Source: Anadara kagoshimensis (Eukaryota; Mollusca; Bivalvia; Arcoida; Arcidae). Taken from it: a stretch of DNA of 64,000 nt. This document shows positions 1-64,000 of this stretch, in pieces. The stretch is from contig CM037868.1 of assembly GCA_021292105.1 (NCBI GenBank), forward strand, positions 23,625,908 to 23,689,907, read 5' to 3'. The notes beneath the pieces are model-generated. The model saw only the letters and a program-made list of their open reading frames with translations. It was not told the DNA's origin and did no database searches. The position numbers were made by a program, and so were the translations under genes. Every line of letters starts with the position of its first letter. Position 1 is the stretch's first letter.

Positions 1-131
1 ATAAATTTGACGACATGTAGTATATTTTAGATGATACTTCATAGCAGTATTAGTTTGTTAGTTTCTGCATAGCCGAACTGTTAAAGAAAGCTGCTTTAAT
101 TATTTTAATTTTTTATTTTATTTTCATTTAG

Positions 132-170
132 ATGAAGATGTTTCCACAAAGAGCGATGAACACATCATTG
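132..170 (+). CDS. Gene A mini-exon 1 (39 bp, phase 1-1)
   Basis: A 39-bp open exon lies between a pyrimidine-rich acceptor (cattttcatttag) and a GT donor. It codes roughly EDVSTKSDEHII, a hydrophilic linker. It enters and leaves in phase 1, as every other internal exon of this gene does. It is clearly related to the 39-bp exon at 2069-2107 (shared VSTKSD), so the two arose by exon duplication. No domain is recognisable and it is too short to identify alone. The assignment rests on splice signals, matching phase and the similar partner. The gene's start must lie left of the window. Confidence 0.5.
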
Positions 171-2068
171 GTAATTATATAAAATATATTAAAGGTCAGG
201 GGTCATCAAATGTATCAATTTTATATTTTGTATTTCTATGAGTAGAGTTGTCAATGTTGATGTGTCTGACGCTTTAACACAACTTACATTTACCTGAACG
301 AACCTAATACTATGTAATTTCTTGTAACTTTCCTGCGACCACATTGATGACGTACATGGTTTGTTAAGTTGTTGAGCAAATACATATTACTAGTTCCTAT
401 ATATGTATGTATATGTAACATGTGGGTTTTTGTGACATTTTGATGGTTTTCAAAGTTTGGTCCAAAGTCAAATGATAGACGTTGTGAAGCTTAGATATAT
501 GATACCACAATGAACAATAAGCCATTTTTTCACAACATTTCAGAAACAATTAAAGTCAGGTTTCTCCTTCACCTTTCTTCTTGTTTTGAATGTATACAGG
601 TTATTTTGTATATAAATACTCAGTATTACGAGATAAGTGAGGAAAATAAGAATGATAAATCATTTAAAACAAATTATTATAAATGAATTCAGTCAAATAG
701 AGAATTATCAAATATTTTAATCAATTTCAATTTCCAAAATTTATTCCGTAAGTCAGTCAGTTCACCGGTTCATTCGCTTAAACAGAGACTTTTATGTCTC
801 TTGTTCAAATTAGCTAATTAGATTAGTTCAGATTTATTGGAACATATCCTTTCAGAATTCACCAAAAATTGCAGAAAAACAAATTACCGAATATCATAAA
901 GACTTATTTGTCATTGATATAAACACGTGACAATTTATTTTGCATCTTGTAAGGTAAACCCTATTGATTACAGGTGATAGATGTCTACTTGTAAAGAGGC
1001 TGTTTCCCAATTTAGCATATCGATGACGTCTTAATAAATGGTATGTGAGGGGTGTAAATCACACTTTAGACGATATTAATTTATTGTTAAAAAATGAAAA
1101 AAAGTTTTCATTAAGCCGTTAGTCGGGCTTACATCCAACAGGTATAACTCATTGATACGTTCCGTTCCACCCTAACAACCCTAGCTGTAATAAAATGAAA
1201 TAATATTATATCTTAATGTTTAAAATAGTTTAATCACAAACCCATTAAATCTTACTGTAGCGATACATTACATTTTCTTGTCATGTGATACAAATTTCGG
1301 TATCGCAACATTCCGTATTACCATATTAGCCGGAACTACTTTTAGGGGAATTCCCTTTTCCAACAAGAATAATATGACGTCATTCATTGTGTACATATGT
1401 GACGTCATGTTGAGTTGGGAGAATTTTTCGAGTTGGGAAAATCGCGGAAGATGTTAAATAATTTGTAAAATCAATGTTATTTTTTCCCAGCATTTACGAT
1501 GGTATTATTATTATATTATTATTTTTATTATTATTATCGACATTTAATTTCAAGCATAATTCATCTAATCGCAAACGGTTGAGTGTTCATTAATTTTTGT
1601 TTTTCCTGTAAAGAAATAACCGTTTGCTTTTCGTCATATAAGATGAAATATAAGAAAATAAGTTGGTTTCAAAGTTTATTTTCCATAGCCGAAGGGAGTA
1701 AAAAGTGTGTATAAAACTGTTTATTTATTTAATCCGTTAATTAAGTTAAATCTGACGGTTATCAGTTAGTTGTTAGAAAAATATAGCATCATGTAAAAAC
1801 AATATGAAAATTGTTGTTTTTCTAGTCTTTTTTACAATTTGATTATGTTCTGAAAACTTTTTAAATTTCAAAATGACTGATAAATATAGATCAGCTTTGT
1901 CTAAATTAAGATTTGTTGTAGCACCATTAAGAGTAGAAACTGGAAGATAGGTGCGTCTGTCTGTCGAAGAGTGTGGTTTAGCTGTAAATGTTTTTAGAGG
2001 ATGAAAACATGTTAGATAGATTTAGACAAATGTTTTTTAAAGCAAGGTCATTTTTTATTTTCCAATAG
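171..2068 (+). other. Gene A intron, no identified elements
   Basis: AT-rich intron between the two duplicated mini-exons. I see no further exon with matching phase and no clear mobile element. A short stretch at 1370-1410 has two TGACGTCA-like sites close together (CRE-like palindromes), which may be chance in this composition. Confidence 0.4.
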
Positions 2069-2107
2069 CTAAAGCTGTTTCTACGAAGAGCGATGATCAA
2101 AGCATTG
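2069..2107 (+). CDS. Gene A mini-exon 2 (39 bp, duplicate of exon 1)
   Basis: This 39-bp exon follows an acceptor ending ttttccaatag and precedes a gtaaaa donor. It codes roughly KAVSTKSDDQSI and is phase 1-1. Both its length and its core VSTKSD match the exon at 132-170, so this is a tandem exon duplication about 1.9 kb apart. Spliced to the CARD exon at 4290, the junction codon is GGT (Gly) and the frame stays open. It probably encodes a flexible Ser/Lys/Asp-rich linker before the first CARD. Confidence 0.5.
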
Positions 2108-2384
2108 GTAAAAATAAATAAAATAAATTACGTTTATTTGTAATTATTCGATACAAAAGAGACAAAAAGTTTTAAAGAAAAATGACCACTTGGGCTTTAA
2201 TTCTGATGGCACGTTGTTAAAGTCACTGTATTTTCAATTTTGTATTCATAAGAAACAATAACATTTAAATATATATATAATTATCAAAATAAAGTAAAAC
2301 ATAATCAATTTCAATGACATAACATTAATGATACAGTTTTTCAGACCATATTTGAATATTTTGTAAAATAAACGTAGACAATGG

Positions 2385-3885
2385 GTAATTGTATTCATGA
2401 CCTTGACCGAAGGTCATGTGAGCTTATGGCATAGCGCAGCGTGTGAATGTACGTGTGTATGAGTTTGTGCGTCGTTAACACATATTTTCGACTTCTTCTT
2501 TTTAAGTACAGGACAAATTTCAATGAAACTTGGTCAGAAGTATATATGGGCTTGTGCAATTAACATTCGTTTATGTCGATGTTATCTCTACCATAACTAG
2601 ATCAAGGTGACCTAGACGTGCAAAAATCTTTAAAAAATCTTCTCTCTTTTCGGAGAAAAAATCTGATGAGATATCATGATGTCTTAAACCTAAAGTTTGT
2701 TTATTTTGTAAAATTCGGACAAAGAATAAGTTATGCGTTTCTGCGTTTCTAATAACTCAACTATTTGATCAGATAATAACATGGGGTTTTTAGTTGGATA
2801 TATTTTGTAATGACCTTCAAAATGGGGTCAAGAACAATTTTGAAGGTCAAGACCTAATTGTTTTACCTTTTTGATTTTTTTTATTATCTGGAAAACTATA
2901 AACGTTTTGTATAGCAATTTATATTAGAATGTTGTTAGTATCGATGCAACGATCGTTCTGATATATAGATTAAGATCATTTATTTAAACGTTAAGGTCAC
3001 AGATGAATGGTAAAGTATCTTGAATGTATAGGCATATATATTAGAATGTTGTAGGTATTGATACAATGACCATTTGACATATAGAAAAAGACCATTGGTT
3101 CAAAGGCCAAGGTCATAGATACAATACTATATCGAAATAGTTAATTATCTCGAAAGCTATAAACGTTTTCTATAGGTCTGTATATTAGAATATTGTTTGT
3201 ATTAATATACCGATCATTTTGTATATGATAATGTTATAGGTTAAAAGGTCAAGGTAACAAATGCGAAAGAATACTGAACAGGTCGACTATCTTGAAATCT
3301 TTTACTTTTTAAATAGCCTTGCGTATAGAAATATTGTAGGTATTGATACAACCATCATTTTATGTATAAAAATGTCATGGGTTCAAAGGTCAAGTTTTCA
3401 GATGCAAAACAATACCAAAATTATTTATTATCTCATAAACTTTAAATTGTTTGTTTCGGCGTGTTTATTGCAATATTGTTGGTATTGATGTAACGATCAT
3501 TTTGATATATAGATTAAGGTAATTGGTTTAAAGGTCAAGGTCACAGATGGTAAAGAAAACTGAAATGGTAAATTATCTTAAAAATATTAACGATTAATAT
3601 AGGCATGAAAAATAAGAATGATGCAGGTATTGATAATTTTGAAGTATAAGCAAAGGTTATGGTTTTAAGTTCAATGTCATAGATACGAAACAATACCAAG
3701 ATGGTAAATTTTCTCTATAAAACTGCAAATATTTTGTAGAGTGATGTATATTAGAATGTTGTAGGTATTAATATAGCATTTTTTATGTATAGAAGAAGGT
3801 CATGGGTCCAAAGAGCAAGGCACAGTTGCAAAAAATACTAAAATGATTAATTGTCTGATTAAGCCTCAAATCGTAACTTTTACGA
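2385..3885 (+). repeat. Degenerate ~140-bp tandem repeat in gene A intron
   Basis: A motif close to ttagaatgttgtaggtattg recurs at about 2924, 3041, 3185, 3325, 3466, 3612 and 3751. The spacings are about 117 and then 139-146 bp. Each unit also carries a ggtcaaggtca-like box and a 'gataaactataaacgtttt'-like segment. The stretch opens with another ccttgacc/ggtcat box near 2390. The units have drifted strongly, so the array is old. The ORFs at 3261-3488 and 3893-4087 fall in or next to it and do not look like genes. Confidence 0.7.
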
Positions 3886-4068
3886 AAAGATTTTGAAATT
3901 GGGGTTTCAGTATTTATGTTTTTGTGAAATATATCAGGTAGCCATTACTTATCAGGTGATCTATCAGGCCCAATTGGCTCTTGTTTTTATAACAAAAGAT
4001 ATCATACTTTTCGTTTTCTCCTTAGATAACACTTTCACATATACATATTTTTGTAACATAATCATATA

Positions 4069-4130
4069 CAGTCAAACCCAAATGTAAAGACCGCCCGGGA
4101 GACTGGGCGTTAGTGGACAGGTGAAATTAA
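4069..4130. mobile_element. Fragment of 'ACAGTCAAACC' inverted-repeat element
   Basis: The end sequence acagtcaaaccc, followed by a purine-rich 'gtaaagaccgcccgg' stretch, matches one terminus of the short family seen more fully at 17245-17430, 29565-29740 and 57875-58010. Confidence 0.4.
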
Positions 4131-4289
4131 TATAAAAGATCATTCTATTTTGACAAACAAAAGATTTAAAAACTTGTAATTGTAAGGATGGGATTTACAT
4201 TTTGAGGTCATTACAAAATGATCTTTTAACAGAAGATCTATAAAAACAATATTGAAATGATAATCAAATCGAACTTTGTGTATTTGCAG

Positions 4290-4580
4290 GTGAAACCAAC
4301 AAGAAAACCATCGTCAGAAATTTTGGCATTCTTGAAAATGACCTTGACCCTCTTCTTTTCATGGACGACCTATATGAGAGAGGGTGTCTCGACCAAGATC
4401 TTATGGATATATATAAATCGATAAACCCACGAAAAAAACGAGCTCGTAGATTTTTGCTTGATGTTATTTGTGACCCTACAGATTATACACAAACGCTTTT
4501 TGATGTACTTAAGGAAAAAAAGTACAGTTTTGTTCTTGATGAATTGATTCATGAAAAAATACCGCGTAAAGGAATGCCAG
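4290..4580 (+). CDS. Gene A CARD exon 1
   Basis: A 291-bp exon runs from acceptor tgtatttgcag to donor gtaccg, phase 1-1. The roughly 96-residue product fits a caspase-recruitment (CARD) death fold in helical rhythm. It opens with NFGILENDLDPLLFMDDLY, then turns at ERGCLDQDLMDIY (the usual 'G.L...D...I' helix 2-3 region). A basic stretch NPRKKRARRFLLDVI follows (the position of the usual 'R..RKLLDLL' helix), and it ends with TLFDVLKEKKYSFVLDEL (typical 'FL..L....Y..L...L'). CARDs make homotypic contacts in inflammasome, apoptosome and Bcl10-type complexes. The basic patch on the third and fourth helices would suit a type-I interface, which is inference. The whole domain sits on one exon. Other death folds (DED, DD) are possible but fit less well. 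Confidence 0.7.
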
Positions 4581-5136
4581 GTACCGCTATTAACTGTATT
4601 ATATAATTGTTATTCTATAACATGCCTAACCCGAACGTGTAGTTGTTCTTAAAAGTGTTTAAACAAGACAATATAATAAAATAATAAAAAATGGCAACTT
4701 TTTCCCATGATGTACTTGTATTTTATATTAACTTATATGTAATAAACATATAGGTCAAGCTTATGAAATGTTGCGCTAAACTATTGCTTAAAACCAGTTA
4801 TATCCATCTACATATTTCAGACGAAAACTATTCTCGTGTTAATATATAGAATGTTAAAAATATCATAAAAGAGTTTTTTCTTAAGTTGAATACTACTATC
4901 CACAACCCTAAACAGGATTTCGACGTTACTGAAAAATATCTTTTATATCAGTATTTTGCATTGTTATTTATTTCCGGCCAATATCACACCATATGCAACC
5001 ACTGAAAAGTCAATTATTGTATATTATCCTTTCTCTTTAGATAGTTATTGTGAAAAATGCGGTTTAAATACTCGTTTGTATGAAACATCAATTAAACACA
5101 TTAATATAACATAATTTTCAAATCTTTATTTCTCAG

Positions 5137-5436
5137 GGTGCCGTCATCCAACATGTTGCCTTACCATAATAAAGACTATAATAACTCATTCTCAAAGTGA
5201 CATGGAGCCGGTAGATTCTGGTAAAATCATTATACCTTTGTTGGAGGAATCTTTGTTGCCGCCCTTCTATTTTGAGGACATCGCATTCGAGAAATCGATG
5301 AGAAAAAGAAATGAGAATTTCATCAAATATCTCGAAAATGTCAAAGACAACGAAAATGATTTGATCACTGTTTTTCTGGACACACTAACGACATCAAGAT
5401 ACAATATATTCGAATTGTTTAAAGAACATTGCTATA
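5137..5436 (+). CDS. Gene A exon, possible divergent CARD
   Basis: A 300-bp exon with acceptor atttctcag and donor gtaagt, phase 1-1. After a Cys-containing lead (GCRHPTCC) and a linker, it codes IPLLEESLLPPFYFEDIAF, a basic helix, then NDLITVFLDTLTTSRYNIFELF. The last part has the spacing of the final CARD helices and resembles the ends of the two clear CARD exons. The central 'R..RKLLD' helix is not obvious, so I call it a possible degenerate death fold. An internal ATG at 5202 is not needed as a start because the frame is open through the acceptor. Its intron to the next exon carries the long Penelope-like copy. Confidence 0.55.
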
Positions 5437-5589
5437 GTAAGTGCTTATCTTAATTATCTCTTTTCGAGTTAGAATAATATATTTATTGTTTGTATTATTA
5501 TTTATAAATTTTGGTCATTTTTCATTTCAACACCCAACAGGCCAGTTTCTCCGGAAGGCTCAATATGTATAAAATCTTAGTTTGATTAA

Positions 5590-6860
5590 AAACACATGTC
5601 GGGTGTAGCTACCTAAACAGATGTAACTCTAACACAAATTTTGACAATCGTCAAAGATGGTCTTCAGTCTTATTCAGAAAAAGTATATTCTACATCTGGA
5701 ATCAACCAAATGTGGATTCTAAAAAATTCTAAGAATTACTTGAACATCTTGCTTCTAATACTTTATCTCATGTAAAAAGTATACAAACATTTGATTTTTC
5801 TACACTATACACCACAATCCCTCATTCTAAATTGAAAGAACGTCTTAAAGAAATTATTCACTTGTCTTTCTTCTACAAAAACGGTAAGCCAAGATACAAA
5901 TATCTGGTGCTGAACAGGGATTCTGGTTATTTTGTCAAGCATCATACGGATTCCAAACAAAAATATACTGAAGATACCATCAACAAAATGTTGGAGTTTT
6001 TGATAGATAACATATTTGTTGTGTTTGGTAATATAGTATTTCAGCAAACAATCGGTATACCAATGGGTACAAACTGTGCACCATTGCTTGCTGATTTGTT
6101 TCTTTATTCTTACGAAGCAGAATTTATGCAGAACCTTGTTAAATCTGGAGAGAAAACTGTCGCCAAATCATTCAACTCAACATACAGATACATAGATGAC
6201 GTTCTGTCTCTTAACAATCCTAAATTTGGAGACTATGTAAATGTCATCTATCCTAGTGAGTTTGAAATAAAAGACACGACTGATTCCTCAAGTTCTGCTT
6301 CATATTTAGACTTATACCTGAATTATGACGCACAAGAAAGGCTACATTTGAAACTTTATGACAAACGTGATGACTTCAATTTTTCTATTGTCAACTTTCC
6401 TTTTTTATGCAGCAATATACCTGCTTCTCCTGCTTATGGTGTATTTGCTTCCCAATTAATACGCTATGGTAGAGCTTGTTCCCACTACGGGGACTTTGTA
6501 CAACGAAGTAGGCTGCTTGCAAATAAATTGTTGACTCAGGGATATTGCAAGCCTAGGCTTATCAAGGCCCTCAAAAAGTTTTATGGCCGTCATCACAGTA
6601 TTGTTGATAAGTTTGATGTCTCTGTGTCCAGGATTGCCTTGGATATATTTGACGTCTCATAGTTCCATGTTCCTTTCACACAATTTTGATTACACACGTG
6701 ACGGGTGTAGCTAGCTAAACAGGAGGTGCTTACCCTTCCGGAGCACCCGGCCTCACTTCCCTGGTGGAAGTTCACGTGTCTAACCTAACTTGTCAGTTCC
6801 AAAGTTTTTACTTTGCTTCTGGATTGTGATTCGGAAATGGATAAGTATGTTTGTTTTTGA
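5590..6860 (+). mobile_element. Penelope-like retroelement, longest copy
   Basis: The stretch from about 5640 codes a reverse transcriptase. The open frame spans 5832-6662 and is open upstream too. Recognisable RT landmarks are STLYTTIPH near 5800, IGIPMGTNCAPLLADLF near 6050 and RYIDDVL near 6190. These fit the Penelope-like (PLE) RT type better than LINE or LTR enzymes. No GIY-YIG endonuclease is evident. A 3' tail follows to about 6860 (cacgtg, gctagctaaacagg, cttccggagcacc, ending at gtatgtttgtttttgatt). A short piece resembling the same tail occurs at 5592-5626, in front of the RT, as PLE terminal repeats could produce. This copy looks fairly whole over the RT but lacks a recognisable 5' part. 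It lies in the sense orientation inside a gene A intron. Confidence 0.7.
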
Positions 6861-7112
6861 TTATTCCTCTGAAGAACAGGTTCTTTCTACACAGGTGGAA
6901 GGTTGTGTGTTTACGCTAATCTGCTATTTTTCAAACTTTTACTTTGCTTTTTATATTGTTTTTATTATTAAGTTGTTAATTCTTGTAGACATATTTTGCA
7001 ATTGTACAGTCCCCTGAATTTTCTCATAAATTGGTGTATATTAATAACTACAGCATATTAAATTTACAACACTTAAAAATTCGTAGTCACCGCTTAGTGT
7101 CTTAATTTTTAG

Positions 7113-7184
7113 AGCATGACGGAATTCCAAGTGACTGTCAGGAGAAATGGAAAGAACAGATTTTGAAACAACAGGAGATGCAAG
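7113..7184 (+). CDS. Gene A linker exon (72 bp)
   Basis: A phase 1-1 exon between acceptor cttaatttttag and donor gtaagt. It codes HDGIPSDCQEKWKEQILK and a few more residues (QQEMQ). It is charged and helix-prone, perhaps a short coiled or connecting helix. No domain is recognised. Junction codons with both neighbours are open. Confidence 0.55.
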
Positions 7185-7691
7185 GTAAGTAGAAAATCAT
7201 AAATATATATTTTAATTGCTTGCCACATAGAAAATATGAATATATCCGACTGAAATTTAATTGATGTGTCCTTCTTTGTACCATAATTCTCTCTGTAAAA
7301 ACATATTTAATTCATATAGTTAGAAGCTTTTATTCAAATCGTGTTTAAAAGTTTCTAATGTATTTCCTCTAGTTGACTATAAGGGAATTTAATCATTCAG
7401 TTTAATATCATTCTGTTAAACTAAATATGGTAAGTGCTGTAGCAGAGTGTCATAAGCGTGAATCTTACATTGATTTATTACGATTTAGTTTGTTAGTTCA
7501 TCATCTAAAGACATATTATTCTGGAAGTGACTATTTTTCAAAAATACAAAACTGGCCCGGTTTCAATAATATGATATGATCTAGACACTTTAACACTATT
7601 CTTTAAGTAACTTACAGTCAATTTGTGTAGATATGTATTTTGCATCTTTTGTTACAACCACACACAATAAAAATAATTGTTTATTTTGAAG

Positions 7692-7772
7692 GTAACACGA
7701 TGAAAGATCTACAATTAAGAAATGGAATTAAGGACAATATCGAGGTAGATGGTGCTCTTTATCACTCAACAG
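7692..7772 (+). CDS. Gene A linker exon (81 bp)
   Basis: A phase 1-1 exon with acceptor gtttattttgaag and donor gtaatt. It codes NTMKDLQLRNGIKDNIEVDG followed by ALYHST. It is hydrophilic with no recognisable domain. It leads directly into the exon at 8622, and the joined codon is GGA (Gly). Confidence 0.5.
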
Positions 7773-8374
7773 GTAATTTCATTATTTCTAATCCCGACTG
7801 ACAACAAGGGAAAAGCAAACAAATTTTTACCCTCTTCAAAGTTTCGCTCAGGTTAGTTCAAACAATCTTTCCTAGTTATTTCCATATTGTGTTTGACATA
7901 TGCATGTTCAAACCGGTTGTTTTTCTTAACAAAATATATCATCAAATGTATTGTGAAACCATTTATCTTTATTTGTTCTAAAAACCATTATGAGGAAGAT
8001 ATACATGCCGGATTGTCAATGTGCGAGATATGATGACATGGAGTTTCTTTAGGGTCGCAATACATTTAACTTGCAAGTTTGGACGTTGAGACATTTTATA
8101 TAGAATGCAATTTGATGGTATCGCAAATTGTATAGTGAGCGTCTAGATAGCCTTCTCTAATATAACCGAAAATATACGGCTATATCTGTCACATTTCAGC
8201 TGTGTATCACTGGTTGTTTTCAATGTATAATATTGATAACCTGAGTATTTTGTTATTCATGACTGATATGCATCTATCTTCTTATTTAAATTCTTTTGTC
8301 TTTTATTCCCTAATTGTCTTCGTTTCTTTGAATTAATAAATCATGTTTTCATCTACAAGTTTCTACATTCATAT

Positions 8375-8590
8375 TTGAATATTGTTGATAAGTATGATGC
8401 CTCTGTGTCTAGTACTGTCCTGGGTATATATGACGCTCCATAATTTCGTGTTCCTTTCATTCCGATATTTTATTACACACTTAGCGGAGCAATCGATCAT
8501 ACTTTCTTGTTGAAGGTTCAAGGTTCACCTGCTTTAACCTTAATTGCAAGCTTCATTTTTTTACTTTGCTTTCAGACTTTGTTTTGAACA
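8375..8590 (+). mobile_element. Penelope-like 3'-end fragment, old
   Basis: It matches the last codons of the RT frame and the 3' tail of the 5.6-6.9 kb element, with heavy drift. It ends just upstream of the acceptor of gene A's next exon, so it lies in the intron. Confidence 0.6.
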
Positions 8591-8621
8591 TGAATTGAGA
8601 TGTTGTTTTTTTTATTTGTAG

Positions 8622-8915
8622 GATATGATAATTTGATAATGAAAATTATTCCACGAAATATAAGTGAGCAGGAGAGCAAAATGATCGTTTATAACATCAA
8701 TAGGGAAAAGAAGGAAATTAATGATAGTTTATCACCACAACGCATCATAGAGGCACGACAGGGTTGTATCCAGATAACATTAGCAGTATCTGGGGAAAAT
8801 GATATCAATTCGACAATGAAAAGTATAAATCACTTATTGGAATGGGGAGATGTATTTTATAAAATAAAAGACAAACATGTTATAATCAAGCTTTACAGCA
8901 TCCATATACCAAAAG
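8622..8915 (+). CDS. Gene A exon, unrecognised alpha/beta-looking domain
   Basis: A 294-bp exon with acceptor tttttatttgtag and donor gtattc, phase 1-1, about 98 residues. The first half is charged and helical (ISEQESKMIVYNINREKKEI). The second half alternates strand and helix: ARQGCIQITLAVSG, then NDINSTMKSINHLLEWGDV, then KIKDKHVIIKLYSIHI. A 'QGS/C-hydrophobic strand, helix with paired leucines, G-D, strand' arrangement is also seen in small alpha/beta domains that accompany death-fold modules in invertebrate immune proteins, but I cannot name the family. A profile search would decide. The whole domain on a single symmetrical exon suggests a movable module. Confidence 0.6.
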
Positions 8916-9069
8916 GTATTCGTCTTATTTTACTTTTTATTTCCTCGTTCTCTTCTCTTTCACTTTAGTTATTGTAATATATTTAATAATAACAAAATCG
9001 GCTAATTGTTGAAGGGGCATTTACAAGCTTTATATTAGTCTCTTAATAAGTAATAAGTAATCTTATTAC

Positions 9070-9215
9070 TTACCCTTCCGGAGCATCCGGCCTCCCTTTC
9101 CTGGTGGAAGTCAACGTGTTTACTTTAATTTGCTAGTTCCAAAGTTTTTTTTTTTTTTTTTTTTTTTTTTTGGGATTGTGGTTTTGACACGGATTGGTAT
9201 GCTTTTTTTAACTTC
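9070..9215 (+). mobile_element. Penelope-like 3'-tail fragment with poly-T tract
   Basis: The tail landmarks (cttccggagca, ccggcct, ctggtggaag, ctagttccaaag) are present and are followed by a run of about 26 T at 9146-9171. It lies in the intron 60 bp before the next CARD exon's acceptor. Confidence 0.65.
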
Positions 9216-9272
9216 ATTGCAAAAATAACGAATAAGTAAATATTTTGATAATGATTTATTGTTATCTTGTAG

Positions 9273-9563
9273 ATACTGGTGAAGAAAATGAATCCCTGTC
9301 CAAATACAGAATTGTACGCAATTTTCCATTTCTGATCGAAGAAATAGATGTTTTACTATTCGTCAAACCTTTTACAGAGAAAAACATATTGTCTGAGGAA
9401 GATTTTAAAACCAAATTCAAGATTGGATGCAGTTCCAGAAAGCTTCGCACATCGTTCTTTCTTAATTACATTTTACAAGCTGATGCATATTGTCTTAAAA
9501 CCTTTTATGAAGTTCTTCAAAGTTCAAATTACAAATTTGTTTTTGACAAATTGGTCGAGAATG
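9273..9563 (+). CDS. Gene A CARD exon 2
   Basis: A 291-bp exon, the same length as the CARD exon at 4290, phase 1-1, with acceptor gttatcttgtag and donor gtatgt. The product runs RIVRNFPFLIEEIDVLLFV (helix 1), then KNILSEEDFKTKFKIG (helix 2-3, 'L.EEDF' like 'LT.ED...I'), SRKLRTSFFLNYIL (basic helix 4) and CLKTFYEVLQSSNYKFVFDKL (helix 5-6). The closing part aligns with LFDVLKEKKYSFVLDEL of the first CARD, so the two exons are old duplicates. Two CARDs on one chain suggest an adaptor or sensor that nucleates assemblies. Confidence 0.7.
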
Positions 9564-10376
9564 GTATGTTAATATATTAATAAAATACATATTGTAAACA
9601 TGGTTTTTAGAGTGAGGCCACTCTACTTTTTGGTTATTTTTAGACAAAACTAACAAGGGAATAACTTTGTACTTTGTTGTATACAAGCGGATCATGACAA
9701 AAGGCCGGGTATCTATAATTAATGGTATCATCAAATGACTGTTATTTAGTTCAAGTATTTTTCTACATTCTAGCAATAATTGCAATCAATGTAAAGTGTG
9801 CCTGTGTATGTGTGTGTGTGTGAAATCAACTTAATTAGTATCCCCAATATTACCCAGATTTCATGTCACTGCCATTTGGCTACAACTTTTACCAATAATT
9901 CATAAAGGCGTGTGTTCTTGTGTATTCTTAGATATCAAACTTCTTTCTTAACTTTAATGATTGGATCTTCTTTGTACAAAAAAACAAGAGGTCGAAACAA
10001 AACATCGACTGCAATTTAATGGAGTGATCAGCATCAAATTAATCTCTTCAGAATGCATATATGCATTTCGTTAATGCATTGAAATTGAACTTTGGTGATT
10101 GTTTTACACAATTTTTAAGTATTGAAATCTGCCACCGGGTAACCAAGAGAATGATGTATCTTTTTTTCTTATAAAAATGGATGTATTTATTCCTTTCAAA
10201 ATTTGAAAGTTAACATCCTTCAAACAATATAACGCCTTTTGAATTGGTTAATACTTTAGTGAAATAAAATAAGTTTATTATCTTTGCCAGGTATTGCACT
10301 GCCTATAACAGATTTGTACATTCAAATTCCCAAAAATTGGAATTACAACCACACGTGGGTCAATTTCTATTTTCAG
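9564..10376 (+). other. Gene A intron; no element recognised
   Basis: AT-rich sequence with a short (TG)n-like run near 9805. An alternative acceptor at 10290 opens a frame, but that frame stops at 10577 without reaching the donor at 10616, so I place the exon start at 10377. Confidence 0.45.
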
Positions 10377-10616
10377 AGTCTCTGCTTCGTAGGAATCACG
10401 AGTACATTGAACCAAATGACCAAACACTCCCAGGGAAGATATTCCGTTCCAATTCAATCGATTCGAATTTTTATGATGACGAAATTTGCCATCCCCCCGC
10501 GTTTCATCGAATTGGGCAGAAAGACAACTCGTCCATCAGCTCAGATAGTTTTACAAGTGATATTCCTGTCGATTTAGGGTATGGATCATGGTCAACTCGA
10601 CCAATAATAATATCAG
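10377..10616 (+). CDS. Gene A linker exon, Ser/Asp-rich
   Basis: A 240-bp phase 1-1 exon from acceptor tttctattttcag to donor gtaaaa. It codes a disordered, Ser/Asp-rich stretch (SNSIDSNFYDDEICHPPAF, SSISSDSFTSDIP, LGYGSWSTRPIIIS). Joined to the CARD exon the junction codon is GAG (Glu). No domain is seen. Repeated S-S/D patterns suggest an intrinsically disordered connector that may be phosphorylated. Confidence 0.55.
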
Positions 10617-11237
10617 GTAAAAACTTTAAAAGTTATTAAACGACGGCGGCATCCCTTTAAAAATCTTAATTGCGGGCTTGAAATTTACTATTATCAAATT
10701 GTAAGCAGTGTTTTGTAACACGATGTATCCTAATAATTAAATTAAACGCCCATTCAAACTGAAGTTAAAGAGGAACTTCAATAGAGTGTTTTTAGCTATA
10801 GAAGGTAGGTTATATTTTGATGTTTTATTTCTTGCTAAGCAAACTAAGATATCTAATATTTTTTTCATTGTTCGCTCAGCAAACATTTTCCACAACATTA
10901 TACCCATTTCAACAGCACAGTAGCGTTACCGGGAAACTAGGTATAAAGTCTAAATCAGACACAATTCTGAGAAAAACCACGCCAAACAAATACGTAGATT
11001 TAAGAACACTGTTGGTTAGAAGAATTTAAACATCACTATATAAACATATCGTAAGCAATTGTTTTTCTGAAAAATAAAATGTGCATGTGTTTAAGTTAAG
11101 ATTATCTCTTTTCAAATTTTCAATACGTAAACAACTAACTTTTGAGCATTGTACAAATTAGGAAAACTACAAAGGATGATTATTCCTGCAATAAACACGA
11201 GTAGCATATAAAATGGCATATACTTTATATATTGTAG

Positions 11238-11432
11238 TAAAAACAGATCAGAACATGGAATTCTTGGAGGAGACAAACAACAAGGAACATCCCTATAATA
11301 AAAAGAATATTTCAAATCGAAATGATTTGAAAACATCAGCGTGGAGAAACCAACCAAATGTCGTGGGGAAAACAACCAAAATGTGTGACAATACTAAACC
11401 TCCAAAGTCTTCGCAGTCGAAAGTGTTTCCAG
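11238..11432 (+). CDS. Gene A linker exon, Lys/Asn-rich
   Basis: A 195-bp phase 1-1 exon with acceptor ttatatattgtag and donor gtactc. It codes a polar stretch (MEFLEETNNKEHPYNKKN, KTSAWRNQPNVVGKTTKM, NTKPPKSSQSKVFP). It looks disordered. The junction to either final exon (13350 or 13846) is in frame. Confidence 0.5.
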
Positions 11433-11584
11433 GTACTCCTTCCTTGTCATTTTAATTTACTTTTATATACATATACGTTATGGATCAACTTTTTAAATTA
11501 TATTGGATTCTTAAACTTCATAAAAATCTATACAAGTAAAGATATATAGCAGGTTTATGTTAATGTACTACTTAATCATTATTA

Positions 11585-12600
11585 ATAACGCCAACACAAA
11601 TTGTGATAGTCGTCAAAGGTGGACTTTAGTCCTGTTTAGATAAAGACTATTCTACATCTGGTATCCACCAAATGCGGAGTCTTAAAAATTCTTAAGTGTT
11701 GCTTGAGGGTCTTTCTTCTAATACTTTATCGCGTGTAATAGTATAAAACATTTTTCTACATTTTACACCATATACCGCATTCTAAATAGAAAGAATGTCT
11801 TAAAAAATCATCTACTAGTCACTTTTTATAAAAACAGTAAGCCAAGATACGAATATCTAGTGTTTACCGGGGAATTTGATTATTTTAACAAACATCATAC
11901 GGATTCTAAAAAAATATACTGAAGATACCGTCAACAAAATTTTGATAGACAACATAATTGTTGTGTTTGTTGTAATTTTCCAGCAAACAATCGGTATATC
12001 AATGGGTACAAATTGTGCATCATAGCTTGCTGATTGTTTCTTTATTCTTATGAAACAGAATTCATGCAGACCCTTACTAATTATGGAGAGAAAACTTTCG
12101 CCAAATCATTCCACTTGACATACAGATATATAAATCACGTTCTGTCTCTTAACAATGTGAATGTCATCTATCCTAGTGAGTTTGAGATAAAAGATACAAC
12201 TCATTTCTCAAGTTTTGCTTCTTATTTAGATTTGTACCTCAATTATGACGCAAACGAAAAGGCTGTATGACAAACGTGTTAAATTTTTTTTTGCCTTTGT
12301 CAACTTCGCCTTTACCTGTTTCTCCTGGTTATGATATACATGTATTTGTATCCCAATTAATACGCTTTAATAGAGCTTGTTTCTACTACAGGAATTTTAT
12401 ACAACGAAGCAAGCTCCTATCAATTAAATTGTCGACGAACGGATATTGCAGGCCTTGGCTTTCCAAGGACCTCAAAATGTTTTATGGGTGTTATCACAAT
12501 ATGGTTGCTAAGTATGATGTCTCTGTATTTAAAATCGCTTTACTCTGCTGGAAAGAAAGGAACAACGCTAATATTCAAAAATTTGAATGACACAGTTAAA
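11585..12600 (+). mobile_element. Penelope-like retroelement, decayed copy
   Basis: This is a strongly drifted relative of the 5.6-6.7 kb RT. It has the same order of blocks: the 'tctacatctggtatccacc' lead, the region around caaacaatcggtat, and the 'tatcctagtgagtttgagataaaaga' block. It is clearly broken, with many lesions, and older than the first copy. It lies in sense orientation in the last intron of gene A. Confidence 0.65.
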
Positions 12601-12694
12601 ATCAATTAATCATTTATTTACATTGTTGCTAACAATCCTAATTTCGATCTAATCCATACATTATAACTCCTTTAATACACCAAAACGTATTTTG

Positions 12695-13055
12695 GATGGG
12701 TGTTTACAATGGTAAAAAAATTGACAAAATGGCGGTGTCTTTCGTGTGACGTAATAATGACGGAAGAATTTATTCTTAGCGTAGGTTAGCAAGGGGTACA
12801 ATGAAGGGTAACTCAAAGGCCGAATTGAGTTTAAAAGTTTAAATCTATGTTAATTTTTTTCAAAAGTTTGAAAATCAAGAAAGATACTTGATTTTGTTAC
12901 TTTATTAAATCAATTTTGGTCATCCCAGTTACGCAAAAATCAATCCGATCTTGAGCTGCACTAGCCTACGTAAATAGTCAACTCTTTCGTCATGACTACG
13001 TAACATAAAGAACCCCGCCATTTCGTAAAAAATTACTATTGTAAACACCCATCCA
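12695..13055. mobile_element. MITE-like DNA element with ~90-bp terminal inverted repeats
   Basis: The left end (ggatgggtgtttacaatggt, then aaaatggcggtgtctttcg) and the right end (ccccgccatttcg, then attgtaaacacccatcc) are reverse complements over roughly 90 bp. The inverted repeat reaches the inner 'gcgtaggttag'/'ctagcctacgta' segment. There is no coding capacity. Total length is about 360 bp. It is a non-autonomous DNA transposon of undetermined superfamily. Confidence 0.8.
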
Positions 13056-13349
13056 GGTTATATCTTATAGCATAAAAATGATATACGAAGCAGCGATGAA
13101 GCCGAAACAGGAATTTTTAGTAACGACTCGACTCGCGTAAGTAAAAGAATCATTGATTTGTACCCGTCATATTGAAATTTATAGATTATTTTGCGATCTT
13201 GCTTTCTCCGAAAGAGGCTAAATAAATAGTAGGTATATTTCACGTTACCCAGTTCCATGTTTCTTTCATCCCTAACATTGATTGGTCCGTTTGTTTGATT
13301 ACATTTATTTTATATGCTTTGCATCTAATGTAAATATTATTTGTTTCAG

Positions 13350-13414
13350 GTGGAAAAAATGGTGATGAAATTATAACCCCGGCAAAAAATAAAGGATTTT
13401 GCAATATTAGTTGA
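13350..13414 (+). CDS. Gene A terminal exon, copy 1
   Basis: Acceptor ttatttgtttcag leads into GKNGDEIITPAKNKGF and a few more residues, then TGA at 13412. It begins in phase 1, matching the donor at 11432. An AATAAA lies at 13507-13512 in the presumed 3' UTR. A near copy lies 496 bp downstream (13846), together with its UTR. Copy 1 changes the tail after the KNKGF shared by both. Which one is used cannot be told from sequence. Confidence 0.5.
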
Positions 13415-13845
13415 AGGTCGCAATATGGTGAAATAGAGTTGAGAATGAATCCGTCCACAGAACAACAGTATATATTTTATATTTTGAACGCTGGAAAATG
13501 TATATAAATAAAAAACAAATATTATTTTTGCTAATAAGGTCTACTTTTCTGTTTTATCTGTAATAATGTCATTTTTTAAATGTCCTTATTTTGTACGTGT
13601 TGATGTTTTTGCTATTTTACTGCATTTCATTATTTAATATTTGTGTTAATCTACATGTTTCACACGTGAATACATATTACAAGTTAAACCTGGACATGTT
13701 GGTATGTTTGTTTTTAATTGGTCATTTTTTACTATTTCTTACAGTATTGTTTTGGTGGTTCGATGTGACATATTGATTAATGTGTCTGTTTTTGATTATG
13801 TTTATTTTATATGCATTGTATTTAAAAATCTATTGTTTGTTACAG

Positions 13846-13916
13846 ACGGAATAAATGGTGATGAAATTATAACTCGGCTAAAAAATAAAGGATTTTCATT
13901 ATTAGTTAAAAGATGA
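13846..13916 (+). CDS. Gene A terminal exon, copy 2
   Basis: Acceptor attgtttgttacag leads into GINGDEIITRLKNKGFSLLV, then KR and TGA at 13914-13916. It starts in phase 1. The helix-like reading EIITRLKNKGFSLLVKR is more regular than in copy 1 (where RL is PA), so this may be the original or favoured end. The following 3' UTR (aatccgtcca..., tatataaat..., ttttctgttttatctgta) matches that after copy 1. The upstream intron end matches as well. Confidence 0.5.
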
Positions 13917-14145
13917 GTTAAAGTGAAAATCATATGAATCCGTCCAAGAACTCCAGTATATATTTTAAAATTTAGAACAGTGGAAACTGTATATAAATAT
14001 AAAAACAAATATTATTTTTACTAATATTTTCTAATTTTTTTTTCTGTTTTATCTGTATATTTGTCATTTTTAAATGTCCTAATTTTGTACTTAGTAGTGT
14101 GTTGATATTTTTACTATTTTACTGCATTTATATATATATACATAT

Positions 14146-16080
14146 GTATATTAATCTACATATCTACACAGTATTTTGTTAATTCACTATTATTGTACAA
14201 ACTATGATACATGTATCTTGTAAAATTATTATTGCTATTTTAAAATCAGGTATATACTTTATTTATGGAAAAAATTTCGATATTATTCATTATTTGCTGA
14301 AAGGATTGCATAGAGCGATCTCAATGACAAGCAGGTTTATTACTTTTACTTTGTGGTTACAGAATGTTATATGTGGTATATTGGTGGAGTCTTTACGAAC
14401 CCCAACGCTGATAATAGCATCGTTTTTACAACCCCGTTATGGTATACACAGCCCACATAAAGACTATTTTTCGGCTGTGTAAGGCTTCTTTTAACTAGAG
14501 TAGGATCTTACAAATAATATTAGTTTTTAAAAACAATACTAAAACCCTAAAAATGACTCTCTTGCCAAATTCGAAATTTGCTAATGGTGTATAAATTGTT
14601 GATGAAATACATATTTATATTACAAAACGTGTCTTCTGTTGAGTTTTTGTATTTTGACTATTAATACTTACTAAAACGTGTATTTCATCAAATTTCGCAA
14701 AAATGTTGTCGGGATATATTAAAATTAAAAAGTTTGGTGTTTGAATTAAACAAAATACATTTCAATTTAAAACTATACATTTTAATAAAAAAAATAAACA
14801 TTTCGATTAAAAATATACATTTCGATTACAAAAATGCATTTCAATAAAAATTAAACCATTTTAAATTAAACTTCAGGTAAGGATAATTTTTGGTATTTTA
14901 GAATTTATTACTGTAGGACAAAGAAGCATAAATTATCCGTACCTGAGTATCATTTGGGATGTTTATACCATAACCGGGTGGGTGGGTTAAGTACGCTAAA
15001 ATCGCAAATTTGGTTCATATCACTCTCATGTTCATAATTATATAGTGTTGAATGAAGACATGTTGTTTCGGTTTACACAGAAAATATCAACAGGAATATA
15101 AACATTTTAATGTACCCTTTTACTTAATATGACTATAGACATAGATCTTATAGATCTTAAGATGATATTAATTGTTACTAAGGAAGTTTGAGGTGAGATG
15201 TTTCTGTGATATGATTGATACAAAGAAATGGGTTACTCGACACTTGACTAGAACATTTTACCTGAACTTAAAATTGGTGTTGAATCGTTTTCATGTAAAT
15301 AAATTGGTTTGTTTGTTCTTAAATTTTATATTTCAATGGCGATATCGTATTTTTCTTGATTCATATAGATATTCGTTAGTCTGATATTAAACAAATCCAT
15401 TGTCCTGGTGCCAATAATTTTTTGCCTTTTTACTTGTATTTTTGAACTTCACTCACATCATACAAAATGTTGTCTGTATTGTGTATCATAAACAACACAC
15501 TAAATATTTTTTATTTGTTTTTATTTATTCAGTTATTAATTTATTTATAATTTTTTTTATTTATTACCAGTATTTGCGAAACGAAAGGTATTTACTTAAA
15601 AAATAATTGTTTTTCCTCAGTACTTTTAGAATAACAGTCCTAACCTAACCTAGAAAATGTTTTGATGAAAGAAGTGTAAATTGCATTTGATGAAAAACAT
15701 AAATGTACATGCTGTCATGTGCTACTTGCAACTTTTGATAAAATAAATTATAATGCATGCAAAAGTAGAACATGGCAGTTTACTACTTTTGAATGCCTTA
15801 TTTCATAAAAAATCGAATGTTGCACATGACAAGACAAAAAACTTTGACCTGTAATCAGGATTATTCATATGGACGGTCCCACTATACTTTTGTAGTGTAA
15901 GGGTTTGCATTTTATGCATCAACGGTGCACGTTTCCATAATGTAAACGATAAAAAAACCTGCCACCTACTATAAATAGTTTTCCTGACCCATGATAAATA
16001 GTTAGATTAAAGGTCAAGCGGACAGATCAGTGTTGTTTACCTATATGCGTTTATATATTTGACTGTGATATAACATGTGA
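14146..16080. other. Intergenic, no gene seen
   Basis: AT-rich DNA after gene A. At 14755-14860 an approximately 20-25 bp A-rich motif (acatttcgattaaaaatat-like) is loosely repeated. Short ORFs at 14204-14482 and 15172-15384 show no recognisable protein features. Confidence 0.4.
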
Positions 16081-16086
16081 GCAGGT

Positions 16087-16318
16087 TCTGGTTTCACAAT
16101 CATTTCTTAGCTAAGATTTTCCTTAACTTAAATCTTGCAAAATTTCAAATTTGTATAATTTTCAGGAATTTTAAGGTTGTAATTTTAAGATAATTTCTAG
16201 ATTTAAACATTTGCATTAAGTTTGAACAAAAATATTCATCAGTAGTTCCAAAAAGAGATAACCAAAATTTGCTTGATTTTAGCTAAGAAAAATCTTAGCT
16301 AAGGAATGATTGTGGCAC
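16087..16318. mobile_element. MITE-like element with ~40-bp inverted ends
   Basis: The left end ggtttcacaatcatttctta (followed by gctaagattttcc) and the right end agctaaggaatgattgtggc are reverse complements, with the repeated core 'cttagctaagattttt'. Length is about 230 bp with no coding capacity. A diverged relative of one end occurs at 58452-58560. Confidence 0.75.
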
Positions 16319-17244
16319 CGAGGCCAGTGCGTACTGTAAATTTGTTTATTTTGACAATTTTCTAATTTTTCCTTATTCTGTGTTTTGTTTTAAAATACCA
16401 CTTCAGTACAAATGGGATGAAAAGTTCTAGTGGTTTGTTTGACTTAGACCCCTATACGTCCTTTAATTTAGATTTGAATAAAACTGTTAGTTCTCTTTTT
16501 TGTATTAATGTACTTAAAGTGAAAGTATATCTTAATTAAATATTCACTTTGATTATATCGGCAAGTAGCATTCTCTCGCAAATAAAACACAATTTTAATT
16601 GCATGCATATTATCGTAATTTTTCAAATGACAACGACTTCCATTTTTTAGTAAAATTATTTTTATACTTTCATCCTGTACATAAACAGGTTTCAATATTT
16701 ATATAGATTGTTTGGGGCGTCTGATGCATTACGAATGCTAAAGTGATAAAAATGAAGGTGTTACGAATGACACTGAGACCGTAATGACGGCATTTTTGTC
16801 CTGGGTTCCACCGAATTTGTTGATTTCGTCGCGCCAAGGATAATTAATTTGGGATCGAAGAAGCAGTGGATTTTGACAGAAGGGCAGATTAATGGGGATA
16901 CTTCTTAATAATAGTAAAATTTCAGTAACTGTAAATTGTTAATTCAGCTCTAATACGTTTATTTATATAACAGGTAATACACTTAGTTTTGATCTACATG
17001 TTCACTTAGATAATGCGGGAAATCATTGTCCTCGATACATTTTTTCATACAATTTTGATTGACTTTTCGTTATTGCAATTTTGCCCTTTGATGAACTTCA
17101 ATAGAATGTTTCTGTCACACATAATTTTAGTCGTTTTCTGAGGTACACTATTGACATATAAAATGTGTTTATAGTAAGTCTGTCATATTAATCAATTAAT
17201 TAATCAATAACGTCCAATATAGATTACTACATCCGAAAAAAAAT

Positions 17245-17430
17245 ACAATCCAACCTGCCTTTAAGGCCACCTCTATAAAAGGGCCGCCTGCTTATAAAGG
17301 CCAGTAGAATTGTATCCCAACTGTTCGTTGTTCATATTATTTGAACTTGTAAATAAAGGCCACCTGTTCATAAAGGTCACTTTTACTGTTTTTTTTGGGT
17401 GGCCTTTATAGACAGGTTTGACTGTATGTT
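17245..17430. mobile_element. 'AAAGGCCACC' palindromic element, copy 1
   Basis: The ends 'caacctgcctttaaggccac' and 'ggtggcctttatagacagg'/'ttgactgta' are inverted, and internal 'ataaaggccacctg' units repeat. Relatives lie at 29565-29740 and 57875-58010. It is non-coding, of MITE type. Confidence 0.7.
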
Positions 17431-18004
17431 TACAGTACAATATATATCTTAACATTCCATTTAATCATGTGAGTGAAAAAATAAAACTTTTAGTATTAAT
17501 GGGTTATTTAGTTATTTTTGTATCAAGGAGGTATTTGGCGCCTTATATTATTAGCATTTGTCAGTTGATCCGAGACTTCGCCGGCTTAAAGATTGAATGA
17601 CCTGAGTCGGGTTTGTTTTTATCCCCTTGGGACAGATCTTTGAAAAATTTTGCACCAGAGTAGCTCTTTTTGCGTTTGAATTGTATCAAAGAAGATAATT
17701 ATTTCTCAAAAAATATGTTGTTCGCCAAACATTACGTACGATAGATCTAATGTTTGCTTCTTAAAAGTAAATATTCAAAAAATATTTTTGACAAAACGCG
17801 TCAAAATGTTTCATAGTTGAAAGACGAATCATAAGCTATTCGTGTATGTAAGTGGACCTGGAGCCACTTTTAGGTTGGACAAACTCTATGCTATATGATT
17901 GGCATAACTTCTGGCATTAACCTGGTTTCATTTAATGGTATGATCTTAATTGACATGACATACCAAGTCAAAAGATCAACTTATCAACTATGTCACTGTT
18001 ATAA

Positions 18005-18565
18005 TATATATCAAAACAAACATACCAGGTCAAAATCCCATTCCAAAAAGCAAAGTAAAAACTATAAACCTTGTAATCAATCAAAAACAAACATACTAAT
18101 CCATGTCCGAATCACAATCCAGAAGCAAAGTAAAAACTTTGGAACTGACAAGGTTAGACACGTGAACTTCCACCAGGATAGTGAGGCCGGGTGGTCCGGA
18201 AGGGTAAGCACCTCCTGTTTAGCTAGCTACACCCGCCACGTGTTAATTCAAAATTGTGTGAAAGGAACATGGAACTATGAGACGTCAAATATATCCAGGG
18301 CAATCCTGGACACAAAAACATCAAGCTTATAAACAATACTGTGATGGCGGCCATAAAACTTTTTGAGGGCCTTGATAAGCCTAAGCTTGCAATATCCCTG
18401 AAGTTAAACATTTGAACGTCCACAAAACTATGTAACTGTATATATATCAAAACAAACATACCAGGTCAAAATCCCATTCCAAAAAGCAAAGTAAAAACTT
18501 TGAAGCCTTGTAAATTAAGTTAAACATTTGAACTTCCACAAGGGAAGTGAGACAGGATGATTTGG
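18005..18565 (-). mobile_element. Cluster of Penelope-like 3'-end fragments
   Basis: Three pieces of the PLE tail lie head to tail on the minus strand: a partial tail at about 18005-18080, a longer piece at 18080-18400 that reaches into the last RT codons (region reading gccctcaaaaag on the minus strand), and another partial tail at 18430-18560. Repeated targeting of the same place, or local duplication, could explain it. Confidence 0.65.
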
Positions 18566-18950
18566 AATAATACTAGTATATTATTAATAAACCATATAAC
18601 AACGTGTTATCTTGAGGGGGAAAATGTCGGCTTGAGATGTAATGGATTTTAAGAGCAGTAATACGCTGCTCGATACACCGCACATACAAAAAAGGTTGTT
18701 TCATCTTTAAAAATTCAGTAATGTTTCTATGAGGATTTCAAAATGGTTGTTTATTATTCATAGGACAATATGCAATCAATGGCAAGTTATCCCAATCATT
18801 GGCCTAGCTTCTATTAAGCCATATAGGCAAAGCTCTATAATAATTTCAAAACACACATCGAAAAAAGTTTTAAAATCCCCTTATATTATTATTTTGGAAA
18901 ACGAAAGGAACAAATTTTTCATTGTAGACTTAGACTAGAATGCAGCTCAC

Positions 18951-20228
18951 TTAAGATAGTTCCATACCATGGTGACGTCGTCGTTTTGTGCGTACGGTCA
19001 AAATGTCTGATGTGACGTCTTTTTTATCTATGACGTCACGAATGTGAGTTCTTCGGCGCCTACAAAATTATGGCGGGAACGTTGTTATCCTATCGTTCAG
19101 TAGAATAATTTTCTGCATTCACAAAAGATTAGAATTCACAATGTCAATTCTGTGCAGTGCACAGAAAATGTATATTGTTCATAACGGAAATAAGTTTGAT
19201 CTACACTGTTAATAGTACTATTCTAAATAATTGAAAGATTTGAGTACATTGTTTAAATTTTAAAGACGGTATTGTACTGAAATGCCGCTTTATGTTTGTT
19301 TTGGGTGGTGGTTTTAAATCAAATAGTAGGACACAAACTGAAGATTCTTCAATAACCATACTGTATGATAATTTTCTCGGTGTCAAATTTTAGCAGTTTG
19401 ACTATGTTCTTGTATTTGCGTTTCATTCAGCGGCCTAGAATCAAGAACGCTTCATCAATGTATACATACGAATCGCCTTTTCACTTTAACTGATCTTTGT
19501 TGGGTAACGGTTGGTATGGGTTTTTCTATGGGTGACAGACCATATGATATTTAAATTGGTTTTGTTTTTCACAACCAAATAGCTCACATTCAGTGTTTTT
19601 GTTTATTTGTTAATATCAAACGGAAAAAATGAGTTCATAATAGTATCCTAGGACATTCTTGGTAACTTCTTACGTAAGGAATGAGGCTTTTTTTCTTGTT
19701 TCAGGATTTTGATGCAATTTTGTGAAAAAAGTAGCTTGACGACCCCCTATTTTTTGTTTTCGAAAATTAAACTTATATATTTATGTGCAACATATGTGAA
19801 AATCAGGGGTCGTATTCGACTTAGTTTTTAAACATTTATAATTTAACAAAAGGGTGTTACTTTTAGTTTTCCGGAAATTTAATGTTCTCTATTGATAGGT
19901 GGCGCTGTAGAAAAATATCACGTGACCGGAAGTAAAATTCCATTGATCCAAAAAATCTTCATGACATAATGGCCAATTTAAATGCAAGAGACTTTTGGTT
20001 TCTAAGCATGACAAAAAATTATTAAAGCTTATTTGTTGATAACAGTAGTTATACTTTGATCATTTATGTCGTGAAAATGACCACCAAGTGGCGCTTCAGA
20101 ACTTTTTAAGCAAGTCGAATACCTGCCCTGAAATTTTGGCATGTTAAATGGATGTGTATGCCCATGTACAACATATCAAAAATTCAATATGTGTTTTCAG
20201 GCGATTTGTAAAGTATGGAACTACCTTA
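18951..20228. mobile_element. Non-autonomous DNA element with TTAA ends (~1.28 kb)
   Basis: The left end is ttaagatagttccatac and the right end is gtatggaactaccttaa, inverted with one mismatch. If TTAA is the duplicated target, the element would be of piggyBac type. If not, TTAA is just part of the inverted repeat. No transposase frame is present; the interior is AT-rich and non-coding. Confidence 0.65.
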
Positions 20229-20975
20229 ATAAACATTTGTATCAAATAATTTAATTGATAGTCCTCTATGTCAATGTTGTCAAATCGAATCTGTCAAACA
20301 TTTTTTCTATTATGTCTCCTATATGATGAAATTCGAAAGGAATCCATAGATAATCTGACTGTCAACACAACTGTAAAATTATTGTTATTTGGTGACTCTG
20401 AGAACTTAACTACTGAACAAAATGAAGAAATTTTTAATACAGTTCAAAAATATATCTATTTAACAAAAAGGTTCTAATATACTTCGCCACACCAAAGGCG
20501 TAGTTTATATATAATTATATATATATATGTATTTGTATTTATTGTACTTAGTCTTACGTTAGTAGTTATATCATAACATGTTTTTGATGGGCACCACTTT
20601 CTCTTTTTTCATTATTAGTTTGTTAGTAATTTAATAATTAATCTATATGTACTTATAACTTTTGTATTTTTCCTAGTTATGGCCATAATATTCTGAACTA
20701 CTGTAGAACAATCTTTATTTTTTCACTGTTAACCAAAAGTGCAAATCGCAAAATACATGTAGTGTCTTATTGATTAGGTTTCGGGTTGACAGTTGACAAT
20801 AAAGATTGTTTTACATTATGTTAAACAGTTGTTTTGGGTTTAAATGAGCTAGCGTTTGATAGTGAATCAAGTTTAAAGTTTGTTATGAATTATATTATTT
20901 AAATTTAATGATGAATAAATATTGTACAAACTAGTCATAATTGCACTTAATTCGTCTCTCATTACTTTCTGAGCT

Positions 20976-20976
<1 letters not shown>

Positions 20977-21006
<30 letters not shown>

Positions 21007-21010
21007 TTTG
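20977..21010. repeat. (TTTA)n microsatellite
   Basis: About eight TTTA units immediately downstream of the SLC17-like gene's stop codon. On the gene's strand it supplies several AATAAA hexamers, so it may serve as its poly(A) signal region. Confidence 0.8.
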
Positions 21011-21025
21011 TTGTATACCTTTTAA

Positions 21026-21292
21026 TTACAAATGCGTGACAATACTATCTGTTAAATTATTTTCATATGCACCATCACTTGTATGCTGAATTCCATTTTC
21101 GTCAGCATAAGTAGATGAAGTATTTGGTATTGAAGCATTTTTATCAATATCTGATACGTATCTCTTCTTTCTTATTGTGTCTCTGGACCACTCTTCTAAT
21201 TCACCACTAGCGAATAATCCAAACATCAACGATCCAAATACACCAAAACCAGCACACACGAAAAATACCTTCCTCCATTCTTCTTGTGTTCC
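21026..21292 (-). CDS. Gene B last coding exon, SLC17-type transporter
   Basis: Acceptor gattgtag (minus strand) leads into GTQEEWRKVFFVCAGFGVF, the conserved 'T.EEW..VF' start of the last transmembrane region in SLC17 transporters, then GSLMFGLFASGELEEWS, where 'F.SGE...W' is a family hallmark. A roughly 50-residue polar cytosolic tail follows, rich in Asp/Asn/Thr, ending SIVTHL before TAA. The final T-H-L fits a class I PDZ ligand (S/T-x-hydrophobic), though that is only a short motif. It starts in phase 0, matching the exon at 23447. Confidence 0.85.
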   Translation of the reverse strand, partial: GTQEEWRKVFFVCAGFGVFGSLMFGLFASGELEEWSRDTIRKKRYVSDIDKNASIPNTSSTYADENGIQHTSDGAYENNLTDSIVTHL

Positions 21293-21367
21293 CTACAATC
21301 AATAACAAGGAAAACAAATATTGAAATCCACTGATATTTGTTTTACATATCTCAATTTAGATTTTAC

Positions 21368-21720
21368 AAGTGGCGGGTGTAGCTAGCCGAACAGGGGATC
21401 ATTACTAATCACTTCACCGGTGAATTTTTTTTCTATATTTGACGTCCCAAAGTTCCATGTTCCTTTCAACCAATTTTGATTACACACGTGGCGGATGTTG
21501 CTAGCTAAACAGGTGGTGTTTACCCTTCCGGAGCACCAGAACTAACTACCTGGTGGAAGTTCTCGTGTCTAACCGGACTTGTCAGTTCCAAAGTTTATAC
21601 TTTGCTTCTGGATTGTGATTCGGACATGGATTAGTATGTTTATTTTTACGTTGCTCCTGGATTGTGATTCGGACATGGATTAGGATGTCTGTTTTTCTTT
21701 ACTTGTGGATTGTGACCTTT
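21368..21720 (+). mobile_element. Penelope-like 3'-tail fragments (two in tandem)
   Basis: A short tail piece (ggcgggtgtagctagc) at 21370 is followed by a fuller tail at 21430-21720 that ends with a repeated 'ggattgtgattcggacatgg' unit at 21610 and 21660. It lies in the last intron of gene B, antisense to it. Confidence 0.7.
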
Positions 21721-21939
21721 TTGCAAATAGAAAGTAAAATGTACTTTCGAAGAATGAGTTAACAATGTTTATTTCAATCTTTTTTATCCAAGTCTTGTTA
21801 GAATTGAAATGATCAACAATTACCCATGGTATATCGTGAAATAATACGGGCAGTCGTTAACATGCGACATTTACCTGTGGTATATTGTCGAATAATACAC
21901 GGGCCGGAGTTCATATGCGGATATATCACTCGTTAGCAA

Positions 21940-22175
21940 CGAAGCAAATTAAGTTTAACACCTGAACTTCAAACAGGTTAGTGAGGCCGGGTGCTCGGGA
22001 AGGGTCAGTAGCTTCTGTTTAGCTACCTACAACGATGCCGTGTGTTATCAAAACTGGGATGAAAGAACGTGGAAGTATGGACCTCAAATATATCCAGAGT
22101 ATACGTAATTTTGGATACAGAGACTACTTCATACTTATCAACAATATTGTGATGACGACCATAAATATGTACATT
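21940..22175 (-). mobile_element. Penelope-like 3'-end fragment
   Basis: Tail landmarks (cctgaacttcaaacagg, gtgaggccgggtgctc, cttctgtttagcta) are followed by a piece of the RT end. It is drifted and lies in a gene B intron. The ORF at 22035-22247 is a by-product. Confidence 0.6.
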
Positions 22176-22436
22176 GTGAACTCTTTCTTCGGAAGTACAT
22201 TTTACTTTCTATTTACAAAAACGTCATTGAAACAATTCGGCTGTTGAATTTACCTCCATTGAAATAAATGACCTTATGAATGAAAATTACGTCACAACCA
22301 TTGTCCGCGACACATCGCATAACGTCATATCATAAGCAATGGATTACGTCATTAAAACGGAACATCGATGGTTATATCGTTTGTTATACCATGACTGTCT
22401 CTTTACATATTTCATATGAAGGGTAACGCAGGTGAT

Positions 22437-23392
22437 GTTATAGTCCGATCACTTATTCAGTGATGAATACCGATGTGGCCTTAAAAAGATCGTGGATTAC
22501 TTACCTCAAATTTTATTAATGCTATATCTAGATCTGTTATTTTTATAACATGTGCTTAAATAGTTTGATCAAATTCCTTATATTAAGTCTAAAAATCAAA
22601 TAAAACCAGTTTTTATCCGACGCGCATCTGAATTCAGATAATGCGTATCACGTAGTAAAATGCATTATCGCCAATAACTTCATCTTTTGAGATAAAAATC
22701 GTGGCTTAGTTAGATGAGCTTGAAGGTTTTGCAGTTTCAAAACATTAAATTAAAAAAATTACGTCGTTCTAGGTCAAACATGTGTAATAAATGAATATTA
22801 TTCATTATTTTTATGTTTGTGCTGTTTTACCTGTTGTCTATTCATCAAAAGTGCAATGGGTTAGCCCGTGACGTATACTGGTTAGAAATAGAAACACCTG
22901 TATAAACCCGTATGGCGTGAATAGGTATTAGCCAATCAGAACCCAATTATGAATAACGTGAATGAAAACTGTCGAATATGCCATATCACATATGAGAGGG
23001 ACAACAGCTACCTTCAATTAATTGCTAAATTTTGACTCCCAAAAACTCAAAAATTACAGTGAATATTAATAATTTAAGCATGAAAATAGAAAAATAGTAT
23101 TTTTAAATACTTATCTTTAAAACAAGACTGCAAACGAACAAGTATTAATTTCTCAACAAACTTTTATCAAAAAAGTTTATTTAAATTTATTCATATAAAT
23201 TAAAAGCAAAAAATTGAAAAAAGCTGAGAATATTAGCAAAAAATATTCAAAATATGAAAAAATATGTTCTTATAACACATGTGAAATTTCAATTCTATTG
23301 AAGTTAAATCAAGTGAGATATCTAAGTTTGAATCACACCACCCATTCAAAACATGTTTTTTCATCACTGAAAATGTGATCGGACTATAGAAT
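22437..23392. mobile_element. Non-autonomous DNA element, TA-flanked inverted ends (~950 bp)
   Basis: The left end tatagtccgatcac...tcagtgatgaa and the right end ttcatcactgaaa...gtgatcggactata are inverted over about 28 bp with few mismatches. The outer TA on each side fits a Tc1/mariner-type TA target. No transposase is seen; the interior is AT-rich. It sits in a gene B intron with its right end about 55 bp from an exon donor. Confidence 0.75.
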
Positions 23393-23446
23393 AAACATTA
23401 AAATTAAGCAACTATCCAATTTATCATAAAAACGATAAAAACTTAC

Positions 23447-23537
23447 ATTACTGGTTAATATCCCAGAAACAATAGGAGCAACTAAACCAGGGATAGTCGC
23501 GGCCATATTGGTAATTCCATATATAACTCCTGCGTAC
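23447..23537 (-). CDS. Gene B exon, transmembrane segment (SLC17-type)
   Basis: A 91-bp exon with acceptor ctttttgtacag and donor gtaagt. It codes YAGVIYGITNMAATIPGLVA and then PIVSGILTSN. The pattern 'YA..I.GI.N....IPG...P...G..T' is strongly typical of SLC17 anion transporters (the segment around TM10-11). It starts in phase 2 and completes a Lys codon with the exon at 24370. It ends in phase 0. Confidence 0.88.
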
Positions 23538-23574
23538 CTGTACAAAAAGATTGAGCGATTAAATGAATGTGGTT

Positions 23575-23895
23575 TTACGTCGAAGTTAAGAATATTTCCC
23601 TCATATCGAGACGTCACCAGCTTTAGGTGAAAGGACAGAAATTTTGACCTTTTCAGTGCGCTCAGGGCAATGTGAAGGGGTGGGTTCTTTTACGTACCAC
23701 GCCTGCCGTGACACGGAGCCTCGGTGTTTACGGTCTCTTCTGAAAGACCCCTTGACTTTCATTTCTTAATGCTGAGTGTATGGCAAAGGAACGGCCACTA
23801 CCTTTTTTTAACTCTTGGTCAGACCTGGCCGGGGTTCGAACCCACAACTTTCACATATGAAGCGAACACTCTACCACTGAGCTACAGTAATGGTT
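23575..23895 (-). mobile_element. tRNA-derived SINE, copy 1
   Basis: On the minus strand the head reads as a tRNA-like promoter: gtagctcagtggtagagt (box A region) and ggttcgaacccc (box B). The body ends at the 'tatcgagacgtcacc' tail block. This copy has the 'tgcgctcagggcaatgtg' body variant. Confidence 0.75.
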
Positions 23896-23944
23896 ACCTG
23901 TGGAACAGTGGAAACACATCTTCAGATTTTTATATCACCGCAGA

Positions 23945-24215
23945 CTAGTTATAGGGGGTGTATATAGGTATCCATGTATGTCTGTCTGTCTGTCCGTGTT
24001 AAATCGTATCCGGGCCAAATCTAATAATTACTTTGTGCGACTGCCATAAAAGTCACATGAATAATCTTCATGGTCCAAAGATGTGTCATGAACTTGAACC
24101 AAGGTCATATAGGAAAAGGTCAAGGTCGAAAGGGAAACATTGAATTCTTGTAGATGCTGGGGTTATTTGGCTCTCAAGAGATAGTTCTAGTTTCAGTTTG
24201 GCACAAATTTCATCG
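23945..24215 (+). repeat. 'GGTCAAGGTC' interspersed repeat, copy 1
   Basis: It begins with (TGTC)n (tgtctgtctgtctgtccg), continues with 'cttcatggtccaaagatgtgt' and two ccaaggtca/ggtcaaggtc boxes, and ends 'ggctctcaagagatag'. The same order is found at 36007-36165 and, reversed, at 45890-46150. Confidence 0.7.
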
Positions 24216-24369
24216 CTCGCAGGCGATTAGCACTGCAGATAAAACCACATTTTAGAGTAATATACTATTAATTAATCAGATAAAATAATGTGATAAATAC
24301 AATGAATTAGATCGAATATCAGAACACGCTTTGCACCAAAAATATGGAAAATTTTATTTAATAATTTAC

Positions 24370-24520
24370 TTGGGTGCAAAATCTACGTGGTTACTGAATA
24401 CTCCAGCTTGACATAATCCAGTTAGCCCAGATCCCAAAGTCAGCAGTACAACCGCCACATATTTATTCTTACATGATATATAACCACAGATTATCATGCA
24501 TATACTTGATCCTATTTGCC
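24370..24520 (-). CDS. Gene B exon, transmembrane segments (SLC17-type)
   Basis: A 151-bp exon with acceptor gtattttcag and donor gtaaat. It codes GQIGSSICMIICGYISCKN, KYVAVVLLTLGSGLTGLCQA and GVFSNHVDFAP. The ending 'G...N..D.AP' followed across the splice by K-YAG is a signature of SLC17 family members ('N..DIAP.YA'). It enters in phase 1 and leaves in phase 2. It represents TM8-TM9. Confidence 0.85.
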
Positions 24521-24689
24521 CTGAAAATACATAAAATAAGATTATTTATTTCTGTACATCAGCATTTTTTTAAATTACATGTTTACCTCAACCACTGAGA
24601 GCACCGTATATTATCTATATCTAAAAATACTTACATTTTATTCGGTTTCTGTCGGATTTTTATACATGTTGCTTGATAATGAAAAAGGA

Positions 24690-24820
24690 TGTGCTTACCC
24701 TTCCGGAGCACCCGGCCTCACTTCCCCGGTGGAAGTTCACGTGTATAACCTAACTTGTCAGTTCCAAAGTTTTTACTTGGATTGTGATTCGGATATGGAT
24801 TAGTATGTTTGTTTTTTTTA
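24690..24820 (+). mobile_element. Penelope-like 3'-tail fragment
   Basis: Clean tail: cttaccttccggagcaccc-like start, ggtggaagttcacgtg, cttgtcagttccaaag and a gtatgtttgttttt end. It lies in a gene B intron. Confidence 0.7.
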
Positions 24821-24867
24821 TTTTGTTGATTACATATAAGTCTGCTCAGTTAAAAAGGCTTGTAGTA

Positions 24868-25085
24868 GGAGTTGAGTTGAGTAATGGTGTTTCAGGTCCC
24901 AGTACTAGTCAAGAATATTCCACTTATATCGAGGCGTCGCCAGTAATAACCGATGGTGCAGAAATATTGCCTGTGCGTTGCGCTGATACAGCAATTTTGT
25001 TTATCGTGTCACACCTGACGTGACACGGGACCTCGTTTATTTTAAGTTCCCATCCGAAAGAACCATGACTTTCAATTCGTATTGC
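24868..25085 (-). mobile_element. tRNA-derived SINE, head-less copy
   Basis: It matches the body and the 'tatcgaggcgtcgccagt' tail block but lacks the tRNA-like head, so it is 5'-truncated. Confidence 0.65.
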
Positions 25086-25089
25086 CGTA

Positions 25090-26180
25090 ATCACTATGTG
25101 CTTTGTAAAGATAAAAGTGCGAGTTTCACCATCCAAATGAAACGCGCGATCTGATTGGTCAATACAGATTAGTAATGTCTTCACGATGCAAAAGTGACAG
25201 AGAGCTGAAGAGACACCAGAAAACCTTGTATTTCTACCGATATCGATGGATTTTAATTAAAAATTAAGAATGGATCGGTAGAATAATGTTTTAGGAAGTG
25301 TTTCGTGCTGTCAGCAAGAGCGAGGTAAGAAAATACTGGAAGTTATCGACTATCGACGCGTGTTTTCGTTTCTGCCGTTTTCGCCAGAAATTTCAAGAAT
25401 TCAATAATGGAAGCTGTCAGACCACAAACCACCAACAATTAAAAAAATTAAAATGGGAGTTTAGTGGGCTGATTAGTCGGACTACCACAGTGGTTGCTGC
25501 TAGTAGGAGGCATCATCTGTAATGACCACAGTTGACCTATCATTTTTCTAACTCAACAAAGATGTCTTTAGCGTGCATTCAGACCATGGCCTCGGATTTT
25601 AGTCTTAGAAATGCTTCCAACAAATAAATTGTTCACGGCATTGGTTTGATCAAGAGACAAAATATAAGAATAATCACCTCTTAAAATTTCATGGTTGCCA
25701 TGGGATTTAAACCCACAATCCTGATTTGAATGTCAGAGATTTTTCAATTATACATAATGTATACGATATGTAGCTAAATTTATAACATTATCGGTGTGAA
25801 CAATGTTATTTATTTCTTTAATGTGTTAAAAAAATCATTGTTGTTTCTATATTTCAAATAGGTTCACACTTCTAAAACAAGAGTACAGATGAGCGGGGCA
25901 ATATTCACTCGTCAATGTTTGTAAATGTTTGTAATGTAAGCAGGGATGATAAAAAAAGTTCTTGCTTCTGGTGAAACAATACCAAATTTAAAATGAATAC
26001 AAAAAAGTCTTGCGTGTTTTTTGGCACTCAAAGGGCAATAACTCCTGAGAAAATTCAAATTCAAACAGCATATGACAAATAGCAGAAAATAATGTGTATC
26101 TGCAAAGCATATACTCGACAACAACGAACGTAATTAAGAACACGAAACAATACAAATGAAAATAATGAATGTATAAGCAA
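25090..26180. other. Gene B intron, no element recognised
   Basis: No exon with SLC17 features and no clear repeat. ORFs at 25298-25522 and 25912-26124 show no protein features that I recognise. Confidence 0.4.
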
Positions 26181-26182
26181 TG

Positions 26183-26494
26183 AGTTGAGTATTGGTTTTT
26201 AACGTCCCAGTCAAGACTATTTCACTTATATCGAGACGTCACCAGCTATAGGCGAAGGTGCAGAAATTTCGCCTGTGCGTTATGCTGACTGCATTATACA
26301 ACAAGGGTCTTTATCGCGACACAGGACTTCGTTTATTTTAAGTTCTTACCCGAAAGAACCGTAATACCATGTGCTTGACGAAAGAACGGAAACAATCCAC
26401 TTTCAAGTCTTGGGTCAGACCCGGTCAGGGATCGAACCCACAACGTTCCACGTACGAGGCGAGCACTCTACCAACTGAGCTACCACAGTGGTTG
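26183..26494 (-). mobile_element. tRNA-derived SINE, full-length copy
   Basis: On the minus strand: head gtagctcagttggtagagtg, box B tgtgggttcgatccctg, middle with 'ggttctttcgggtaagaact', and end 'tggcgacgtctcgatataag'-like. It is one of the more complete copies and defines the family at about 310 bp. Confidence 0.8.
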
Positions 26495-26629
26495 TGTACA
26501 AGCAATGGAGGTAACGTATTAAAGCAATGTATTTGTATAAAAAAGCGTTAACTTGTACAAGCAATGAAGCTAATGCTTTATAGAATAAATGACCAAGGGT
26601 TTTTCTTATAAAATCAGAACTTTTATGTA

Positions 26630-26945
26630 GAAATCAAAAACAAACATACTAATCCATGTCCGAAGCACAATCCAGAAGTGAAGTGAAAACTTTGGAACTG
26701 ACAAGTTATGTTAGACACTTGAACTTTAACCAGGGAAGTGAGGTTGCGTGTTCCGCCACGTGTGTAGTCAAAATTGGTTGAAAGGAACAAGGAACTATGG
26801 GATGACAAATATATCAGGGCGCTCCTGGACAAAAAAACATCCAACTTATAAACAATTCTGAGATATCGGCCCTAAAACTTTTTGAGTGCCTTGATTAGCC
26901 TAGGCTTGTAACGTCCACGGGTCAACAATTTATTTGCAAGCATAG
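26630..26945 (-). mobile_element. Penelope-like 3'-end fragment
   Basis: Starts (minus-strand 3' end) at aaatcaaaaacaaacatact and extends into the last RT codons as far as the 'ttatttgcaag' block. Drifted. Confidence 0.65.
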
Positions 26946-27134
26946 AACAATGAACAACGAATATGACTTAAATTCGGATTTAAATGTACACAAATCTACA
27001 TCGGTTTTTTTACATATCGATAATGAATTTTGCCATTAACATGATTAATGGAGTTAAGTTACGGGTTAGTATTTAAATAATTAAAAGTTGGGACATATTT
27101 TTCGGGATGGTTTAATTTCTTGTACACGACTTAC

Positions 27135-27267
27135 CTGTCCCTTGATATAGTTTCCTTGTCCATGTTGTACTAAGTATACTTTTCGATCTTATTAGATCGG
27201 CAGTATAACCGGCAATAAACGTAGTTCCTGCCTGAAAGATATAGGGGACCGATGACAGTGCACCATT
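27135..27267 (-). CDS. Gene B exon, transmembrane segment (SLC17-type)
   Basis: A 133-bp exon with acceptor ctctatttaacag and donor gtaagt, phase 0 to 1. It codes NGALSSVPYIFQAGTTFIAG and YTADLIRSKSILSTTWTRKL. The family pattern is 'NG..SA.PY......G..AD..R.....ST...RK': the N-G start, PY, AD, R-S-K and S-T-T..RK are all seen. It is TM7 to the intracellular loop. A partial diverged copy of its end lies at 27807-27905. Confidence 0.88.
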
Positions 27268-27514
27268 CTGTTAAATAGAGAGAAACATACATGGTTACAT
27301 TTCAAATGTAACTTATATTTAAAATCACCCAAGATGTTACATGTAATTAAAGGCCGTTCAGAATAAAATAGGAATCCGATATAATTCTTTGCTAACTTGA
27401 AATCAGCTTGACTGTTTATATAAACACTTTGGCATTAGATGGCGATCGTGCAGCGCATTGAAGAAAATCGAATATTGGATACGTTTAAATTGGACGTAAA
27501 TAACCAGAGGAATA

Positions 27515-27585
27515 GAGTGAAGTAATGTGGTTATAGATCAAAATCCAGTCAAGACCCTTTTCACTTGTATCGAGACGGTAAGTTT
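27515..27585 (-). mobile_element. SINE tail fragment
   Basis: A short match to the SINE end block (gtcaagaccc...cacttgtatcgagacg). Confidence 0.5.
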
Positions 27586-27806
27586 TCGGATAATTGAGGT
27601 AAAAAGTGTTGAGACAAAACAACATACCTCCGTCAAAAATCTCAAGACCAGTTAAGGCCACATAGCCACATAGTTTTTATTTTGTCTAAAATAATTTCAA
27701 ACTAAATAGACATAAGATTTAAAATAAACATATTATGTTTTTAATAGTTCATATGCCCAAATTTAAACAAATATGTAAATTCACTTGTGGGTGTTATAAA
27801 ACTGTG

Positions 27807-27905
27807 TTACAAACTTGGGACGGAAAATTTCGCTTGATATACTTTTCTTGTCCATGTAGCAACTTTTAAGGAGTTTTGTACATCTTTAGAATATTCTTTA
27901 AAGGC
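27807..27905 (-). pseudogene. Relic of duplicated SLC17 exon
   Basis: The minus strand reads SLKVATWTRKVYQ where the working exon at 27135 reads SILSTTWTRKLYQ. At DNA level 'acatggacaaga' and 'gtatatcaag' match. The GT donor that follows YQGTG in the working exon is absent here, and the front half does not match. This is a partial, non-functional exon duplication in the intron just upstream (in gene order) of its source. Confidence 0.5.
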
Positions 27906-28113
27906 TGCTGACAAGATAGCCAGCAGAAGACGGGGCGGGGATATCTGGCTCTCAATGGACGGTTCTATTTTACTTTGATCCTTAATTGGGTTGGTTATTG
28001 CTAGGTACCTTCTTCTATAAACATTTAATGGATTCATATTTGTCACTTGTATGTACAGAATGCCCAATTACTTCTTTTTCCCATATTGATTTCATTTCGA
28101 TACAAAAACTCAC

Positions 28114-28266
28114 CTGCTCAATATCAAATTTTAATACTTCTTTCATATATACAGGTAGACTAGTAAGAAGCATATAATCAGTCCAGTTGTGACAAACATG
28201 TCCAATTAAACACGCCCATACCGCCCGAGAGGTAAACACTTCACGCCATGGTACAGAAAATGAAGA
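28114..28266 (-). CDS. Gene B exon, transmembrane segment (SLC17-type)
   Basis: A 153-bp phase 0-0 exon, acceptor gtattaacag, donor gtgagt. It codes SSFSVPWREVFTSRAVWACL, then IGHVCHNWTDYMLLTSLPVY and MKEVLKFDIEQ. 'VPW..I.TS..VWA...H.C.NW..Y.LLT.LP.Y....L.F.I' is the best conserved block of SLC17 transporters (loop to TM7), and every landmark is present. Confidence 0.93.
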
Positions 28267-28328
28267 CTGTTAATACAATAAAAAAACAAAAAGTTATCGT
28301 TATAGTTCAATATTTCCCCGCCTCATAT

Positions 28329-28333
28329 TATAT

Positions 28334-28401
<68 letters not shown>
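28329..28401. repeat. (TA)n microsatellite
   Basis: About 35 TA dinucleotides, interrupted once near the left end, in a gene B intron. Confidence 0.9.
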
Positions 28402-28404
<3 letters not shown>

Positions 28405-28439
28405 CGAATTTTGCAAGAATTGTAACATTATATTTAGCA

Positions 28440-28850
28440 TGTTTAATAAGTAAGGTAATTTTCCCATGTCTTTATGAACTTACAAAGTATAATTAGCTGT
28501 CTCAAATTGCATAAAAGGCGAAACAAAAATTTAAGACGGCCCATTATACTTTGTAAGTTCATAAAAACATTGGAAAATTACCTTATTTCTTATATTTACA
28601 ATATTTATAAAAAAATAATTTAATTGCTTACAGTCTCACATTTTCCATGTTCATTTGAAAATAATTTTGACATGCGCTGTTGTTGCACCTTTTCATAAAA
28701 ATGGGTCGTCTCCTGTCAATCAACGATAGCATTGGACATCTGACGGCATCACGTCAGCGCGTGGAGAATTGTCTCTATGAAGTTGTAAAGTATAGTTGAT
28801 GTCAAATACTTTATTGAAGCAAAGGTATTGCAATTGTAAATACATATCAA
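28440..28850 (-). mobile_element. Inverted-repeat stretch plus repeat related to 50.8 kb
   Basis: 28446-28600 is a palindrome: 'aaggtaattttcccatg' and 'gaacttacaaagtata' on the left recur inverted on the right. 28620-28850 (minus strand) matches 50815-51060 (plus): both have 'atatttacaa', 'ctccacgcgctgacgtgatg', 'ttgattgacagga' and 'aaatgtgagac' in the same order. This is an interspersed, non-coding element present twice in the window. Confidence 0.65.
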
Positions 28851-29131
28851 AAACAAACATACTAATCCATGTCCAAATCACAATCCAGAAGCAAAGTAAA
28901 AACTTTAGAACTGACAAGTTAGGTTAGACACGTGAACTTCCACTAGGGAATTGAGGCCGGGTGCTCCGGAAGGGCAACCACCTCCTGTTTAGCTAGCTAC
29001 ACCCGCCACGTGTTAAATCAAAATTGTGTAAAAGGAACATGGAACTATGAGACGTCAAATATATCCAGGGCAATCCTGGACACAGAAACATCAAACTTAT
29101 CAACAATACTGTGATGACGGCCATAAAACTA
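28848..29131 (-). mobile_element. Penelope-like 3'-end fragment, short uniform type
   Basis: From atcaaaaacaaacatactaa to ccataaaact. Its inner end is within a base or two of that of the copy at 38665-38951, both stopping at 'gacggccataaaact'. Little drift, so relatively young. Confidence 0.7.
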
Positions 29132-29564
29132 TAATTGTGTTTAGGCTTCATGAACACGTTCAATCAAACTGGAAATGATAACGGTTTTTGGTTGATATTT
29201 AGTGACATGTTTTGCCCATTTTTCCAGTTCACTTTTTTCGCGTTTTTAATATGTTTTTGATTATATTAAAAATACTTCATAAATGGTCTGCCTGATTTTG
29301 ACTAGTTTACAGTTTGTACAGGTTTCACGCATTCAGTCAAAGTGCATTTACAAGGAATTTGGCATTGCTTGTTACATTGTAAAGTAATTGGATTTGATGA
29401 TCGCCTATATTGTTACACAAGCTTCCTGCAGCTCTTCACAAATTATGGAAACCTAGGAAATACATATGTAAGTCTACTCAAATACAGCCAACGTTTTTTC
29501 TAGTATTTAATGCAACAGTAATACAAATTGTATTGTGAACTTCAATAAAATAAATCACATAAAC

Positions 29565-29740
29565 CTCTCCGTAAAGGCCACCCAAGGACACCAGTAAAAG
29601 TGGCTTTATGGGCAGATGACCTTTATATACAGGTTCAAATAATGTAAATAAAGAACACTTAAAAACCATTCTACTGGCCTTTATAAACAGGTGGTTATTA
29701 TATAGACGTGACCTTTAAGGCAGGTTGTTCTGTATGTAGA
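29565..29740. mobile_element. 'AAAGGCCACC' palindromic element, copy 2
   Basis: Matches the 17245-17430 element: 'gtaaaggccaccca' at the left, 'tactggcctttataaacagg' and 'acctttaaggcaggttgt' at the right. Confidence 0.65.
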
Positions 29741-29809
29741 CCACGTTAAAACGTTCAAGAATCGTACCTTTTTCGACTGTTTATATCCTATGTTTGTGAC
29801 AATTTAATT

Positions 29810-29898
29810 CCTTTCATTTTCTTTTATCCTTGGGTGATTTTCAGGAGAGTCCGATGTCAGAAAAGCCCAGGCGACAAGCCAGAAAAGTGATAGTCCTC
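29810..29898 (-). CDS. Gene B exon candidate with phase/donor anomaly
   Basis: The minus strand codes GLSLFWLVAWAFLTSDSPEN followed by HPRIKENER. 'G...W..W....SDSP..HPRI...E' is the SLC17 TM6-to-loop motif, so its identity as this gene's exon is strong. Two things do not fit: the acceptor (tatatctcag) gives a start that needs phase 1 while the upstream exon ends in phase 0, and no GT donor follows the conserved part (TAA comes two codons after ENER). Either a base is wrong in the assembly, an unusual splice site is used, or this allele is damaged. The left boundary is approximate. Confidence 0.6.
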
Positions 29899-30359
29899 CT
29901 GAGATATAAAACATATTTTTTATAAATCAAAACACACACACCAGTACATGCATGAAGACACAACGCTGTGGCTGGAATATTTTTCTTCCATTTTCCTATG
30001 TTTGAGATTTCCGCTTGAATAAACGATGGTAGAAATTTCTATCTTCGCCTCCACGTGTGTATATTTACCTACACGTGCAGACATATGCTGACGTCGTCCG
30101 GCGGGAAAATGACACACAAGTCTCAATTTTTTTTAGGAATTTCCATTGCGTTTCAAATGTTTATTTTTGGAGATTAGAATAAATAACTTTTCTGTTTTTA
30201 CCTTATGCATAAACCATATTCAGGTACATTCTGTCCGATGGTCATTTTATTTTTATGTTAAACGTTAAATAACAAAGTTAAATTTACAAAGACAGCGTCG
30301 GTGTCAAGGTAACTTATTATTGAAGCCAAAAAATGACATCAAAATAGAGAAAAATAATC

Positions 30360-30553
30360 AATCATGAGTTTATCCATGAAGGAAAGGGAAATCTAGCCCT
30401 CGGGGTTAAATTTTTTTGTCAGAGTCTTGGCAAGTCTTGTCTCCGACTGAAATACTCAACAGCTCAGGTGAGATTTCCCTATCCTACAAGCCGAGTCTCT
30501 GACTGAAATATTCAACCCCGAGGGTGATTTCCCTATCCTACATGGATACTCAT
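30360..30553. mobile_element. MITE-like element with inverted ends
   Basis: The left 'aatcatgagtttatccatg' and 'ccctcggggtt' recur inverted at the right ('aaccccgaggg', 'catggatactcatgat'). An inner 'tctccgactgaaatactcaac' unit is repeated (near 30440 and 30490). About 195 bp, non-coding. Confidence 0.7.
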
Positions 30554-30873
30554 GATAGATTCTATTAATACTACTGTAAAATAACAAATGTCCGTGGGGG
30601 TTTAAAGTTTGCTATTTTCGTTGCTATGGATGTAGCTAAAGTCTACTCGAAGGAAAACTCTGCTTTTGGGTTTACGTATCTAGAATATCTAGAATAAAAA
30701 CGTTATGAACAATTTCTTTCTAACAACCCAAAATTGTTTGTCGTTCCCTGTCTTGTTTTGTTGTGTTTGTTTATTGACTTATATCGAGTCGTGTTCTTGC
30801 TTTCGTTCACTGAAGTCAACTTAATTGTTTTTTTTTCAGTTACGAATCGCTTTTTTCTCTTAAAATTTAGTAC

Positions 30874-30968
30874 CTGGTATATAGAAAATAGACCCCATCC
30901 GTTGTCAAATCCATGCGCACACAAAAAACCTGATGTTGTAAATGCAGCCACAACGCCGACCATTTTCC
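30874..30968 (-). CDS. Gene B exon, transmembrane segment (SLC17-type)
   Basis: A 95-bp exon, acceptor catttttag, donor gtacta, phase 1 to 0. It codes KMVGVVAAFTTSGFLCAHGF and DNGWGLFSIYQ. 'G..V....SG.L...G..NGW...FY.YG' is the usual family pattern here (TM5-6). The join to the exon at 32481 gives Gly. The join to the 29.8 kb exon is off by one base as noted there. Confidence 0.82.
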
Positions 30969-31334
30969 CTAAAAATGAATTATTTTAATATGAAAAAGTA
31001 AAATAGAAGAAAATTGACTACGAAATAAGTTAAACAGAGCATGGAATTTCTCGGCTGGTCGGAAATGTTCACCAGTCAATTTTTACGAAGTTTCAATATG
31101 ACACTAATTGCTCTTCAACAATAAGTTGTCCCCTGGCACTGCAGTTAAAGCAATTTATATTCTGAATTCCGTCGTATTATGAACTTTTGGCAATAAAACA
31201 CGCCTGCATTATTTTACATTTATACAGGTAGGGCAAAACCCGATTAGTTTCTTGTAAACTATAACAATGTTGTTTGTTGAAAAAGATACTATTCAGTTAA
31301 AAATTAGTTAAACCGAAACACATTGTTTGCAAAC

Positions 31335-31690
31335 TAACCACTGTGGTAATTCAGTTGCCAGTGTGCTCGCTCCGTAAGTGGAAGGTTGTGGGTTCGAATC
31401 CCAACCGGATCTGACCAAAGACTTGAAAGTGGGTAGTGATGTTCTTTCGAAAAGCACTCGGTATTGCAAAGGAAAGTCATCGTTCTTTCAGTTAAAATTA
31501 TAATTGTTTTAAAATAAACGATAGGCGTGGCACGATAAAGAAACTTGCTGTATAATATAATGTCATCAACGAAACACACAGGCAAAATTTCTGCACTTTC
31601 GACTATAGCTGGCGCCGTCTCTATATAAGTGAAATATTCTTGACTGGGACATTAAACACCATTACTGACTCACTCACTCACTTACTCGCT
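31335..31690 (+). mobile_element. tRNA-derived SINE, plus-oriented copy
   Basis: Head at the left (ggtaattcagttgccagtgt, box B gggttcgaatcccaacc), body, and a 3' end of short tandem 'cactcact' repeats at 31668-31690. It is the only near-complete copy in this orientation and shows that the SINE tail ends in a simple repeat. Confidence 0.8.
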
Positions 31691-31699
31691 TATTGTTTG

Positions 31700-32230
31700 C
31701 AAGCTATTTATTTAAATGTGTGCTAATCATTAATTTACTGTTAGTTTGACACACAATGTATTAATTTATCTCACAGCCATTTCTTTCAGTTTTTCATAAT
31801 AAAACATTTGAATATCTAGAAATTACATGAATGTTCATTTTAATATACTGCAAATATTCATGAAAATAGCAGAGAGAAATCGCACGCGAAAATGAGTTGG
31901 TCAACAGTGACTGATCATGTGATCAAGGCGACCTTGATTGCTGTAGAAACAAAAAAATTATTATTGTTATAAATAGTATATATAATTCAGGTGTTTGGAC
32001 AAGAAAGTCAAATTTTTTCTGATACCTGCCATAATTTCTATGCATTTATACATAATATAATAAAGAATCCTGTAGCATCGCTCGAGTTTATAAGTCTGCG
32101 ATTGGTTTATTGACTCTCAAAAACATAAAAAATTAATACAATTATTCCCCTATAATGATTACAAAAGTGATCGTAAAGACACTACAAATTAGAACTCCAA
32201 AAAGAGATCGTCGTCTACATGTATAGATAC
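31700..32230. other. Gene B intron, nothing recognised
   Basis: AT-rich, no exon-like or repeat-like signal noticed. Confidence 0.4.
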
Positions 32231-32455
32231 ACAACATTGACCTGTCCGTTTGCCCCTTGATTTAAATATTCATTATGGACAGGTAAATTTAAGTAATAGG
32301 GATCATGGGTGTACATTTTGTCTATATGATGCGAACACTAATCATGGACAATGTGTATATGTATTAACTGCGAATCCTAACACAACTTATGTATTTGGTG
32401 GACCCTCCTATATGAATATTCCTAATGAAAGGTCAAACGGACTGGTCAATGTTGT
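32231..32455. mobile_element. MITE with ~45-bp inverted ends beside an exon donor
   Basis: The left acaacattgacctgtccgtt and the right aacggactggtcaatgttgt are inverted, and the inverted repeat continues inward to 'aatattcat'/'atgaatatt'. Length is 225 bp. Its right end lies 25 bp from the donor-side edge of the SLC17 exon at 32481. A 69-codon ORF inside it (32250-32459) is not a gene. Confidence 0.8.
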
Positions 32456-32480
32456 TTGATTATATATCAATATAACTGAC

Positions 32481-32568
32481 CGACATTAGGAAGTGTGGTC
32501 AGTTTGCTTCGTTCTGAAGGCGGCGCCCACCTCCCCCACATAGATGTTACAGACGGTGATACCATGCC
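32481..32568 (-). CDS. Gene B exon, transmembrane segment (SLC17-type)
   Basis: An 88-bp exon, acceptor tgtattttag, donor gtcagt, phase 0 to 1. It codes GMVSPSVTSMWGRWAPPSER followed by SKLTTLPNV. 'G...P....W..WAPP.ERS.L' is a hallmark of SLC17 transporters (TM4 to loop). The donor gtcagt is weaker than the gtaagt used elsewhere in the gene. Confidence 0.9.
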
Positions 32569-32679
32569 CTAAAATACAAATAAACAAAGAAGATACATTT
32601 GTATACATAAAATATAATACTTATGATGTACAAAAAAATAAAACATGAATGCTTTCACATGCAAGTATTTAGAATAATT

Positions 32680-33345
32680 TTTAGTACGATATGACTTATT
32701 ATATTCGATATTAATGAAAAAACTGGTAAGGCTACATGGATTACGCAAAATTATAGATATTAAGATGACATTCTATCTCCAAATAATTCTAAACTGTCAA
32801 CTTTTTCTAGCTAGTTTGATATAATTATAAACAAAAATACCAATGACACGACTGATTCTTCAAACCCTGCTTCATATTTAGACTTTTACCTACGTACACA
32901 TACTCACGAAAGGCATATGGAACTCTATGTAATAAGTAATACATGTAATTTTAAATTTTGTATTATAATTTTTTCCATTTCTACCCTTTCTCAACCTTAC
33001 TTTTTACTAACTTTGAATTTACAGTTTTCAAAGATAACTGAACATGGATCTGTATCTATTTATTATGACATGACATGTTTTTATAGGAGCTTAGTCCAAC
33101 TACGGTAACTTATACAGCGAAGCAAACTACTTACAAATAAAGTGTTGACTCAGAGATATCAGAAACCATGGAAAAATCAAGGCCCTAACGAGTTTTATGG
33201 TAGTCAGTATAATATTGTTGATAAATATATTGTCTCTGTATCCAAAATTACCCTGAATATAGTAGACGTCCCTTATAATGAAACATTGAAATGTTCCTTT
33301 CATTCTGAAGAATGGTTAGATCTTACACACTCTACTTGAAAATTA
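32680..33345 (+). mobile_element. Penelope-like retroelement, decayed middle-to-end copy
   Basis: Blocks matching the second half of the RT and its end (near 'atgacacgactgattcttcaa' and 'gttttatggtagtcagtataa') in order. It is broken, with many lesions, and looks old. It lies antisense in a gene B intron. Confidence 0.6.
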
Positions 33346-33479
33346 GAAATCAAAAGAACAGTAATACATAAAGCACGTTACCAGAAATACGTGAACACAA
33401 AATTAATTTTGGAAAATCTATCGCGGCAGGTACTAGGAACTTAATTAATTTTATAATGTGCGTATTTTAGGGTTTATGG

Positions 33480-33870
33480 TTGTAATCAAAAACAAACATA
33501 CTTATCCATTTCCGAATCACAATCCAGAAGCAAAGTAAAAACTTTGGAACTGACAAGTTAGGTTAGACACGTGAACTTCCACCAGGGAAGTGAGGCCGGG
33601 TGCTCCGGAAAGGTAAGCACCTCCTGTTTAGCTAGCTACACCCGTCACGTGTGTAATCAAAATTGTGTGAAAGGAACATGTAACTATGAGACGTCAAATA
33701 TATCCAAGGCAATCCTGGACACAGAGACATCAAACTTATTAACAATACTGTGATGACGGCCATAAAACTTTTTGAGGGCCTTGATAAGCCCAAGCTTGCA
33801 ATATCCCTGAGTCAACAATTTATTTGCAAGCAGCCTACTTCGTTGTACAAAGTCCCCGTAGTGGGAACAA
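33480..33870 (-). mobile_element. Penelope-like 3'-end fragment
   Basis: One of the longest and least drifted end fragments. It runs from the terminal 'aatcaaaaacaaacatact' to RT codons around CSHYGDFVQRSRLL (minus strand near 33840-33870). Confidence 0.75.
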
Positions 33871-34619
33871 GCTGTAAAAAAGAGGTATATGCTGGGCCTT
33901 CCAAAGAAGTATAAAACTGCATTAAACATTTATTCGAGTAGCCGTCGAAAGTAGGGAATTTTATTTTTAATGGTCCAATTTTTTCTCTATTGTCTATTTT
34001 CTACGTAATAGCCATAGTCATTTTTTTCACTCGTTACAGGGTTAAAGTTGTTAAAGTATACCGTGATTTGTTATTTAAACCCTTTCGTTTCTTTTTTAGC
34101 TTTATCTTATTGAATTGCTTTGCTTTTGTTTCATGTTTTTGGTTGCGTTAGCTGTTGATATGTGCAAGTTTTCATTCTGCTATTTCAATGGATCAGTAGA
34201 AATACTTTTTGATTAATTCTTATGTTTTTAAATTGATTTCACTGTTTACCTGTATTGTTTTGTTATATTTTATGGTTATTGTTAAGTATTTTATTCTGCT
34301 GCGATTTTTTCCATGACTTGCTAATCTTATTTTTGTTTTAGATCTTCAACTGGTCAGTTATGATTAAGTATCGATTGACGGTTTTGTGAGTGTTATATTA
34401 CACAAATATGAGTTTTCATTTCTGGTATACATGTTTGATTTTCTGATACAAAATGTATTCATGTATTAGTCTTTTAATAATACAAATGTTTGCTATCTGT
34501 TTTCAATTTTCAATTGATATTATTTTATTGAATATTTCAATTAGAAGTTTTGTATAATGTTGTTAAGTGTAAATAACAATGTACAAAACAATTCAGTATA
34601 ATAGATATCTCATTTTTGA

Positions 34620-34950
34620 ATTGAGTAGAATTATGGCGTTTAACGTTCTAGTTAAGAATATTTCACTTGTATCAAGACGTCGCCAGCTGTAGGCGAAGGT
34701 GCCTGTGCGTTACACTGATGGCATTTTACAGCGGGTTCTTTATCGTGCCAAGCCCACAGTGACACAGGACCTTGTTTATTTTAAGTTCTCATTCGAAGGA
34801 ACCGTGACTTTCATTTCACGATGCCGAGTGCTTGGCGAAAGGGCAGTCATTACCCATTTTCAAGTCTTCGCTCAGACCCGGTCGGGGTTCGAACCCACGA
34901 TCTCACAACTACGGAGCGAGCACTCAATCAACTGAGCTACCGAAGTGGTT
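34620..34950 (-). mobile_element. tRNA-derived SINE, full-length copy
   Basis: On the minus strand: head gtagctcagttgattgagtg, box B gtgggttcgaaccccg, body, and 'ggcgacgtcttgatacaagt' end. It ends about 90 bp before a gene B exon. Confidence 0.8.
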
Positions 34951-35041
34951 ATCTCATTTTTGAGAAAGAAAGGATATACTTCAAATTGCTTTACTTTATG
35001 AAGAACGGTATATGAAATCCCTCAATAAGAAAGATATTTAC

Positions 35042-35275
35042 CAATGCAATACCAAGCACAGCGCGTATTATATAGACCAGGATGTAGGATGTGCGTGCGC
35101 ATACTGGTAATATAAGTAGCGATACAGATGATATCAGCATCACGACAAAGATAACTTTCTTAGCACCGAATCTGTCTGCCAGCCATCCTCCAGGTATTTG
35201 TGTAATAATGTAACCGTAGAAAAATGCTGCTAACATACCAGATCTGATGGTTTTATCCCAGTCAAATTCTGCATT
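35042..35275 (-). CDS. Gene B exon, TM2-TM3 and MFS motif A (SLC17-type)
   Basis: A 234-bp phase 0-0 exon, acceptor attactttcag, donor gtaaat. It codes NAEFDWDKTIRSGMLAAFFY, then GYIITQIPGGWLADRFGAKK and further hydrophobic helices to RAVLGIAL. 'F.W......G..L..FFYGY..TQ.PGG.LA..FG.K' is diagnostic of SLC17 transporters. ADRFGAKK is the MFS motif A (DxxGxK/R) in the TM2-3 loop. Confidence 0.95.
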
Positions 35276-35907
35276 CTGAAAGTAATGAAATTCAAAAACT
35301 GAGAAACAGACGACCTATAGCATGGTCAATGACAGGTCTAGCTATTGAGAAACAGACAGATGAATCGAAAGCAGACCCACTGACAGATAAGGCGTCTGAG
35401 AAACAGACATAACCTAACAACAGGTTTGATGACTGATATAGCTGATACTTTCGTTCAAATCTCAGTGGGATTGTTGATGTTTGCTACATGTTGTAGATTT
35501 GTTCAACCTCTTGTTTCCTTTTGATAAGATTGGAGTAATAATGTAAAATGACCCAGGCAAGATTCTTTTAAATTATATCGAAGCGGTCAGTTCTTAAACT
35601 CTTTTCTAAAATAACATTTACAATTTATTAAGAGAAACAAAAATAAAAACAAATACGTTTCTGAATTGTTTTTTATACAGATTCTTTGATATTTCCACAA
35701 CTTGTTATAATAAGAATCGGTAATGTGTTTTCGCAAATACTGTGAATTTTATACTTTAGGCAGTCGTGATGGTTAGATATTATGGTTTATGAATTGACAA
35801 TAACAAATAATGTTGATTGCTTAATCATTTTGAATTATCATACTTGACATAAAAATTAAAATATTAGAATGTGTTCAACAAAAGATTTAAATTATGATGG
35901 ATACTTG

Positions 35908-36165
35908 AGTTAAGTTGAGTAATGGTGTTTAATGACCCAGTCAAGAATAGTTTACTTATATCGAGACGTCGCCAGCTATAGTCGATGGTGTAGAATTTTT
36001 GCCTGTCATAAAACTTCAAATGAATATTCTTTATGGTCCAAAGGTGTGTCATGGCCTTAATCCAAGATCATATCAGAAAGGTCAAGGTCATGGAAAAACA
36101 TTAAATGTTGGGGACTGGGGGTATTTGGCTCTTAAGGGACAGTTTTAGGTTTAGACATGCTTTGA
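35908..36165. repeat. SINE end fragment joined to 'GGTCAAGGTC' repeat, copy 2
   Basis: 35908-36006 matches the SINE end block (ttgagtaatggtgtttaatg, tatcgagacgtcgccagct). 36007-36165 matches the 23945-24215 repeat from 'tttatggtccaaaggtgtgt' to 'ggctcttaagggacag'. They directly adjoin, so one inserted into or recombined with the other. Confidence 0.6.
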
Positions 36166-36529
36166 TTGCTAAATAATTTGTCTAAACAACTAATAGCAAT
36201 GAATTAAGGTTTATTGGTACATGTTTGCAATTTCATGACCACATAATAATGTGTATAGTGTTATTGTTGGTTTTAAAATATTTTAAATGAATTGGATTCA
36301 CAAGTTTTCCCGTGCACTACTGATAAGGGCTTTTTTCGAAAAGGCCGCAGTGTATTGCAAAATTAAAACGTATTTGGTAATAATGAGCTAGTGTCTCTGC
36401 TTGTTGACAAACCATCCACAAGGTTATCGTTAATCCAAAATCAATACATAGTATCTTCAAATAAATAGTATTCATAAAAATTGTCTGTTTCCTTATTTTT
36501 GAAATACTTAAAAAAGATATCTCTGCTGG

Positions 36530-36900
36530 TGGCTGGTGTCCCAAGAATATCATTAACTCAGGAGGCAATATTTGTGTATTATTGTCAGAAATATACTATT
36601 GTCAAAATTTCCTGCTAGTTTAAATTTGTAATTCCTAAAAAACTAAGTTATACTCCCTCATACAAAGTATTTCCTTAGCTGATGTTGGTCCTTTGGGATT
36701 CTTTTCAACATCTTGGGAAAAAGTTTTAGTTTCATAATAATGGTCCAAGCCCTACTCGTGAGGAGTTGTATTCCGAAACGGCCGTCTAGTACTAGTATAA
36801 TATGTAATATAAATACTAAGCGTTGCTTTATTTTCATTTCCGTAGATGGGTTTTGTAAATACATTTTAGGCATTCATTTTCCCATTGCAACATCTTAAAA
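36530..36900 (+). repeat. 'CGAAACGGCCGTCTA' interspersed repeat, copy 1
   Basis: It carries 'actattgtcaaaattt', 'atactccctcatacaaag', 'ggtcctttgggat', 'gttgtattccgaaacggccg' and 'tataatatgtaat' in order. The same order recurs at 53800-54320 and, reversed, at 38190-38400, 46205-46530 and 47110-47360. Non-coding, class undetermined. Confidence 0.7.
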
Positions 36901-37284
36901 CATATTTATATTTATAAAATATAAACTACTGATTGGGAATTTTATTCTAATACGTCAGTCTAATACTGCAAAACCAATTCAGCATTGTATACTCAAAGAT
37001 TTTTCTGATTTGTCTATAAGAACGTTCTTTGTATACCTTTTTAGTATAAAATAGATCAAGCACGGACAAATTGCTAAAGTTGAGAAATACAGGACACTTG
37101 TAAAATATTGGAAAAAATTACAGATAGAATTCTAAAGCAAAAAACCTACTGTTAATTCATGTCCGACAGAGCACATGTTTTTCAAACTTTTAGATATGAA
37201 AATCAATAAATTTTCTATCATGTCAAATACCGTTGTTAAGTATGCATTTTGTCGTAATAAATGAGCACAGTAAACAGTAAATAC

Positions 37285-37502
37285 CTTATTATTGTTTATA
37301 GTTTCCTGTAACGCCTCTATACAATCATACTCCGCATAGTTGCTATGGTAACTGTTGTTTTTGGTTCCATATATATTATTATCTTTCGTCATACACACAA
37401 GTGCTACACTAAAGCTGTTTCTGAATACGTATACAAAGAAATTTCCGAGAAACGTAATGTAAGCCAAAATCCAACGATGTGAACACAAACATGGTACTTC
37501 AA
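37285..37502 (-). CDS. Gene B exon 2, TM1 of SLC17-type transporter
   Basis: A 218-bp exon, acceptor cttaattgtag, donor gtattt, phase 1 to 0. It codes VPCLCSHRWILAYITFLGNF followed by FVYVFRNSFSVALVCMT and then an extracellular/lumenal loop. 'CS.R..LA...F.G....Y..R...SVA.V.M' is the SLC17 TM1 motif, with the Arg after the 'Y..' present. The loop has Asn-rich glycosylation sequons (e.g. NNS) as in sialin. The family exchanges anions such as sialate, glutamate, urate or phosphate; substrate cannot be told here. The ATG inside the exon is out of frame. The true start is in an unrecognised exon to the right. Confidence 0.9.
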
Positions 37503-38189
37503 CTACAATTAAGTTTTTAAATTTTTAGCTAAATAATACACGGAGCCTTTAAAATAATTCTAACAACCAATACTGGAGCTTTTATCCTAAAGTGGATGCG
37601 GTGTCACTACCGTTGACACACGTCTTGCTCCAAGATTCTAGACGAAAATAGCCACAATGATGTCCATGCTGTTTTAATTAATAATTAGCTCGCGTTTTAT
37701 ATTTCCCAATGCGTATTGTGCCTTAACTTGCTTTATGCGATGGCACAAACCTTTCATTAGTTTCATATACTTGTAGATCTTGGCAAACCAATAACCAATC
37801 CTATGTAAATTGTGGTGTACTTGTATCAATGTCCAACCAAAGAATTGTAACAACTGTCAAAGTGGTTATTTTAAAGCAAAGCCGTTGTTAATTTCACGTA
37901 TTTTCGATTTGGCACACAGTTAAGTTGAAAAAAAGAAATACCTGTTGAGTGTTTTCAGTAGATTGTTTTGTTCGAAGAGTCGGAAAATGGAGCGTAAATT
38001 GACGTTTTACCATGTCGCACTATATTTTCTTTTAAATTCCAGGGCTGATATTTAAGTTTTTAACAAAATATTTGATACTATCAGATTAATGATTAGCATC
38101 AAAGAGGTTCCAGAGCTGAGAAGAGTTTATATAACTTATTATTTATAATATTCATAATAATTCATAACTCCGAAAAAAGTTTACATTAC
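37503..38189. other. Upstream of gene B exon 2; nothing recognised
   Basis: No clear first coding exon or promoter element could be identified here, although gene B's first exon must lie to the right of 37502. Confidence 0.4.
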
Positions 38190-38400
38190 GCTCAAGCTAT
38201 AGAATTATAACATGTTATACCATTGTAGAATTTACAGCGCTAGACGGACGTTTCGGAATACAATTCCTCATCAGTAGTGGACCAACAGTTGAAACCAATA
38301 TTTTTAAGGAGCTCAAAAATACCCAAAGGTCCAAAATATGTTTTACCAAATTTAGCCAAGGAAATACTTTGCATGAGGGAAAATATGAGAAATTCAATTT
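38190..38400 (-). repeat. 'CGAAACGGCCGTCTA' interspersed repeat, copy 2
   Basis: Reverse copy: 'gctagacggacgtttcggaa', 'ctcatcagtagtggacca', 'caaaggtccaaaatatg', 'ggaaatactttgcatgaggg'. Confidence 0.7.
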
Positions 38401-38664
38401 ATATGTAAAATTAATTGCAGATTACAGTGATATCTATGAAAACAAGGAAATACTTTTAATTAGATAGGAATGATGAAACATTGTATCAAATTTGTTTATG
38501 TTAGCGATATTTTGCGTAATATCTTAATTACATCTAACAGATTTATGTTAAATATTTCAGATATTATTGTAAAGTCTGTGTTTCTAACTTCCGAACAGCA
38601 CAATCTCTAGAATTTACTTGACACAGCGATTGCTAAATTGAGTGTTCTTAATCTAGACATATAA

Positions 38665-38951
38665 TCAAAAACAAACATACTAATCCATGTCCGAATCAAA
38701 ATCCAGAAGCAAAGTAAAAACTTTGGAACGGACAAGTTAGGTTAGACACGTGAACTTCGACCAAAAAAGTAAGGCCGGGTGCTCCGGAAGGGTAAGCACC
38801 TCCTGTTTAGCTAGCTACACCCGCCACGTGTGTAATCAAAATTGTGTGAAAGGAACATGGAACTATGAGACGTCAAATATATCCAAGGCAATCCTGGACA
38901 CAGAGACATCAAACTTATCAACAATACTGTGATGACGGCCATAAAACTTCA
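38665..38951 (-). mobile_element. Penelope-like 3'-end copy with 8-bp target duplication
   Basis: A 287-bp piece from 'caaaaacaaacatactaatc' to 'ggccataaaactt', flanked on both sides by catataat. The duplication shows that it entered as this short unit rather than being carved from a longer copy in place. Little drift, so relatively young. Confidence 0.75.
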
Positions 38952-39239
38952 TATAATTGTGAAACGATTTATTTTATCACCCATGAGATATTTTCCAAGG
39001 ATAAAATTTTCTTGTGAGATTTGTTATATGAATAATAAGTTATAGGTTAATATTATCCATGGATAATATTTTACGGAATACGTCTTGACATTCCGCCGGA
39101 TATATTTTACTATGAATTTATATCCAACTGGACAAATTTTCACCCGGATAAAATTATCGATTACAATTTGAAAGTCGACACTGATCTTGATACACCTACA
39201 ATACATCGAGAATAGGTTTAGTGTGTATATTATATAAAT

Positions 39240-40225
39240 ATTACATATCTGACAGGGTTACAGTCGAGGAAGCATTGTTTGCCGAGGCGATAGCCGAGAA
39301 TGCCTCAAATTCACAGTCATTTGAACTAAGAAATTTACTAGACAAAACGCGTAACCATGACCCGCTTAATGGTCCGTTAAGTTGATGCAGAGTCTTTGAT
39401 GATTTGGCAAGATACACATTGTCAATCTCGACAAACATAATTTGCTGTTGTAACATACGAATGTAAACAATATCAATAACAATAAGACGCTTGCGTAGAC
39501 ACAACTGAAAACATGTTTCGTTCAACGGGCAGACGTGATCCAGTGAAGGGAGGCGACTCGAACAAAAGTACTGTTACATAGTCACGCGCGGCGCTATGTC
39601 ACATTATAACTTTTATGTTACAGTACAATTGTTACATAGCTCTTATCCAATGAAATTGCTAGATTTTTACATAAGGTGTTATAATATATAAATATTACAT
39701 TTCTGACACCCTGACAGAAATGTAATATTTATTTTATTACACCGAATGCTTGTTTTATTTTACCAATACATAATGTGCACCCTGCGTCTTTAGTAATGTC
39801 TATACCAATTTTAATTTGGCAATTTATCGACCGGGAATGCCTCAAATGCATAGTCATTTCAGCCAAGAATTTTAAGAAACGTATCCACAGCCCGCTTAAT
39901 GATCCGTTTAGTTGATGCAGAGTCTTTAGACTCTAACAAATTGCCAAGATAGTCATTGTCAACCTCGACAAACATCATCCGTTGTTGTTACAGACGAATG
40001 TAAACAATATCAATAACAATGAGACGCTTGCCGTAGACACAACTGAAAACATGTTTTGTTCAAAGCACTGACGTGATCCAGTGAAGGGGGGCGACTCGAA
40101 CAAAAGTACTGTCACATAGTCACGCGCAGCGCTATGTGGCATTATAAATTTTATGTGACAGTACAAATTGTTACATAGCTCTTATCCAATGAAATTGCTA
40201 GATTTTTACATAAGGTGAAATAATA
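39240..40225. repeat. ~390-bp segment duplicated in tandem, offset ~540 bp
   Basis: 39280-39670 and 39830-40220 share long blocks: 'gatgcagagtctttga', 'gtaaacaatatcaataac', 'gtgatccagtgaaggg', 'cacgcgc(g/a)gcgctatgt' and 'tcttatccaatgaaattgct'. The end 'gtactgttacatag'/'ctatgtcacattat' is itself partly palindromic. It may be an inverted-repeat element inserted twice or a local duplication. Confidence 0.75.
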
Positions 40226-40235
40226 TAATATATTG

Positions 40236-40370
40236 CATTCGAGAGTGAGGGAGATTTGATCAGCTTCAACACGTCATATTTCTCGAAGGCAAAGTCTGAA
40301 GGATATTTGACTTGTTGTGAACAAAGTTCATATCTCCCTCACTCAAAGGTCATAAATTGTTTATTATATC
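40236..40370. mobile_element. 'GAGTGAGGGAGAT' palindromic element, copy 1
   Basis: The ends 'gagagtgagggagatttgat' and 'catatctccctcactcaaag' are inverted. A relative lies at 50380-50510. Confidence 0.7.
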
Positions 40371-40374
40371 AAAA

Positions 40375-41615
40375 CGAAAGATCATCATGGTGATAAAAAA
40401 AAATTGGTCTTGTCTGTGTTTTGAAAAACGTGTTTCTCAAACCTTTTATTGAATCAAATTAATTTTAAACTCAAAATTAGAATCGTTTTATGATATTGTA
40501 TATTTAATGTTGCACAACGATGTTATTTTTTTAAAAAAGGTTTAACATTGTATCCTTAACACAACTAGGTAAAAGTAATATATTGTTTATAACAAAATAT
40601 ATAAAAGATTTACTTGATAATGATGGTAGGTCAAACACACACGGGATCAATTTAATGTTAAATCTATTCTACTTTCAACGAGAATCGAAAAATTAAATTT
40701 ATTTTTATATTGTCGATCGTAAAAAATCAAAATTCTATAACACTTTTTTGGAAAGAGCCACCATATTAGCTAAACAAACATCATCTTATGCATTCGAATA
40801 GCTTGTAAAATTGCGATGAAATAGCAAATTTATTTACTTCATAATCTATTGTTAAAAAATATAAACAGAATCCAATACAAACAGTCATTATTGCATCGAA
40901 AATAAAGACGGCTGGCATGATAAATTGGTTAAATGTTTCTTTTTTATTTAGTTATTGACGAGTATATGTGAAACTTTGAAAATCTTGTTACAATGCGTTT
41001 TATATCGTAATAAGAACAAATGGTTGGGTTGCGCAAGTTTAAGAATCTGTTCAGATCGAGATAAAAAACCGAGATGGTACAAGACACTTTTATCTGTAAA
41101 AGCCACCAAAGCCTTTGACAATACACCAGACAAAATGCACCTCTACTTAACCAGAGAGACAATGTTATATGTGTGCTGAAATATAACCGAAGCCTGAAAG
41201 GAAAAAGTGCATTCCGAGTTTCCAGATGTCAAATAATTAGTGTTACTTAAGACTTATGTGTTATCATGTTAGCTTTTCGTTGATGATCGGATCCGAAAAT
41301 GGAGAGAATAATAAAAATAAAATATCACATACCCATTGGTAAATGCTTGGTATTCAAAGTCTATGCAAACTATTAATGTTAATTGTCTTATGTAGATATG
41401 AACATTATATATCCAAATTATTTTATTCAAATTATCGTTTCCTTTAAGAAATTTATAATTAATAATATTTCAGTTTTCAAATTATAATACATAACTTATG
41501 TTCCTGATAACATGTGTTATCAGCAAATAGTTAACACATACTTGAGTTTGAGGACATTGATCTGTCAATAATAAATCAAACAAAACGGCAATTAAATACA
41601 AGTGCATATATAGAA
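40375..41615. other. Intergenic between genes B and C; nothing recognised
   Basis: AT-rich. Overlapping short ORFs on both strands at 40944-41179 (e.g. NKNKWLGCASLRICSDRDKK on the plus strand) have no family that I recognise and no splice-consistent context. Confidence 0.35.
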
Positions 41616-41619
41616 AATA

Positions 41620-41715
41620 GTACATGGCTTTTTCCTATCACAACTCATATCGGCTTAAGGCATCCATATCCTCCCAAGGGCCAATATGAGGTGTGATATG
41701 GAAAAAGTCATGTAA
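41620..41715. mobile_element. Short palindromic element (~95 bp)
   Basis: 'tacatggctttttcctatca' at the left and 'gatatggaaaaagtcatgta' at the right are inverted, with 'catatcggc'/'gccaatatg' inside. A hairpin-forming MITE-like unit. Confidence 0.7.
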
Positions 41716-42640
41716 TATTTTTTATCACTTAGATTACAAATTTACTTTCATAACATTTTGAATGGATAAAGTCATTACAAGTACAATAATTTTGTTTTAT
41801 ACATGTATGAAATGCAAACTAGGACAGAAATTGATAACACCCAGTGTAAGCCTATTCTGATCATCAGATCATTTTAGACTGTTCTTATGATCAATAATCT
41901 TGTTTTTGAAAATGTTTTGGCTAAACTGTCTTGAATGAGTCATTGTAATCTTTTGGGTCAAACAGATGTATGAGGTTTTGTTTCTTTTTTATATTAAAGT
42001 GGCCTGTGCAATTTTCAATTCTTATGTTACTTTCATTTTATGTTTATTTGAATGTATTTGAATAGTTAATATTTTTGTTGTTGGTGAACATGTGAAAATA
42101 ACTTCGGATGTACATTGTCCGGTCCTGTTGACCTGGTTTTTTTTTTTAATTTTTACAGTATTTTGATTTGCAATTGTAAGTTTGCAATGTTTATCTCAGA
42201 TTTCTTTGATTTTAACCTGTGCTTTTTATTTTCAGTGGATGTATTTCAAATATACACGTAATGTTCTTTTTCAGAAGAAATTGGCAAAATAGTCTCACAC
42301 CACGCTGTCTCTTGGCGCGTATGTTTATATAGCATTCGTAAATGATCCTAGTAAGAAAAAAAAGTTCATTGCCGAAGTTCGTGCTTCTCTTTGTATAATC
42401 ATGCCGTCTCGAAATAAGTTCAAAGCTTTACTAGGGCTTTAAGCTCCGTTAATCTAATACACCATACTAGTCATCATCGCACCAATGTACTATATAACTA
42501 TATAGATATAGCTCTATTATACTTTGCTTTTGTAAAAATGAAAGCAAAATCGCTATCCAAATTCAAATGATCTTAAAGCTAATCGTCGATTCTTTGATTC
42601 ATTAAACATCATTCAAAACCGCCTTATCAAAAGAATGCAA
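41716..42640. other. Downstream of gene C; nothing recognised
   Basis: AT-rich sequence without exon-like or repeat signal that I could name. Confidence 0.35.
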
Positions 42641-42663
42641 ACAAAACATTTAAAAGGAAATAT

Positions 42664-42669
42664 TTTATT
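42664..42669 (-). terminator. Poly(A) signal AATAAA of gene C
   Basis: The minus strand reads cataaataaaatat about 50 bp past the proposed stop codon (42716), the expected place for a polyadenylation hexamer. AT-rich context makes chance occurrence possible. Confidence 0.45.
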
Positions 42670-42715
42670 TATGTTTACAGAAAATTGAAAATAGAACTAT
42701 ATATTCTTCTTTATC

Positions 42716-42741
42716 TTATTCTGTTTCCATTTTCTTTGACT
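42716..42741 (-). CDS. Gene C final exon (cytosolic tail and stop)
   Basis: Acceptor ttttttatttgtag leads into a 26-bp exon that completes a Gln codon and codes SKKMETE then TAA. It follows a 90-bp intron. If splicing here is not used, the previous exon would read on without a stop to the same TAA in the same frame, giving a longer tail. It is supported by phase and the nearby AATAAA, but has no homology. Confidence 0.4.
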
Positions 42742-42831
42742 CTACAAATAAAAAACAGAATCTCAACACAATTAAACCGGATATCCTAACATTATGATTA
42801 ATTTTATCATTACAAAAAAGTGGGAATTTAC

Positions 42832-42897
42832 GTAAAATGATGACTATGATTATCGAAAAAGTCATAAGCTTCATATAACCTACAAGCGTCAAAGTTG
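42832..42897 (-). CDS. Gene C probable transmembrane exon
   Basis: A 66-bp phase 1-1 exon, acceptor ggggacag, donor gtaaat. It codes TLTLVGYMKLMTFSIIIVII followed by L, a hydrophobic run of about 20 residues. Joined to the EGF-like exon at 44320 it reads on in frame (Pro junction). Gene C would then be a type I membrane protein with a chain of EGF-like modules outside and about eight residues inside. A Lys/Met interruption in the helix makes it imperfect. A GPI-anchor signal is an alternative reading. Confidence 0.45.
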
Positions 42898-42956
42898 CTG
42901 TCCCCGCAGCAAAAAATAAGCGAGACTCTTTTGACACTTAGTCGATATTAAGTAGT

Positions 42957-43172
42957 TTATTACTGTAAACGTATTTGATTTCGCGTGTACTTATTTTCGC
43001 GTTATAGGAAATAAAGACGTATCCGTATAGTTAAATTTTCAAGTTTTTGAAATATTCACTAGAAACAATAAGCATAATACAATTTTCGCTTGGTACCAAT
43101 TTTTGCGGAAAACAAACGACCGCAAAAAAAGCGAAAATTTGTACACCACGAAAATAAAGACGTTTACAGTAT
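42957..43172. mobile_element. 'TACTGTAAACG' MITE, copy 1
   Basis: The ends ttactgtaaacgtatttgat and aaagacgtttacagta are inverted, with inner 'gatttcgcg', 'ttttcgct' and 'aacaaacgaccgc' blocks. A second copy is at 60030-60235. About 215 bp, non-coding. Confidence 0.8.
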
Positions 43173-44049
43173 TTAATTTACCCGTGATACTTTCCTGTAC
43201 ATAGTCATTTCTCTTTGGTATTTTAAATTTTCTGACAGATAAAATGACATGAAATATAAACATTTTGATATGAAATTGTACTTTTTAAAAAAAATTACTT
43301 ACATTAAACAAATTGTCTTAGTAGTAACGTCCTGAAATATAAATAATAATTTTATATTCATTTAAAATTTCAAAGTGATATTTATTAATTGGAACAGTTT
43401 TGCCTTAAATACCTAATTTAACTGTAGTTGGTAATATTTTTAAAATTCACCTTTCACTGAACGATCGCAAGAACACAATTGGACTTTTGCTGACGAAATA
43501 GCCATATTTGGATATTTTCATAATTAGATGTAACTTTATCATGGCTGCAGATGAATATGTTATTAAAGCACATAATTACAAAGCAAACTTAACCCGGAAC
43601 CTTTATTTGCCAAAAACTGCTCAGGGCAGTTCAGAAGCGCTCGTACGTAGATACCTCCCCTACCATGATCTCTCATAAACAACCCTTTTCTAAAAACCCG
43701 TTTTATATATGTCTGGTATGAATGTTCGAGAATCTAGCAAAGACAGAAACATCGCTGAAATATCGTTGACATTTAATGTAAATATTATTACTTAAAGTTT
43801 AAGTGAAATGTAGTTTATCTAAATCAGCTTTGTATCTGCGAACAATAAAATATCCAATTTTGGAAATGGCGATATTGAGATTAGATATTTCATTAAGGGA
43901 AATAAATAATTGAATATGTCATCGCTATGGACAAATGACGACAACATCTCAGTACGAGCTTGATGTCCATATTGAGACAGAAAATTAAAGCTCTTGTTTC
44001 TTTTTTAAGTGAAACTTAAGTAATCTGGCAAATAAGTTAAACAAGTAAA

Positions 44050-44150
44050 ACAATAGGGAAGTGAGGCCGGGTGATCCGGGAGGGGAAACTTCCTGTTAGC
44101 TAGCCTCACCAATCATATGTGAAATCGAAATTGAGAACGAAACGAACATG
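44050..44150 (-). mobile_element. Penelope-like tail fragment
   Basis: A short drifted match (gaagtgaggccgggtgatcc, gttagctagcctcacc). Confidence 0.5.
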
Positions 44151-44319
44151 TCTTTCAGTAAGTTATACATTGTGTTTATGATACATTCTTTTGGAAACCA
44201 TCTGATGCTTGATAAAATAACCTGAATATCTGTTCAGCGCTGGATATTTGTATCTTGACTTACCGTTTTCTGTATATATAATAACATTTCAAAAACCAAA
44301 GGATTGTTTAATATCTTAC

Positions 44320-44418
44320 GTTTGCAGCCAACACCATATCTGAAGTAGTAACAACCACTCTTACATTTACACTTGTTTGTCGCCTTGTCACAGTATGCGT
44401 TATTGTAGCAGTTCAATG
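44320..44418 (-). CDS. Gene C EGF-like module exon, last (short, variant)
   Basis: A 99-bp phase 1-1 exon, acceptor attttacag, donor gtaaga. It codes LNCYNNAYCDKATNKCKCKS then GCYYFRYGVGCK. It keeps the NAYCDK..KCKC core but lacks the first two to three cysteines of the standard module (CCGxxCG). Its GC after KS is shifted by one residue. As the last module before the membrane exon it is the most diverged. Confidence 0.7.
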
Positions 44419-44562
44419 CTGTAAAATAGATTTCAACATTTTAAAACATTTTGTCTTCTTTTTAAAAAAATATTTGGACTGGGATTTGTTATAGTCCAGG
44501 TACTTTGGGGAAATATAGAAACATTCCATGAGCTAAACGTTTTGAAAATTGATAGGAATTAT

Positions 44563-44668
44563 TGACGAGTAATCTTCCTTTATCGATGATTAATCTTCTT
44601 TCATCGAGGAGTAATCTTCCTTCATCGATGTTAAATCACCCTTCATAGAGGAATAATCTCCCTTTCTA
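44563..44668. repeat. 21-bp minisatellite (~5 units)
   Basis: The unit is close to gaggagtaatcttccttcatc, repeated about five times with substitutions. Confidence 0.75.
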
Positions 44669-44794
44669 CACCAAATAGAAATATATTTAAGGTGATTGAT
44701 CGATTAATAACTAATTGATCGAATTGCCCTTTTTAAAAAAGTTTCGCTTTTATATCGCGAAATTACAAGCTATATGTGAATAGCAAGACCTTTT

Positions 44795-44940
44795 GTCCTT
44801 TGAGGTGCGCTCAGTACAATGAACAGTATCGGTTTATTAGAGTAGCGAACGTAGATTTAAAATCTCTTCCGAGGAAACCCACCCATGGTTCGAACATGCT
44901 AAGCAAACACCCTACTAAGTTTCCGTAATTATGGTCAAGA
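44795..44940 (-). mobile_element. Decayed SINE fragment
   Basis: 'gtgcgctcagtacaatg' and a degenerate head 'catggttcgaacatgctaag' in the usual order. Confidence 0.45.
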
Positions 44941-45129
44941 TAATAAAATACATTTATAACTTCATCTATTATTAAGATAAACGAGGTTCATTGGTGTGTA
45001 ATCCAGAACCACTGCGACAAATGTTAACATTGCATTGTTGGCTCTGTAACAAATAATTCTCATATCGATTTACACAACAAGTAGAACCTGATGTTTTTGC
45101 ATTTCTGCTTCCGTTGTCACATTGCAATT

Positions 45130-45460
45130 ATAATCAAAAACAAACATGCTAATTCATGCTATGATCCAGAAGCAAAGAAGCAAAGTAAAAACCAGGACAG
45201 GAAGGTGAGGTCGGGTGCTCCGAAAGGGTAAGAAACTTATGTTTAGCTAGGTACACCCGCTACGTGTGTTATCAAAATTGAGTGAAAGGAACTATGGGAC
45301 GTCAAATATATCCAGGGTAAACCTGGATACAGAGACATCAAACTTATCAACAATACTGGTGGCCATAAAACTTTTTGAAGACCTTGACAAAGCGAGGCTT
45401 GCATTATCCTCGGTCAAGAATCCATAAGTAAGCAGCTTGCTTTGTTGTATAAAATCCACG
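45130..45460 (-). mobile_element. Penelope-like 3'-end fragment
   Basis: From 'taatcaaaaacaaacatgct' through the tail into the RT end, drifted. It abuts, with a gap of about 35 bp, the donor of a gene C exon. Confidence 0.65.
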
Positions 45461-45493
45461 TAGTTTTGTGCACAAATGATGTATCAATGTTAC

Positions 45494-45607
45494 CAGAACA
45501 TCCGTTACTGCTGTATGGGTTTCCTCTATAACAAACGTTGCATCTACATTTATCGGTATTTTTGTCGCAGTAAGAGTTTTTCTTACACCTTCCACAGCAA
45601 GGGTTTT
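45494..45607 (-). CDS. Gene C EGF-like module exon
   Basis: A 114-bp phase 1-1 exon, acceptor ttttgcag, donor gtaaca. It codes NPCCGRCKKNSYCDKNTDKC followed by RCNVCYRGNPYSSNGCS. It has eight cysteines in the CC..C....C.....C.C..C........C order. One residue is missing between cysteines 2 and 3 and there is a small insertion before the last. Confidence 0.8.
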
Positions 45608-45889
45608 CTGCAAAAATAAACCAAAGTAATTATTTGAAAATGTACCTCAGTGGATTCTATATTACCACCATCTGGCACCATATGTAGTTTGTATAGAAAC
45701 AACATTTGTACTTGTTTCTTAATACTTAAACTAGGATCACGTCCACATTTCCATTGTTTCATTTCACTTTCACGATATTGCTTCCAATAGTAATGCGGGT
45801 TATATCGATTTTTATGGAAATTTGCTGCAATTAACAAGCGCTGAAAATTAAAGTCCATTAATACCTTTACGGGTCGTATATCGGAACTT

Positions 45890-46150
45890 AAACTAGAACT
45901 GTCTCTTGAGAGACAAATACCCCCACCCCAAGCATATAGAGTGTTCCTGCGACCTTGACATTTCAGATATGACCTTGGTTCAAGGTCATGACACACCTTT
46001 GAACCATGAAGATTGTTCATATGAAGTTTCATGAGAGTCCTCCAAAGCATTGATGAGATAAAGCCTGGACACGATTTTACATGGACAGACGGACAGACAG
46101 ACATGGTGATTCCAATTTACCCCCCTCAAACTTGTTTGCGGGGGTATAAT
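45890..46150 (-). repeat. 'GGTCAAGGTC' interspersed repeat, copy 3
   Basis: Reverse copy including 'gaccttgacatttcag', 'gaccttggttcaaggtcatg', and ending in 'gacggacagacagacatg', the (TGTC)n end. Confidence 0.7.
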
Positions 46151-46204
46151 AAAATCCATTTTCCATGTTAATAAATACCGCATACTTAGTCAGAACGTTC
46201 AAAA

Positions 46205-46530
46205 TAACATATTATACCAGCACTAAAAGACCGTTTTGGAATACCTTATCTTTAGTGCTGGGATAAAAGTTGTGAACTCGATTTTTTTAAGAGGTCGAAA
46301 ATTACCAAAGAACCAAAGTATATTTAACCATAGATCAGAATTTAAGAAGCAGTAAATTGCATATTATACCAGTGTTTTAATTTTACATCACTAGACGACC
46401 GTTTCAGAATACAACTTCTCATCAGCAGTGATAAGACCAAAAATATGAAACTAAAATTATTTTAAGATGTTGAAAAAATACTCAAAGGACCAATATATAT
46501 TTTACTAAATTTTGCTAAGGAAATGCTTTG
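46205..46530 (-). repeat. 'CGAAACGGCCGTCTA' repeats, two partial copies
   Basis: Two reverse copies follow one another: 46205-46320 (ttataccagcactaaaagac) and 46370-46530 (ttataccagtgttttaattt, actagacgaccgtttcagaa). Confidence 0.65.
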
Positions 46531-46539
46531 CTTAAGACA

Positions 46540-47105
46540 ATTTAGTCAATAGTATTTTATGACAATACAAAAGAATCCTGACACAATTCCTGAATTCCGT
46601 TTGTGTTCAACTTTTTATCAAAATAAGCGATTAATTGCATAAACGTTTAACCTTATACCTGCTTGATAAGCATGAGATATATAGGTTTATGTCCTTTGCC
46701 TGGAAGTAAAATCGAACGTACTGTGTCACTCGCTTACACCAGCGAATGGTGTTACATTCCTCAAAGTTTTGCAAAATATGTTAGTCTGCAAACTAAACGT
46801 TTTGCAGACACGATATTTAATATTGATCCCGTAGCAAGCCGATGTACAGCCTTTAAGATTAAGGCTTTTTGAAACCGTTACTCAACGAAAAGATAGCATT
46901 TGGTCTCTATTAATTTATTCGACAAACCCTAGAATGATCTTGTTGGCCTTACGTTGTACCAACATGATATCTGATGTTTGTATTCACCACGAATTCTTTG
47001 GCCTAAAGCAACCACCACGCAACGATTTTACATTTTTATAATAGAGAATGTGTTCTGGTGTGTCTAATTCTCAAGTACTATTGTTGTCAAAATGTCGTCA
47101 GTTTT
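46540..47105. other. Gene C intron, nothing recognised
   Basis: No further EGF-like exon was found. The plus-strand ORF at 46663-46872 shows no recognisable features. Confidence 0.35.
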
Positions 47106-47109
47106 AATT

Positions 47110-47360
47110 TTACAGCATTAGACGGGTTTGTAATATCCTCGTAGAAAAAATCTACCAGCAGAGATACCGGCTCAGTGGTTATATCACAGATTGTACCAGT
47201 TTTACTTTTAAAGCACTAGACGGTCATTTCGAAAAACAATTCCAAAATTGTGGAACCGAACTGTTTTTTCAGGATCTTGAAAAGTTACTCAAAGGACCAA
47301 AATACAAAATATATTTTACCAAATTCAGGATACTTAGGATAATGGAGTATACATAGGTTT
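47110..47360 (-). repeat. 'CGAAACGGCCGTCTA' repeat, diverged copy
   Basis: 'actagacggtcatttcgaaa', 'ctcaaaggaccaaaatac' and 'tattttaccaaattcagg' in the family order. Confidence 0.6.
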
Positions 47361-47779
47361 TGAGGAAATTCAGATTTTAACTAGCAGTAAATTTAGACTA
47401 ATTTTTTCTGACAATAATACACAATTATTAACTAATGAGTTAAATTCACGACAAAGATGCTCTATCATCGTATTAAATGACTCGAATTTAGTTGATAGAA
47501 AATCAGAGAATTGTCGTGTTTTAAACATTCTAAACATATTTGAATTCTGTGTCGTTTAAGAAAATGATATATAAATTTAACTAGTTTTAAACTTAGCTTG
47601 CGATAACAATTGACGTATTAATTTAATTTGATAGAGATAAGAGTTTATATTTCATACAAAACTATTTTGCAATATGAAGACCATTTTGTACCTTTTTTAC
47701 TTTCATGTAGTTACTATTGGTTATAGCATCTATTTGGACAAGATTAATTAATAATATTAATTAAAAAATAAGATTTTTA

Positions 47780-47910
47780 TCGAATCAAAAACAAACATAC
47801 TTATACATGCCCTGAACACAATCCAGAAGCAAAGTAAAAACTTTGGAACTGACAAGGCAGGTTAGACACGTGAACTTCCATCAGGGAAGTGAGGTCTGGT
47901 GCTCCGAAAA
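47780..47910 (-). mobile_element. Penelope-like tail fragment
   Basis: 'cgaatcaaaaacaaacatac' to 'gggaagtgaggtctggtgct'. Confidence 0.65.
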
Positions 47911-48094
47911 AAAAATTAGTTTTATGTAATTGAAAGCAACATAAACATCCACAGGTAAAGCGTTAAGACACTTGGCAGAATTTAATATCAGAAATGAAGG
48001 AAAAGATTTTACCTCATAACAGAAAAGGATAGAAAGCCAATCTATGAAAAACAAAACGAATTATGACAAAAACCAGACAATAAAAATTAACACA

Positions 48095-48275
48095 AAAATT
48101 GTAAGCCGGTAAGATAGATAATGATGTAAGCTTACGGCAGAAAAAAATACCGAGAACAATAAAGAAAACATGGATTACATGAATGATATACTTTTAATGT
48201 CTTATTTTTACTGCCTCATTAGGGGTCACCATTCTAACATTTTATTTACATGTGCAGCCATTATGACCAAGAATA
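48095..48275 (-). pseudogene. Relic of a gene C exon (3' half) with flanking intron
   Basis: 48200-48275 resembles the 3' half of the exon at 48447 ('aggggtcaccattctaacat', 'catgtgcagccattatgacc') but the NAYCD half is absent. Flanking intron is duplicated too: 'attgtaagccggtaagatag' near 48100 and 'attgtaagccggtaggatag' near 48284. It is a decayed partial exon duplication. Confidence 0.6.
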
Positions 48276-48446
48276 ACACCAAAATTGTAAGCCGGTAGGA
48301 TAGATAATGATTTAAGCAGAAAAAGAGATAACCAGAACAACATGTGGAATTTAAGGAATATTGAAAATAAATTGCAACCTTGTGGTCGAGCAAAACATGA
48401 TGTATTAATGCGTTCTCGGAGGAATAATATGCTTTGAATGTCTTAC

Positions 48447-48557
48447 TTTTACAGCCTCGTTTAGGGTCACCATAGTAACATTTTTTACATCTGCAGCCAT
48501 TAGTAGCCCTATCACAATAAGCATTTGATCCACAATTTACTCCACAGCAAGGTATTC
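48447..48557 (-). CDS. Gene C EGF-like module exon
   Basis: A 111-bp phase 1-1 exon, acceptor tcttgtag, donor gtaaga. It codes IPCCGVNCGSNAYCDRATNG followed by CRCKKCYYGDPKRGCK. Eight cysteines in the standard order. The flanking intron shares sequence with the relic at about 48.2 kb. Confidence 0.88.
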
Positions 48558-49169
48558 CTACAAGACAGTAGTAATATTGTTCTTACAAAGATGCATTTTG
48601 GTGACAGATGTACATTCTTATGCAATGGAGTATTTGAATGACGGTGTATATATTTATCTCAGAAATCATTTGTTCGCTTAAGAAAACAACTATCGACAAG
48701 TTTAAGTATACATAACGTTTCCTGTAGGATTGGCAAAACAATGACTTGACACATTGCATGAAATTAATAAAATACAAGTTGTGGATACAAACTAGTAATG
48801 CACTATCAAATACAACGATATAACGGGGTTTGATGTAAGATCTGCTATGTAAATGAAAGGATAAAAAAGACAACTACGTAAGTAGAATGAAAAAATATGG
48901 ACTTCAGATTCAGACAAATTATGAAAAATTCCATTTGAAATCTGTCCAGAGCCTACAAAGTTACAAGGTCATGGGCGTTTAGGTTTTAGTGACATATATA
49001 GACCGTGCGCACAATACATCCCTTTAGACGGGTAGCATGTCAATTGCAAAGCTAAAAAAACTCTACAGAAGCCTTTTTATTCCGCAATGTGAAACTATTT
49101 CTCTGGCTCTATATTTAGCAGTTAACTAGCAGTATATATTCTATACTCGATAACGATTCATTTGCTTAC

Positions 49170-49286
49170 TTTTACATAATTTTCTAGGATCACCAAAGTG
49201 GCATTTGTTGCATCGACATATGCCACCGAATACACGTTTGTCACAATAAGCATTTGAGCCACATTTCTTTCCACAGCAAGGTACTT
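49170..49286 (-). CDS. Gene C EGF-like module exon
   Basis: A 117-bp phase 1-1 exon, acceptor gtgttgtag, donor gtaagc. It codes VPCCGKKCGSNAYCDKRVFG followed by GICRCNKCHFGDPRKLCK. Eight cysteines, with two extra residues between the fourth and fifth. Confidence 0.88.
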
Positions 49287-49959
49287 CTACAACACAAAAG
49301 TACCAATCAACAGTAATGAAAGTCAGGAACAAGTACTTGTATATGAATATGCATTAGTTTTGTTGATTCGACTAAAATATAACCCAAAATAAAGAAGGAA
49401 ATGTATGCAATCAGAATAGAAAAGGGAGAAACAACTGAAAGACATAAACCAATCACACGACACAATACAAGTTAATGATAAAATAACCAACATAAAGAAA
49501 AAATGCAAACACATTTTGGAATAACTGATCTTTAATTTCGGTCGTAGATATAGCATATAATCTCTCTACAGTAAGATAACAGAAAAAAGACAGATTGGTG
49601 GGACAAAGAAATAACTAGATTTGTTGCTTGAATAACCGGAACAAAGACAGAAATTACAATAAAGACAAATTATAAATTTTTGCAATATAGAGTAGAACAA
49701 TAGAGTTATACGGTTTAATGTCCTGCGAAAAGTGAGGTGGTGTAGAAAACCGGAGTCGCCGGAGAAAGAAACTACCTTCAAGCGAACTGACAAAATTTCT
49801 AATGCTAGAATATGTGGGGATATGAACCCTATTGGTGAGATGCAGTGTGATCCGAGGTACAATCTTTTGATTGTTTTGCCATACAGTCACCAAGAAAGAA
49901 ATAGATATAATTTTAGAAGCTCCACAATGCATGAAGCTAGAAACAGTTATCTCCCTTAC

Positions 49960-50070
49960 TTTTGCATCCTCGATTTGCGTTACCAGAGTAACAGGATTTA
50001 CATTTACATTGGCTAGTACGTTTATCGCAATAAGCATTTGCTCCACATTTTACTCCACAACAGGCTATTT
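49960..50070 (-). CDS. Gene C EGF-like module exon
   Basis: A 111-bp phase 1-1 exon, acceptor tttacag, donor gtaagg. It codes IACCGVKCGANAYCDKRTSQ followed by CKCKSCYSGNANRGCK. Eight cysteines in the standard order. Confidence 0.9.
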
Positions 50071-50379
50071 CTGTAAAATTTGTAAATGATATCAAAATTA
50101 AACTTTGGAGGCAAATCCGTACAATACCTTTATCAAATAATTGCAATTTTCTTACACAAATAGTTATTGTTAAATAATCACATTCGATCGAATTTTAAAA
50201 GTCTTGCCAATTTTAACACATCACATGTATGATCTTTTTTCTAGACATTTAATAGAAACACAAATAGATTGAATCATGTTCATAAAATAAAGACTATTGG
50301 GTATTGCTAATATATATGGTAAACAACATGATATAGAAAGAAAAAAATATCTTGGCAAGTTTAATGTATTAATATACAT

Positions 50380-50510
50380 TTATTGCCTTTGAGTGAGGGA
50401 GATATGAACACTTGTTTACCCGCAACAAGCCTAGGACTATATGACTTGTTAGGGTCAACAAATGTTCATATCCCCCTCACTCAAAGGCAATAAATTGTTT
50501 ATTTTACCGA
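50380..50510. mobile_element. 'GAGTGAGGGAGAT' palindromic element, copy 2
   Basis: 'attgcctttgagtgagggag' and 'ccctcactcaaaggcaataa' are exact inverted ends, with 'atatgaaca'/'tgttcatat' inside. Hairpin-forming, about 120 bp. Confidence 0.8.
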
Positions 50511-50814
50511 ATTGAAATATCGCCATGGCGATAAAAAGTAAATTTTGATTTGTACTCGTTTAAAACGATCACAAACCTCTCTCCAAGACATTTTTCTCCT
50601 ATCGGAACGAACTCGTTGAAGGTAAACGTTAGAATGTCAAAACTGAATTTCAAACCGATGACGTCATATCATTGTGACGTTACGTTGTTCCAAAGGGGTT
50701 GGATATGATGTTTTCAGAGGGATACACGATGTTTTCTCCACCCTGATTACATGATCCAACCATCCAATCAAATAACAGATCTAATTGTATTTTTCTAATG
50801 AGGTATAATAATAC

Positions 50815-51060
50815 TACATATTTACAATCTTAATATATTTGCTTCAATCGATATCGACTATACTTTGCAACCTCATGGGGACTTTTCTCCACGCGCTGAC
50901 GTGATGACATCAAATGTCAAATGCTTTTATTGATTGACAGGAACTGATCCATTTTTGAGGTGCACAGCATCGCATTCCAAAATTGTTTTCAAATTATCAT
51001 GAAAAATGTGAGACGACAATAAAATTATTTTTATTATTGAAGTTATTGGATAATCTTTGT
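50815..51060 (+). mobile_element. Repeat related to 28620-28850
   Basis: Same block order as the minus-strand copy at 28.6-28.85 kb ('ctccacgcgctgacgtgatg', 'ttgattgacagga', 'aaaatgtgagacga'). Non-coding. Confidence 0.65.
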
Positions 51061-51493
51061 ATTGACCTAAGGCAATATTATTCATATCATCACATCAATT
51101 ATATTTTCAAGAGACACGTAGGTCATTTGTAAACACAGAAATTCGGCCTAGTCGTGCATTTGTAGAATGTAAAAATGCAAAAGTAGTTATGTTATCAGTT
51201 TACAAAACATGTACTTATAATACAATTAAGAGACATATGCGGGTAAGCTGTTAGATAAAACGTGTTATTTTATTTGGATATTAAGTTCTGATTGCTTAGA
51301 GGTGTTAATCCTCTTACTTCTACATTCATGATAGAAAGTCAGTATACCCCTGCCGATGACACTAGATTCATATTACTAATTATATCATCAAGAGACTCGA
51401 GAATAAGTTCTAAGAAACTAGTTGTAGTATTAATATATAGCAAAAGATTATTGATGTCATTAATATCCTTATTATAGTGTTAATCCCGCTTAC

Positions 51494-51604
51494 TTCTACA
51501 TCCACGTCTTGGGTCACCAGTGTGACATTTATTACATCTGCATTTATTAGACCCTCTGTCACAGTAAGCGTTTGACCCACACTTTACTCCACAACATGCT
51601 AGTT
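51494..51604 (-). CDS. Gene C EGF-like module exon
   Basis: A 111-bp phase 1-1 exon, acceptor cttttacag, donor gtaagc. It codes LACCGVKCGSNAYCDRGSNK followed by CRCNKCHTGDPRRGCR. Eight cysteines, with a more basic end than its neighbours. Confidence 0.9.
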
Positions 51605-52019
51605 CTGTAAAAGTTAGTAAACAAGAACACTCATATATTGTGACACAAAGAAAACTTAGTTTTCAAAACTAATATCTGAATTTATTATCAATTATGACTG
51701 AATTTTTTTTTACACAATACAAATATTTTATTCACTAGTTTAGTCTGACCATTTAAATTACAATGCTCCTTTTTTGTCAGCTGTAAACTGCGTTCCTATT
51801 ATTCTTAAGTGGTTTGTTTATTTGTCTGTTGTTTTTCAGTAAACATTGCAGAATTTAAACGTTTTAATCTTTTTATAATAACGTTTAATCAATACTGCTA
51901 CATACGTCTTGTTGCCAAGTATCATATTGAAAATAAGATAATATTCATCATGGTTCATACTGTTAAGCTCAGAAACGTTTTTTTTTTTCATTTGAAAGCA
52001 CACATATTCTATCTTGAAT

Positions 52020-52335
52020 AATCAAAAACATACACGCTAATCAATGTACCTATCACACTTTCAAAAAAGTAAAAAAAAATAAAAAAATAAACTTTGACAC
52101 GACCAAATTAAGTGATACACGTGAAATTCTTCTAGGGTAGCTAGACACGGTACTCAGGTGGAAGGGCAAGATCCCCTGCTCAGAGAGAGGTACCCGCCAA
52201 GTGTGAAAGTTTTATTGAAAATGAAATTAATATCGAACTAAGGGACGTCAAATATATCCTATGGTAATTTTGGATACAGAGACATCGTACGTATCAGCAA
52301 TATTGTGATGACGCCCATAAAATTGTGTTGAGGTG
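52020..52335 (-). mobile_element. Penelope-like 3'-end fragment, old
   Basis: 'aatcaaaaacatacacgcta' to the RT-end block ('gggacgtcaaatatatcc', 'tattgtgatgacgcccataa'), strongly drifted. It ends about 30 bp from a gene C exon's donor. Confidence 0.6.
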
Positions 52336-52362
52336 ATACTAGAATCAAGCGTATGATCTTAC

Positions 52363-52473
52363 TCTTACATCCGAGTTTAGGGTTACCAGAGTGACAAGAT
52401 TTACATTTACAACCACCAGTACGTTTGTCACAATAAGCGTTGGCACCACATTTTACTCCACAACATGACATTT
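52363..52473 (-). CDS. Gene C EGF-like module exon
   Basis: A 111-bp phase 1-1 exon, acceptor cctttacag, donor gtaaga. It codes MSCCGVKCGANAYCDKRTGG followed by CKCKSCHSGNPKLGCK. Eight cysteines. It is close to the module consensus. Confidence 0.9.
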
Positions 52474-52599
52474 CTGTAAAGGGAAATATGAAACATGTCT
52501 ATTTGACTTATAGAAACTAGTGAACTAATAACAGATAGTATATAGCAACAAACATATCTGAGAAACAAGCAGGACAATTTAGCAGGGCATTGTTACAAG

Positions 52600-52870
52600 T
52601 CATCTTATCAAAACAATCTCGTCAAACCATGTCCAAATCAAAATTCTAAAGCAAACAAAAACAAAAATGAATTAATTGCAATTTAATTAGTCACATGATT
52701 TACTACCAGGGAATAGTGACAGGGTGCTCTGGAAATATAAGCACCTCCTGTTAAGCTGCTAGCGACACCCGCAATCGAAATTAAAAATTATCGATCCAAA
52801 TGCAAAGTTTATCTTTTATAACTGGCAAATTAAGTTGAACAAATGAACTTCCATCAGTGATTCAATACAA
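52600..52870 (-). mobile_element. Penelope-like tail fragments, very old
   Basis: 'ccatgtccaaatcaaaattc', 'agggaatagtgacagggtgc' and 'cacctcctgttaagctgcta' in tail order, then a second partial at 52790-52870. Confidence 0.45.
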
Positions 52871-52939
52871 GCTTGAATGTTCTTAACTGCTAAGAAATTG
52901 AAAATCGAACTTGCAACTACCCTATAAAATTTAACCACA

Positions 52940-53265
52940 TAGTGTTGCTATTTCGTTGTTTTGTAGTAGATCTCATTTTTTTCTAAATGTGTTATGTTTT
53001 TTCTTATTTATTTTGCCTTTTTCCATTTTTAAAAAATTCGTAGTATCGCTGTTTTGTAGTAGGTATCATTTTTGCTATTTTTTACGGTTTTTTTTTCTTT
53101 TTTGCATTATTGATTTAACCTTTTTTTCCATGTTTTATTAATTTTATCATATCGCTATTTGTTGTTTTGTAGTAGCTATCATTTCTTCTATTTCTTTTTA
53201 CGTTTTTTTTTTTTTCATTTTTTGCATTATTCATATAACTTTTTTCAATATTATAAATTTTGTTT
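52940..53265 (+). repeat. T-rich tandem repeat, ~3 units of ~95-113 bp
   Basis: 'gttttgtagtag' followed by a T-rich block recurs at 52958, 53051 and 53164. The ORF at 52956-53141 is a by-product. Confidence 0.7.
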
Positions 53266-53290
53266 TATATTAAGAAGTGGGCCATCTTAC

Positions 53291-53401
53291 TATTGCATCC
53301 TCGAACAGGGTTACCAGTGAAACACTTGTTACATTTACAACCACCTGAACGTTTGTCACAATATGCATTGGCCCCGCACTTTACTCCGCAGCATGGAATT
53401 T
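53291..53401 (-). CDS. Gene C EGF-like module exon
   Basis: A 111-bp phase 1-1 exon, acceptor cttcacag, donor gtaaga. It codes IPCCGVKCGANAYCDKRSGG followed by CKCNKCFTGNPVRGCN. Eight cysteines. Confidence 0.9.
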
Positions 53402-53539
53402 CTGTGAAGAAAATGTAATATATATATAATTTTGTAATTTGAACTTTTTGTGAAACTATTCACTAGTAAAAACAACAGTCAAATTATAGCATAAGTCGGT
53501 TTCAAAAAACCTGACGTGAATTCTTCACATTATTTCTAT

Positions 53540-53605
53540 CGACAAAAACATTTGACCAACGCAATACGCCGCAAACTGGAATTTCTGTGAAGAAGATGTA
53601 ATACA
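53540..53605 (-). pseudogene. Relic of a gene C exon 5' end
   Basis: 'gcaatacgccgcaaactgga' followed by 'atttctgtgaagaagatgta' matches the acceptor and first codons of the exon at 53291 with its upstream intron (offset about 190 bp), but the rest of the module is missing. A truncated exon duplication. Confidence 0.5.
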
Positions 53606-53799
53606 AAGAATTTTGCAGAAGTCAAAGAATAGTCACATGTTTTGAGTTTGTATTTTTAAATGACGTGAACTTTGTATTTATCAAATTATTATCACTTCAT
53701 CTGATACAATTAGCGATAATATAATATTTTATACAGTACATTTACATTTTAACACAGAAACAATGCATTGTTTTGTCAGATAAACATTGTAAATAAATT

Positions 53800-54320
53800 T
53801 TGGTCTAGGCACTTCTAATGAGAAATCGTATTCTAAAACGGCAGTCTGGTGCTGCTGTAAAATTAACACGTGTATAATGTGCGATATGTAATTTAAACCT
53901 TTGTTGGTGAACGTTCCTTGAGGATATCACAAACTCAGTAGGCAATACTAATATACTATTGTCTAGATTTGCTGCAAGTTAAAATCTTAAAAGGTATACT
54001 CCCCTCATGCAAAGAATATCTTGGCTAAATTTTGTGAAATATATTTTGGCCCTTTGGATATTTTTTTCAATTCCTTGATTAAATTTTGGTTTTACAATTT
54101 TGGTCTACTGATGGAAAATTGCATTCCGAAATGGCCGTGTAGTATTGTAAAATTAACACTGATATAATATGTAATTTTCATGGATTTTGTAAAATAAATT
54201 TTTGTCTTTCTAATTTCTCATTCCAATATCTTAAAATACTTGAATATCCACAAATTTGTTCAAAACATTTCTTATCAGAAATTATATTCCGAAACGGCCG
54301 CCTAATGCAAGCCTTATGAT
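53800..54320 (+). repeat. 'CGAAACGGCCGTCTA' repeats, about three partial copies
   Basis: Blocks 'cctaaaacggcagtctggtg'-like at 53830, 'ggcaatactaatatactatt' and 'tccgaaatggccgtg' at 54110-54150, and 'attatattccgaaacggccg' at 54281, in family order. Confidence 0.65.
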
Positions 54321-54735
54321 CAATTACCGCAACGCGATTTATGGCTAAATATTTTAATTTTTAATTGATTGCTGTTCTTGTCGTCTGGCGTTTCAGCTGA
54401 TCACATTCATATTCCATATTTCTATTTGAAATACAAATGTATATCAATTTAATTATTGTCCATTCAAAATGGGCTTCCTGTCAACAAGTTGTAAAATATT
54501 TAAGTCTTTTATAAAAATAGAAAAAAATTGTTTTAACATTATTTAACTTTAAAATAGACAAACAGTTGTGTCTTAATTTGAAACCGTTTGCATATTGTTA
54601 AATATTTTTATGTCAAACTGTCAATAGAAACTTACTGACAAAAGAACTCGATTAAAAATCACTTGAAACGTTTCTAATTTGCTTATTATCTTTCATCACC
54701 TGAGTATTTGTTATGAAATGGATGACGCTGATATT

Positions 54736-54838
54736 TGACTCTCGTGTAGGGTTACAAGAAAAACGTTCGTGTATTTACAACCGTCAGTATGTTTATCACA
54801 AAAAGAATTAGCATCAGCAAGATAGCAACATGAGATTT
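54736..54838 (-). pseudogene. Decayed gene C EGF-like exon
   Basis: The acceptor side is recognisable and the start reads ISCCYLADANSFCDKHTDGC on the minus strand, the pattern of IPCCGVKCGANAYCDK. The second half no longer keeps the CKC..C spacing and no GT donor is found where the others have it. It is a dead module between two working ones. Confidence 0.7.
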
Positions 54839-55180
54839 CTGTCAATAAAAGACAACACAATGATAATTCAAAGTCACATTTTGCTTTGTTGATGGATAAC
54901 GCGGTTAATGTGACAAGAAAGACATATCAAACCATAATCGGATGATTACTTGCATGTATAAATTCATGATCACCGTTTGAAATTGAAATTACCGCGTTTG
55001 GCTATGCTTTGTTATACGGCGATGACATTTCATGTATAAGTCGAGCGTCTAAGAACGAGGCAGACAGAGTGTTTGCATTGTCACTTTGTACCTATCATCT
55101 TTGGGCCTCATATTCGTTAAGATTTCCCTTTTGTTTCAAGATTTTGTTCTTGTATTATACTTTGACCTTTATAATCTTAC

Positions 55181-55291
55181 TTGAACAGCCTTGTGATGGG
55201 TTGCCAGAGTAACAAGATTTACATTTACAACCACCTGTACGTTTGTCACAATAAGCATTGGCACCACATTTTACTCCACAACATGGAATTT
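55181..55291 (-). CDS. Gene C EGF-like module exon
   Basis: A 111-bp phase 1-1 exon, acceptor ttttttacag, donor gtaaga. It codes IPCCGVKCGANAYCDKRTGG followed by CKCKSCYSGNPSQGCS. Eight cysteines. It equals the module consensus almost everywhere. Confidence 0.92.
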
Positions 55292-55684
55292 CTGTAAAAA
55301 AAATAATAAAAAACATTTTGTAAAATAAGCGATGAAAAATATATTTTTTGTGATTTAAATAAATCTCTCATGTGTCGAATTGATTTTTTATAATCATACT
55401 CTTAAATGTACTGCAAGATATTACTTTCATTCTAAATTGAGCACCAATGATCTACTTGTTTAAAGTTTAAGAACATTCTGCAGATGCATATTTTATTTGC
55501 TATGAGGTCGTTTTTTATAAAACTCGTGGATTTAAGAACATTTTATTCCAATAAAACAAGTATTTTGTATTCATAATTAGCTATGATCCGTGTCCATGAA
55601 AGTGAGTGTCTCACAACCTTTTTCACCTCCCACATATTTATTGTAAATTATTAATTGCGCTTGATATTGCGACTGTAGACTTAC

Positions 55685-55795
55685 TGTTACACCCTTGTGA
55701 AGGATTTCCTGAGAAACATTTGTTACATTTACAACCTCCAGTAAGTTTGTCACAATATGCATTAGCCCCACATTTCACGCCGCAACACGGTATTT
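55685..55795 (-). CDS. Gene C EGF-like module exon
   Basis: A 111-bp phase 1-1 exon, acceptor atttacag, donor gtaagt. It codes IPCCGVKCGANAYCDKLTGG followed by CKCNKCFSGNPSQGCN. Eight cysteines. The plus-strand ORF over it (55606-56049) is a shadow. Confidence 0.92.
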
Positions 55796-56217
55796 CTGTA
55801 AATATAAACCTCACATTACAAATGTTTATTTCCGATTATACAGCAGTCATTCAAGCATTCATTATGGTCACTGATAAACAAATCGGAACATGCAAATTAC
55901 ACAAGAGTGTTCACTGCAGCTTTTTAGCGTTTTTAGCATCGGGAAATAACGCGATAGTTTTTTACCTTTCAACCAATGAATTGGAAGGGAATTTCGGTTG
56001 TAATCTACAATTTACATACATTCTCTGTTTTAGACTCATGGGCACTTAAAAAGGGCAATGTTTATGCAATGAGAATGTTTTTACTTTATAATCATTATAT
56101 TTTTACAATAAAAAAGAAGACTTTGAAAGCAGATATTGAAACCACTACTTGAGATCACAGTGGTTCTTTTTGGTGAGGGGTTCTTGATAAAATCTGGAAT
56201 AGCTCTATCAGACTTAC

Positions 56218-56337
56218 TTTCACATCCTTTTGAAGCATCACCAGAGTAACATGTGTTACATTTACATTGGCCATTAGGTAAAGCACCTTTATCACAATAA
56301 GCATTGGCTCCACATTTTACTCCACAACAAGGTATCC
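56218..56337 (-). CDS. Gene C EGF-like module exon (recent duplicate a)
   Basis: A 120-bp phase 1-1 exon, acceptor ttgtttag, donor gtaagt. It codes IPCCGVKCGANAYCDKGALP followed by NGQCKCNTCYSGDASKGCES. It is almost identical to the exon at 56832, including the adjoining intron 'cttgataaaatctggaatag', so this is a recent duplication 614 bp apart. It carries three extra residues (ALPN-type loop) relative to the consensus. Confidence 0.9.
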
Positions 56338-56364
56338 CTAAACAAAATAATTAAAGTAGTTTCA

Positions 56365-56425
56365 GTGAATCGATTGATCAATTGATTGATTGATTGAATG
56401 AATGAATGAATGAATGAATGAGATT
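56365..56425. repeat. (GATT)n/(GAAT)n microsatellite
   Basis: 'gattgattgattgaatgaat' type run, between the two duplicate exons and next to a SINE fragment. Confidence 0.85.
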
Positions 56426-56560
56426 TTACTTCACAGTCAAGAATATTTCACTTATATCGAGAAATCACCAACTAAAAGTGAAATCTCAGAAATTTTGAAA
56501 ATCTTTGCACTGCGTAATGTGCACGGAGTGTTCTGTAGCGTGTCATGCTTATCGACATAC
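56425..56560 (-). mobile_element. SINE end fragment
   Basis: 'gtcaagaatatttcacttat' and a drifted 'atcgagaaatcaccaact' block. The head is missing. Confidence 0.6.
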
Positions 56561-56831
56561 AATTTATCAGTTTTTAATAATTGTATATAGAGGGTTTTAA
56601 CTGCCACTAACATGCGCCTGAGTCAAGACATCCTATGAAGGATTTTACTCAATAATAGGAAGAAGATTACATTTACACAGGTAAATTTTACCCAATTTTA
56701 AAGGAAATTAAAGGAATTCTGGAGAGTTTTTGAAGTAAACTCTGGAATTCTTTTGTTATCCGTTGAGGGCGGGGAGTAGGGTGGGGTTTGGATTTTCTTG
56801 ATAAAATCTGGAATAGCTCTATAAGACTTAC

Positions 56832-56951
56832 TTTTACATCCTTTTGAAGCATCACCAGAGTAACAAGTGTTACATTTACATTGGCCATTAGGTAAAGCAC
56901 CTTTATCACAATAAGCATTGGCTCCACATTTAACGCCACAGCAAGGTATCC
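56832..56951 (-). CDS. Gene C EGF-like module exon (recent duplicate b)
   Basis: A 120-bp phase 1-1 exon, acceptor ttgtttag, donor gtaagt. It codes IPCCGVKCGANAYCDKGALP followed by NGQCKCNTCYSGDASKGCKS. Partner of 56218-56337. Eight cysteines. Confidence 0.9.
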
Positions 56952-57069
56952 CTAAACAAAATTTTCATATGTAAATATATTTTAAAAAAACAACAGACAT
57001 TTACAATGTATCTATGATATGAAAGGGTTTACTTCAAACCATTTCTTAATTATAAGTCAGGATAATTGA

Positions 57070-57420
57070 TAGAATGACGGATCGCCGACCACGCCCACAA
57101 CGTTCCGACAAATGGCCGGAATGCTCGATTTACACGCAAAAAGAATTAAAACTCGGAATGACGGCACTAATATTAGTTGCCGTGACGCCATGGCGACCAG
57201 TGTCGGAACATAAGTTCAATCGACGAATCGCCGGCCATACCCACAATGTTTCGACAATGCCCGTCAAACTTCGATTTCACACAAAATGAATGATAACTCG
57301 GCCTGAATTGTGCCATTTAATGACGTCACGGACACTAGAACGTCATTTGTTGCCATGACGCCGCTTTGTTACCGTGATGGCGGCCAGTGTCGGAACATAA
57401 AAAGCATGGCCGGCGATACG
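57070..57420 (+). repeat. GC-rich tandem repeat, ~2.3 units
   Basis: 'gatcgccgaccacgcccaca' (57081) and 'aatcgccggccatacccaca' (57228) start similar units. 'ccagtgtcggaacataa' occurs at about 57197 and 57385. It is much richer in GC and CpG than the surroundings. The ORFs in it are not convincing genes. Confidence 0.6.
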
Positions 57421-57424
57421 TCAA

Positions 57425-57860
57425 TTGGTTTACATCCCAGTCAAGAATATTTCACTTATATCAAGACGTCACCAGTTACATATGAAAGGACAGAAAATTG
57501 CAATGGGTTATGTGCATGGCTGGTTCCTTAATGGTCACGCCTGCCGTGACACGGCTTCACTGACAGTTCTTGTTTTCACATGTTAAAATATTTTGAACTT
57601 TTATTAATTTGTCCGTTAGATAAAACAAGCAAAAACATGAATGATTTCACAAGAGGGCAGAACAATTTGCTTATGCCTGTGTGGCGACATCGGTTTTTTA
57701 AAAGGACTTTTCTGAAGGACCCAGTAACTTTCATTTCTAAGTGCTTGAGGAAAGAACTGTCATTATCTATTTAAAGTCTTGCTCTGACCCTGTCGGGGTT
57801 CGAGCTCATGACCTCAAACATACGACACAAGCACTCTATTAACTGAGCTAAGTCAGGGTA
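57425..57860 (-). mobile_element. tRNA-derived SINE, copy with an internal insertion
   Basis: The minus-strand head (tagctcagttaatagagtgc, box B gagctcgaaccccgac) and the end block (tatcaagacgtcaccagt) are both present, but about 120 bp of unrelated sequence lies in the middle near 57565-57690. Confidence 0.7.
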
Positions 57861-57874
57861 AAAGTATTTTGCAG

Positions 57875-58010
57875 TTAATTCTGCCTATAAAAGCCACCCA
57901 AAAACAGTAAAATGGCCCATATATAGATGAATAAAGAGCATTGCATTTGGTATGAATTATACTGGCCTTTATATAGAGGTGGTTTTAAGGCAGATTTGAC
58001 TGTATTTTGT
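57875..58010. mobile_element. 'AAAGGCCACC' palindromic element, copy 3
   Basis: 'gcctataaaagccacccaaa' at the left and 'ctggcctttatatagaggtgg'-type right end with 'ttgactgta'. Confidence 0.65.
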
Positions 58011-58144
58011 TAAGCTCGTTGTTTTCAATGTTAAGCTTTTCTGGTAAATTGCTATATTTCGTTATATTACCAGTACATCTGTGTGCGGACTGTACCTTCC
58101 TCTAAACCGAACATTCAAATTTTGAAAAAAATATGTATTTCTGT

Positions 58145-58211
58145 ATTGCCAATGACTTACTTTTACATCCCTGTACTGGGTTTCCGTTGTAACAGTTATT
58201 ACATTTACACT
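58145..58211 (-). pseudogene. Half-exon duplicate of gene C module, with its donor
   Basis: The donor and the last ~50 bp of the exon at 58236 are repeated 75 bp further along the gene ('ttgccaatgacttacttttac' type block at 58146 and 58221). The duplicate has the C.C..C..G part and a GTAAGT donor but no acceptor of its own. Confidence 0.7.
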
Positions 58212-58235
58212 ATTGTCGTATTGCCAATGACTTAC

Positions 58236-58346
58236 TTTTACATCCCTGTACGGGGTCCCCATTGTAACAGTTATTACATTTACACTGGCCACTGTTTTTG
58301 TCACAGGCTGCATTGGCTCCGCATTTTACACCACAACATTTAATGG
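58236..58346 (-). CDS. Gene C EGF-like module exon
   Basis: A 111-bp phase 1-1 exon, acceptor cttttag, donor gtaagt. It codes IKCCGVKCGANAACDKNSGQ followed by CKCNNCYNGDPVQGCK. Eight cysteines. Immediately downstream in gene direction is a 75-bp repeat of its own 3' half plus donor (58145-58211). Confidence 0.88.
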
Positions 58347-59530
58347 CTAAAAGAAAGGAAAATATACATTTCACAAATATTTAAATGCGTTCTTTATTTG
58401 TTCGCAAATTATTGCAATTAAGATCACGTCTATATAAGGCCATCTTGCCTTGGTTTCACAATTTGTTTTTATTTAACTTTCCTAAACTTAAATTTAGCAA
58501 ACTTTGGTAATCTCCTTTTGACCTACTGGTACATATTTTTGACAAATATAAATGCAAAAGTTTTATTCCATAAGCGACAAAGTATTCGAAGCTCGGCTGT
58601 CGAATTGTGTGTGGCTGAAAATGCCAAACGATAAATATAGCATCTGTCGTAAAGCCGTCGAGATATATATTATATATTAAGAGTCATTCTCTGTAAGGAC
58701 CAATTAAACTCCTCTGGAAATCGCATGTCACAGATTTTGAAAATATTTTACCTAAACAATGGCTACATATAAGAAACCAAAAAAAATTATCAAACTAAGA
58801 ATTTTTTATATTGTTTACATGGTAACCAACCACTAAGAGGCCAATCTCTGGATTTTCGGCCAAATTTGGGTGCGTATCAAATATGCCGCTAGAATATGCC
58901 ACTTATGATGGTTGTCTTCAATATTTTGTTTTTATTCGGAACTTTGATTGTTATCCTTATCTTTTTCAAGTCAAAACTGTATGATTTTACAGGTTTTCAT
59001 TTATTTTGAGTCAATTTTATCTCAAAAAATGCTCTAAAATTGACCTAAACTAGCTGAACTTTGAGATTGAATATTTTGAAAACGCGGGCACTGGAGTAGT
59101 ATCACAAACATTTAAGTTATAGGGGAAAGTGGGTTCAACAAAATATCAAAAAATTAGAGTGGTACTTTTTGATTAAAGAAAATAAATCAGTTTCAAAGTT
59201 ACGGAAATAGCCCTAGCAGGGTCCCTTTTTAAGAAAGAATTATCTCCCCTTAGTAAACAATATGGTATTTATTTTCTCTTTTTGATATGTTTTATCTCCT
59301 AAGTGCCAAATATTTAATCAATTAGTTATTTTTAAAAAATATGTACATTAACTTATATATATTTTTATTAAAATCCTGGCAATAAAGCACAAAAATTATA
59401 TTTGTAATGAACTATTTTATTAAGCACTTGAAAAAATATTTGGATTTTACATGTTTAGAAATAGGTCCATTCCATCTAAATATAAGCCACAAGTCTCAAG
59501 CAGGTCATTCTTGTGAACAATAGTTAATAA
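58347..59530 (-). other. Gene C intron; relative of the 16.1 kb MITE at its right part
   Basis: 58452-58560 ('ggtttcacaatttg', 'cctaaacttaaatttagcaa') is a diverged relative of one half of the 16087-16318 element. The rest shows no recognised feature. Confidence 0.4.
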
Positions 59531-59531
59531 T

Positions 59532-59532
<1 letters not shown>

Positions 59533-59562
<30 letters not shown>
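59533..59562. repeat. Poly-C tract, 30 bp
   Basis: An uninterrupted run of C directly abuts the 72-bp minisatellite. Runs of this kind are error-prone in assemblies, so copy number beside it should be treated with care. Confidence 0.9.
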
Positions 59563-59899
59563 AGAGAAGCATTTCTTACATTTACACTGATTGTTTGTTA
59601 GAGACTTACCGTCACATTTCACTTTGGGATTTCCAGAGAAGCATTTCTTACATTGACACTGACTGGTTGTTACAGACTTACCGTCACATTTCACTTTGGG
59701 ATTTCCAGAGAAGCATTTCTTACATTGACACTGACTGGTTGTTACAGACTTACCATCACATTTCACTTTGGGGTTTCCAGAGAAGCATTTCTTACATTGA
59801 CACTGACTGGTTGTTAGAGACTTACCGTCACATTTCACTTTAGGATTTCCGGAGAAGCATTTCTTACATTGACACTGATTGGTTGTTAGAGAAACTTAC
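59561..59899 (-). repeat. 72-bp minisatellite made of gene C half-exons, each with a splice donor
   Basis: Units start ('ccagagaagcatttctta') at 59561, 59633, 59705, 59777 and 59849, exactly 72 bp apart, then 74 bp to the exon at 59900-60007, which is their source. On the minus strand each unit reads CQCKKCFSGNPKVKCDGKS plus VTTSQ, i.e. the second half of the EGF-like module followed by the exon's own donor and its first intron bases (GTAAGTC; donors at 59604, 59676, 59748, 59820). The units are open among themselves. Relative to the source exon they are shifted by two extra bases, so reading straight on from the exon meets TAA (GKFL then stop). No good acceptor precedes a unit. Confidence 0.85.
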
Positions 59900-60007
59900 C
59901 ATCACATTTCACTTTGGGATTTCCAGCGAAGCATTTCTTACATTGACACTGATTGGTTGCTTCGTTACAATCTGCGTTTACGCCACAAGGACCACCACAT
60001 GGGATTT
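59900..60007 (-). CDS. Gene C EGF-like module exon (seven-cysteine variant)
   Basis: A 108-bp phase 1-1 exon, acceptor tttgttacag, donor gtaagt. It codes IPCGGPCGVNADCNEATNQC followed by QCKKCFAGNPKVKCDG. Compared with the eight-cysteine modules, the second Cys of the opening CC pair is Gly, while the additional Cys in KKCFAG is kept. It therefore looks intermediate between the six-cysteine module at 61288 and the rest. It is the source of the 72-bp array beside it. Confidence 0.85.
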
Positions 60008-60029
60008 CTGTAACAAAGAAAACATAACA

Positions 60030-60235
60030 ATGTATGTAAACGTATTTAATTTCGCGTGTATTTCTTTTCAAGGTTTAGGTTATTTAGACATATCCGTGTA
60101 GTTAAATTTTCGCGTTTTTGTAACATAATAAGTATATAATTTTCGCTTTGTACTCATTTTCGCGGAAAACAAACGACCGCGAAATAAGCGAAAATTAGTA
60201 CACCGCGAAAATTAATTCGTTTATAGTATACTGTA
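60030..60235. mobile_element. 'TACTGTAAACG' MITE, copy 2
   Basis: 'tgtaaacgtatttaatttcg' to 'aattcgtttatagtatactg', with the same inner 'ttttcgct...aacaaacgaccgc...gcgaaaatt' order as copy 1. Confidence 0.75.
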
Positions 60236-60678
60236 CATCTGGAGCTAGATTTTCGCTGTAATTCCAGAGAGTAACAAAGCACGCAAAAAATAAAACAGAT
60301 CCATGGATATTTACGTCTACATGTGGCATGTAGGCCAATTTGTAGACCGAACATTTGGTATATATTACTTAATGTTTACAGTACAGGTCTGTCGAAAATT
60401 TAACACCAAGGTTACGAATTGGCGCAGTATAGACAGTTCATCTCGTTCTTTTGTTAATTATACCTCGTCAGCTTTTCGGATACTAGCTATCCATATCCCG
60501 GCTACTCGGCAGCCGAAGCCGACTCCTTTTTAGTTAGCTCAGTGTTAAACTTTCGACAGTCACGTACTGTTCAGTGCTTACTGATCGCCTAAAAGGAAGT
60601 CTGCTCAGAAAACTTGGTTAAACTGATCATTAACTTCAGTTGCTTTTCGTATGACGCCATGTGCGTGAATGATAAATT

Positions 60679-60735
60679 ATAAAACCCCGCAGGTTTACAC
60701 TTGCAGTGTCCGGTGTAACACATTGCGTAAAATCG
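60679..60735 (-). pseudogene. Relic of the first gene C EGF exon
   Basis: The minus strand reads AMCYTGHCKCKPAGFYN where the working exon at 61288 reads AVCYIAQCKCKPGFVGN. No acceptor or donor is present and the front is missing. It adjoins a long inverted-repeat element, which may have split or carried it. Confidence 0.6.
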
Positions 60736-60756
60736 ACCATGGTGGTAACAAGATCA

Positions 60757-61247
60757 AAATTTACTGTCAGACCCTGTCTGTTTGTGACAGTGAATTACGT
60801 TTTTTTTTCCATCTGAGAAAATTAAATAAATCTGAATAAAAATTGATAATTATCCCTTACTTGTACCTACTCGTAACAGGAAATCTGTATGCGCATTCTT
60901 GATTAGCGTAAAATATTTCTACACAGAGCAAAACGTTGGCGCCATCGGGATTTAACATGTTAAAAAAAAAAAGGCACGTGGCGGATCCTGTTGCGCATAT
61001 GACGTGAAACATCACTAAAGACATCACTTCCGGTGTAAACATCGCCATTTTCCCCATGTAAAATCCCCGTAGTGCCAACATTTTCCTTTCTACAAAAATG
61101 CTTTATGACAATCGCGGATGCGCATACAGATTTTCAGTTACGACTAGCCACAAGTGAGTGAATAATATCAATTTTTATTCAGATTTATTTGATTTCTGTG
61201 GAAAAAGCATAACTTCACTGTCACAAACAGACCGGCTCTGACAGTAG
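60757..61247. mobile_element. Foldback-type element with ~145-bp inverted arms
   Basis: 60760-60905 and 61115-61245 are inverted copies: 'ctgtcagaccctgtctgttt'/'aaacagaccggctctgacag', 'ataaatctgaataaaaattg'/'caatttttattcagatttat', 'gaaatctgtatgcgca'/'tgcgcatacagattttc'. Length is about 490 bp. The centre holds an ORF by chance (60857-61081). It lies in a gene C intron between an exon and the relic of that exon. Confidence 0.8.
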
Positions 61248-61287
61248 TTTACCATCACATTGTTCGATCTAGTTATAAGTAACTCAC

Positions 61288-61407
61288 TTTTACATGCGAC
61301 ATTGGGATTACCAACAAACCCAGGTTTACACTTGCACTGTGCAATGTAACAGACTGCGTTCACTCCACAGCGTCCATAGCAGGGGTCGTACCCATAACCA
61401 TATCCAT
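61288..61407 (-). CDS. Gene C EGF-like module exon, six-cysteine (first seen)
   Basis: A 120-bp phase 1-1 exon, acceptor ttggttgtag, donor gtgagt. It codes GYGYGYDPCYGRCGVNAVCY followed by IAQCKCKPGFVGNPNVACK. This is a canonical EGF-like module: C...C.....C....C.C..GF.G......C, with the GF.GNP found in many EGF repeats. It lacks the two additional cysteines of the later modules. It starts with a short Gly-Tyr run. It is the furthest 5' exon that I could find; a signal-peptide exon is expected to the right. Confidence 0.85.
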
Positions 61408-61427
61408 CTACAACCAAAAAGAACAAG

Positions 61428-61430
<3 letters not shown>

Positions 61431-61517
<87 letters not shown>
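61431..61517. repeat. (GATT)n microsatellite
   Basis: About 21 GATT units just upstream (in gene direction) of the first seen gene C exon's acceptor. Confidence 0.95.
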
Positions 61518-61520
<3 letters not shown>

Positions 61521-61524
61521 GGAG

Positions 61525-62130
61525 TTAAAGGTACAGTCAAGATTATTTCATTAATATCGAGACGTCACCAGTTATTGGTGAAGCAGCAGTAATTTTTATC
61601 TTTGTAGTGCGCTCAGGGCAATGTGCAGCGAAGGTTCTTTAACGTGCTACGCCTGTCCTGACTTCGGTCATCGGTTTAAAGGTATTTTCCAAAGGATAAC
61701 GTGACTTCCATTCCTAAATGCTGAATGTTTGGCGAAAAAATCGTCATTATCAGTGGCGGATTTAAGGGGGGTGGGGTTGCAACCCCCCCCCCCCCTCCTT
61801 TGAAAAATTAAAAAAAAAGAGAGAGAGAAAGAGAAAGAGAGAGATATTGGCTGATTAAAATTTTCTTGGCCCCCATCAGAGCTCTGTCCTAGACCCCTCG
61901 TCTCTGGAAGTTCGCGCCTTCGGCGCTCGCACCTAGCATTGATAAAATTCTTACCCACCCCCCTTTTTAAAAAAAAAATCCTGGATTATTCTCAACCCCC
62001 TCTTTTAAAAAATCCTGGATCTGCCCCTGATTATCCATTGTCAAGTCTTCGTCAAGACCCCGTCCGGCATTCAAATCCAAACCTCTCTCATAGAGAGCCA
62101 GCACTTAATCAACTGAGTTACGGTCGTGGA
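61525..62130 (-). mobile_element. tRNA-derived SINE split by another element
   Basis: The body and end block lie at 61525-61750 ('tatcgagacgtcaccagtta', 'gtgcgctcagggcaatgtgc'). The head lies at 62030-62130 (box A-like 'ctcagttgattaagtgc' on the minus strand). The interruption is the element at 61751-62029. Confidence 0.75.
61751..62029. mobile_element. hAT-like non-autonomous element inside a SINE
   Basis: It begins CAGTGGCGGATTTA and ends GGATCTGCCCCTG, inverted termini of the CAGNGGCGGATCC type common in hAT elements. 'attat(c)' occurs on both sides, probably part of the target duplication. The interior has poly-C and GA-rich runs and no transposase. Confidence 0.65.
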
Positions 62131-62176
62131 AACAATGTTAAATAGCAAAAGCAATACAGTCAAAACATAAAATGTC

Positions 62177-64000
62177 AACGCACTGACCGAGTGGTACTGA
62201 CTATACCACCTCTAGCCGCCCAACGCAGTGACCGAGTAGTACCGACTATACTGCCTCTAGCCGCCCAACGCAGTGACCGAGTGGTACTGACTATACCACC
62301 TCTAGCCGCCCAACGCACTGACCGAGTGGTACCGACTATACCACCTCTAGCCGCCCAACGCACTGACCGAGTGGTACTGACTATACCACCTCTAGCCGCC
62401 CAAAGCAGTAACCGAGTGGTACTAACTATACCACCTCTAGCCGCCCAAAGCAGTGACCGAGTGGTACTAACTATACCACCTCAAGCCGCCCAACGTAGTG
62501 ACCGAGTGGTACTGACTATACCACCTCAAGCCGCCCAAAGCAGTGACCGAGTGGTACTAACTATACCACCACTAGCCGCCCTAAGCAGTGACCGAGTGGT
62601 ACTAACTATACCACCTCTAGCCGCCCTAAGCAGTGGCCGAGTGGTACTAACTATACCACCTCAAGCCGCCCAAAGCAGTGACCAAGTGGTACTAACTATA
62701 CCACCTCTAGCCGCCCAACGCACTGGTCGAGTGGTACTGACTATACCACCTCAAGCCGCCCAAAGCAGTGACCGAGTGGTACTGACTATACCACCTCAAG
62801 CCGCCCAAAGCAGTGACCGAGTGGTACTGACTATACCACCTCTAGCCGCCCAAAGCAGTGACCGAGTGGTACTGACTATACCACCTCAAGCCGCCCAAAG
62901 CAGTGACCGAGTGGTACTAACTATACCACCTCTAGCCGCCCTAAGCAGTGGCCGAGTGGTACTAACTATACCACCTCAAGCCGCCCAAAGCAGTGACCGA
63001 GTGGTACTAACTATACCACCTCTAGTCGCCCTAAGCAGTGACCGAGTGGTACTAACTATACCACCACTAGCCGCCCTAAGCAGTGACCGAGTGGTACTAA
63101 CTATACCACCTCTAGCCGCCCAACGTAGTGACCGAGTGGTACCGACCATACAACCTCTAGCCGCCCAACGCACTGACCGAGTGGTACTAACTATACCACC
63201 TCAAGCCGCCCAACGCACTGACCGAGTGGTACTAACTATACCACCTCAAGCCGCCCAAAGCAGTGACCGAGTGGTACTAACTATACCACCTCTAGCCGCC
63301 CAAAGCAGTGACCGAGTGGTACTAACTATACCACCTCTAGCTGCCCAAAGCAGTGACCGAGTGGTACTGACTATACCACCTCTAGCCGCCCAAAGCAGTG
63401 ACCGAGTGGTACTGACTATACCACCTCTAGCCGCCCAACGCACTGACCGAGTGGTACTAACTATACCACCTCTAGCCGCCCTAAGCAGTGACCGAGTGGT
63501 ACTAACTATACCACCTCAAGCCGCCCAACGCACTGACCGAGTGGTACTAACTATACCACCTCAAGCCGCCCAACGCACTGACCGAGTGGTACTAACTATA
63601 CCACCTCTAGCCGCCCTAAGCAGTGACCGAGTGGTACTGACTATACCACCTCTAGCCGCCCAACGCACTGACCGAGTGGTACTAACTATACCACCTCTAG
63701 CCGCCCTAAGCAGTGACCGAGTGGTACTAACTATACCACCTCAAGCCGCCCAAAGCAGTGACCGAGTGGTACTGACTATACCACCTCTAGCCGCCCAACG
63801 CAGTGACCGAGTGGTACTAACTATACCACCTCTAGCCGCCCAACGCAGTGACTGAGTGGTACTAACTATACCACCTCTAGCCGCCCAACGCAGTGACCGA
63901 GTAGTACTGACTATACCACCTCTAGCCGCCCAACGCAGTGACCGAGTGGTACCGACTATACCACCTCTAGTCGCCCAACGCACTGACCGAGTGGTACTAA
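62177..64000. repeat. 45-bp satellite, ~40 units, continues past window
   Basis: The unit is tgaccgagtggtactgacta followed by taccacctctagccgcccaa and cgcag (45 bp). Variation is limited to a few sites: actgact/actaact/accgact, cctctag/cctcaag, and cccaacgcac/cccaaagcag/ccctaagcag. Because 45 is a multiple of three and the unit lacks stops in several frames, long ORFs appear on both strands (554 codons on +, coding repeats of VVLTIPPLAAQ). The long + ORF ends when one unit has CGA changed to TGA. No start context, splice sites or composition suggest a gene. Each unit holds an inverted repeat GTGGTA/TACCAC around a 7-base loop. Confidence 0.9.

Follow-up and report, generated by a model that had tools for sequence, protein, structure and literature searches.

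EGF domains, strung into arrays, are widely used in building extracellular fibres, and how they behave mechanically has been described as largely unknown (PMC10336842). Tandem-EGF threads and byssal proteins both occur in molluscs (PMC10336842, PMC13348336, PMC7971044, PMC6244088). The mussel Perna viridis possesses a Pvfp-2 with 23 EGF-like repeats, and in Mytilus fp-2 it is common to find long EGF-like repeats together with terminal peptides that contain Tyr (PMC7971044); the EGF-like domains of marine adhesives, those of mussels included, are reported to have six conserved cysteines (PMC13348336). Scallop Sbp9 is also built of Cys-rich tandem EGF-like repeats, with a PCGGPC repeat motif, a six-cysteine spacing and calcium-binding domains (PMC6244088). 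Octovafibrin, the egg tether of the octopus, is a load-bearing tandem EGF array that has six conserved cysteines in each module, C-type lectins at its two ends and, according to PROSITE, no calcium-binding EGF domain; when it was simulated, the minor sheet was the first element to unfold, because no disulfide holds it (PMC10336842). Outside these fibres, the integrin beta chains have eight-cysteine EGF modules whose usual pairing is 1-5, 2-4, 3-6 and 7-8, and there a single inter-module disulfide, at a hinge, joins the last and first cysteines of EGF1 and EGF2 (PMC12383024). The nearest architectures to the locus described below are the bivalve byssal EGF proteins and octovafibrin, and the integrin EGF1-EGF2 bond is a one-off precedent for the type of linkage that we propose.

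The window, by which we mean the whole stretch of 64,000 nucleotides analysed here (Anadara kagoshimensis, contig CM037868.1), contains on its minus strand, at 44320-61407, fifteen exons of 99-120 bp, each coding one EGF-like module, each flanked by AG and GT and each in phase 1 at both ends. This layout had been recognised in an earlier sequence-only reading, and all fifteen exons were recovered where it had placed them. Our gene model is wider than that interval, since it adds a signal-peptide exon just beyond the window (65777-65723 in window coordinates), whose donor is in phase 1 and whose ATG has the motif TATAAATA 5' of it, and a terminal coding exon (43318..43331, minus strand), placed from its acceptor and in-frame stop, which would complete an Arg codon and then add RYY, for a C-terminal RRYY. 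Signal peptide, 15 modules and terminal exon together form a full reading frame of 584 amino acids closed by an in-frame stop, and the exons are presumably joined by splicing as modelled. From its signal-peptide-like start the protein is predicted to be secreted; it is basic, contains 20% Cys and bears Tyr at both ends, with YGYGYGYD at the N-terminus. If cleavage is assumed after residue 18, the mature model has 115 cysteines and, because this total is odd, at least one of them would have to be free or intermolecular. Between signal peptide and stop there are EGF-like modules only and no CBD domain, which distinguishes the model from Sbp9. The gene model has the same plan as mussel fp-2, a secreted chain of EGF repeats with Tyr-bearing terminal peptides, and a basic, Cys-rich, Tyr-ended protein of this sort is most likely an extracellular fibre or adhesive component.

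Six cysteines in EGF order, with a CxC between C4 and C5, are present in 14 of the 15 window modules, the exception being module 15, which lacks C1. To these are added x1, an extra cysteine directly after C1, and x2, an extra cysteine that replaces the Gly three residues after C5. Module 1 (61288..61407; this and all the following modules are on the minus strand) is a canonical six-cysteine EGF-like module with a Tyr-rich N-terminus (GYGYGYDPCYGRC...) and weak EGF-family profile matches, and module 2 (59900..60007) has seven cysteines, with x2 but no x1, and includes the PCGGPC motif of Sbp9. Both x1 and x2 are found in the other 12 regular modules, all with eight cysteines: module 3 (58236..58346), modules 4 (56832..56951) and 5 (56218..56337), which are recent duplicates with 96% identity over 168 bp, module 6 (55685..55795), module 7 (55181..55291; predicted structure with a pLDDT of 85.9), module 8 (53291..53401), module 9 (52363..52473), module 10 (51494..51604), module 11 (49960..50070), module 12 (49170..49286), module 13 (48447..48557) and module 14 (45494..45607). 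A search for the eight-cysteine pattern gave 12 occurrences in the window and none in 30 sequences simulated from it with a first-order Markov model. The states of modules 1 and 2, and the joint presence of the two extra cysteines in an EGF-derived module, are as the sequence-only reading had them; its module series holds through module 14, but the last module, 15 (44320..44418), is degenerate, lacking C1 and x1, with its extra cysteine shifted by one to a position four, not three, residues past C5.

This arrangement differs from those of other EGF types. In laminin-type EGF modules, which likewise have eight cysteines, the additional two close a fourth disulfide loop beyond C6, whereas the extra cysteines of the window modules, at C1+1 and C5+3, both lie between C1 and C6. 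Integrin EGF modules have their extra cysteine between C3 and C4 of the EGF core, a segment without any cysteine in 15 of 15 window modules. Calcium-binding EGF modules have the consensus D/N-x-D/N-E/Q before C1, and by inspection it is absent from the window linkers (e.g. KKIP, KRIP, NKIP). The modules described for byssal fp-2 are of the six-cysteine type, whereas those of the window mostly have eight, and the passages on fp-2 that we consulted mention no eight-cysteine module.

None of the Pfam matches attained its curated cut-off, in keeping with the earlier reading, which did not recognise the variant as a named family. Below the cut-off, the array of gene D (a paralogue considered below) matched EGF_TEN (E 9.8e-12), module 1 of the paralogous gene A matched EGF_Teneurin (E 4.8e-5) and window module 1 matched EGF_3 (E 0.0043); the joined window protein matched no Pfam profile at E up to 10, and neither EGF_CA nor laminin-EGF is among the Pfam matches listed. 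Profile comparison against 7 canonical EGFs taken from this genome gave E 0.0024 (probability 12%) and, in a second run, E 0.0042 (probability 8%). The probable membership of the modules in the EGF class rests on their cysteine order and on these sub-threshold profile matches. A PDB profile search found no eight-cysteine homologue of known structure, and the alignments to its best matches, Toxoplasma AMA4 (E 0.062) and NELL1 (E 0.02), leave out both extra cysteines. In a search of the open-access literature we recognised no description of eight-cysteine EGF modules with this layout.

Even without a structure, bond partners can be suggested by how cysteines are ordered in paralogous repeat genes, and here 85 modules were available from six genes of one genome, all on one contig: the window gene and its paralogues A, B1, C, D and E. 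Genes B1, C and E were covered from the first module read onwards, and B1 by all but 5 of its 14 detected modules; the start and end of each paralogous gene are putative, and gene D has a stop. Within modules, x1 and x2 disagree in 8 of the 85, every one at an end of its run as read: the six starters (x2 only), the final module detected in gene A (x1 only) and window module 15. Between modules, x2 of module n and x1 of module n+1 disagree at just one of 79 junctions, window 14/15. None of 50,000 shuffles of module order matched the observed junction agreement, and the outcome was the same without gene B1 and with just the three genes whose six-cysteine first module is in hand. Because the mismatches within modules are all at run ends while the junctions agree with one exception, the extra bond is probably one between adjacent modules, not between two points of the same module. 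The additional disulfide that the sequence-only reading had suggested is probable, but its location inside the module is not supported. A prediction recorded beforehand, that the gene D module between the six-cysteine module 1 and the first eight-cysteine module would have x2 and no x1, proved correct; at the other end of the same gene the final module retains x2 and the C-terminal tail adds one cysteine (KSKKSC, stop). Within the long exon of gene D, C6 and the following C1 are separated by a linker of exactly four residues at all 13 junctions, and other contigs contain six-cysteine relatives of unmodified form, e.g. PCNGVKC...CVSGYQG. Departures that count against the pairing are that D_2 lacks one core cysteine (six in total) and that B1_1 and A_19 have a further cysteine after C2.

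We propose that x1 and x2 of the same module would not pair with each other, and that x2 of module n, in the place of the Gly after C5, would instead pair with x1 of module n+1, beside its C1. Such a staple would lock the minor hairpin together with the four-residue linker, and its repetition beside the backbone at each pair of neighbours would give a daisy chain along the molecule, in which the staple could substitute for the calcium that stiffens cbEGF arrays; a string stapled in this way might be an unusually stiff protein fibre. Compared with integrin, the extra cysteines are elsewhere and the proposed bond would recur at almost every junction, and the element that x2 would lock corresponds to the minor sheet of octovafibrin. 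On this evidence it seems to us rather probable that the product of the window gene is a secreted, rod-shaped structural protein whose 15 EGF-like modules are linked by x2(n)-x1(n+1) disulfides, likely an extracellular fibre or adhesive component, and the existence of tandem-EGF threads and byssal proteins in molluscs was counted in favour of this explanation. We also lean, somewhat less firmly, towards the wider proposal that there is a whole family of extracellular rods whose disulfides staple almost every EGF module to both of its neighbours, take over the role of calcium and keep the weak minor hairpin from unfolding under load. If this is true, a natural junction-stapled array would provide a direct test of the view from the octovafibrin simulations that the minor sheet yields first for want of a disulfide, would add a topology new to disulfide-rich fibres and would offer a principle for designing tough protein materials.

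The stagger could also be the product of history alone, if an ancestral gene grew from six- to seven- to eight-cysteine modules and its paralogues inherited the order, an explanation that concerns the cause of the stagger and overlaps with the others considered here. The six genes share one contig and a common order, so that some shared descent is certain and the six starters, related by descent, are not fully independent. Nonetheless, the starters are no more alike mutually (34% identity at non-Cys positions) than they are to the interior modules of other genes (37%; interior versus interior, 40%), their residue at the x1 place varies (G, Y, S, T, K, K), and the module detected last in gene A, which has x1 but no x2, is in a mirror state that growth at one end does not predict. 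We consider history alone unlikely. In each of the six genes the run as read opens with a module that has x2 alone; such starters look less like relics than like something a chain functionally requires at its beginning, though 30-odd residues resolve history poorly. It is doubtful that the 5' series preserves steps of the evolutionary change, as had been suggested as a possibility.

A fourth disulfide within each module, between x1 and x2, was the earlier interpretation, and it accommodates both the 12 window modules that carry the pair and the 77 of 85 modules that have either both of them or neither. But seven of the eight exceptions are oriented as inter-module pairing predicts (window module 15 is the odd one), and an x2-only starter kept in six genes would leave a lone cysteine. 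The EGF fold, moreover, sets C1+1 at its N-terminal end and C5+3 within the C-terminal hairpin, and we regard the intramodule bond as quite improbable. It is likewise distinctly unlikely that the extra cysteines are reactive thiols linking separate chains, the sticker role proposed for Sbp9, constructs of which show free thiols and redox-driven assembly (PMC6244088, PMC13348336); the odd cysteine total of the window model leaves room for at least one such thiol, but free stickers would have no reason to follow a junction rule with one exception in 79. For single cysteines stickers and inter-module bonds are compatible, and a subset, e.g. the cysteine of the last module, could act in this way. 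That the CC and CxCxxC clusters are binding sites for metal ions, as in metallothionein, rather than sources of disulfides, as the roughly 20% Cys with CxC and CxxC spacing might suggest, is hardly credible, given that six of the eight cysteines follow EGF order and spacing, that the family has sub-threshold EGF profile matches, that the modelled protein is secreted and that the staggered ends would be left unexplained.

The window modules are under purifying selection. The 8 modules with 111-bp exons form 28 pairs, of which 23 had a usable dS, and their dN/dS has a median of 0.21; at positions with Cys in at least one partner the cysteine was kept in 224 of 224 pair comparisons, 67 of them via silent TGT/TGC changes. 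A half-module tandem array with a 72-bp unit (59561-59959) was considered as a coding extension of exon 2 with extra splice donors and rejected; it was treated as an intronic minisatellite because read-through from exon 2 stops at once and the array is in a different frame. No convincing second gene was found in the flanking sequence (120 kb to one side, 138 kb to the other), which gave just weak partial profile matches (E no better than 0.048) and two Cys patterns of low complexity. Within the gene, at about 54740..54838 on the minus strand (approximate bounds), lies the decayed relic of a module, which has retained its acceptor and lost its cysteines, frame and donor.

The gene carried by the window (W) has its module exons on the minus strand at 44320-61407. 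The fifteen exons, proposed by the sequence-only reading as phase 1-1 units of 99-120 bp coding one EGF-like module each, were all recovered at those borders, flanked by AG/GT and in phase 1 at both ends. A signal-peptide-like first exon, picked from several scan candidates by position, donor and join, lies outside the window at window-coordinates 65777-65723 (minus strand); it reads MLGLYLFSVVCVLSLGQS, has a phase-1 donor and, when joined to the first module exon, gives ...GQS YGYGYGYDPCYGRC..., and a TATAAATA motif occurs 5' of its ATG. The terminal coding exon, on the same strand, starts at 43331 and, joined to exon 15, yields RRYY and a stop. The protein modelled from these genomic exons is predicted to have 584 residues; assuming cleavage after residue 18, 566 of these remain in the mature part, among them 115 Cys, 102 Lys+Arg and 25 Asp+Glu, with a pI of ~9.1, and on inspection of the model no membrane anchor was seen. 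Intron 1 of this model includes a 45-bp minisatellite (62176-64000, 40.6 copies up to the window edge), in which a plus-strand open frame encodes a repeat of 15 residues (SDRVVLTIPPLAAQ...).

The six EGF cysteines (C1-C6) and the CxC occur in order in 14 of the 15 W modules. Of the two extra cysteines, x1 directly follows C1, and x2 takes position C5+3, a site that is usually Gly in EGF modules. Contigs C2 and C17 of this genome carry six-cysteine relatives with the unmodified form (e.g., PCNGVKCGAHTFC...CYCVSGYQG); neither x1 nor x2 was present in any of the modules read there, seven from C2 (of which two are alike) and one from C17. The earlier impression that this variant belongs to no recognised family is supported by Pfam, which gave no match at its cut-off. 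Below the cut-off there were EGF_3 for W module 1 (E 0.0043), and EGF_TEN (9.8e-12) and EGF_Teneurin (4.8e-5) for the paralogues; the joined W protein matched nothing at E up to 10. Profile comparisons with canonical EGFs of the same genome were weak (E 0.0024, 12% probability; E 0.0042, 8%). A predicted single-module structure (pLDDT 85.9) had as its best PDB match, a weak one, a chain with an EGF domain; a second aligner reported none. Some modules have a further Cys right after C2 (KCC; stretches L061/L069 and L099); in gene B the first module read is one of these.

Searching the genome with one module gave at least 123 matches (E up to 1), and with module 1 at least 126 (E up to 10). Treating each same-strand run of modules as a gene, we took five paralogues from contig C12 and read all 26 detected modules of A, 9 of 14 in B1, all 13 of C, 16 in D (14 in a single exon, one found by reading) and all 6 of E; near-copies of W and B1, partly read, were left out of the counts. 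With W this gives 85 modules and 79 junctions, consecutive among the modules read, between which unread or undetected modules may lie. W opens with a module lacking both extra cysteines and a starter (x2 only), continues with 12 eight-cysteine modules, and ends without x1 and with the second Cys one place late. Gene A has the same two opening states, 23 eight-cysteine modules and a last detected module that mirrors the starter, having x1 but no x2. B1 has a starter, seven eight-cysteine modules and one with x1 and the second Cys one place late; C, a starter and 12; D, neither, a starter and 14; and E, a starter and five.

The sequence-only reading had held that x1 and x2 occur together in nearly all modules. 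This is true of most, but within a module the two disagree in 8 of 85 cases (W2, W15, A2, A26, B1_1, C1, D2 and E1), all at an end of a run as read, whereas x2 of one module and x1 of the next disagree at a single junction of 79, W14 to W15. A strict count requiring the Cys exactly at C5+3 gave the same totals, 8 and 1. Among 20,000 shuffles of module order within genes none was as good, nor was any in sets of 50,000 run on all genes, on all but B1, or on W, A and D alone. For gene D it was predicted beforehand that an x2-only module would lie between the six-cysteine first module and the long exon; one was found at ~34273958 (KPCKYKPNADCINGRCTCKPCFYGNPYTGC), which also lacks one core Cys, a loss that the pairing rule did not foresee. 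The last module of D carries x2, and the tail supplies a further Cys ahead of the stop. All 13 junctions in the long exon of D have a C6-C1 linker of four residues. From the sequences, we read the end patterns as upkeep of the pairing.

In EGF tandems, C5+3 lies in the C-terminal hairpin, beside the aromatic that packs against the next module, whose own N-terminal end holds C1+1. We propose that disulfides from x2 of one module to x1 of the next recur along the array; each staple would bridge hairpin and linker. Because inspection found no calcium-binding residues in the W linkers, the staple may stand in for calcium. In the octopus egg tether octovafibrin, the simulations described in part of PMC10336842 have the minor sheet, free of disulfide constraint, unfold first; a staple there should therefore stiffen the chain.

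That the stagger is plain inheritance of an old module order appears unlikely. The six genes share descent and so amount to fewer than six independent cases, and short modules resolve ancestry poorly; against this, their starters are 34% alike outside Cys, as compared with 37% to interior modules of other genes and 40% to those of their own (interior modules of different genes also share 40%), the residue at the x1 place varies among them, and the last detected module of gene A mirrors them. Bonding between different chains, likewise unlikely, is kept alive, notably for the odd cysteine of the W chain, by the free thiols and redox-driven assembly reported for constructs of the scallop byssal protein Sbp9 in portions of PMC6244088 and PMC13348336. 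Confidences in these readings are overlapping and not intended to add up to one.

Our search of the open-access PMC literature turned up no description of an array in which inter-module staples recur; an integrin beta subunit, in the part of PMC12383024 concerned, carries a single EGF1-EGF2 disulfide, located at a hinge. For W, the likeliest role would be that of a structural fibre or adhesive, because in its Tyr-bearing ends, its basic charge and its architecture it is similar to mussel byssal fp-2-like proteins (in part of PMC7971044) and its module 2 has the PCGGPC motif reported for Sbp9 (in part of PMC6244088).

The window contains the eight-cysteine pattern 12 times, versus 0 in 30 Markov simulations. 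Among the eight W modules with 111-bp exons, median dN/dS is 0.21 (dS was usable in 23 of the 28 pairs) and Cys is kept in 224 of 224 comparisons at Cys positions, 67 with a silent change. Across 400 codons compared in 11 of 15 modules, a second copy of W (C12:24.127-24.151 Mb) has 12 silent codon changes and 9 that alter the amino acid (dN 0.010, dS 0.057). A relic module near 54.8 kb, whose donor and frame are gone, has cysteines missing too. Similarity between W modules mostly ends near exon edges, the recent pair 4/5 excepted.

At 59561-59959 tandem copies of the 3' part of an exon, with its splice donor, run on into the intron (72 bp x 5.5); they include a single open frame of four half-modules, nearly perfect, which is out of frame with the exon. 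The 3' part and donor of a neighbouring exon are likewise repeated at 58143-58286 (75 bp x 1.9). Gene D packs 14 eight-cysteine modules into one exon (L035 508-1801 and L056; 23% Cys), against one per exon in W, which may reflect intron loss or in-exon amplification. The best EGF matches in the genome are often equal-score pairs on one contig, mostly ~0.3-2 Mb and once ~6 Mb apart, as also seen for W and its second copy (0.46 Mb) and B1 and its near-copy B2 (0.19 Mb); they may represent segments duplicated recently or haplotypes left unpurged in the assembly. Elsewhere on the plus strand of the window, a reverse-transcriptase fragment (5733-6662; RVT_1, E 1.4e-5) and an open frame at 8594-8968 weakly matching Golgin A7/ERF4 (E 0.0043) both scored below cut-off, the latter being possibly one exon of a Golgin A7/ERF4-type gene.
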